A DNA stretch of 35,834 nt from the NCBI RefSeq assembly GCF_001402795.1, contig NZ_LIRE01000215.1:1-35834 (forward strand), given 5' to 3'. Below are positions 1 to 35,834 of the stretch, piece after piece. Source of the DNA: Pseudanabaena sp. 'Roaring Creek'. Its GTDB lineage: Bacteria; Cyanobacteriota; Cyanobacteriia; Pseudanabaenales; Pseudanabaenaceae. Position 1 is the first letter of the stretch. The number at the start of each line of letters is the position of its first letter. The notes below the pieces were generated by a model that did not search any database, was not told the DNA's origin, and saw only the letters and a program-made list of their open reading frames with translations. A program made the translations under genes and the position numbers.

Positions 1-283
1 GTAACAATTATCCCCAAGAAAAAGACATTATCGAGATACCACTTTTTCGTGTTTCCATAAATTATCTGAATTGTTTTGTATTATTTAATGTACATTTTTA
101 AAATTTACTAGTATGTTTTAAAATATTTTTTAAATCTTATTGAAAACTATGTTCAATATGTTTAAAAATGTACGACAATAAGAAAGCAATTCCATGTAGG
201 TTAAAATCTCAAGACTTGCAAATTTCTCCTATTCCCTAGAGAGAAATTTTAAATTTTGAAATCCTGAAATTTCTGATAATCCT
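1..283. other. AT-rich leader upstream of cyAbrB gene
   Basis: This stretch is very AT-rich and has no convincing ORF. It must carry the promoter of the AbrB-type gene, but no clear -35/-10 pair can be chosen by eye. A short inverted repeat (AAATTTCTC at 220-228, GAGAAATTT at 241-249) lies about 35 bp before the start codon. It could be an operator or a 5'-UTR hairpin. AbrB-type proteins often bind AT-rich DNA, so autoregulation is plausible but is not shown here. Confidence 0.35.
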
Positions 284-676
284 ATGATAGATACTGTAAC
301 TTCTCCTTTAACAGGAAAGGCGCTTCTTCAAAAAGCAAAAGAGCTAAACAACCTGCCCAAGCGTGAGCAAGCTAAAAAATGCGGGTATTTCACTCGCGGT
401 AAAGATGGGGTGGATCGTGTTAATTTGACAGAATTTTATGAGGCAGTACTTGCTGCTAGGGGATTTGCGATTAATCCTGAACAGAATAAAGATGGTCGTG
501 GTCGCGAACCTACGTTTCGGGTTAGCGTCCATAAAAATGGTCAAATTGTGATCGGTTCTACCTATACAAGATCGATGGGTTTAAACGAAGGTGATGAGTT
601 TGAAATTAAGCTTGGCTACAAGCATATTCATCTAATCCAGTTGCACAACGATCAATCCGAAGATAACGAGGAATAA
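284..676 (+). CDS. AbrB family transcriptional regulator (cyAbrB type)
   Basis: This 130-residue protein fits the cyanobacterial AbrB (cyAbrB) family, global DNA-binding regulators linked to nitrogen/carbon balance and toxin or hydrogenase genes in other cyanobacteria. The N-terminal half has the family segment beginning SPLTGKALLQKAKEL (about residues 7-21), followed by a basic CGYFTRGKDG region. The C-terminal half (about residues 78-117) carries the swapped-hairpin-like AbrB fold with FRVSVHKNGQIVIG and GDEFEIKLGYKHIHL. The length is normal for the family. The ATG at 284 is used because the conserved block starts just after it. No strong ribosome binding site is seen. The gene stands alone, and an inverted repeat about 145 bp downstream may end the transcript. 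The target genes cannot be read from the window; the family call is firm. Confidence 0.88.
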   Translation: MIDTVTSPLTGKALLQKAKELNNLPKREQAKKCGYFTRGKDGVDRVNLTEFYEAVLAARGFAINPEQNKDGRGREPTFRVSVHKNGQIVIGSTYTRSMGLNEGDEFEIKLGYKHIHLIQLHNDQSEDNEE

Positions 677-820
677 CTAGATATCCTCAAATATAAGCCT
701 CTGTTTGATGTTCTTAAATTTATACGGTCTGAAATATCACTTTAAACTTTGATTTACTTTTGATGTCTGACAATAAATTTGAGATCGCAAGAATATCAGA
801 TGGCTGAAGTGATTATTGGG

Positions 821-867
821 AGCGAGAAAATTAATATTACTTAGGGGATGTTTTTAATTTTCTCGCT
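821..867. repeat. Inverted repeat, 14-bp arms, 19-nt loop
   Basis: The left arm AGCGAGAAAATTAA (821-834) is the exact reverse complement of TTAATTTTCTCGCT (854-867). The loop is rather long for an intrinsic terminator and no T-run follows. It may be a weak terminator of the AbrB-type gene, a protein-binding palindrome, or a remnant of a small repeat element. Confidence 0.6.
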
Positions 868-889
868 GCTTTATCGATTACTTTTATGA

Positions 890-922
890 CATACATGTAA
901 TACTTTATGTATTACATGTATG
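890..922. repeat. Perfect hairpin, 14-bp arms, 5-nt loop
   Basis: CATACATGTAATAC (890-903) is followed by a 5-nt loop (TTTAT) and its exact reverse complement (909-922). It lies about 60 bp before the TatD start. An AT-rich perfect palindrome at this place could be an operator or a cruciform-forming site. Unlike the other hairpins in the window it has no GC-rich apex. Confidence 0.65.
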
Positions 923-979
923 GATTACAAATTTTAATGTTTTGGGTTTTCTAGGGTTTTATTTCTAGGTTTTTATTCT

Positions 980-1774
980 ATGCAGCTAGTAGATACTCAT
1001 GTGCATATCAACTTCAAAGACTTTCAGTCCGATCTTGAGGCAGTACGCGATCGCTGGCAGCGCAATGGAATAACCCGACTCGTACATTCCTGCGTGAGTC
1101 CTAATGAGTTTTTACAAATTCAGGCGATCGCCGATCGATTTCCTGAGGTGAGTTTTGCCGTGGGTTTACATCCCCTTGATAAAAGTTTAAATGAGTTGGG
1201 GTGGGAGCCTGAGATTGGGGATCGCATTAAGTCCTTAGCTATTAGCGATCCCAGAGTAGTAGCCATTGGCGAAACTGGATTAGATTTTTTTAAGTCCGAT
1301 CGGCAAACCGCTCAGGTTGAAGCTTTTAAATCCCAGCTTCGTACTGCGCGATCGCTATCCCTGCCAGTGATTATTCACTCTCGCGAAGCCTCCGTGGTTA
1401 CCCGTGAAGTTTTGCAAGAAATCAATGCGGAAGCTCCCCATGAGCCGATCCGTGGCGTAATGCATTGCTGGGCGGGGAATCCTGAAGAAACGCAGTGGTT
1501 TGTGGATTTAGGGATGTATATCAGCTTTAGCGGCGTGGTCAGTTTTAAAAATGCGGTTGATTTGCACGAGTCGGCAAAGATCGTACCGAGCGATCGCCTA
1601 TTGGTGGAAACGGATTGCCCATTTCTCGCACCTGTGCCTAAACGGGGTAAGCGTAACGAACCTGCCTATGTGTTACATGTAGCCGAAAGCTTGGCAAAAA
1701 TTCGCACTATGGAACTAGAGGCTTTGGCTGAGCAAACGACAAATAATGCCTTTAAACTATTTGCCCTTTCTTAA
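980..1774 (+). CDS. TatD family metal-dependent hydrolase (DNase)
   Basis: This is a 264-residue TIM-barrel amidohydrolase of the TatD family, whose members act as 3'-5' exonucleases or DNases, with two metal ions, in repair and quality control. The metal ligands are all visible: the HxH pair in DTHVH (His7, His9), Glu98 in GETGLD, His133 in IIHSRE, His162 in MHCWAG and Asp212 in ETDCPF. The length matches the family (about 255-265 residues). The ATG at 980 lies directly before the first metal motif, so the start is well fixed. The gene is on its own, followed by a palindrome-rich gap before a cysteine desulfurase gene. HIP1-type sites inside it fit the host. It is probably not a D-aminoacyl-tRNA deacylase of another fold, and the precise substrate cannot be read. 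Confidence 0.92.
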
Positions 1775-1817
1775 TAATTTAAAAGTATAGCTACAGTCAC
1801 TTGACTTAGGGCAAACC

Positions 1818-1872
1818 AAACCCTAAGAATTGACTGGCGGCGCTTCGCGCCGCCAGTCAATTCTTAGGGTTT
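1818..1872. repeat. Long perfect palindrome, 26-bp arms, TTC loop
   Basis: The left arm (1818-1843) begins AAACCCTAAG and ends GGCGGCGC. It is exactly complementary to 1847-1872 around a 3-nt loop. The apex reads GCGCTTCGCGC. The hairpin follows the TatD stop by 44 bp. It may work as a terminator or mRNA stabiliser, but no T-run follows it, and it belongs to a dispersed family of GC-apex palindromes in this window. Confidence 0.85.
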
Positions 1873-1918
1873 ATGTCCTATTACAATTGGCGACAGCTAT
1901 AGCTAAAAAATCCAGATC

Positions 1919-1959
1919 AAAAAACATTGACGTACGCTGCGCGTACGTCAATGTTTTTT
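1919..1959 (+). terminator. Perfect palindrome with T-run, terminator-like
   Basis: AAAAAACATTGACGTACGC (1919-1937), loop TGC, then an exact complementary arm 1941-1959 ending in six T. The stem plus T-run on both strands gives a terminator-like shape. It is the second GC-apex palindrome in the TatD-desulfurase gap. A 67-codon open frame that spans both palindromes is best explained by these repeats and not by a gene. Confidence 0.6.
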
Positions 1960-2042
1960 GGGCTTTATATTTAATTGCGCTTAGCTACTTAGAACAACGA
2001 CTCTATGAAACTGACTATCGCCATAACAGTTAAAATTGTTTT

Positions 2043-3197
2043 ATGCAAATATACCTAGATCATGGTGCTACAACCCCTGCCCGTCCCGAAGTCATCGACC
2101 TAATGGCATCGGTAATGCGATCGCAATGGGGCAATCCCTCCAGCCTGCATTGGTGGGGGGAACGTTCGACGATGGCGATCGAGCGGGCTCGTTTGCAGGT
2201 GGCAAGCTTGATTAATGCCGATCCCGAAGGCATCATCTTCACATCTGGCGGTACTGAGTCGGATAACATGGCGATCGTGGGTATCGCGCGGCAGTACTGT
2301 ACCCCACAGCACATGATCATCTCGTCGGTCGAGCATTCAGCCGTAAGTCTACCAGCTCACTACCTAGAACGACATGGCTGGGAAATTACCCGATTATCTG
2401 TCAACCGCCAAGGTCAAGTAGATCCTGCGGAGCTTGCCCGATCGCTCCGTCCTAATACCGTCCTCGTCTCAATTATTACTGCCCAAAATGAAGTAGGCAC
2501 GATCCAACCAATTGAGAAATTAGGGCAAATCTGTCGTCATGCCAATGTACTATTCCATACCGATGCCGTCCAAGCGATCGGGAAGATACCGATCAACGTC
2601 CAAGTTTTACCCATCGATCTGCTCTCACTTTCAGCGCATAAATTTTATGGAACGCAGGGGATTGGAGCGCTTTATATCAATCCGCTCATTGCACCTCTCA
2701 TTACAAATGAGCGATCGCTGATTCCCCTCATCCAAGGCGGCGGACAAGAACGAGGTTACCGTTCAGGAACACAGGCTGTTGCCGCGATCGCAGGACTGGG
2801 TTTAGCTGCCGAACTTGCCGAGGGGGAACTAATTGCCGAGTCTCGGCGTTTGGCAAACCTACGCGATCGCCTTTATAATCTATTAGCAGATATTCCCGAA
2901 CTAATCCCTACGGGTATGCGGGGAAATGATAGGCTACCCCATCACCTTAGCTTTTGTCATCAACATATCGATGGTCGCCGCCTTGTCCGCGAAATGAATT
3001 TTGCGGGTATAGCGATCAGTTCTGGCTCTGCATGTAGTAGCGGTAAGAGCGAACCGAGTCCGATCCTATTGGAAATGGGATATTCACCCATAGAATCTCG
3101 AAATAGTATCCGATTGACCCTTGGGAAATCTAACAATGAAGCTGATATTGACTGGACAGCGATGGCAATACATCAAATACTCCATCGCCTAGCCTAA
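2043..3197 (+). CDS. Cysteine desulfurase (NifS/IscS-type)
   Basis: This PLP enzyme takes sulfur from L-cysteine as a protein-bound persulfide and passes it to Fe-S cluster or tRNA thiolation partners, leaving alanine. The protein is 384 residues, normal for the class V aminotransferase desulfurases. Visible motifs are LDHGATTPARPEV at the N-terminus, TSGGTESDN (68-76), the His98 region VEHSAV, Asp174 in HTDAVQ, the PLP Lys200 in LSAHKFYG and the active Cys331 in SSGSACSSG. The active-site Cys sits in a flexible loop of the group I type. The ATG at 2043 lies directly before the first conserved strand. No scaffold (IscU or NifU) is adjacent, so it is not in an isc operon here. The hairpin at 3202-3234 probably ends its transcript. 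The exact paralogue (IscS, NifS or housekeeping) cannot be settled by eye. Confidence 0.92.
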   Translation: MQIYLDHGATTPARPEVIDLMASVMRSQWGNPSSLHWWGERSTMAIERARLQVASLINADPEGIIFTSGGTESDNMAIVGIARQYCTPQHMIISSVEHSAVSLPAHYLERHGWEITRLSVNRQGQVDPAELARSLRPNTVLVSIITAQNEVGTIQPIEKLGQICRHANVLFHTDAVQAIGKIPINVQVLPIDLLSLSAHKFYGTQGIGALYINPLIAPLITNERSLIPLIQGGGQERGYRSGTQAVAAIAGLGLAAELAEGELIAESRRLANLRDRLYNLLADIPELIPTGMRGNDRLPHHLSFCHQHIDGRRLVREMNFAGIAISSGSACSSGKSEPSPILLEMGYSPIESRNSIRLTLGKSNNEADIDWTAMAIHQILHRLA

Positions 3198-3201
3198 TAC
3201 C

Positions 3202-3234
3202 AAACCACAAAATGGCGTAGCCATTTTGTGGTTT
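3202..3234 (+). terminator. Hairpin terminator after cysteine desulfurase
   Basis: A 15-bp perfect stem (3202-3216 with 3220-3234, loop GTA) lies only 5 bp after the desulfurase stop and is followed by a short T/A run. Its apex ATGGC-GTA-GCCAT is shared by several other hairpins in the window (3463, 27194, 27243, 34284), so it is both a likely terminator and a member of a dispersed repeat family. Confidence 0.6.
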
Positions 3235-3248
3235 TAAAAACCTTACTG

Positions 3249-3312
3249 AGTTTGGGTTATACCAATTTCCAAAAGTGTAGCCACACTTTTGGAAATTGGT
3301 ATAACCCAAACT
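3249..3312. repeat. Long perfect palindrome, 30-bp arms
   Basis: The left arm (3249-3278) starts AGTTTGGGTTATACCAATTT and the right arm (3283-3312) is its exact reverse complement, with a 4-nt loop. It is the longest perfect palindrome seen in the window. The outer word TTATACCAAT also appears at 34321 and 34353, beside the biosynthetic cluster. Confidence 0.85.
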
Positions 3313-3330
3313 GACGTTTTGTCAGGACAT

Positions 3331-3383
3331 CAAACGCAATAGAGAGTTGGGGCGCGAAGCGCCCCAACTCTCTATTGCGTTTG
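3331..3383. repeat. Long perfect palindrome, 25-bp arms, GAA loop
   Basis: CAAACGCAATAGAGAG begins the left arm (3331-3355). The right arm (3359-3383) is its exact complement around the loop GAA. The apex GCGCGAAGCGC is the reverse complement of the apex of the palindrome at 1818-1872, although the arms are otherwise unrelated. This points to one repeat type with a fixed core and variable arms. Confidence 0.85.
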
Positions 3384-3401
3384 GACTATAGCTATAATAC
3401 C

Positions 3402-3435
3402 AATTCACGAAAGTGTGACAACACTTTTGTGAATT
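3402..3435. repeat. Hairpin repeat (AATTCACGAAAGTGT type)
   Basis: AATTCACGAAAGTGT (3402-3416) pairs with ACACTTTTGTGAATT (3421-3435) with one mismatch. A near match to its left half (CCACGAAAGTGTTGTCACA) occurs at about 34331-34349, so this unit recurs beside the exporter and salicylate-synthase genes. Confidence 0.65.
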
Positions 3436-3452
3436 AAACACCAAACACAGTA

Positions 3453-3502
3453 AGGTTTTGAGATTCCCAAAATGGCGTTGCCATTTTGGGAATTGGTATA
3501 AC
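3453..3502. repeat. Dispersed hairpin repeat, copy near USP gene
   Basis: This unit reads AGGTTTTGAGATTCCCAAAA into a 14-bp stem (3463-3476 with 3480-3493, loop GTT) and then AATTGGTATAAC. The same 24-base opening word is found twice at about 27137-27160 and 27233-27256, within the biosynthetic cluster. It sits directly after the stop of the minus-strand universal stress gene and may end that transcript. Confidence 0.75.
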
Positions 3503-3516
3503 AGGAAATTCTTGTT

Positions 3517-3894
3517 CTAAGGAACGACTAATACGGGACAGGGTGAGAGATTAATCACTTTTTGGCTCACGCTATCATCGGGATGTTCCTCCGCTAGGCT
3601 AACCCCTCGCGAGCCCATGATAATTAGATCGGCATTAATTTCATCCGCAAAATCACATATTACAAAGGCTGCTTTACCTTCAGCAATTTTAGTCTTTACA
3701 GGAATGTCCACCGCCGAAAAATAGGATTGAACCTCTTGAATCAGCTCCTGTGATGATTGGCGATCGCCATCAGGTTCCATCACTGATAGCACATATAGCT
3801 CCGCCTGATACTTTTGAATTAGCTCGATCGCTATATCTACAGCTTGGCGGGTTTCTTGACTTCTGTTTAAAGGAAATAAAACAGTCTTAAACAT
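3517..3894 (-). CDS. Universal stress protein (UspA family), ATP motif altered
   Basis: This 125-residue single-domain Usp protein has a Rossmann-like alpha/beta fold and belongs to a family that protects cells under stress, often by binding ATP or AMP. The opening MFKTVLFPLNRSQET and the closing SPCPVLVVP are typical, and IIMGSRG (91-97) corresponds to the start of the nucleotide loop. Two binding features differ from the ATP-binding class. The usual acidic residue in strand 1 is Asn10, and the G-x2-G-x9-G(S/T) loop ends in Asp107-Ser108. It is therefore more likely a non-ATP-binding member. The length is slightly short (the usual range is 135-150). The gene is on the opposite strand between palindrome repeats (3249-3502) and the pnp leader, alone in its transcript. 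The family call is firm; the role is not. Confidence 0.85.
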   Translation of the reverse strand: MFKTVLFPLNRSQETRQAVDIAIELIQKYQAELYVLSVMEPDGDRQSSQELIQEVQSYFSAVDIPVKTKIAEGKAAFVICDFADEINADLIIMGSRGVSLAEEHPDDSVSQKVINLSPCPVLVVP

Positions 3895-4205
3895 AATTCC
3901 TACCTAGCACTGTAATTCGGATATGGGGTATCAAATCCAAGCAAAATTCTGAGCTTAAAATTCTGAGCTTAAAATTCTGAGCTTAGATTCTTGAACTCAT
4001 TGTAATAATCAAAATAGCTTGACAGGATTTAAATTTCTTAATTTTTAACATGCGATCGCCAATAATGAAGATTTAGAGGTGTTTCCGCAGCGTATATTTC
4101 CTTTTTTGCCCCGCTCGCATCCAATAAACAGCAGACCTTACTACATCAATGCTAACATTGCCAGATATATAACGAGAAAAAAGTCAAAACGGAAGTAGAT
4201 TATAG
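3895..4205. other. Divergent USP/pnp intergenic region
   Basis: No gene is seen. The region must hold promoters for the minus-strand stress gene and for pnp. It contains a three-copy 14-bp tandem repeat (3943-3984). A TTGACA-like hexamer at 4019 has no matching -10 that I can call with confidence. A GGAAG word lies about 14 bp before the pnp ATG. Confidence 0.4.
3943..3984. repeat. Tandem repeat, 3 x 14 bp
   Basis: Three exact head-to-tail copies of AAAATTCTGAGCTT, followed by a partial fourth with changes. The array is 48 bp upstream of the stress protein start and about 220 bp upstream of pnp. It could be multiple sites for one regulator or a replication-slippage product. Confidence 0.85.
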
Positions 4206-6350
4206 ATGGATGCCGTAACAAAAATTATCCCTTTTTATGGCAGGGAAATTAAATTAAGAATTGGCACATTTGCACCTCAAGCTGGAGGCTCAGTATTAGT
4301 CCAGTGCGGGGATACTGCAATATTAGTGACAGCGACCAGAGGTCCTGCTCGCGATGGAGTTGATTTTGTGCCTCTGCTTGTTGATTATGAAGAGCGCCTG
4401 TACGCAGCAGGACGTATTCCTGGTGGTTTCTTGCGTCGTGAAGGTAGACCTCCTGAAAAGGCAACGCTGATTTGCCGCCTGATCGATCGCCCTATGCGTC
4501 CTTTATTTCCTAATTGGTTGCGTGATGATGTGCAAATTGTCGCCACCACGATGGCGATCGACGAAAAAGTACCTCCCGATGTTTTAGCCGTTACTGGTGC
4601 ATCGATCGCCGCTATGGTTGCGGGGCTCCCCTTCATGGGACCCATGGCAGGAGTGCGCGTTGGTTTGGTTGGTGATGAATTCATTATCAATCCTACCTAT
4701 GCTGAAGTTGAAGCTGGCGATCTCGATCTTGTCGTCGCGGGTACTGCCGAAGGCATCATCATGGTAGAAGCGGGCTCTAATCAACTGCCTGAAGCAGACA
4801 TGATCGAAGCGATCGACTTTGGCTATGAAGCGGTGCAAGAACTGATCAAATTTCAGCTTGAGTTAATTCAAGAATTAGGAATCGCGCCCCCAGACCTCAC
4901 TGAGCCCGTTACCGATCCTACCTTGGAAAACTTTATTGCCGATACTGTCAAAGATAAAGTCGCTCAAGTTGTCGCTAGCTGCGAAAAAGATCGTAATGTC
5001 CGCGATGCTGCCCTCGATGCGATTAAAGCCGATCTGTTAGAAGCGATCGCTGCTTTACCCGATGAAGATCCCGTTAAATTGGTTGCCGACAAGAAGGTAA
5101 TTAGCGCCACCTACAAGGAACTCACCAAGAAGCTGATGCGCCTGCAAGTCATCGAGCAGAATGTCCGCATCGATGGGCGCAAGCTCGATGAAGTACGTCC
5201 CATCTGGACAGAGGTGAGTGTAATTCCTCGCGTTCATGGTAGTGGCTTATTTAATCGTGGCTTAACTCAGGTGCTCTCAATCGCTACTCTGGGTACGCCT
5301 GGAGATGCTCAAGAGCTAGACGATCTGCATCCTGACGCGAAGAAGCGGTACATGCATCACTACAACTTCCCACCCTATTCCGTTGGTGAAGCCAAACCAA
5401 TGCGATCGCCTGGTCGTCGCGAAATTGGACATGGAGCCTTAGCCGAACGCGCTTTGTTACCTGTTTTACCTCCTAAGGATAAATTCCCATATATCCTACG
5501 GGTAGTCTCTGAGGTATTGTCCTCCAATGGTTCTACTTCAATGGGTTCCGTTTGCGGTTCTACCTTAGCCCTCATGGATGCAGGCGTACCGATTTCTAAG
5601 CCCGTAAGTGGTGTAGCAATGGGGCTAATTAAGGAAGGAGATGAAGTTCGCATCCTCACCGATATCCAAGGTATTGAAGATTTCCTTGGCGATATGGACT
5701 TCAAGGTGGCAGGTACGGACTCAGGCATTACCGCACTGCAAATGGACATGAAGATCACCAGCATCTCCATGGAAACCGTACGTTCAGCCATCATGCAAGC
5801 CAAAACTGGTCGCGCTCACATCATGGGCAAGATGTTGGAATTGCTATCTGAGCCAAGACCTCAACTCTCTCCTTATGCACCAAGGTTATTGACAATTCGG
5901 ATCGATCCCGAACAAATTGGCATGATCATTGGACCTGGCGGTAAAAACATCAAGGGAATTACGGAGGAAACTGGAGCCAAGATTGATATTGAAGATGATG
6001 GCACGGTAATGATTTCTTCGATGAATGGAGATGGCGCGCTCAAAGCCAAACGCATCATCGAAAACATGACTCGACGAGTCGGTTCGGGCGATGTATATCT
6101 CGGTAAAGTGACGCGCATCATTCCCATTGGCGCATTTGTGGAGTTCCTTCCAGGAAAGGAAGGAATGGTACATATTTCGCAACTTGCCGAAGGTCGTGTG
6201 GGCAAGGTCGAAGATGAAGTTGCTGTTGGCGATGAGGTCTTGATTAAAATCCGCGAAGTTGATAATCGCGGACGCTTTAACCTAACCCGTCTTGGCATTC
6301 ATCCCGATGAAGCCGCCGCTGCACGCGCCGCCGCTGCCGTCAAAGAATAA
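4206..6350 (+). CDS. pnp: Polyribonucleotide nucleotidyltransferase (PNPase)
   Basis: PNPase degrades RNA 3' to 5' with phosphate, and in cyanobacteria it may also add heteropolymeric tails. The 714-residue protein has the expected order: a first RNase PH core from about residue 10 ([20 protein letters not shown]), an all-helical linker, a second RNase PH core (from about 320, with the catalytic region around [13 protein letters not shown]), a KH domain with the loop [11 protein letters not shown] near residue 572, and an S1 domain (about 626-696) starting [18 protein letters not shown]. The Ala-rich C-terminus is short. The ATG at 4206 sits just before the first conserved strand. The rpsO gene, which often precedes pnp in other bacteria, is not present. 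A strong hairpin with a T-run follows the stop. Confidence 0.96.
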
Positions 6351-6358
6351 CGATTACT

Positions 6359-6395
6359 AAAATAGTGGATGCGCCTCGCGCATCCACTATTTTTT
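6359..6395 (+). terminator. Rho-independent terminator of pnp
   Basis: A 16-bp perfect stem (6359-6374 with 6378-6393, loop CTC) is followed by a T-run and starts 9 bp after the pnp stop. The apex GATGCGC-CTC-GCGCATC belongs to the same GC-apex class as the palindromes at 1818 and 3331. Confidence 0.85.
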
Positions 6396-6593
6396 ATTGT
6401 TAGTAGGTAGAAATACCAAAGAAAAGTTAACATTATTGTCTAGTAAAACTACGGCAATAAGCTGCTAGCAACTGAAAAAATTTATCTTCCGATCTTCGGT
6501 TTACTTGTACTTACCTACTTAGTAATTTTGTGTAAAGAAAATATTTTTAGATTATTTGTAGACTTCAATCACGGGAGTATCTAATAGTTTTAC

Positions 6594-7682
6594 ATGGGCG
6601 AATTTAATAAAATGAGTTGTACTGGAAAAATCAAAAATCTCGTAACAACGCGAAATAATCCATGCGGTTTTATCTTACCTGATGTCAACATAGACAGACT
6701 GATTAATCACGAAATAGGCTTTTGGGCAAATGATGTTACTGATGGTTTGTTTTCTGATTTGGCTGTAGGGGATATAGTTCAGTTTCATCCAGCGCATTGG
6801 ACTAAACGAAATGGAGATATTCAGTTAATAGCAAGGAAAATCAAATCTAGAATGTCAGGAGTTATTAAATTTATTAATGTAGACCCAATCAAGCAAACTT
6901 TTTGGGGCACGATCCAACCAGATAAGAACTGGCTAAACCAAACAGATCCTATTATCTTTTTTCGCAATTCTTTCAAGGAACAAACATTACATAAATTTAT
7001 AGATTTCTGTGGTCAATCATTCAATCAGAATTTATTACCTAAATTCATAGATGGCATTAGAGTTGATTTTGCAATACAGTACTGGAGTAATGCTAAAAAT
7101 CAGAACTTCACAAAAGTAGCCAAAAATATAAAATTGATTGATGCCAAATCAGCTCAATTCCCATCTACTCTATCTTCTACAAAGTTAGTAAAAGATAAAA
7201 TCATCAACTTACTAGATAGAATTGAGATTGTTTCAAATCCATTGGAATTTGAAGATTTAGTATTCACTTTATTACGTCTTATTGGCATCAATAAAATCTA
7301 TAAATACAATAGAAATACCTCTTCAGGAACAGCGGATGGAGTATTCAAATCAGGAAATCTTTCCGTGATTTATGACTGTACATTAAGAAATCCATATAGA
7401 CCTCATAAAGACCAACAGATCTTTAATTATAAAAAGCAGTTAAGATCGGCATCTTCTATTACAATTCATGAGACAAGATCAAGCGGTAAAGATTTCACAA
7501 AAACCTTTATTAATCCAGAAAAACGGGAAGTTTGGATTATCACTAGAGGTGAAACAAGAATTATTGAAGAACCCGATAAAACTGATAATATTTGTGTAAG
7601 AGAAGTCTCTATTGAAAGTTTGATTGATGTATTCAGTCGAAAACTTGATGCACAAATATTTGGTAAATTGGATATAAATTAA
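6594..7682 (+). CDS. Cold-shock-like / nuclease-like two-part protein, uncharacterised
   Basis: I do not recognise this 362-residue protein as a named family. The N-terminus has two segments resembling cold-shock/OB repeats: CTGKIKNL...CGFILPD (about 9-65), then SGVIKFINVDP...WGTIQPD with DPIIFFRNSF (about 88-126). The C-terminal part (about 205-350) resembles a PD-(D/E)XK endonuclease: a helix with Glu218/Glu220 (LEFEDLVFTLLRLIGI), then SGTADGVF with Asp248, then VIYDCTLR with Asp261. The usual Lys of the D-x-K motif appears to be Thr263, so catalysis may be altered. RNA/DNA binding joined to cleavage suggests nucleic-acid defence or processing, which is inference. The gene is AT-rich and HIP1-poor, a sign of transfer. 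ATG 6594 or ATG 6612 could both be the start. Confidence 0.6.
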   Translation: MGEFNKMSCTGKIKNLVTTRNNPCGFILPDVNIDRLINHEIGFWANDVTDGLFSDLAVGDIVQFHPAHWTKRNGDIQLIARKIKSRMSGVIKFINVDPIKQTFWGTIQPDKNWLNQTDPIIFFRNSFKEQTLHKFIDFCGQSFNQNLLPKFIDGIRVDFAIQYWSNAKNQNFTKVAKNIKLIDAKSAQFPSTLSSTKLVKDKIINLLDRIEIVSNPLEFEDLVFTLLRLIGINKIYKYNRNTSSGTADGVFKSGNLSVIYDCTLRNPYRPHKDQQIFNYKKQLRSASSITIHETRSSGKDFTKTFINPEKREVWIITRGETRIIEEPDKTDNICVREVSIESLIDVFSRKLDAQIFGKLDIN

Positions 7683-7885
7683 TACACAATGAATCCATCA
7701 CGTTAGTTCACAGTTACTTCTTTAAATGTAATGATTGCAGCAAAAATACGGCGATCAAAAATATTTGTCCGTCCTGTGGCGATCGCCAAAAGATCCGAAA
7801 GAGTGGTTTACAGTTTTTTACTGAATGTGGGAAATGCAGCACATCGCAGCTATTTCACACCAATGCTCTGGCAGAAAATACATGA
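7667..7885 (+). pseudogene. Zinc-ribbon-like fragment without a start
   Basis: A reading frame running to the TGA at 7883-7885 encodes CNDCSKNTAIKNICPSCGDR and then TECGKCS, i.e. three CxxC pairs of zinc-ribbon type. It is open only from 7667, has no ATG, GTG or TTG before the Cys motifs, and is in a different frame from the gene that ends at 7682. It looks like the 3' end of a broken gene or a shifted tail of the preceding nuclease-like gene. The Cys spacing is unlikely by chance, but whether it is expressed is unknown. Confidence 0.4.
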
Positions 7886-8027
7886 TAATAAGTAAGTAAG
7901 TGGGTTTAATTAAATAGAAAATCCTAAAACCTGCGGCGCGTGCGCCGCAGGTTTTAGATCTGGATTTTAATTATGCTGAAGTACTTAGGATGGCTCATGA
8001 ATGTCTTAAAAATTTAAAAAAGAGATT
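7683..8027. other. Intergenic region before NurA-type gene
   Basis: Apart from the zinc-ribbon-like remnant (7667-7885) this gap holds a GC-apex hairpin at 7924-7957 and the leader of the NurA-type gene, which has an AGAG ribosome-binding word directly before its ATG. No other gene is seen. Confidence 0.5.
7924..7957. repeat. GC-apex palindrome, 16-bp arms
   Basis: CTAAAACCTGCGGCGC (7924-7939) pairs perfectly with 7942-7957 around a 2-nt loop. It has the same GGCGC/GCGCC apex as other palindromes here but unrelated arms. It lies 70 bp before the NurA-type start, so it is either a terminator for the upstream region or a leader structure. Confidence 0.75.
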
Positions 8028-9209
8028 ATGCTTGACGTACAGAAATTAATGGGACAGATGCAGGGAATGTCCGAGCAATTGCAGAAGGAAGCTAAGCAAT
8101 TGACGGTCAAACTCGATCGCGCTGAGACTATCTTTCATCAAGCAGCCGCCAACCAAGCTCATCTCTGTCAAAACAGCCAACAGTCCCGCGATCGCCTTGC
8201 CTTTAATTGTGCGGAACCCGTTGAGCCTCTAGAGGCAATTCAAGCGATCGCCCCCATTTCCGCCCCCCATATCGTAATCGCTACGGATGGTTCGCAAATT
8301 GCCCCTAGTCGTCACGAAATCGCCTATTGCTATCTGATTAATATCGGTAGAGTTGCCATTTACTATAACTCTGGGATCTATCCATTACTGGACAACTTAC
8401 CCGAAGTCTTTTATCGCCCTGAGGATCTATATAAAGCGCGGCAATGGGGAATCCAAACCGAGGAATGGATGACCCTCAAGCGCACCGTGGCGGAAACTGT
8501 CGCTTTAGCGAACTTAGCCATCGAAACGCGATCGCCATCTTTGCCAATCCTTGCCTTCACCGATGGCGCATTAATCCATTGGGAACTAGATGAAGTCCCC
8601 CTTGAAGGAAGAGCGCAACTTTTGCCCGATATTCTTGAGGCTTGGGATCTCCTCAAGGCTGAGAAGATTCCCCTAGCAGGATATATTAGTGTCCCTCGCG
8701 CTGCTGAAGCTACTAACTTTTTACGATTAGAACTCTGTCCTTTTGAGCGCCCCGATTGCCATATCCACTGTTCCGAACAGATCCTTGATGCTGCGCCATG
8801 CAGTCAGCTCCAACCTTTGCGCGATGGAACATTATGGAATCGCTTACTCAAGGTCGGTGAATGCAGTCCTTTATGGAAAAGTCATGCCAGAATTTTGCAG
8901 GAATATGGCGAACATCAAATTTATTTCTGTTACCTCCATGTGGGCACGGAGATTGCCAGAATCGAAATGCCCGCTTGGACAGCGCTAGATCAAGAACTGC
9001 GATCACAAGCTTTACAAATTATTCTCTCTCAAGTACAAAAAGGCTATGGCTACCCTGTGGCGTTAGCAGAAGCGCACAATCAAGCGGTAGTGACAGGTAG
9101 CGATCGTCGTCGTTTTTTTGCAATTTTAGAACAGCAAATGGTGAAATCTGGTTTGCGCAATGTGACCACTTCCTATAAGGAATCGCGAAAACGCAACAGC
9201 ATCGCCTAA
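8028..9209 (+). CDS. NurA domain nuclease, DNA double-strand break repair type
   Basis: This 393-residue protein matches the NurA nuclease family, in archaea a Mn-dependent 5'-3' exonuclease that works with the HerA helicase in end resection. The N-terminal 45 residues look like a helical coiled segment (MLDVQKLMGQMQGMSEQL...). The nuclease core starts near residue 80 with the acidic motif IATDGSQIAPSRHE (Asp87), followed by LAFTDGALIHWEL and, late in the protein, CYLHVGTEIARIEMPAW and GYPVALAEAHNQAVV. Cyanobacterial homologues of this length are usually free-standing, and no HerA-like ATPase is next to it. The start is well supported by an AGAG word 3 bp upstream of the ATG. A hairpin shared with hisB ends the transcript. 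The family is fairly sure; the partner is unknown. Confidence 0.82.
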   Translation: MLDVQKLMGQMQGMSEQLQKEAKQLTVKLDRAETIFHQAAANQAHLCQNSQQSRDRLAFNCAEPVEPLEAIQAIAPISAPHIVIATDGSQIAPSRHEIAYCYLINIGRVAIYYNSGIYPLLDNLPEVFYRPEDLYKARQWGIQTEEWMTLKRTVAETVALANLAIETRSPSLPILAFTDGALIHWELDEVPLEGRAQLLPDILEAWDLLKAEKIPLAGYISVPRAAEATNFLRLELCPFERPDCHIHCSEQILDAAPCSQLQPLRDGTLWNRLLKVGECSPLWKSHARILQEYGEHQIYFCYLHVGTEIARIEMPAWTALDQELRSQALQIILSQVQKGYGYPVALAEAHNQAVVTGSDRRRFFAILEQQMVKSGLRNVTTSYKESRKRNSIA

Positions 9210-9215
9210 TCATAA

Positions 9216-9248
9216 TGATCGTTGCGGCACAAAGTGCCGCAACGATCA
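9216..9248. terminator. Bidirectional terminator between nurA-type gene and hisB
   Basis: TGATCGTTGCGGCAC (9216-9230), loop AAA, and its exact complement (9234-9248) lie in the 43-bp gap between two convergent genes. The stem is GC-rich. The T-runs on either side are weak, but the position fits a shared terminator. Confidence 0.7.
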
Positions 9249-9252
9249 AATC

Positions 9253-9855
9253 CTATAAAACGCCCTTAGAACTAGGAATCACACTAGCTCGACGGGGATC
9301 TACCTCGATCGCCATTTTGATCGCGCGTGCAAAGGCTTTAAAACCTGCTTCGATGATGTGGTGGGAGTTACCGCTTTCTAAAAGCCTGATATGTAGAGTC
9401 ATTTGGGCGTGATTGACTACGGCTTGAAAAAACTCTTTGACTAGCTCAGTGTCGTAAGTCCCCACTCGCTGATTGGGAATCACTAAGCCATAGACCAGAT
9501 AGGGACGACCAGAAAAATCAAGGGCAACCTGCACCAAAGCCTCATCGAGAGGAGCCACAAAATGACCAAAACGGTTAATTCCTTTGCGATCGCCTAACGC
9601 TTGCCCTAGAGCTTGCCCCAATACAATGCCCACATCTTCATTCGTATGGTGATCGTCGATATGTAAATCACCAGTGGCTTGGATATCAAGATCGATTAAG
9701 CCGTGGGAACAAATTTGATGCAGCATGTGATCGAGAAAGGGAATACCAGTATTGATATTGCCCTTGCCCGTGCCATCCAGATTAAGCGCCACGGTGACAT
9801 CGGTTTCGCCAGTTTTGCGGTGGACTTGGGCAATGCGAGGGGTATCGTAGGACAT
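9253..9855 (-). CDS. hisB: Imidazoleglycerol-phosphate dehydratase
   Basis: HisB carries out the sixth step of histidine biosynthesis, dehydration of imidazole glycerol phosphate to imidazole acetol phosphate, with two Mn ions per site. The protein is 200 residues, the length of the monofunctional enzyme, with no phosphatase domain. Visible are the RKTGETDV strand, [18 protein letters not shown] (29-46), the first metal motif DDHHTNED (67-74) and the second, [15 protein letters not shown] (164-178). The C-terminal [13 protein letters not shown] is typical. The ATG at 9855 begins the conserved block closely. The gene is a singleton, not in a his operon, which is usual for cyanobacteria. It converges with the NurA-type gene and diverges from the P-type ATPase gene. 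Confidence 0.96.
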
Positions 9856-10040
9856 AGCGCAGAAGAGTTAATAAAAGTTGTGAATAAAAGTGAATAAAGG
9901 CTGTGAATAAAATTTGTAAGGTGCTAGCTTTACTATGCTTGTAAGGCGTAACAATCTCTCAATACATCTTAGCTTAGAGATAGGATAGACTCTGATAGGC
10001 TTAAACAGAGACTTCAGAAGCAAGAGCGTTGACAACCCCG
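9856..10040. promoter_or_regulatory. Divergent hisB / ATPase intergenic region
   Basis: A 185-bp region must hold both promoters. Just upstream of hisB, imperfect repeats of a GTGAATAAA-like word occur three times (about 9878-9909). I cannot call -10/-35 elements with confidence. Confidence 0.35.
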
Positions 10041-12932
10041 ATGGCAACAAATATACCAACTAAGCAAGTTTGGCACGCGCTGACAATCGATGAAACGATC
10101 GCCGCGTTGGATACTAATCCCGAAATGGGGCTGGAGTCTTGGCAGATTAGCGATCGCCAAAATATCTATGGACGCAATGAGCTAAAAGGTAAAACAGGAA
10201 GAGCCCGACTCAGCATTTTTATCGATCAGTTTACCAACATCATGTTACTGATGTTGATGGGCGTGGCTGTCGTTTCGGCATTTTTAGATCTGCGAGAAGG
10301 GAATTTCCCAAAAGATGCGATCGCGATCGCCGCGATCGTCATTCTCAATGGAATTTTGGGCTATGTACAGGAAAGTCGTGCTGAGGAAGCCCTAGCCGCA
10401 TTAAAACTAATGGCAGCTCCCAACGTGCGCGTATTGCGGGAGGGTAAAATTGCCGAACTTCCATCAGCAGAATTAGTCATCGGCGATATCGTATTTGTGG
10501 ATGCGGGAATGCAGATTGCGGCGGATGGGCGCTTATTGCAGGCTGTAAGCCTCAAGATTAGAGAAGGAGCGCTCACGGGGGAATCGCAGGGCGTAGAAAA
10601 GTTTGCCGATCGCTTGTTTAATGCCGATGAATCCCTAGGCGATCGGCGCAATATGGTATTTCAGGGTACGGAAGTCTTGCAGGGGCGAGGCATCATGATC
10701 GTCGTGGCAACGGGGATGGAGACGCAATTGGGAAAGATTGCCAATCTGTTGCAGGATGTGGAAGTCGAAGAAACTCCATTACAAAAGCGGATGGGAGAGC
10801 TTTCGCAGGTTCTAGTAATTGCTTCTTTGGTACTGGTGGTTCTCGTAATTGGCGTTGGACTGTGGCGGCATGGTGATTTAGTTAAATTATTGAACACATC
10901 CTTGAGTATGGCGGTGGCAGCCGTGCCTGAAGGTCTGCCTGCGGTGATTACGGTAACTTTAGCCTTGGGAACGCAAAGAATGGTCAAGCGCCACGCGCTC
11001 ATTCGTAAACTCCCTGCGGTGGAAACCCTCGGTTCGGTAACCGTGATTTGTTCTGACAAAACGGGTACGCTCACCCAAAACAAAATGGTGGCAGAAAGCG
11101 CATTCACGGCGAACTATGTCGCTCAGGTTGGGGGCACTGGTTATGAACCGATCGGAGAATTTGCAATTTCTCGACTGGCGGGGGATATGCTAGCTAGTGA
11201 TTTGAGTATCTATCAATGCCCAGAATTACAAATTTTATTAACGGCGGGAGTGATTTGTAACGATTCCTATTTACAGAAAGATAATGCTAACCATCAAGGC
11301 GCGAACGGCTTAATTCCCTCGCCTACAGGGCTAGACAGATCGCAATGGCAAATTATCGGCGACCCGACCGAAGGCGCTTTGTTAACCTTGGCAGGCAAAG
11401 CCAATTTTCGGCACGATCAACTGATGAGCTATTTTGCTAGGGTTGCGGAGATTCCCTTTAGTTCTGAGCGCAAACTCATGAGTGCGATCGCGGCAATCAA
11501 AGGTATGGATGCGGAAGATACCCCCGAATCAATCCGTACGATCGCTGCCTTACTGCCCCAAACAGCTTACATTCTCTTTTGCAAAGGCTCGCCCGAGTTA
11601 GTTCTAGAGCGCTGCGATCGCATACATAATGAGAAGCAGAGCAATCCCATCTCGATTGCGCAGATCAACTCCATTAACACGCAAAACAATCTGCTTGCCT
11701 CTAAGGGAATGCGCGTTTTAGGATTCGCCTATCTTCCTTTAGAGAATTTACCAACCGAAACCGAACTCCCCAATATCGAAAATAATCTCGTTTGGTTAGG
11801 CTTAGTTGGCATTCGTGATGCCCTCCGTGGGGAAGCCGCCAGAGCTGTGCAGATCAGTCAACATGCGGGAATTCACACGATTATGATTACGGGCGACCAT
11901 CAACTGACGGCTCAGGCGATCGCCCGCGATCTGAATATTTTCTATCCCGATAGCAATAGGGTGCTCACGGGTCGCGAAATTGAACATATGGATGATGAAG
12001 AACTAACGGCGATCGCGCGGCAAACTACCGTATATGCGAGAGTTTCACCCGAGCATAAACTCCGAATCGTGCAAGCTTTACAGCGATCGGGGGAGGTAGT
12101 CGCGATGACTGGTGATGGCGTAAACGATGCCCCAGCCCTGAAGCAAGCAAATATTGGCATAGCCATGGGAATTACGGGAACCGATGTTTCCAAAGAAGCC
12201 AGTGACATGATTTTGTTAGATGATAACTATGCCACAATCGTAGCGGCAACTGAGGAAGGACGCACGGTTTACGCCAATATTCGCCGCTTTATTAAATATA
12301 TTCTCGGCAGTAATGTCGGCGAGGTCATTGCGATCGCTTCGACTCCATTTCTTGGCTTTGGAGCCGTGCCCCTCACGCCCCTACAGATTCTCTGGATGAA
12401 TCTAGTGACCGATGGGGTACCAGCCCTCGCCCTTGCGGTGGAACCAGCGGAAGACGATGTAATGGAACGACCTCCATTTAATCCTCAAGAAAACATCTTT
12501 GCGCGGGGTTTGGGTTGGTATATCCTCCGTATTGGTGTTATCTTCGGATTGCAAACGATCGCCTTAATGGAAATTGCCTACAACTCTGGTAATCCCGCAT
12601 GGCATGAGCATTGGCAAACTATCACCTTCACAACCCTTTGCATTGCCCAAATGGGGCACGCCCTCGCCTGTCGTTCCGATTCCAAGTTGTTGATCGAGTT
12701 AAATCCCATCTCTAACCCCTACCTCTTAGTTTCCGTGATTTTTACCACGATTTTACAACTTGCTCTGCTCTACGTACCGAGCTTAAGGCAATTTTTCGGA
12801 ACGAGTGCCCTGAATGCTTCGGAACTTGGTTTGTGTTTTGGATTTAGTCTGTTATTAGTGCTATGGGTCGAGCTAGAGAAAATCGGCTTCAGGTGGTGGA
12901 GCAAGCGTCGTTTGTCAGCATCTGCCAAATAG
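10041..12932 (+). CDS. P-type (type II) cation-transporting ATPase, probable Ca2+ pump
   Basis: A P-type ATPase moves cations across the membrane using ATP with an Asp-phosphate intermediate. The protein is about 963 residues from the ATG at 10041; a TTG at 10029 would add four. In order: an N-terminal cation_ATPase_N region, a membrane pair, the actuator domain with LTGESQGVEKF, the M4 ion-site sequence VPEGLPAVITVTLALG, the phosphorylation motif CSDKTGTLTQNKMV (Asp339), the nucleotide domain with GDPTEGALL and FCKGSPELVLERC, the hinge MTGDGVNDAPALKQANIGIAMG, and six C-terminal membrane segments including ILWMNLVTDGVPALALAVEPAE. The M4 PEGLP and M6 NLVTDGVPA motifs fit type IIA/PacL-like Ca2+ pumps; other divalent or monovalent cations cannot be excluded. 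The following GTPase gene starts 30 bp downstream, so the two are probably cotranscribed. Confidence 0.93.
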   Translation: MATNIPTKQVWHALTIDETIAALDTNPEMGLESWQISDRQNIYGRNELKGKTGRARLSIFIDQFTNIMLLMLMGVAVVSAFLDLREGNFPKDAIAIAAIVILNGILGYVQESRAEEALAALKLMAAPNVRVLREGKIAELPSAELVIGDIVFVDAGMQIAADGRLLQAVSLKIREGALTGESQGVEKFADRLFNADESLGDRRNMVFQGTEVLQGRGIMIVVATGMETQLGKIANLLQDVEVEETPLQKRMGELSQVLVIASLVLVVLVIGVGLWRHGDLVKLLNTSLSMAVAAVPEGLPAVITVTLALGTQRMVKRHALIRKLPAVETLGSVTVICSDKTGTLTQNKMVAESAFTANYVAQVGGTGYEPIGEFAISRLAGDMLASDLSIYQCPELQILLTAGVICNDSYLQKDNANHQGANGLIPSPTGLDRSQWQIIGDPTEGALLTLAGKANFRHDQLMSYFARVAEIPFSSERKLMSAIAAIKGMDAEDTPESIRTIAALLPQTAYILFCKGSPELVLERCDRIHNEKQSNPISIAQINSINTQNNLLASKGMRVLGFAYLPLENLPTETELPNIENNLVWLGLVGIRDALRGEAARAVQISQHAGIHTIMITGDHQLTAQAIARDLNIFYPDSNRVLTGREIEHMDDEELTAIARQTTVYARVSPEHKLRIVQALQRSGEVVAMTGDGVNDAPALKQANIGIAMGITGTDVSKEASDMILLDDNYATIVAATEEGRTVYANIRRFIKYILGSNVGEVIAIASTPFLGFGAVPLTPLQILWMNLVTDGVPALALAVEPAEDDVMERPPFNPQENIFARGLGWYILRIGVIFGLQTIALMEIAYNSGNPAWHEHWQTITFTTLCIAQMGHALACRSDSKLLIELNPISNPYLLVSVIFTTILQLALLYVPSLRQFFGTSALNASELGLCFGFSLLLVLWVELEKIGFRWWSKRRLSASAK

Positions 12933-12970
12933 GACTATGAAAAAGAGCTATGAAAAAGGGCTATGAAAAA
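12933..12970 (+). repeat. 13-bp tandem repeat carrying three ATG triplets
   Basis: Near-identical units ending CTATGAAAAA occur three times (12933-12944, 12945-12957, 12958-12970). Each has an ATG (12937, 12950, 12963), but because the period is 13 the three ATGs fall in different frames, and only the last opens the GTPase gene. The GGG before the last ATG may serve as its ribosome binding site. Confidence 0.85.
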
Positions 12971-14516
12971 TAGATTCTCTTGGTGGCGATCGCTAATTAC
13001 CATCGGCTGCATAGCCTTAATAATTTCTTTTGTCGTTCCATTACTCGATCGCTTGATCCAAATCTATCAAGCAATTGCCGCCACCACTTCGCCGATCCTC
13101 GGCGGGTTTGTCGTCCTATTGGTAATCGGACTATTGGCAGGATTGGGCTTTTTGGTCTGGCGCTATTTACGCTTATTTCAGGCTGAACCCTCTAAACCGC
13201 GTCCCCTTCCCGAAGTCCCGACGGACAAGATCGAAGCAGCTCAAGATAGTCTGGAAGCACTAGAGCGTCAGGTGGAACGGATTCAAGATGAGGTCAGGCG
13301 GCGATCGCTATCCGAACAGACCGAACAGCTCAAAAACAACTTTATCCGTCAAGAGTTGCGGGTAGTCGTGTTTGGGGTCGGCTCCGCAGGCAAAACTTCC
13401 CTAGTCAATGGATTGCTCGATCTTGCCGATCGCGATCTCGATCGTCGCCGCGAAGACCGCCGAGGTGAGACTGGCGCGACTATGGGGACGACCCAGTTGG
13501 GAAAATTCTATGCGCCTGTGCGATTTGCAAATTTAGATGTCCCCGTCCAAATTACCGATTGTCCAGGAATTTTAGAGGCGAGTGCCCTAGGGAGCGATCG
13601 CGAAAGGGAGGCTCGGCAAATCGCCACCGAAGCAGATCTCATTCTCTTTGTCGTCGATGATGATTTACGCCGATCGGAGTATGAAGTTCTCAAAGCCCTT
13701 ACGGAAATCGGCAAGCGCACCATTCTCGCCTTCAATAAAATCGATCGCCTCACCCCCAGCGATCGCGATATTATCCACACTAGTTTGCGATCGCGGGTTT
13801 TGGATTTTATTCCCCCAGAAGATATTGTCGCGATCGCGGCAAATCCTACCGCCATTACCCTCGATTCGGGGGCAGTTGTCACGCCCAAACCCAAAATTCA
13901 ACCCCTGTTGTCGCGCCTTCTCGATATTCTCAGTTATGAAGGGGATGAGTTAGTTGCCGATAATGTCCTATTGCGATCGCAGAGGCTCACCGAGGAAACC
14001 CGCGAAGCCCTCGCCCAACAGCAACAGCAGGAAGCCGAAAAGGTGGTCGAGAAGTTCCAATGGTTAGTGGTAGGCGTAGTTTTCGCTACGCCCTTACCCG
14101 TCGTCGATCTACTCGCCACGGCTGCGATCAATGCCCAAATGGTGGTGGAAATTGGGAGGGTCTATGGTTGTGAGATCAATATGGATCGCGGTAAAGAATT
14201 AGCTAACTCGCTGACACGCACTCTCGTTAGTTTGGGAATTGTAAAAGGGGTAGTGCAAATTATTACCACCTTAATTTCCGTAACCGTCGTGGGACTAGTT
14301 CTCAAAGCCACGGTTCAATCAGTAACAGCAGCCTATCTCACGCGCATTGCGGGCAAGAGTTTCATTGAGTATTTCAGTCGCGATCGCGATTGGGGTGATG
14401 GGGGAATTGCCGAAGTGGTACAACGACAATTCCAATTAAATCGCCGCGATGAATTTCTCAAAGCCTTTGTTCGAGAAGCTGTGAGTCGGGTCATGGTTCT
14501 CATGAAGCAGTCCTAA
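12963..14516 (+). CDS. Membrane-anchored GTPase with DUF697-like C-terminus
   Basis: This 517-residue protein has two N-terminal hydrophobic segments (about 11-28 and 45-66), a charged helical stretch (about 88-125) of coiled-coil type, then a GTPase domain. G1 is FGVGSAGKTSLVNG (137-150), G3 is DCPGI (199-203) and G4 is FNKID. The last 170 residues hold hydrophobic helices (VVGVVFATPLPVVDLLATAA) typical of the YcjF/DUF697 type found in Era/Obg-like membrane GTPases. Residues 160-171 form an Arg/Glu-rich switch-like segment before TTQLG. It probably acts at the cytoplasmic or thylakoid membrane; the process is not known from the sequence. It starts 30 bp after the P-type ATPase stop, in a 13-bp tandem repeat, and is likely translated from the same mRNA. 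No terminator is obvious after it. Confidence 0.82.
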   Translation: MKNRFSWWRSLITIGCIALIISFVVPLLDRLIQIYQAIAATTSPILGGFVVLLVIGLLAGLGFLVWRYLRLFQAEPSKPRPLPEVPTDKIEAAQDSLEALERQVERIQDEVRRRSLSEQTEQLKNNFIRQELRVVVFGVGSAGKTSLVNGLLDLADRDLDRRREDRRGETGATMGTTQLGKFYAPVRFANLDVPVQITDCPGILEASALGSDREREARQIATEADLILFVVDDDLRRSEYEVLKALTEIGKRTILAFNKIDRLTPSDRDIIHTSLRSRVLDFIPPEDIVAIAANPTAITLDSGAVVTPKPKIQPLLSRLLDILSYEGDELVADNVLLRSQRLTEETREALAQQQQQEAEKVVEKFQWLVVGVVFATPLPVVDLLATAAINAQMVVEIGRVYGCEINMDRGKELANSLTRTLVSLGIVKGVVQIITTLISVTVVGLVLKATVQSVTAAYLTRIAGKSFIEYFSRDRDWGDGGIAEVVQRQFQLNRRDEFLKAFVREAVSRVMVLMKQS

Positions 14517-14662
14517 GCAATCTTGCTTTGCTGTATTTCTGATTTAGATACAGAAAATGATCTTTTTGAGAGTTCTGAGAATTTATTTAATTCATTATGA
14601 TAATCGTCTGATGCTTTGACTTAGTCATTTATATAAAATTCCTCCTTAGATATTTAGGCTTG

Positions 14663-15448
14663 TTAAGCGGTAGTTAATTCTTTTAGATAATCAATAACTC
14701 TTGTTCTGTTTTCATTATCATCAATATTTGAATATGTTTTATTGCAGACATCTGAAAATTTTGAGATTGTCTTTGAACTAACCTTTTCCATATTTTTAAA
14801 AATGCCAATAGGGAAAAAAGGTACTTTCCATTTTTCCAATTGATTGATAGCAATAATTGATTTTAAAGCTTTATCTTCATTTTGAACGGCGAAAATCATT
14901 AGAGGCTTTTCCATGCTATTGACTCTACAATCAACTGTGTATTTTGCATCTTTATCTAATCTTGGATTGTTCCAGTTAAATTCACATCTTTTAACGTCAA
15001 TGGCTTCAATTATTAGATCCTTAAAGTCCTCTAAAAAAGTAGCTGCTACAGTATCTCTATTAAGATAAGTTAAATCAGATATTTTCAATAATGCTTGAGT
15101 AAAACAATAAAAAGCAGATCCATAGTCTTCTTCTTGAATCTCAAGTGTTAATTCCCCAAAACGGTATTTAATTGAAAACTCTTCCAGAATACCAGACAAT
15201 ATCTTTTGCCTTGTTCCATGCATTAAGGTATCTGGCTTAACGCCTAAAATACTAAGATGCATGAATGTATCGCCTTCATCTGTAAATATCCATCGTTTTC
15301 CTTCTTTCTTTATTGCAATAGAAAAATGATCTCCATCACTAAACATAAAAGGAGTGGAGATTCTAAAACAATCATTCCCTTGAGGTTTAATTCGTATCTC
15401 CTCAGTTATTTTGCCTACAAATTGCTTTTGCAAATCAATTGCTTCCAT
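14663..15448 (-). CDS. DUF1828/DUF1829-like protein, second gene of a pair
   Basis: The protein is 261 residues when started at the ATG at 15448, which has a GGAGA ribosome-binding word 7 bp upstream; a TTG at 15460 would add four. The N-terminal half matches what I know of DUF1828 (RISTPFMFSDGDHFSIAIKK, WIFTDEGDTFMHLSILG). The C-terminal half resembles DUF1829, with an alpha/beta segment such as KYTVDCRVNS and LMIFAVQNEDKALKSIIAI that recalls a degenerate nuclease fold. No function is established to my knowledge; homologues often sit in phage or defence contexts. It overlaps the upstream gene by 14 bp, so translation is probably coupled. The gene is AT-rich and lacks HIP1 sites, unlike its neighbours, which suggests acquisition. 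Confidence 0.72.
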   Translation of the reverse strand: MEAIDLQKQFVGKITEEIRIKPQGNDCFRISTPFMFSDGDHFSIAIKKEGKRWIFTDEGDTFMHLSILGVKPDTLMHGTRQKILSGILEEFSIKYRFGELTLEIQEEDYGSAFYCFTQALLKISDLTYLNRDTVAATFLEDFKDLIIEAIDVKRCEFNWNNPRLDKDAKYTVDCRVNSMEKPLMIFAVQNEDKALKSIIAINQLEKWKVPFFPIGIFKNMEKVSSKTISKFSDVCNKTYSNIDDNENRTRVIDYLKELTTA

Positions 15449-15932
15449 AACTGTCTCCAAATAGACTTATTTGTGGATCAACGGCTACTATAAAATTACA
15501 ATCCTCTATTAGGCATTTTAATGCATTTTCATAATTGTTAAACCTATCTGTCATTTGAGCATAAGCATCCTCCCGTTTTAACCCAAACTCTTGATATCTT
15601 TGTGTTGCAGTGTGAATATGAAAGCCTTCAAAACTTTCTTTTTCAATTTTATTTGTATGCTCATTAAAACTATCATATCTTTTTAGATGGAATAGCTTTC
15701 CCGTATCAGGCTCTTTATATGCAAGTGTCAAACAAAAGTTATTATTTTTTATAGGGTTTTGACGAAGTTTCAAAATAAATATATTATTGTTTTTACCTAC
15801 AACTTGCACAGTTTGAATGATTTCAACATTATTTCTTACAGGTTGGTTTTTCATTCGCCAATCATACGGCAAAGGCTTTGGCTCCTTTATTAATTCTTCA
15901 ATTTCTTTATCTGTAAGAATAGTTTCAGACAC
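15435..15932 (-). CDS. DUF6978-like protein, first gene of a pair
   Basis: This 165-residue protein begins MSETILTDKEIEELIKEPKP. It looks like the DUF6978 family, known mainly as the partner of DUF1828 proteins. The middle part (about 45-120) is beta-rich with FILKLRQNP, FCLTLAYKEPDTGK and GFHIHTATQRYQEFG. The end holds an acidic helix region that finishes ISLFGDSYGSN. No catalytic motif is recognised. Its stop lies inside the start of the DUF1828-like gene, so the two form a compact operon of the toxin-antitoxin or defence type. That function is inferred from arrangement only. It is AT-rich and has no HIP1 sites. Confidence 0.68.
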   Translation of the reverse strand: MSETILTDKEIEELIKEPKPLPYDWRMKNQPVRNNVEIIQTVQVVGKNNNIFILKLRQNPIKNNNFCLTLAYKEPDTGKLFHLKRYDSFNEHTNKIEKESFEGFHIHTATQRYQEFGLKREDAYAQMTDRFNNYENALKCLIEDCNFIVAVDPQISLFGDSYGSN

Positions 15933-16042
15933 AAATAATATCTAAAAGATGTGATTTCAATAAACATATAACACAGACATTTTTAACAAAACCAATATTT
16001 TGCAAAATATTAACAATTGTGAATAATCCACAAGAGGTTAGA

Positions 16043-16279
16043 TCAATGTTTTTTGTTTTTTGCGTATTCCTTGCGCTGAGTATTACGCTCTTCTCTATTT
16101 TCATCTTCATATCGCTTTTTAGCCTGTTTAGCAGCTTCACTAGAATTAGTCTTAGCGATCGCCTCAGCCGTCAATTTTGTCTTGTTGTAGCAGGACTTGC
16201 ACATGCCTTTGGAGTAAGCTAAGCGATCAGGATGAGCACAAGCACTAGCTAATTGCTTTTCTTTATGTGGGCGTGCCAT
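16043..16279 (-). CDS. Small basic Cys-rich protein, uncharacterised
   Basis: A 78-residue protein starts MARPHKEKQLASACAHPDRL. It has a probable metal-binding knuckle of the form C-x-H and then C-x2-C (CAHPDRLAYSKGMCKSCYNK, about residues 14-33), followed by a long charged helix rich in Lys, Glu and Arg (about 45-78). Similar short proteins occur in cyanobacterial and phage genomes as hypothetical proteins; I cannot name the function. It could bind nucleic acid. It stands alone about 110 bp upstream of the DUF6978-like gene on the same strand. It contains a single CGATCG-type site. Confidence 0.6.
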   Translation of the reverse strand: MARPHKEKQLASACAHPDRLAYSKGMCKSCYNKTKLTAEAIAKTNSSEAAKQAKKRYEDENREERNTQRKEYAKNKKH

Positions 16280-16424
16280 ATATACCTAGATTAAACTAAT
16301 TTAACTATATACGATAGTGGTTTAAATAGTGATCGCTAAATCTTTAACTTAAAAACCTTACCGCAAACACGAAAAAAATCCAAACAATTAGACTTAGGGT
16401 GGCAAGTTTGTTAACATCTAATTA

Positions 16425-16493
16425 AAAACCAGAGTCAAAACCTGTAGTGCAAGGACAGCATAACACTTCAGGTTTCAGGGTTTTGTATTTAAT
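16425..16493 (-). terminator. Imperfect hairpin downstream of the last NRPS gene
   Basis: On the minus strand, AAAACC...AAACCTGAAGTG pairs imperfectly with CACTACAGGTTT...GGTTTT, just after the NRPS stop at 16499. It is the only hairpin near the end of the cluster mRNA and could be its terminator. The stem has mismatches and the loop is long. Confidence 0.35.
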
Positions 16494-16498
16494 TACGC

Positions 16499-19400
16499 CT
16501 AGCAACTTAAAATACTTGCTTCAGGGAAATCTACGAGTTTTAAGAGCACCTTTTGATAGTTCGCTAACAACTGCGCCACCATCTCACCTGTAAATTTCTC
16601 GGTACTGTAATTTAAGATGATGCGCATGGGTTTCGACATTTCCAAATAAAACTCCAACGGTATATTTTCCATATACAGTTCTGACTTAACATCCTCCCAC
16701 GACTGCTTTCTAGCTTGCATTTCCACCACTTCCCAATGGGGTATCATTTCTAATCCCTGAGTGGCGGCAGTCATCGTCACACTTGCGATCGGACGCAAAG
16801 CCCCTAACTGTTGCGTTTGGGCGATGACTCGATTGAGGGGGATTTCTTTATGCTCGATCGCTTCCTTGATATTGGTTTGTAATTGCTTGATAAAAATCGC
16901 GCCTGTTTGTTCGGGAAGGATTGGCGATCGCAAAATAACATCATTGATAAAACAACCGAGCATCTGTTCAGTTTCAGGTAGGGGACGATTGCCTACGGTT
17001 GTCAAGATGCTCACTTCCTGATGTCCTTGCCATGCGGCTAGGGTTAGTTTCAATCCCGCAAGGAAGACAGCAAAACTGGTAACCCCCAAAGAGCGACTCA
17101 AAGCGACGATCGCTTCTACTAGGGATGTGGGTATTTCCGCAAAATAATGCCTTGCCTCGCGACTGGTCAATGGCTGAGCAAGGGGTAGGGAATTCCGATC
17201 GCTTACTAATTCGCCCACTAATTTATGCTGCCAATATTGCAGCTCCTGCGCGATCGCCGCTTCGTTGTATACCCGATGCTGCCAGAAAGCAAAATCTGCA
17301 TATTGCAGAGCCACAGCGGGAAGTGGGGAAGGCAGATCGCGGGAAAAGGCTTGGATGAGGCTATGCAATTCTTGAAGCAGGAGGCTAAAAGAAGCGCCAT
17401 CGGTAATGAGATGGTGCATCGAGATCGATAGCCAATGCTCTTCTGGTGCGAGACGAAATAATGTCGTGCGGATTAAAGGGGCGATCGCTAAGTCGAAGGC
17501 AGGTTCGGCGATCGCGATCGCCAAATTAAAAGCTTCAGATTCGCGTTCCGCAGGGGCTAGGTGTTGCAAATCCCTATAGACAAGCGGCAAATGCATAGAT
17601 GGTAAAACGAACTGCATCGGTTGACTGTCAACGATCTTAAAGACCGTTCGCAGAATTTCATGGCGTTGGATGAGTTCGTTAAAACTCCGTTCCACCACCG
17701 CAGGATCGACCGCTTCCTTCATCCGTAAAATAATCGAACTATTGAGGGTTGCACCTGTGCTACTGGACTGATGGGCTTCCCAAATATATTGCTGCGAAAA
17801 CGATAGGGGAATTGGCAAATCTAACGGACGCTGCGATTGAAGTTCGGTAATCCCGATCGGGTATTTTTTACTCCTCTGGAGGAGATCTGGGGAAGCAATC
17901 TGACTTTGCCCAATGCGATCGGCTAAGCCAGCCACGGTAGGCGATTGAAATAGGTCGATAATCGTGAGATTTGACGGAAAAATACTCAATAACTGGGCGA
18001 TTAGTTTAGTTGCGAGTAACGAATGTCCGCCTAGCTCAAAAAAGTCATCATGAATCCCAATCCGTTCGATTTGCAGAATTTCGACAAATATCTGGGCGAT
18101 TTGGGATTCTCTTGCGTTACTGGGGGCAATAAAAGTTTCAGTTAAGTCGGGACGTGATAGCTCTGGATCGGGTAATTGCGAACGATCCACTTTCCCATTT
18201 TTGTTGAGGGGCATTGCCGAGAGAAACATGAATCCCGCAGGAATCATATATTTAGGTAGGCGCTTTTCCAGAAAGCGTCGCAGACTTGCCGCCGTAGGAC
18301 GATCGCCCACCTTCGGGACGACATAGGCAATCAGACGTTTATCCCCAGTATGATCTTCCCAATCGATCGCCAGACTTTCCTGTACTTCAGGATGCTGAGC
18401 TAGCAATGCTTCAATTTCTCCTAACTCGATCCGATATCCGCGTATTTTTACCTGTCGATCGAACCGACCGAGAAATTCAATGGTTCCATCAGCCCAATAG
18501 CGGGCGCGATCGCCTGTTTGGTAGAGCCTTGCCCCTGCTGGGCTAAAGCGATCGGGGATAAACTTCGCATCGGTCAGATCGGGACGATGGAGATAGCCCC
18601 TAGCTAAACCCATGCCACCGATATACAATTCGCCAGCAATGCCGATCGGCGTGGGCTGCAAGCATGGATCGAGGATATAGGTGCGAGCATTGCGAACAGG
18701 CTTCCCAATGGGAATCTCCCGACCTGCGAGATCGAGGGTAGCGAGATCGATGGTGGTGGTAACGATCGTTGCTTCCGTCGGTCCGTAGCTATTGACTAAA
18801 CGTACGTGAGGTTTGACTATTTTTTGCCAGAGGGCAAAGCGATCGCTGAGGGCTTTTTCGCCACCGAGGATCACTAGCCTGATGGTGTCAGGTAATGCAA
18901 GCTGGCGATCGGTCATTTCCGTCACCATCTGATGCCAGAAAGCCGTAGGGAGATCGAGTACGGAAATCTGCCAGTCGGCACAGGTTTGGAGAAATGAGGC
19001 GATCGCGCCAAGCATCTCCTCCGATCGCAAGCTCAAAGTTGCCCCCGTCGAGAGGCAGGGAAAGATCTCTTCGGCAGCCGCATCAAAGCCGATGGAAGCA
19101 AATTGCAGCACACGATCGCGATCGCTGATACCATATTCCGCGATCGCCGCTTCCGTGTAGTTGACTAAAGAATGATGTTCCACCATTACCCCTTTAGGTT
19201 GCCCCGTCGAGCCCGATGTGTAGATAATGTAGGCAAGACGATCGCTCTGCACCGACCCTAGTTCTAAATTATCCCGACTTGCGGAGGCAATTTTTTCCCA
19301 ATCACCATCGATCAAAATTACAGGCACATTAAATTGAGGTATTTTCTCAATCAAAGTTCTCTGGGTTAATAATACGGAAACTTTGGCATCGGACAGAATA

Positions 19401-21193
19401 AATTCCAGTCTTTGCGATGGATAGTTGGGATCGATTGGTACATAAGCCCCTCCCGCCTTGAGAATACTGAATAGTCCCACCAGCATATCAATCGAGCGCT
19501 CGACATAAAGTCCGACCAGACTTTCGGATTTAACCCCTAGATGCTGGAGATAACGCGCTAACTGATTGGCTCTTTGATTGAGTTCTTGATAGGTGATTTG
19601 GCGATCGCCAGCGATCGCCGCTATAGCATCAGGAGTCCTCTGCACCTGAGCCTCAAATAGTTGATGAATGTAAGCCTTAGTAACTGGAGTAGTTTGGGCT
19701 TGACTCCATGCCAATAACTGTTGTTCCTCTTCTAGGGGCAGTAGGGGCAAGGCAGATAGAGAGCGATCGGGGTTCGCCATAATTCCCGCTAATAGGGTTT
19801 GGAAATGCGCCAACATACGGGTAATCGTAGCTTCATCAAACAGATCGGTGTTGTACTCTAACTTTCCGATTAAGCCATTCGCTTCCACAAGGTGAATCGT
19901 AAAATCAAATTGAGATGTGTGATTGTCGATGCGATCGTGCTCAACCTGTAAATTAGGAAGTTCGATATTCTCAATCGAAAAGGCGTTTTGAAATACCAGC
20001 ATGACTTGAAATAGGGGCGCGTAGCTTAAATTTCTTGCCAGTTGTAATTCATCGACCAATTTTTCAAAGGGAAGCGTTTGATGCGCTAAGGCTCCTAAGA
20101 CAGTTTCGCGTACGCGCTGCATTAGGGTTAGGAAACTAGGATTTGCCGATAGGTCAGTACGCAGCACCAAGGTATTGATGAAACAACCGATTAAATTTTC
20201 CAGTTCGGGTTGTTGACGATTGGCGATTGGCGCACCAATTAAGATATCTTCCTGTCCGCTATACCGAAATAGTAACGTTTGCAACGCCGCTAGTAGAGTA
20301 ATAAATAAGGTGTTGCCCGTTTGTTGTGATAGATCCCTGAGCGCCGCCGTGAGATCCATAGGGATAGTAAAAGATAGGGTTTTACCAGTAAAAGACTGGA
20401 CGGCAGGACGCGGGCGATCGCTGGGCAAGGACAAGAGATCGGGAGCATGGAGCAATTGCTGTTTCCAATAACTGAGATCCTTTTCTAGTACTGCCCCTTG
20501 CAGGTATTGTCTCTGCCAGATCGCAAAGTCTGCATATTGAATGGGTAAGGAAGTGAGGGGCGAGGAGTTCCCGACTGACAGCGCTGCATAAAGCCTGCTC
20601 AGTTCGCGGAAAAAGATACCAATCGACCAAGCATCCACCGCAATATGATGCAGGGTTAATAGCAGCATATATTCGGTAGTACTGAGTTGTAGTAGATCTG
20701 CCCGCAATAATATATCTCGCTCTAAATTAAAGGGCTGGCAAGCCTGCGACTGCGTAATGTTTTCGACTTCCCTCTCTTTTGCTTCGGTTGATAGCGATCG
20801 CAAATCGGAGATCGCCAATTGCCAATCATCGATCGGATTAATAATCTGCGTTAGTTCCCCTGCGATCGTTTGGTAAGTGGTACGGAGGATTTCGTGACGT
20901 TGTAGAATTGCTCGAAGACTCTGAGCTAAGGCTGTGACTTGCAGATTGCCCTTAATTTTTAAGGTGATCGAAATATTATTGGAGACCGCGCTATTAAGAC
21001 TTAACCGATCCTGAAACCACATCCGCTGCTGTCCAAACGAAACCTCAAGATGACCTTTGCCCTCCTTCTCTTGGCGCTGGGGAATCGACTGAGAAAGGGG
21101 CAATGGACTCGGTTTTAAGGACATTCGCCGTTTCAATAGAGCCTGTTGCTCTGGAGACAACGCCGCAATTCGTTTGGATAAATCATTCATCAT
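16499..21193 (-). CDS. Non-ribosomal peptide synthetase, C-A-PCP-C
   Basis: This 1564-residue protein holds one full elongation module plus an extra condensation domain. C1 (about 48-480) has HHIAVDAWS (182-190). The A domain (about 505-1010) has YTSGSTGQPKG (658-668), LYQTGDRARY and NGKVDR. The substrate-code residues read by eye are D704 A705 E708 D747 I775 G777 S802 I810 V811 K1001. This is close to the Lys code I recall for bacitracin synthetase (DAESIGSVCK), so a basic amino acid is a tentative guess. The PCP serine is S1058 in LGGHSLL. C2 (about 1125-1560) has HHLITDGAS (1260-1268) and no carrier after it. A terminal C domain may release the chain onto an amine or alcohol, or cyclise it. 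There is no epimerase and no thioesterase. The gene starts 11 bp after the monooxygenase stop and is the last of the operon. Confidence 0.93.
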   Translation of the reverse strand: MMNDLSKRIAALSPEQQALLKRRMSLKPSPLPLSQSIPQRQEKEGKGHLEVSFGQQRMWFQDRLSLNSAVSNNISITLKIKGNLQVTALAQSLRAILQRHEILRTTYQTIAGELTQIINPIDDWQLAISDLRSLSTEAKEREVENITQSQACQPFNLERDILLRADLLQLSTTEYMLLLTLHHIAVDAWSIGIFFRELSRLYAALSVGNSSPLTSLPIQYADFAIWQRQYLQGAVLEKDLSYWKQQLLHAPDLLSLPSDRPRPAVQSFTGKTLSFTIPMDLTAALRDLSQQTGNTLFITLLAALQTLLFRYSGQEDILIGAPIANRQQPELENLIGCFINTLVLRTDLSANPSFLTLMQRVRETVLGALAHQTLPFEKLVDELQLARNLSYAPLFQVMLVFQNAFSIENIELPNLQVEHDRIDNHTSQFDFTIHLVEANGLIGKLEYNTDLFDEATITRMLAHFQTLLAGIMANPDRSLSALPLLPLEEEQQLLAWSQAQTTPVTKAYIHQLFEAQVQRTPDAIAAIAGDRQITYQELNQRANQLARYLQHLGVKSESLVGLYVERSIDMLVGLFSILKAGGAYVPIDPNYPSQRLEFILSDAKVSVLLTQRTLIEKIPQFNVPVILIDGDWEKIASASRDNLELGSVQSDRLAYIIYTSGSTGQPKGVMVEHHSLVNYTEAAIAEYGISDRDRVLQFASIGFDAAAEEIFPCLSTGATLSLRSEEMLGAIASFLQTCADWQISVLDLPTAFWHQMVTEMTDRQLALPDTIRLVILGGEKALSDRFALWQKIVKPHVRLVNSYGPTEATIVTTTIDLATLDLAGREIPIGKPVRNARTYILDPCLQPTPIGIAGELYIGGMGLARGYLHRPDLTDAKFIPDRFSPAGARLYQTGDRARYWADGTIEFLGRFDRQVKIRGYRIELGEIEALLAQHPEVQESLAIDWEDHTGDKRLIAYVVPKVGDRPTAASLRRFLEKRLPKYMIPAGFMFLSAMPLNKNGKVDRSQLPDPELSRPDLTETFIAPSNARESQIAQIFVEILQIERIGIHDDFFELGGHSLLATKLIAQLLSIFPSNLTIIDLFQSPTVAGLADRIGQSQIASPDLLQRSKKYPIGITELQSQRPLDLPIPLSFSQQYIWEAHQSSSTGATLNSSIILRMKEAVDPAVVERSFNELIQRHEILRTVFKIVDSQPMQFVLPSMHLPLVYRDLQHLAPAERESEAFNLAIAIAEPAFDLAIAPLIRTTLFRLAPEEHWLSISMHHLITDGASFSLLLQELHSLIQAFSRDLPSPLPAVALQYADFAFWQHRVYNEAAIAQELQYWQHKLVGELVSDRNSLPLAQPLTSREARHYFAEIPTSLVEAIVALSRSLGVTSFAVFLAGLKLTLAAWQGHQEVSILTTVGNRPLPETEQMLGCFINDVILRSPILPEQTGAIFIKQLQTNIKEAIEHKEIPLNRVIAQTQQLGALRPIASVTMTAATQGLEMIPHWEVVEMQARKQSWEDVKSELYMENIPLEFYLEMSKPMRIILNYSTEKFTGEMVAQLLANYQKVLLKLVDFPEASILSC

Positions 21194-21204
21194 CAGGTAG
21201 CTCG

Positions 21205-22284
21205 CTAAACTAGAATTGGAGATTTGGGAAGGGAGTTGGGATGGGATAGGTAGCTATTTTTGATGTCTTTGAGAAAGTCTAGGCTTTCCATCACCCAATC
21301 AAATTCCACCCCAAAGTCAATGAGGGCTGCAATTTCATCGATTCCTGCCTGTTGCAGATTGTCGATCATGGTTTGGCAATAGGCGGGAGTTCCCATTAAT
21401 ACCTTGCCGTTAAAATAGGTCTCAAAACTAAACTCAAGCAGATCGTCTAGGTCTTGCGGAGTCATGGTGTTAGGATCAATGGAAAACCGCAGGTCACCAG
21501 AGGACTTGACTACTAGATCGAAATGGGTTTTGAGATAATTTTTAAAGGGCTGTTTCACCTTGCGCCGCACGGCATCCATATCGCGATCAATAAATGTATG
21601 GATCATCATGGCAACCTTTCCACTTTGGGGATCGTGACCATGTTGCGCTAGGGCTTGACGATAAAGGGTGATTTTTCGCAGGATTTCGTCGAGGCTTTGG
21701 TATAGGGGCGAAGTGAGAATATTCGCCCCTATTTTGCCAGCTTCCAGAAAGGTTTCGTCGGAGAGGGCGGTGATCCAGATGGACAAGTTGGTTTGCAAGG
21801 GTCTGGGAAAGGTATGAATATTGACAGGCTTACCATTGCCACCGATTAAGGCGATCGCCTCGCCTTGCCAAAGCTGCTGCAATACTTGAATATCGCGCCA
21901 CATAATTTCTTTTTTGGCAGCATACTTTTCAGGATAAAGCACAAAATCGTTAGGATGCCATCCTGGAGCAAAGGACAGACTAACACGCCCCTTGGACAGA
22001 TTATCTACCATCGCCCATTCTTCGGCAACGCGCAAAGGATTTTGCAATGGCATGACGACGCTGCCAGAGCGAATTTGGATATGGTCGGTAATCATCGCGA
22101 TCGCTGCGCCCGCCACCGATGGATTGGGATAAAGCCCCCCAAAGGCATCGAAGTGACGTTCGGGAATCCAAACAGCAGCAAATTTATGGCGATCAGCAAA
22201 TTTTGCCCCTTCTAGCAATAGATGATATTTGTCGCGACTGGTTGTGGAACCATCACCAGAGAAATAAAACAAACTAAATTCCAT
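21205..22284 (-). CDS. Luciferase-like FMN-dependent monooxygenase, MupA/Atu3671 type
   Basis: This 359-residue TIM-barrel flavin enzyme belongs to the bacterial-luciferase superfamily, subgroup tied to natural-product synthesis. Visible are EFSLFYFSGDGS at the start, FAAVWIPERHFDAFGGLYPNPSVAGAAIA cut here into WIPERHFDAFGG (about 39-50), IRSGSVVMPLQNPLRVAEEWAM and LSFAPGWHPNDFV. It would use reduced FMN supplied by a separate reductase and O2. In PKS/NRPS clusters such enzymes are usually thought to hydroxylate a carrier-bound intermediate, often next to the carbonyl; here the substrate is unknown. Its start is 4 bp after the PKS stop, with the ribosome-binding word AGGA inside the end of that gene, so translation is coupled. 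Its place between PKS and last NRPS suggests it acts on the PKS-bound chain. Confidence 0.88.
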   Translation of the reverse strand: MEFSLFYFSGDGSTTSRDKYHLLLEGAKFADRHKFAAVWIPERHFDAFGGLYPNPSVAGAAIAMITDHIQIRSGSVVMPLQNPLRVAEEWAMVDNLSKGRVSLSFAPGWHPNDFVLYPEKYAAKKEIMWRDIQVLQQLWQGEAIALIGGNGKPVNIHTFPRPLQTNLSIWITALSDETFLEAGKIGANILTSPLYQSLDEILRKITLYRQALAQHGHDPQSGKVAMMIHTFIDRDMDAVRRKVKQPFKNYLKTHFDLVVKSSGDLRFSIDPNTMTPQDLDDLLEFSFETYFNGKVLMGTPAYCQTMIDNLQQAGIDEIAALIDFGVEFDWVMESLDFLKDIKNSYLSHPNSLPKSPILV

Positions 22285-22288
22285 AATT

Positions 22289-25200
22289 CTAATCCTGCAC
22301 TTGAGCTAACTGGGCTTGTATTTCATCTAGGGATAATTTTTCGATCTCGGCAAGAATCTTTGCCATCTCATCGGAATCCTCTGGCTGTAAAAGTGGCTGT
22401 AAAAGTTGCTCTCCGATTAAACTTGCCAATCCCGCCACCGTGGGCGCATCCGAAAGCAATGTCCGCAGCGATAGTTCCACAGGATACATTTCGCGGATCT
22501 GTGACACCAATCGCACCGCTAAGAGGGAATGTCCTCCCAACTCGAAGAAATTATCATTAACTCCCACCTGTTCTAGCCCTAGTTGAGCTTGCCAGAGTTC
22601 GGCGATTTTCTGTTCGATCGCATTACTTGGAGCCACATAGCTAGTGGATTGGAGCGATCGCTGGTGTCCTGCGACTCCTATAGCCGATGGCAACGATGCT
22701 TGAGCAGATGCTTGAGAAGATACTTGAGAAGCCGATTGGTCATTTGCCCTTGCCGCAGGAGCATCGGGTTGCTGTAGAGCCATATTGTTCTGTTCCCTTT
22801 GCTTCAGCACCGATGACCAGTCTTTGGTGGAAACTAAGACCTGACGATAATCGCTGTGCAAAATGCGCTGTAGAGCTTCTAGCCCCTCTTGGGGAGCGAT
22901 GCCCAGCGCTAGAGCCTCTAGACGTTCCTGCTTGATGCGATCGGGCAATCCCTTGAGATCTGCACCCATGCCTATTTCCTGCCAGATATCCCAATTAATG
23001 GAAATGGTGCGTTGATGCGAGGACTGCGCCGCAAAGGCATCGAGGAAACAGTTAGCAGCACAATAGTCCACTTGTCCTAGTCCACCGAGAACGGCACTAA
23101 GAGAGGAAAATAGCACCAAGAAATCCAAACCATCATTTTGGAAAGTCTGTTGCAGAACGAGCGTACCTTGAACCTTGGGACGCATGACTTGAGCGGCGAC
23201 GGCGGGATCTTTGAGTTGCATAATTCCATCGCCAGCGACTCCAGCCGTATGCAAAATACCGTGGAGTTTTCCAAAGGTTTGTTGAATGCGATCGCGCAGG
23301 GATTGCATTTGTTCGCGATCGGCAACATCGGCATTTAACACCATCACTGTCGCACCATGCGCTTCCATGGCTTGGATTTTGCGAATTTTGACGGTTATAC
23401 TATCCTCGTCACCGTGATTTTGCATCCATCGTTCCCATTCGTCCCTAAGAGGCAAAGCGGTGCGACTGATTAAAACTAGCTGGGCTTGGAAATTACGGGC
23501 GAGATACTCGGCAATAGTCATGCCAATGCCACCCATGCCGCCAGTAATCAAATATACTCCCCGATGCCGAAATGCTGTCCGATCTGTTGTCCAATCTGTT
23601 GTCCAATCTGCTTTCCGATCTGAAGGTGAAGTTACCGAGGGTAAATAGATTTCTTCATGAATTGGTAACCAGCGATAGTTGCCCCGATAGGCAACTATGG
23701 GCGCAGAGGAGCGATCGGCGAGATTGAGAATTTCCGCAACGATTTGATCGCATTGATCGCCCCACTGTTTATTCTCAGGTTTATTCTCAGGTTTATGATC
23801 GGGTTTATGATCAGGGTCAGCAGCGATCGCCACATCGATCGCACCGCAGGCGATCTGAGGATATTCCTGAGGAATCACCTTACAGGCTCCCAAAATCGTG
23901 GTTTTTTCTGGAAAAACTACTTCCGTTCCCGATACATCTTGCGTATGGTTCGAGACCACCCCAAGGCAGATTGCTTGCGTCACATTTTGCTGACCGATCG
24001 CTTGAGCTAAATAGAGCAGGCTAAAGAAGCCCAATCTCTGCGATTCTTCCCCATCAACCCGATCTCCTAAAGTCCAGAGATGGGCAATTATAGGCGATTG
24101 TCCCAAGGTGAGAACTTCTCGAATTAGCAGCTCATAGTGATGGCGATCGCTGGGATTAATCCGATAGACATCATCGTCACTGTGACTAAACTCAGAACCA
24201 ATATGCACCTGAATTACTCGATATCCACGCTGCTGCAAGCTTTGGGTCATCGTCGCACCTAAGCCCTGACGATCGCCAAAGATGACCCAGCAGCGATCGC
24301 TTAGTTCCTTTCGTATCGGTAAAGCCGCACGCTTCCAAGAGGGAAAATAGAACCATTCGCCAATATCCGACTTCTTGTTCAGATCGATCGTAGGTCGATC
24401 GTTTGATTCTAGCTGGGGAGCCGCGATCCAATAGCTTTGCCGCTCAAAGGGATAGGTGGGAAGGGGAACCCGCGCCGATGGCTGTTGAGCATAAAATTCC
24501 GCCCAATCAATTTCTACCCCATGCAGCCAAAGTTGTCCCAAGGTTTTGAGGAAAAATTCTAGTTCTGAAGATCGATCTTGGGGATGGGGTAAAGAACTAA
24601 GAATTACGCGATCGCTTGACTGCTGCTTGGCTAAGGTGCTGAGTGTGCGTCCTGCACCTACTTCCAATAAAATGCCATCGGCATTATTTAATAGCTCGGC
24701 AATACCCTGCGAAAACTGAACGGGTTGCCGCAAATGCTGCGCCCAATATTGGGGATCGGTGGCAGATGCCGCCGTAATCCAAGTACCCGTCACATTGGAA
24801 ATAAATGGAATTTGCGGTGGATGCAACGTCATTTTTTGTAAGTGCTCGACCAATGGCGCGATCGCTCCTTCCATCATCGGCGAATGAAAGGCATGGGAGG
24901 TATGCAAAGGTTGACAAGGGATCTCTTGAGCGGATAGCAACCTTTGCAGTTTGGCGATCGCTTCTATTGCTCCTGAAACGACACAGAGCGATGGACTATT
25001 AATGGCGGCAAGGAAGAGATCCGCTCCGAGAAAAGACTGGACATCTCTGGACGATAGGCTCACGGCAAGCATCGCTCCTTGGGGCTGTTGTTGCATCAAG
25101 CTCCCGCGCAGAGCAACGAGAGCGAGGGCATCATCAAGCGAGAACACGCCCGCAAGATAGGCGGCTACATATTCGCCAATACTATGCCCGATCATCGATT

Positions 25201-27073
25201 GGGGCTTTACTCCCCAAGACATCCACAATTTGGCAAGGGCATATGCGATCACAAATATGGCAGGTTGGGCGATCGCTGTCTGCCTTAATTTCTGCTGCGC
25301 GGATGGTATTGCTTCACCCTCGGCAAATAATATGGAACGCAGATCGATTTGATGCTGGGTCGAGAGGATCGTAAAACAGCGATCGCATTCTGCTTGAAAA
25401 GTCGGCTCGCTCATATATAGCTCTCGCGCCATGTTTAGATACTGCGAGCCTTGCCCAGAAAACATGAACATAACTGCCGTATTATTTGCTTCAGCATGTC
25501 CTGTCAGCGATCGCTCTGGCTGTTGCAGCAAGATTTGGCTCGCATCTGCCAAGGTTTGGGCGATCGCCACCCTTCGATGGGGTAGCGCCCAACGTCCAAT
25601 CCCCAAGGTATAGGCGACATCCGTTAAGTTAAGCTCGGTTTTTTGGTTGAGATAATCGCCTAAATTTGCAGTTGCCTTGTCCAAGGCTGTCTCTGTTTTC
25701 GCAGAAAGCGCGAGGATCTGATAAGCCCTCGGCTTTAGATCGGTTGTTATTGGTGCAGGAGCTTCTTCCAACACAACATGTACATTTGTGCCACCAAAAC
25801 CAAAGGAACTCACCCCAGCCCTGCGAGGAATTCCTTGGGGTTCCCATGCCGTCAGTTGGGTATTGACAAAAAATGGGCTATTCGCAAAGTCAATCTGAGG
25901 ATTGGGCGCTGTGAAGTTAAGACTGGGGGGGATCTTTTTGTGATGCAGCATCAGTACGGTTTTAATGAAACCCGTAATTCCTGCGGCGGCATCTAAATGA
26001 CCCACGTTGGTTTTCACGGAACCGATCGCACAGAATTGGCGGCGATCGGTCGCGACTCGAAAAGCTTGGGTCATGGCGGCAACTTCGATCGGATCGCCCA
26101 GAGCCGTGCCCGTACCATGGGTTTCCATGTAGGTAATGGTGTCGGGTTCTACTTCCGCCATCATTTGCGCGGCACGAATCGCTCTTGCTTGACCTTCCTG
26201 ACTGGGAGCGGTATAACCGACTTTCATCGAGCCATCATTGTTAATCGCCGAGCCCTTGATTACTGCATAAATGCAATCGCGATCGGCGATCGCATCTTCT
26301 AAGCGCTTTAGTACCACGATTCCCAAACCATTGCCACCCACCGTGCCATTCGCCCCACAGTCAAAGGCTCGACAATGACCATCGGGAGAGACGATCTCTT
26401 CGGGGGATAGGGTGGATTCGTTCTGGGGCACTTTTACGGAAACTCCCGCTGCCAGAGCCATATCACATTCGCCACTCAACAAGCTTTGACAGGCTAAATG
26501 GACTGCGACGAGAGAACTCGAACAGGCTGTTCCCACGCTCATGCTCGGACCTTTGAGATTCAACTTGTAGGAAACACGGGTAGGCAGATAGTCTTTGTCC
26601 ACTCCCACTAAAGTTTGTAAGAATCCCCTCGACTCAATAAAGTTGGGATTGGGACTCAGGTTGTAGAGCAGATAGGTTCCCATGCCTACGCCAGCAAATA
26701 CGCCAATGGGACTAGACTCAGTTTCAGACCGATAGCCTGCATTTTCGAGGGCTTCCCAAGCACATTCTAGAAAGAGTCGATGCTGGGGATCCATAGCTTC
26801 TGCTTCCCTAGGATTGAACCCAAAGAAAGCCGCATCAAATCGATCCACATCCTGCAATATCGATCCAAATCGAGGTATCTTTGCGGACAAAGGGATATCC
26901 TTCGCATCTGATCCCTGTTGGGATGATTGGGATTTATTAAACTTACTAAAGGGAGTGACTAGCTCTACACCTGTTTCTAGATTTTTCCAGAAATCATCAA
27001 TGGTAGGGCTTCCTGGCAACTTTCCCGCCAGACCGATTACTGCTATTTCTAAACCATTTTGATGGGAATTCAT
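22289..27073 (-). CDS. Type I modular polyketide synthase, KS-AT-KR-ACP
   Basis: This 1594-residue single PKS module has: KS (about 8-435) with Cys184 in GTACSSSL, His319 in ETHGTGT and His359 in NVGHLD, all intact; AT (about 533-830) with FSGQGSQ, GHSIGEY (Ser631) and the motif HAFH (727-730), which predicts malonyl-CoA; KR (structural half from about 905, catalytic half from 1170) with GGMGGIG (1178-1184), Ser1324, Tyr1337 and Asn1341, so probably active. AGD stands in place of LDD, and no Trp of the A-type is seen, so the B-type is only weakly favoured. The ACP near the end has Ser1516 in LGGHSLL. There is no DH, ER or MT. The module would add one beta-hydroxy acetate unit. The C-terminal helix (about 1565-1590) may dock to the last NRPS. 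Four 12-bp in-frame tandem arrays lie in its linkers. Confidence 0.94.
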   Translation of the reverse strand: MNSHQNGLEIAVIGLAGKLPGSPTIDDFWKNLETGVELVTPFSKFNKSQSSQQGSDAKDIPLSAKIPRFGSILQDVDRFDAAFFGFNPREAEAMDPQHRLFLECAWEALENAGYRSETESSPIGVFAGVGMGTYLLYNLSPNPNFIESRGFLQTLVGVDKDYLPTRVSYKLNLKGPSMSVGTACSSSLVAVHLACQSLLSGECDMALAAGVSVKVPQNESTLSPEEIVSPDGHCRAFDCGANGTVGGNGLGIVVLKRLEDAIADRDCIYAVIKGSAINNDGSMKVGYTAPSQEGQARAIRAAQMMAEVEPDTITYMETHGTGTALGDPIEVAAMTQAFRVATDRRQFCAIGSVKTNVGHLDAAAGITGFIKTVLMLHHKKIPPSLNFTAPNPQIDFANSPFFVNTQLTAWEPQGIPRRAGVSSFGFGGTNVHVVLEEAPAPITTDLKPRAYQILALSAKTETALDKATANLGDYLNQKTELNLTDVAYTLGIGRWALPHRRVAIAQTLADASQILLQQPERSLTGHAEANNTAVMFMFSGQGSQYLNMARELYMSEPTFQAECDRCFTILSTQHQIDLRSILFAEGEAIPSAQQKLRQTAIAQPAIFVIAYALAKLWMSWGVKPQSMIGHSIGEYVAAYLAGVFSLDDALALVALRGSLMQQQPQGAMLAVSLSSRDVQSFLGADLFLAAINSPSLCVVSGAIEAIAKLQRLLSAQEIPCQPLHTSHAFHSPMMEGAIAPLVEHLQKMTLHPPQIPFISNVTGTWITAASATDPQYWAQHLRQPVQFSQGIAELLNNADGILLEVGAGRTLSTLAKQQSSDRVILSSLPHPQDRSSELEFFLKTLGQLWLHGVEIDWAEFYAQQPSARVPLPTYPFERQSYWIAAPQLESNDRPTIDLNKKSDIGEWFYFPSWKRAALPIRKELSDRCWVIFGDRQGLGATMTQSLQQRGYRVIQVHIGSEFSHSDDDVYRINPSDRHHYELLIREVLTLGQSPIIAHLWTLGDRVDGEESQRLGFFSLLYLAQAIGQQNVTQAICLGVVSNHTQDVSGTEVVFPEKTTILGACKVIPQEYPQIACGAIDVAIAADPDHKPDHKPENKPENKQWGDQCDQIVAEILNLADRSSAPIVAYRGNYRWLPIHEEIYLPSVTSPSDRKADWTTDWTTDRTAFRHRGVYLITGGMGGIGMTIAEYLARNFQAQLVLISRTALPLRDEWERWMQNHGDEDSITVKIRKIQAMEAHGATVMVLNADVADREQMQSLRDRIQQTFGKLHGILHTAGVAGDGIMQLKDPAVAAQVMRPKVQGTLVLQQTFQNDGLDFLVLFSSLSAVLGGLGQVDYCAANCFLDAFAAQSSHQRTISINWDIWQEIGMGADLKGLPDRIKQERLEALALGIAPQEGLEALQRILHSDYRQVLVSTKDWSSVLKQREQNNMALQQPDAPAARANDQSASQVSSQASAQASLPSAIGVAGHQRSLQSTSYVAPSNAIEQKIAELWQAQLGLEQVGVNDNFFELGGHSLLAVRLVSQIREMYPVELSLRTLLSDAPTVAGLASLIGEQLLQPLLQPEDSDEMAKILAEIEKLSLDEIQAQLAQVQD
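22383..22406. repeat. 12-bp tandem repeat x2 in PKS C-terminus
   Basis: Two exact copies of GGCTGTAAAAGT encode LLQP-LLQP on the minus strand, between the ACP and the terminal docking-like helix. In frame, so copy number changes would not break the gene. Confidence 0.8.
22695..22730. repeat. 12-bp tandem repeat x3 in PKS KR-ACP linker
   Basis: Three near-identical copies of GATGCTTGAGCA encode the Ser/Ala/Gln-rich linker SQVSSQASAQAS before the ACP. In frame, with two base differences across the units. Confidence 0.85.
23584..23619. repeat. 12-bp tandem repeat x3 in PKS KR linker
   Basis: Two exact and one diverged copy of CTGTTGTCCAAT, preceded by a partial unit, encode a DWTT-DWTT-DRT stretch just before the catalytic KR half. 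Confidence 0.85.
23768..23815. repeat. 12-bp tandem repeat x4 in PKS KR structural half
   Basis: Four units (two TTTATTCTCAGG, then TTTATGATCGGG and TTTATGATCAGG) encode PDHK-PDHK-PENK-PENK at residues 1087-1102. The two-by-two pattern suggests a unit that diverged, with each version then duplicated. Confidence 0.9.
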
Positions 27074-27136
27074 AATGCTTATTTGGTAAAAATATTAATC
27101 TCGATTAATCGCGATCGCAGGATTTATGCGCATTCA

Positions 27137-27180
27137 AGGTTTTGAGATTCCCAAAATGGCAATACCATTCTGGGAATTGG
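27137..27180. repeat. Dispersed hairpin repeat, copy 2
   Basis: The opening word AGGTTTTGAGATTCCCAAAA and the hairpin (27147-27159 with 27165-27177) match the copy at 3453-3502, with one stem mismatch that keeps most of the pairing. Confidence 0.75.
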
Positions 27181-27193
27181 CATAGGGGTTCTC

Positions 27194-27226
27194 AAATCAA
27201 GAAATGGCTAAGCCATTTCTTGATTT
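27194..27226. repeat. Hairpin repeat, 16-bp perfect arms
   Basis: AAATCAAGAAATGGCT (27194-27209) pairs exactly with 27211-27226 around a single base. The apex AATGGC/GCCATT is shared with the hairpin at 34284-34308. Confidence 0.8.
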
Positions 27227-27232
27227 GGTGTG

Positions 27233-27276
27233 AGGTTTTGAGATTCCCAAAATGGCAACGCCATTTTGGGAATTGG
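27233..27276. repeat. Dispersed hairpin repeat, copy 3
   Basis: A third copy of the AGGTTTTGAGATTCCC unit, with a perfect 14-bp stem (27243-27256 with 27260-27273, loop AAC). It differs from the 3.4-kb copy only in loop bases and flanks. Confidence 0.8.
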
Positions 27277-27293
27277 GATTAAGTAGCCATTTA

Positions 27294-30200
27294 TCACAGC
27301 ACATTTGTCTGTTTAGATCGATCCAATCGTTGTTTAATCCGATTCTTGCCAGCATCCAATCTTTGCGCTGATTTCTGCTGCTCTAAAACATTTGTGGTCT
27401 GCCCTTGGGTCAATCGCTGCGCTAAAGCCTTCACCGTAGGATAACTAAAGAGATCGACCAGAGAAATCAATTGAATTTCCTGTGGCAAGGCGAGCCCTAG
27501 TTTGCGATAAACGTTAGTAATTAGCAGTGAATTTGCGCCAAGATCGAAGAAATTGTCATTGACCCCAACCTTTTCCAGTTCTAACTCCGCTTGTAAAACG
27601 GAAGCGATCGCCCGTTCGATTGCATTTTGCGGAGCGGTGTAGGCTGCCACTCGGGTTTGAAATAAGGATACCTGCGTCGGTAGTGCTTGGCGATCGACCT
27701 TTCCATTAGCCGATAGGGGGAATTTGTCAAGGAACAAATAGATAGAAGGAATCATCGGACTCGGCAACTTATGTCCCAGAAATTGACTGAGTTCCTCCAC
27801 CGTTGGTGCTAGCGTCGCATCGTCCATTTGGGGAATAATGTAAGCCGCTAACTGAGCCTGTTGTCCCTCTCCCACGATCTTAATAATGGCGGTTTTGACC
27901 TTGGGATGTTGCATTAAGGCGGCTTCAATTTCCCCTGCTTCCATACGCTGACCGCGTAGTTTAATTTGAAAATCGACCCGACCTAAAAATTCAATCGTGC
28001 CATCCTTTAAATAGCGACCGCGATCGCCAGTACGATAAATTCGCTCCCCCGTTCTTGGGTGAGTGATAAAAGCAGCCTTAGTTCTAGTTTCGTCTTGCCA
28101 ATAACCCTTGGCTACCTGCACTCCCGCGCAATACATTTGACCCGCTACCCATGTCGGACAATCATCTAAGGCTTCATTCAAAATGTAGTATTTTGAGTTG
28201 GTCATCGGCTGACCGTAGGGGATACTTTTCCAATCAGGCGAGACTTCATTCACTTGATAGCCAATATTCCAAATGGTGGTTTCGGTGGGTCCTCCAATAC
28301 TCAATAGATCGATATGGGGAACTACAGCCCTAATGCGATGGGGTAGGGAGACGGGAAACCAATCCCCTCCCAATATGGCTAAACGCAAATTAGAGGTCAA
28401 ATTAGAGGTCAAATTAGAAGTAGCGGATGCCGCGCGATCGCTGATAGCATTCACCAACATTTCCATCATGGCTGGAACCGAGTTCCACAATGTCACTTGC
28501 TGCGTCTCGATCAGATCTGCCCAATGGTGGGGATCTTTGAGCGATCGCGCGTCAGGCAAGACGATCGCGCCCCCCGCACTGAGCATCCCAAAAATGTCAT
28601 AAACCGATAGATCGTGATTAAGCGCCGTTAAAGCAAGAATGCGATCGCGATGGGTAACTTGATAGTTTTGGTTCGTGTAAACGATCACATTCGCGACATT
28701 GCGGTGGGTGATCATTACTCCTTTGGGTAAACCCGTGGAGCCAGAAGTATAGATTACATAGGCAAGATCATCAGGATTTTGCAGAGGTGGAAGAGATAGT
28801 TCCTTCTCGTCATGAAAATCTTTATGAAAGTCTTTATAAAAGTCTTCGCGATCGAGACAAAATCTCTTCATACTGCGATCCCAAATCAAGGTGTCATCTA
28901 ACCAAGATTGAGTTAATACAATTTGTGCTTCGCTGTTTTTCAGGAGATATTGCAAGCGCTCTGGCGGCAGATCGGGGGCAATGGGCACATAGGCAGCTCC
29001 TGACAACAAAACTCCCATGACCGCAACGATCTGCTCCCATCCCTTTTCCATAACGATCGCTACTAGCTGGTTGGGAACTACACCTAAATGTCTGAGTTTA
29101 TAACCGACCTGATGGGCGCGATCGCTTAATTCCTGATAGGAAATAGATTTTTGGGAAGTAATTACCGCAGAGAGATCGGGATATTCCCTTACTCGCTCCT
29201 TAAATAGTTCTTGCAATAAAACCTTCGGAATATCGGCATCTGTGAAATTGGCAATATTTCTATTTAACAGTTGCTCAGAGGTAAGTAGTTGTCGATTGGG
29301 TTCGATCCAGATTTCCTCAGACTTAGCTAGGCGTTCGAGGAAATGACAATAGGTCGCAAACATATCGGCGATCGCGCCATCGGGGAACAGTTCGTCCACT
29401 ACATCCCAGTTAAAGGTGAGAGTTTCCTTCTCTTCCCAAACCTGCACATCCATCCAAGCTTGAGAAGCTTGGCTGATGCCATATACTAACTCACCAAAAT
29501 GACTAAAGGTCAAAGTTTCCTGCCCCATAGCGGCAAATCCGAGGGTACTGGTAAAAATTACGGGCATCGCGTTGGGCACATTACCCTGTTGGCGAGTGAG
29601 TTCTCGTGTCACCCTTACCCCGCTAAAGTAGCGATGTTCGAGATCCTGCCAGAGTTGTTTTTGGAGTCGCAGGGCGCGATCGCCAAAGGGTTCTTGCCGA
29701 GAATTATCGACCTCTAGTAAGGTTACTGAGGTAAAGTCCCCCAATAGGTGATTGACATGGGGATGCATTGGTAGGCGATTAAATAGCGCCAAATTTAAGG
29801 TAAATTGCGGATTTTGACTCCAGAGAGCGATAATTTCGGCAAAGGCGGCAAGCAATAGCCCCGAAGGCGTTAAACCAATATTTTTGGCTTTTTGCTGGAG
29901 CCTTTGCCAGTCATCTCGCTCCATTTGAGCATGATAGCGTTTACAGCGATGCTGTTTCAGTTCTTGCGGATTTTTGGCGAGGGGCAATTCTGGCGCGGGG
30001 GGCAAATTGCTGAGGCGTTTGAGCCAATATTCCTGCGATCGCTGATAAAGCTTGGTTTGCGGTAAAGACTGTTCGGCAAGAACATAGTCCCGAAAGGAAA
30101 GCTCTAATGGTGGCAAAACCGCTTCGGGACATTGATAGAGTTGAAACCATTCTTCAAATAGACGGAATAGGCTCCAAGCATCAAATACAAGCAGATCGTA

Positions 30201-30821
30201 ACTGATATGCAAACGGGTGCGATCGCCATCTAAATAGGTCACGCGAAAATCAAACAAAGGATAGCGATCGGCGGGTAATACTTGATGGGACATCTCTTCC
30301 CTGATGGCTGCAAGTCGATCAGCGATCGCTGTCGGTGTTTGTCCGCGCAGATCTACCACCGCAAGGTGATAGGGCGGAACTTCCTTCAGGATTTGCTGTT
30401 GTCCATCGGGACGCACGATAGCCCGCAACATATCATGGCGCGAGATCGATTGCTGTAGGGCGCGATTTAAGCGTTCAAAATCGAGATGACTTCCTTCTAT
30501 TTCATAGTATCCATGATTGGAAACATTGCCCAAGGTCAGTACGCCACTGCGTCCGATCCAAAAAGCGTGCTGCATATCGGTCAGCGGGAATGGCTCATAA
30601 CGCGATTCGGGATCGGGAACGATCGCGGGCAAATCATTTTCCGTAGGACTAGTCTGATGCTGGTGCAGCAATGCTAAAATCTCGCTCTTGCGATTAATAA
30701 TGGAGTCGCGCAATTCGGCAGTTAAGACTCCCTGCGGGGCATCCACTAGCAGAGATTCGCCTTCAGCCGATAATTTAATACCGATATTAGAGAGTGAGTT
30801 TAAAAGTGAATACAGATTCAT
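27294..30821 (-). CDS. Non-ribosomal peptide synthetase, TubC docking-Cy-A-PCP
   Basis: This 1175-residue protein begins with a TubC-type N-terminal docking domain (about 1-56), which receives a chain from a separate upstream protein. The heterocyclisation domain (about 75-500) is recognised by FPLTDMQHAFWIGR and by D-x4-D-x2-S (Asp209, Asp214, Ser217) in place of the HHxxxDG of ordinary C domains. Cy domains condense and cyclodehydrate Cys, Ser or Thr. The A domain (about 535-1045) has YTSGSTGLPKG (691-701), and its code residues by eye are D737 L738 Y741 N780 I816 G818 I842 I850 W851 K1041. This shares DLYN..(x)IW with the cysteine code DLYNLSLIW, so cysteine and a thiazoline are predicted. 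The PCP serine is S1098 in LGANSLL. There is no oxidase or reductase domain, so the ring should stay a thiazoline. It lies between the KAS III-like and PKS genes, same strand. Confidence 0.93.
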   Translation of the reverse strand: MNLYSLLNSLSNIGIKLSAEGESLLVDAPQGVLTAELRDSIINRKSEILALLHQHQTSPTENDLPAIVPDPESRYEPFPLTDMQHAFWIGRSGVLTLGNVSNHGYYEIEGSHLDFERLNRALQQSISRHDMLRAIVRPDGQQQILKEVPPYHLAVVDLRGQTPTAIADRLAAIREEMSHQVLPADRYPLFDFRVTYLDGDRTRLHISYDLLVFDAWSLFRLFEEWFQLYQCPEAVLPPLELSFRDYVLAEQSLPQTKLYQRSQEYWLKRLSNLPPAPELPLAKNPQELKQHRCKRYHAQMERDDWQRLQQKAKNIGLTPSGLLLAAFAEIIALWSQNPQFTLNLALFNRLPMHPHVNHLLGDFTSVTLLEVDNSRQEPFGDRALRLQKQLWQDLEHRYFSGVRVTRELTRQQGNVPNAMPVIFTSTLGFAAMGQETLTFSHFGELVYGISQASQAWMDVQVWEEKETLTFNWDVVDELFPDGAIADMFATYCHFLERLAKSEEIWIEPNRQLLTSEQLLNRNIANFTDADIPKVLLQELFKERVREYPDLSAVITSQKSISYQELSDRAHQVGYKLRHLGVVPNQLVAIVMEKGWEQIVAVMGVLLSGAAYVPIAPDLPPERLQYLLKNSEAQIVLTQSWLDDTLIWDRSMKRFCLDREDFYKDFHKDFHDEKELSLPPLQNPDDLAYVIYTSGSTGLPKGVMITHRNVANVIVYTNQNYQVTHRDRILALTALNHDLSVYDIFGMLSAGGAIVLPDARSLKDPHHWADLIETQQVTLWNSVPAMMEMLVNAISDRAASATSNLTSNLTSNLRLAILGGDWFPVSLPHRIRAVVPHIDLLSIGGPTETTIWNIGYQVNEVSPDWKSIPYGQPMTNSKYYILNEALDDCPTWVAGQMYCAGVQVAKGYWQDETRTKAAFITHPRTGERIYRTGDRGRYLKDGTIEFLGRVDFQIKLRGQRMEAGEIEAALMQHPKVKTAIIKIVGEGQQAQLAAYIIPQMDDATLAPTVEELSQFLGHKLPSPMIPSIYLFLDKFPLSANGKVDRQALPTQVSLFQTRVAAYTAPQNAIERAIASVLQAELELEKVGVNDNFFDLGANSLLITNVYRKLGLALPQEIQLISLVDLFSYPTVKALAQRLTQGQTTNVLEQQKSAQRLDAGKNRIKQRLDRSKQTNVL
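28387..28422. repeat. 12-bp tandem repeat x3 inside A domain
   Basis: Two exact copies and one diverged copy of AAATTAGAGGTC encode TSNL-TSNL-TSNL (residues 801-812). They lie in a loop between the code positions N780 and I816, close to the substrate-binding core. Confidence 0.88.
28813..28848. repeat. 12-bp tandem repeat x3 in A domain loop
   Basis: Three near-identical copies of ATGAAAGTCTTT encode DFYK-DFHK-DFHD (residues 659-670), a charged loop some 20 residues before the A3 motif. Confidence 0.85.
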
Positions 30822-30826
30822 AGATT

Positions 30827-30859
30827 GGCTCTAAATTAGCTCTAAATTAGCTCTAGATT
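30827..30859. repeat. 11-bp tandem repeat x3 upstream of Cy-NRPS
   Basis: Three units of AGCTCTAAATT (first and last with one change each) lie directly before the NRPS start on the minus strand. The AGAG part of the unit complements a ribosome-binding word, so the array may offer alternative SD positions. Confidence 0.8.
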
Positions 30860-30967
30860 AGCTAGATAAATGTTCGTTCATTATTTCTGCCTAGGTAAAA
30901 ATAATGAGATTGATAACAATAAGGAGAAATGAGAAATGAGAGGGGTAATGGTATGGATGGGAACACT

Positions 30968-32638
30968 CTACAAGCTGATAATTTCTCGATTTAGCTGACT
31001 GTGAGAGTTTCCCGTGATCGCATTTTCAAGCACATTGCCGATCGCATTTTCGAGCGCATTGTGGTTAATAACCTTGGCAACGGCAAGCCGAGCCAGCAAA
31101 AATTCCGCCAGATGCTGGATCGTATTTTCGCCAAAAAAATTCTCCATCGGTACGCGGATTTGTAAATCGGTTTCAATACGATGGCGGAAGACGATCGCCA
31201 TTAAAGAATCCAGTAAAGTCGCCAAACAATCGCGATCGCTGATATTACTGGGGGTAATTTGTTGTGAATTTGCTAGCCAATCCTGTAGATAAGCAACCAA
31301 GATCCCATAGCGATCTTCCAAATCAGCCGTCTCCAGTCGCTGCTTGATAGAAGCTTCGGCAAACAAAGCTACAGGCTGCTCGATAGGAAGAGGAAGAATT
31401 TGTTTTTCTATCTGTTTTTCTAAAGGAATTAGATTTTCTAACTGCGCAATTCCTTGCAATTTATTTTGGGAATTATCTTGAGAATTACTTTGGGAATTAC
31501 TTTGAGAACTATCTTGGGAGAGATTCAAGGCTGGGGGAATCCTAGCCCCTAAACCCACATCCCCCCAACGCATTACGATCGCGGCGGCAGTCGCAGCAGC
31601 ACCATTGGCATATACCAACACCAAATCATTGTCACGAATTTTCCCCTGCATTGCTGCATGATAGAGGTTAGCAATGGGAAAAACGGGACCAAGATTGGCA
31701 TAGAGTGGATATAGGTCAATTACCTTCGCAGGATCGATTCCCAAGGCTTTAGCGCATACGCTCGCATACCAAGCTGTGGGCGTATTAAAGGCAAAACAAT
31801 GGATTTGGTCGAGACTAACACCTGCTTCTTTAACAGCGGTTAAACAACATTGGCGCACCCGATCCACAGCCGTTTCTCCGAGGCTACTGGCATTGTCACC
31901 TGTACTAGTTTGGAAGCGTGGGTTTCCTTGGGCATCGATCGCTAACCCATGGATGTAGGCTCCGATCGTTGCGGTTGTCGGTACGATTTTTGTACTCATG
32001 AGTCCACGATTTGGGCGATCGCTACTCACAACCATCGCTCCAGCCCCATCCCCCATCGACAGGGAAAGAGTATCAGTTTCATTCACCGCTTGAGAGCCCA
32101 GATGGGAAGCCACAATCAAAATATGACGATAGGTTCCAGTTTGCAAGAAAGCTTGAGCGGTATGGAGCGCAATTAGGGCACTAGCGCAGGTCGATTCTAG
32201 ATTCCAAGCTGGGCAATTCAGTCCCAGTCGCTCCGCCAGTTGAGTCGCTAGCCCAGTTCCCACCGTATCGGGAAAGAGCGAAGAAACGAGGGCTAAATCG
32301 ATCTGATCGGGCGATAGATTTGCCGCCCTAATCGCATCTTGAGCTGCTTGACATTCAAGCAATAGGGAGGATTCACCTTCTGATACCACATGCCGATTGA
32401 CACTGCCTCGAAATGGATCGGCTAGATAGGTCGTAAGTTCTTGCAACCAGAGATCGATTCCGTTGGCAGTGGCGCTAGATTCCATAGATTCAAAGGCTTC
32501 AGAGAGTTTCACTCGCCTTTGCCTTGGGTTAACCTGAAACAATTCAGGGAATTTTTGTTGCCAATATTGATTGGTGCGAATTGTGTGGGGAAAGCTGACT
32601 GCCAGCGAACGAATACCAACCGATTGCACGATCTTCAT
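30968..32638 (-). CDS. KAS III-like (thiolase-fold) enzyme fused to a carrier domain
   Basis: This 556-residue protein is much longer than FabH (about 320). The first 365 residues are a KAS III-like thiolase fold with the nucleophile Cys151 in STCASALIALHTAQ, the SMGDGAGAMV strand and a final YANGAAATAAAIVM. The usual catalytic His seems replaced: the aligned segment reads FNTPTAW (Asn285), while Asn315 in YANLGP may match the FabH Asn. A Ser/Gln/Asn-rich linker (374-395) follows, then a carrier domain (about 440-518) with Ser478 in LLDSLMA. A short helical tail may dock to the next protein. Such variants include acyltransferases as well as condensing enzymes. It may load or transfer the starter acyl or aryl group; this is inference. 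It lies directly upstream of the Cy-NRPS. Confidence 0.82.
   Translation of the reverse strand: MKIVQSVGIRSLAVSFPHTIRTNQYWQQKFPELFQVNPRQRRVKLSEAFESMESSATANGIDLWLQELTTYLADPFRGSVNRHVVSEGESSLLLECQAAQDAIRAANLSPDQIDLALVSSLFPDTVGTGLATQLAERLGLNCPAWNLESTCASALIALHTAQAFLQTGTYRHILIVASHLGSQAVNETDTLSLSMGDGAGAMVVSSDRPNRGLMSTKIVPTTATIGAYIHGLAIDAQGNPRFQTSTGDNASSLGETAVDRVRQCCLTAVKEAGVSLDQIHCFAFNTPTAWYASVCAKALGIDPAKVIDLYPLYANLGPVFPIANLYHAAMQGKIRDNDLVLVYANGAAATAAAIVMRWGDVGLGARIPPALNLSQDSSQSNSQSNSQDNSQNKLQGIAQLENLIPLEKQIEKQILPLPIEQPVALFAEASIKQRLETADLEDRYGILVAYLQDWLANSQQITPSNISDRDCLATLLDSLMAIVFRHRIETDLQIRVPMENFFGENTIQHLAEFLLARLAVAKVINHNALENAIGNVLENAITGNSHSQLNREIISL
31016..31063. repeat. 24-bp tandem repeat x2 at the C-terminus of KAS III-like gene
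   Basis: Two imperfect copies of a 24-bp unit starting GATCGCATTTTC encode HNALENAIG-NVLENAITG. They duplicate a short helix at the very end of the protein, where a docking element to the TubC domain could be. Confidence 0.75.
31399..31422. repeat. 12-bp tandem repeat x2 in KAS III-ACP linker
   Basis: TTTGTTTTTCTA and TCTGTTTTTCTA encode two copies of an EKQI motif in the linker between ketosynthase and carrier domain. Confidence 0.75.
31461..31520. repeat. 12-bp tandem repeat x5 in KAS III-ACP linker
   Basis: Five units of the form TTACTTTGGGAA encode a SQSN-like run (residues 374-393) in the interdomain linker. Alternating G/A differences between units suggest repeated duplication. Confidence 0.9.
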
Positions 32639-32833
32639 AAATTTTTCAAAGGTTTACAAGCTTATTGCATATAATTCTCAAGAGAATATATTGACATTAA
32701 CATATCAATCTCCGAGAAACAAGCAATATCTACAAAGATATCATGGGAAATTCAATTTTATTTATTAGTAATCTTTATCAATAAATATGCCATGATGGAA
32801 CATTATTTTTGAAGATGTTTAAAGATTTTTGTC
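32639..32833. promoter_or_regulatory. Divergent promoter region of biosynthetic operon and exporter
   Basis: This 195-bp AT-rich gap lies between the KAS III-like gene (minus) and the MFS exporter gene (plus), so both promoters should be here. It holds an AT-rich inverted repeat ATTCTC-AA-GAGAAT (32674-32687) and a second one ATATCT-ACAA-AGATAT (32726-32741). The first resembles a Fur-type box in base content only. I cannot assign -10/-35 elements with confidence. Confidence 0.45.
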
Positions 32834-34126
32834 GTGCGTATTTTTACAATTCTTTGGAGCGGGCAGATGGCTTCGGCGATTGGGACAGAGATGACCCAAT
32901 TTGCACTCACCATCTGGATTTGGCAGATGACTCAGCAAACCACAGCGATCGCGCTCCTCAGTTTCTTTTTTCTGCTCCCCCAAATAGCGATCGCTCTATT
33001 CGCAGGGTTAATTATCGATCGCTTCAATCGTCAATATCTGATGATTTTTAGCGATGTGGGGGTCGCTCTATGTACGGTTTTAATTGGATTGCTTTACGCA
33101 ACGCAAAACCTCCATCTCTGGCATCTATATTCCTTAGCAGTCATCTATGGCTGCTGTGGGCAGATACAAGGGCTAGCTTTTTCCGCATCGATTTCATCCA
33201 TCGTGCCTCAGCAGCACTACGCCCGCGTGAGTAGCATGAGAACGCTGATCAACTACAGTTCGGCAATTATCGCACCCGCGCTTGTCGGTGCACTCTATCC
33301 CGCGATCGGCTTGATTGGCATCATTGCGATCGACCTCACAACTTTTTTAATCGGCATTGGGACGGTGCTCATGGTACGCATTCCCCAACTAGAAAGCCAA
33401 GAAACTATGGAAATCAATCGCAAAACGATCGGACAGCAATTGTTTTGGGGGATTAATTACATCCTCGCCAGACCGAGTCTATTGGCAATGACCGTTACTT
33501 TTTGTTTGTTTCTGTTTACCTACCACATGGTGGAAACCTTATATCAACCCATGATCCTTGCGCGTACTAATGGAAGTACTCAGATATTGAGTATGGTTGT
33601 GACTGCGGCAGGTATAGGCGGTGTTGTGGGAGGGGCGACCTTGAGCGTTTTCGGGGGCTTTAAACGCCAAATTCGCGGGATGATCGTCGGATTTATCGGC
33701 GTGGGGCTCGGCAGTTGCGTCCTAGGTCTGGGACAAACGCCTTGGATTTGGATTGGAGCCCATTTCTTCGCCGCCTTTAGTGTTCCTCTAACCTATAGTT
33801 CCAGTTATGCCGTCTGGTATGCCAAAGTACAGCCTGAGGTGCAAGGACGAGTGCTAGCATCAGCCCATGCATTGGGATTGGTAGTTGGCGCATTTGCGAG
33901 CCTAATCGCGGGAGTATTAGCCGATCGCATTTTTGAACCCGCCATGAATTCTGGGAGCCTCTTTGCCACCATATTTACGCCCATTATTGGCATAGGTAAA
34001 GGTTCAGGAATTGCCCTATTGGTGACGATCGCCTCCCTTTTAATGGTCGCAATTGGGGTAATTAGTTATAAATTCCCTCCGCTCCGCAACGCGGAAGATT
34101 TACTTCCAGACCACGGTCAATCGTAA
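32834..34126 (+). CDS. MFS transporter, EntS/DHA3-like exporter
   Basis: This 430-residue membrane protein has about 12 hydrophobic segments. The start motif IFTILWSGQMASAIGTEMTQ and the LIIDRFNRQYLMIFSDVG loop (MFS signature between helices 2 and 3) match the DHA3 or MFS_3 branch, to which EntS (enterobactin exporter) and macrolide efflux pumps belong. It would sit in the inner membrane and use the proton gradient. The GTG at 32834 is chosen because the first conserved helix starts right there; the next ATG (32867) would cut it. It is divergent from the biosynthetic genes and lies inside the cluster, so export of the product is the likely role. The substrate is not shown by the sequence. A MITE-like element follows the stop by 14 bp. 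Confidence 0.88.
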   Translation: MRIFTILWSGQMASAIGTEMTQFALTIWIWQMTQQTTAIALLSFFFLLPQIAIALFAGLIIDRFNRQYLMIFSDVGVALCTVLIGLLYATQNLHLWHLYSLAVIYGCCGQIQGLAFSASISSIVPQQHYARVSSMRTLINYSSAIIAPALVGALYPAIGLIGIIAIDLTTFLIGIGTVLMVRIPQLESQETMEINRKTIGQQLFWGINYILARPSLLAMTVTFCLFLFTYHMVETLYQPMILARTNGSTQILSMVVTAAGIGGVVGGATLSVFGGFKRQIRGMIVGFIGVGLGSCVLGLGQTPWIWIGAHFFAAFSVPLTYSSSYAVWYAKVQPEVQGRVLASAHALGLVVGAFASLIAGVLADRIFEPAMNSGSLFATIFTPIIGIGKGSGIALLVTIASLLMVAIGVISYKFPPLRNAEDLLPDHGQS

Positions 34127-34140
34127 TAATACGAAGTTAA

Positions 34141-34283
34141 GAAACCATTTAAGAATTCACTAGATCCCCCCCAGCCCCCCTTAAAAAGCAGGGGGGAGAA
34201 TTCAATTCTTCCCCCTTTTTAAGGGGGATAGAGGGGGATCTCTTAGATTTTGTGACCGCAAAAAGTGATTCTTAAATGGTTTC
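34141..34283. mobile_element. MITE-like element of about 143 bp
   Basis: Terminal inverted repeats of about 20 bp (GAAACCATTTAAGAATTCAC at 34141 and its complement ending 34283, one extra base in the left copy) enclose a large inner palindrome with runs of C and G (34162-34241, AGATCCCCCC...GGGGGATCT). There is no ORF. The flanking TAA on both sides (34138-34140 and 34284-34286) could be a target duplication. The C-rich/G-rich inner repeat is a type common in cyanobacterial genomes. Confidence 0.75.
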
Positions 34284-34308
34284 TAAGAAATGGCGTAGCC
34301 ATTTCTTA
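34284..34308. repeat. Small hairpin repeat next to the MITE
   Basis: TAAGAAATGGC (34284-34294), loop GTA and the exact complement (34298-34308). It has the same AAATGGC apex as the hairpins at 3202, 27194 and 27243. Confidence 0.7.
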
Positions 34309-34351
34309 ATTTGAAAACCCTTATACCAATCCACGAAAGTGTTGTCACATT

Positions 34352-34385
34352 GTTATACCAATTCACGTTCGTGAATTGGTATAAC
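34352..34385. terminator. Perfect palindrome after the salicylate-synthase gene
   Basis: GTTATACCAATTCACG (34352-34367) pairs exactly with 34370-34385. It lies about 40 bp past the stop of the minus-strand gene and downstream of the convergent exporter gene. It may terminate both transcripts, but no T-run is visible. The GTTATACCAATT word also forms part of the palindrome at 3249-3312. Confidence 0.55.
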
Positions 34386-34423
34386 AGAGAGAGTTGCATA
34401 ACCTGCGACTCTCTCAGACGAAG

Positions 34424-35791
34424 CTACTTGAGAACTAAATTGGTCAACATCGTATTCATTTTATTGACAGATTCCACATACTCACTTTCGGGTATCGACT
34501 CCGCCACAATACCTGCGCCAGCATTAAAACAGATTGATTCATCGTACTGATAGGCGGAGCGAATCGCGATCGCGAGATCCGCAGTTCCGTGACTGTCCAC
34601 CCAGCCGATTCCACCAGCATACAAACCTCTGGGCTCGGCTTCTAAGCGATCGATCCATGCCAAAGCATTCTGTTTATCGATGCCCGAAACCGTAATGCCT
34701 GGAAATAGGACTTTTAAGGCATCCCATAGCGTTTTTTCGGGTTTCAACTCGCCACCAACGCGAGAGGAAAGATGTTGCACGCAGCGATATTGTTTGACCT
34801 GCATGAAATCAAAAACCTTCACCGTTTCAGGGATGCAAAACTCACCGATCTCATCTTGGGCAAGCCAAATAGATAGGGCATGTTCCTTGACCTCCTTCGC
34901 ATCGGTAAATAGTTCGCGGTTTAACTGTTGATCTCGAGCGAGATCTTCTGAGCGGGGACGGGTGCCTGCTAAGGGGTTAGTGATGACAAAGCGATCGCGA
35001 TCTACGGTCATCAAAATCTCTGGACTGAAACCGACCGCACTCACATTGTCCATCTGGAAACAGTAGGAACGGACAGAATTATTGCTTTGAGAACCAAGAC
35101 AATAGGTTCCTAGTAAATCCATTTCGCCTTTCACCTTGACAGAGCGCGAAAGAATCGCCTTATGCAAATGTCCTTCCCGAATTGCTTGGATCAATTTGCT
35201 TACCTGCGTCTGATAGTATTCGCGATCGGCAAAATCAACAACAGGGGGAGTAGCCTTATAGCTACGCAGTGGCGCATCGATAGACAGAGCTTCAAGGATT
35301 TTCGTAATGGGCTTCACGCTTCTGATCCGAATGCCGCGATCGGTAATATGCAGTTCTGTCTCAGGAATGAAAAAATTGAGTAGCGGCTGTTGAATTGCCT
35401 TGGTATAGGGTGAATAAAACCTCGCCATGTCAAAACTAACGTAGCCATAGGCAGTCCAATTTTCGATTGGTAAAGAGGCTAGAGCCGATTCCACCTGTTT
35501 GAGCGGATCGGTAATCGGTTGAGACTGGGTTTGCCCCATATAAGTACAGGTCACCGCTTCCGTACTTACCGAAATACTCCCTAGGGTGTTTCCCGCAATC
35601 CGAGTTTCGCGATCGCCTTGATACAACATATAGCTCGAAAAAAGACCGAAATCCAAGAGATTCTGCAATAGGCATTGCGGATCCTTGGGTGAGGGGACAA
35701 ACAACTCATGATAAATAACAGATTGAGTAGCAGATTGAGTAGTAGATTGAGCAGCAGCCTGAGTATCGGCTTGAGTAGCAATTGGAGACAT
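34424..35791 (-). CDS. Chorismate-utilising enzyme, probable salicylate synthase
   Basis: This 455-residue protein belongs to the anthranilate synthase I/isochorismate synthase superfamily and is most like the Irp9/YbtS/MbtI salicylate synthases, which turn chorismate into isochorismate and then salicylate with Mg. Visible are HKAILSRSV with the presumed general base Lys211, VGFSPEILM, the NPLAGTRPR motif (272-280), DAKEVKEHALS with Glu300/Glu303, VQHLSSRV (His340), LFPGITVSGIDK, EPRGLYAGGIGW and NAGAGIVAES. The AGT (not AGS) and VQHL motifs favour salicylate synthase over a menaquinone-type isochorismate synthase, which remains the main alternative. Residues 5-24 are a 12-bp tandem repeat encoding TQxx units, likely disordered. 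It is close to the right edge, so its upstream neighbours are not seen. It convergently faces the exporter gene. Confidence 0.8.
   Translation of the reverse strand: MSPIATQADTQAAAQSTTQSATQSVIYHELFVPSPKDPQCLLQNLLDFGLFSSYMLYQGDRETRIAGNTLGSISVSTEAVTCTYMGQTQSQPITDPLKQVESALASLPIENWTAYGYVSFDMARFYSPYTKAIQQPLLNFFIPETELHITDRGIRIRSVKPITKILEALSIDAPLRSYKATPPVVDFADREYYQTQVSKLIQAIREGHLHKAILSRSVKVKGEMDLLGTYCLGSQSNNSVRSYCFQMDNVSAVGFSPEILMTVDRDRFVITNPLAGTRPRSEDLARDQQLNRELFTDAKEVKEHALSIWLAQDEIGEFCIPETVKVFDFMQVKQYRCVQHLSSRVGGELKPEKTLWDALKVLFPGITVSGIDKQNALAWIDRLEAEPRGLYAGGIGWVDSHGTADLAIAIRSAYQYDESICFNAGAGIVAESIPESEYVESVNKMNTMLTNLVLK
35720..35779. repeat. 12-bp tandem repeat x5 in salicylate-synthase N-terminus
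   Basis: Five units of the form AGATTGAGTAGC encode residues 5-24 (TQxx or AQxx repeats). The array starts 12 bp after the ATG and is in frame. Confidence 0.9.
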
Positions 35792-35834
35792 GGATAAATA
35801 CCTAAATACTTAAAATTAAAGAATGGGTGGGAAT

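Follow-up and report, generated by a model that had tools for sequence, protein, structure and literature searches.

Tandem 12-bp arrays in a Pseudanabaena siderophore cluster probably reflect a lineage-wide bias towards short duplications

Why should the genes of one biosynthetic cluster carry tandem arrays of unrelated sequence with a shared period of 12 bp? The window analysed here, a stretch of 35,834 nucleotides from the 5.48-Mb genome of Pseudanabaena sp. 'Roaring Creek', contains at 16.4-35.8 kb a siderophore-type cluster whose genes have their best matches in Pseudanabaena. It comprises an NRPS (C-A-PCP-C), a luciferase-like monooxygenase of the MupA/Atu3671 family, a KS-AT-KR-ACP polyketide synthase (PKS), an NRPS with a TubC-type docking domain, a KAS III-ACP fusion, a major facilitator family exporter and a salicylate synthase. 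A first-pass annotation reported nine 12-bp arrays and a 24-bp duplication in this cluster and took the shared period as a hint of a cluster-specific process or of selection for adjustable linkers. Of the genomes searched, the closest to this one has a 95% identical PKS and appears to be P. biceps PCC 7429; the salicylate synthase of that named genome is 96% identical (this gene was compared with the named PCC 7429 contig; the close-relative contig stops short of it).

TRF and a direct lag-12/lag-24 check recovered all the reported repeats, at most a few bases away from the positions given. The one at 31399 has 1.8 copies only; SQSN, TQxx and the others were found to be head-to-tail, near-identical copies. 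All lie in minus-strand genes. The PKS carries 2.4 copies of a 12-bp unit in its tail downstream of the carrier domain (LLQP LLQP, 22382..22410; one copy in P. biceps), 3.1 copies in the KR-ACP linker (SQVS/SQAS, 22695..22731; 24 bp shorter in P. biceps), 3.9 copies in the linker immediately N-terminal to the KR domain (DWTT, 23576..23622; of equal length with different residues in P. biceps, absent from distant Pseudanabaena) and 4.1 copies in the linker from the structural to the catalytic part of the KR (PDHK/PENK, 23767..23815; one unit fewer in P. biceps). The NRPS1 adenylation domain has 2.8 copies of a 12-bp unit in a loop (TSNL, 28386..28418; shorter by one unit in P. biceps and by two in others) and 2.9 copies in a variable region (KDFH, 28812..28846; length unchanged in P. 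biceps, missing from 18 other homologues). In the KAS III-ACP fusion, a 24-bp duplication of 1.9 copies lies in the C-terminal tail (31016..31061; one 12-bp unit more in P. biceps), and the linker holds a perfectly matching 12-bp duplication of 1.8 copies (EKQI, 31401..31422; two units more in P. biceps) and a 12/24-bp array of about 4.7 copies in a stretch predicted to be disordered (SQSN, 31453..31519; three units fewer in P. biceps). The N-terminal extension of the salicylate synthase has 5.6 copies of a 12-bp unit (TQxx, 35719..35784; two units fewer in P. biceps, absent from the other Pseudanabaena compared).

These arrays are not a product of chance, since Markov simulations of the 19.4-kb cluster (100 replicates) gave two rows at TRF score 50, none of them with period 12. 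The observation that every array is in frame and adds four-residue units is correct in that all lie inside ORFs, but the in-frame status is automatic for any 12-bp unit in an ORF. The last NRPS, described as free of arrays, has a minus-strand 15-bp duplication of 1.9 copies in its adenylation domain (NRPS2, 18726..18754; same length in P. biceps), and its P. biceps copy contains a four-unit array and another 12-bp duplication. The genes at the left do lack arrays in their coding sequence, but the intergenic gaps there hold arrays of 13- to 23-bp units (948, 3943, 9866 and 12935). Among them are a perfect 14-bp array of 3.1 copies (3943..3985), a 13/23-bp array (9866..9917) and a 13-bp array of 2.8 copies that extends slightly beyond the start codon of the next gene (12935..12970, in the gap between two genes); within the cluster, an 11-bp array of 3.6 copies lies between NRPS1 and the KAS III gene (30824..30863). 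Unit sizes in the window are thus 12, 15 and 24 bp in genes and 11, 13, 14, 23 and 48 bp between them. The intergenic array at 3943, whose unit is not divisible by three, is a product of the same process as the genic arrays. Two other kinds of repeat are present. Between the PKS and NRPS1 (27137-27276) lies a repeat of about 48 bp in 2.9 imperfect copies with a palindromic look, and a 96-bp length difference from P. biceps in the noncoding DNA of the cluster may correspond to it. Dispersed, MITE-like repeats of about 105 bp (1786-1901, 3197-3305, 3395-3501 and 7893-7987) match on both strands, and the P. biceps-like genome contains dozens of them.

The genome-wide distribution speaks against a process specific to the cluster. 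In a sample of 742 kb outside the window, TRF found 148 arrays with a score of at least 50; coding sequence holds 55 of them (0.092/kb) and noncoding DNA the other 93 (0.64/kb). Units divisible by three account for 53 of the 55 coding arrays and for 41 of the 93 noncoding ones (Fisher test, P-value = 8e-12). Noncoding periods are mainly 9-15 bp, most of them 11-14 bp, and favour no frame; exact-copy lag spectra set against simulated controls place the signal at 8-16 bp, with a sharp drop above 15. Hence, the shared period does not point to a special process: a mutation spectrum of about 8-16 bp, peaking at 11-14 bp, looks like 'period 12' and 'in frame' once the reading frame has filtered it. 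Array density, which the first-pass annotation proposed to compare with the rest of the genome, is not equal there: genes differ among themselves and the cluster is enriched, but intergenic DNA is denser.

The suggested comparison of copy numbers among strains proved informative. We considered every 12-bp array site present in the cluster copy of either strain; 10 of the 12 differ between the window and P. biceps, all by one to four whole 12-bp units, and those at 23576 and 28812 do not differ in length. Copy number is therefore far from completely conserved in relatives. Changes run in both directions: in the last NRPS, a four-unit TAPV array and a doubled ELVS are present in P. biceps, at sites with no copy or a single copy in the window. 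The arrays are absent in three Pseudanabaena whose PKS and NRPS1 proteins are 69-76% identical. In orthologous DNA, indels resembling tandem duplications are 9-15 bp long and in any frame in noncoding sequence, and mostly 12 bp in coding sequence. The cluster arrays are recent and still changing.

The duplication excess is shared by the two close strains. Exact 10-16-bp noncoding duplications have a density of 0.49/kb in the present genome and of 0.81/kb in that of P. biceps, as compared with 13 in 137 kb (0.095/kb) for 51 other cyanobacterial loci and 6 in about 44 kb (∼0.14/kb) for other Pseudanabaena, the latter a thin sample, much of it plasmid, with the ABRG5-3 plasmids as an additional control. 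For exact intergenic duplications of this size, the two genomes are at 4-9 times the level of the other sampled cyanobacteria. Nearly all repeat units are distinct (177 of 179, counted per genome as 73 of 74 and 104 of 105), so the duplications are independent events; a dispersed repeat family with internal repeats is ruled out.

Overall, we consider it very likely that the arrays stem from a lineage-wide bias to duplications of about 8-16 bp, combined with reading-frame selection and tolerant linkers, with no mechanism local to the cluster. This strain and P. biceps PCC 7429 would share a genome-wide bias to de novo tandem duplication of such segments; new duplications would arise without prior homology at the junction, and established copies would then gain or lose whole units, probably via ordinary slippage. 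Selection would purge frame-breaking events in genes and leave mainly 12-bp units, followed by 15, 18 and 24 bp; most in-frame duplications would be purged as well, those in linkers, tails and surface loops being the exception. The siderophore cluster may have many arrays since its megasynthases, under somewhat weaker constraint, contain many linkers in which insertions are tolerated. The original interpretation of the arrays is thus partly supported: the evidence supports a duplication process and tolerant linkers.

One could expect classical replication slippage between pre-existing short repeats to be the starting step, as established arrays do differ by whole units. However, in 89 two-copy intergenic duplications with little or no third copy (exact copies only, N excluded), junction matches of 0, 1, 2 and 3 extra bases were observed 49, 27, 9 and 4 times, as against 49.4, 25.9, 10.2 and 3.6 expected without microhomology. 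Because this is the chance distribution, the founding duplication does not seem to use junction microhomology, and slippage as the initiating event appears improbable.

Footprints of mobile elements, i.e. target-site duplications of about 9-14 bp remaining after excision, are a less probable source still. Target-site duplications of some IS families are similar in size to the duplications seen here, and IS1-family and other transposases are present in a relative. Yet the size spectrum is continuous over 8-16 bp with a peak at 11-12, no strong junction motif was found in the 49 unambiguous cases, and excision that keeps both copies is rare. Ku-type end joining was not found either: no Ku (PF02735) was detected in this genome, in the P. 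biceps genome or in any of the 24 genomes searched (B. subtilis control positive).

The remaining question is why this cluster has so many arrays. It contains 10 in about 18.2 kb of coding sequence versus 1.65 expected, a roughly sixfold enrichment for a block that was chosen post hoc; sampled coding blocks of 18.2 kb contain at most 8, and random gene sets reach 10 with a P-value of 0.003 or less. In P. biceps, too, the cluster is rich in arrays (0.35/kb). Some other genes exceed the density of the cluster, e.g. one 1983-aa ORF with six arrays. We found no array with a score of at least 50 in AMP-binding ORFs sampled elsewhere in the genome, so the enrichment seen in this cluster is not a general NRPS feature. 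Arrays are found after the ACP, between KR and ACP, before the KR and between KAS III and ACP; others occupy protein tails, and two lie in variable regions of an adenylation domain. Most are in linkers, tails and variable loops. The linker and tail of the KAS III-ACP protein are predicted to be disordered (pLDDT below 50 at 368-428 and 525-556), and structure prediction places the adenylation-domain sites within or beside lower-confidence regions. Synonymous divergence is not raised in the cluster (0.146 versus 0.206 elsewhere), which rules out a local substitution hotspot. Omega is mildly raised (0.11 versus 0.08), reaching 0.17-0.18 for the PKS and KAS III genes. Tolerance of insertions is the simplest cause of the enrichment. 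However, it may not explain all of the excess, as 10 arrays are more than in any sampled block, and a residual local effect on array number is possible.

Selection for an adjustable length of megasynthase linkers would fit the location of most arrays in linkers or tails, as well as their abundance in the P. biceps cluster, but we regard it as quite unlikely and the data lend it no support. An adenylation domain contains two of the arrays and the N-terminus of the salicylate synthase another, neither unit sequences nor lengths are conserved, the syntenic clusters of relatives have no arrays at these sites, and the other sampled AMP-binding ORFs have none of score 50. Local hypermutation, a slippage or repair defect confined to the cluster, is very improbable: the sixfold density and the surplus of 12n-bp indels (11 in 18.4 kb of the cluster versus 6 in 84.6 kb of other coding sequence) speak for it, but like arrays are denser in intergenic DNA across the genome, synonymous divergence is unraised and some other genes are denser.

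If a lineage-wide duplication bias is accepted, its source might be a displaced lagging-strand segment of about primer length that is retained, or other fill-in at staggered nicks, which is our best guess. The former is reasonable because the length of bacterial primers is close to the observed unit sizes. More tentatively, one Pseudanabaena lineage may have a heritable mutator signature: tandem duplications of about 8-16 bp would arise often and independently of microhomology, perhaps by retention of primer-length lagging-strand segments in Okazaki maturation, and continually add four-residue units to its proteins. Loss of Pol I 5' nuclease, SbcD, MutS, RecJ or RNase H is ruled out as a cause, as all are present in both genomes, and so is DinB, whose copy number does not track the trait; among the genes examined, no repair-gene difference accounting for it was found. 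In many Pseudanabaena (e.g. G003:C19:84860-88151), a second RecJ gene is interrupted near profile position 339, its parts forming separate ORFs that sometimes lie on different contigs; this genome, P. biceps and some others have it in a single frame. An intein, split intein or intron is possible.

The arrays resemble bacterial minisatellites (VNTR loci) in their short head-to-tail units and whole-unit copy differences among strains. VNTR, however, are few long arrays, whereas the excess seen here extends over the whole genome and consists of independent duplications, mostly in two to three copies, whose units vary little in size but are unrelated in sequence. The STRR heptamer repeats of heterocystous cyanobacteria, in which a few 7-bp unit sequences recur at many places, are likewise abundant intergenic short tandem repeats within a cyanobacterial lineage, but here nearly each locus has its own 8-16-bp unit rather than the same unit at many loci. 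We found no account of such duplications in Pseudanabaena in the literature. Short tandem duplications are one of the chief ways in which residues are added to proteins, and their bacterial origin is poorly defined; a close strain pair with a several-fold excess, narrow unit size and no junction homology would make that origin testable. In this lineage, the excess accounts for four-residue repeats acquired by multi-domain synthases. Small tandem duplications in animals, a similarly defined class of short tandem duplication mutations, are attributed to fill-in at 3' overhangs followed by end joining (PMC8355091). The present ones differ in being bacterial and of narrow unit size, and the Ku end-joining route is unlikely for them, because Ku was absent from the searched genomes.

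A syntenic siderophore cluster is carried by plasmid ABRG53e of Pseudanabaena sp. ABRG5-3, where its neighbours are TonB, ExbD and a TonB-dependent siderophore receptor. In the window, the terminal NRPS (16499-21193) has the order C-A-PCP-C, whereas the ABRG5-3 version (L222:8577-10913), without the A core and the second C domain, consists of C, the C-terminal part of A and PCP.
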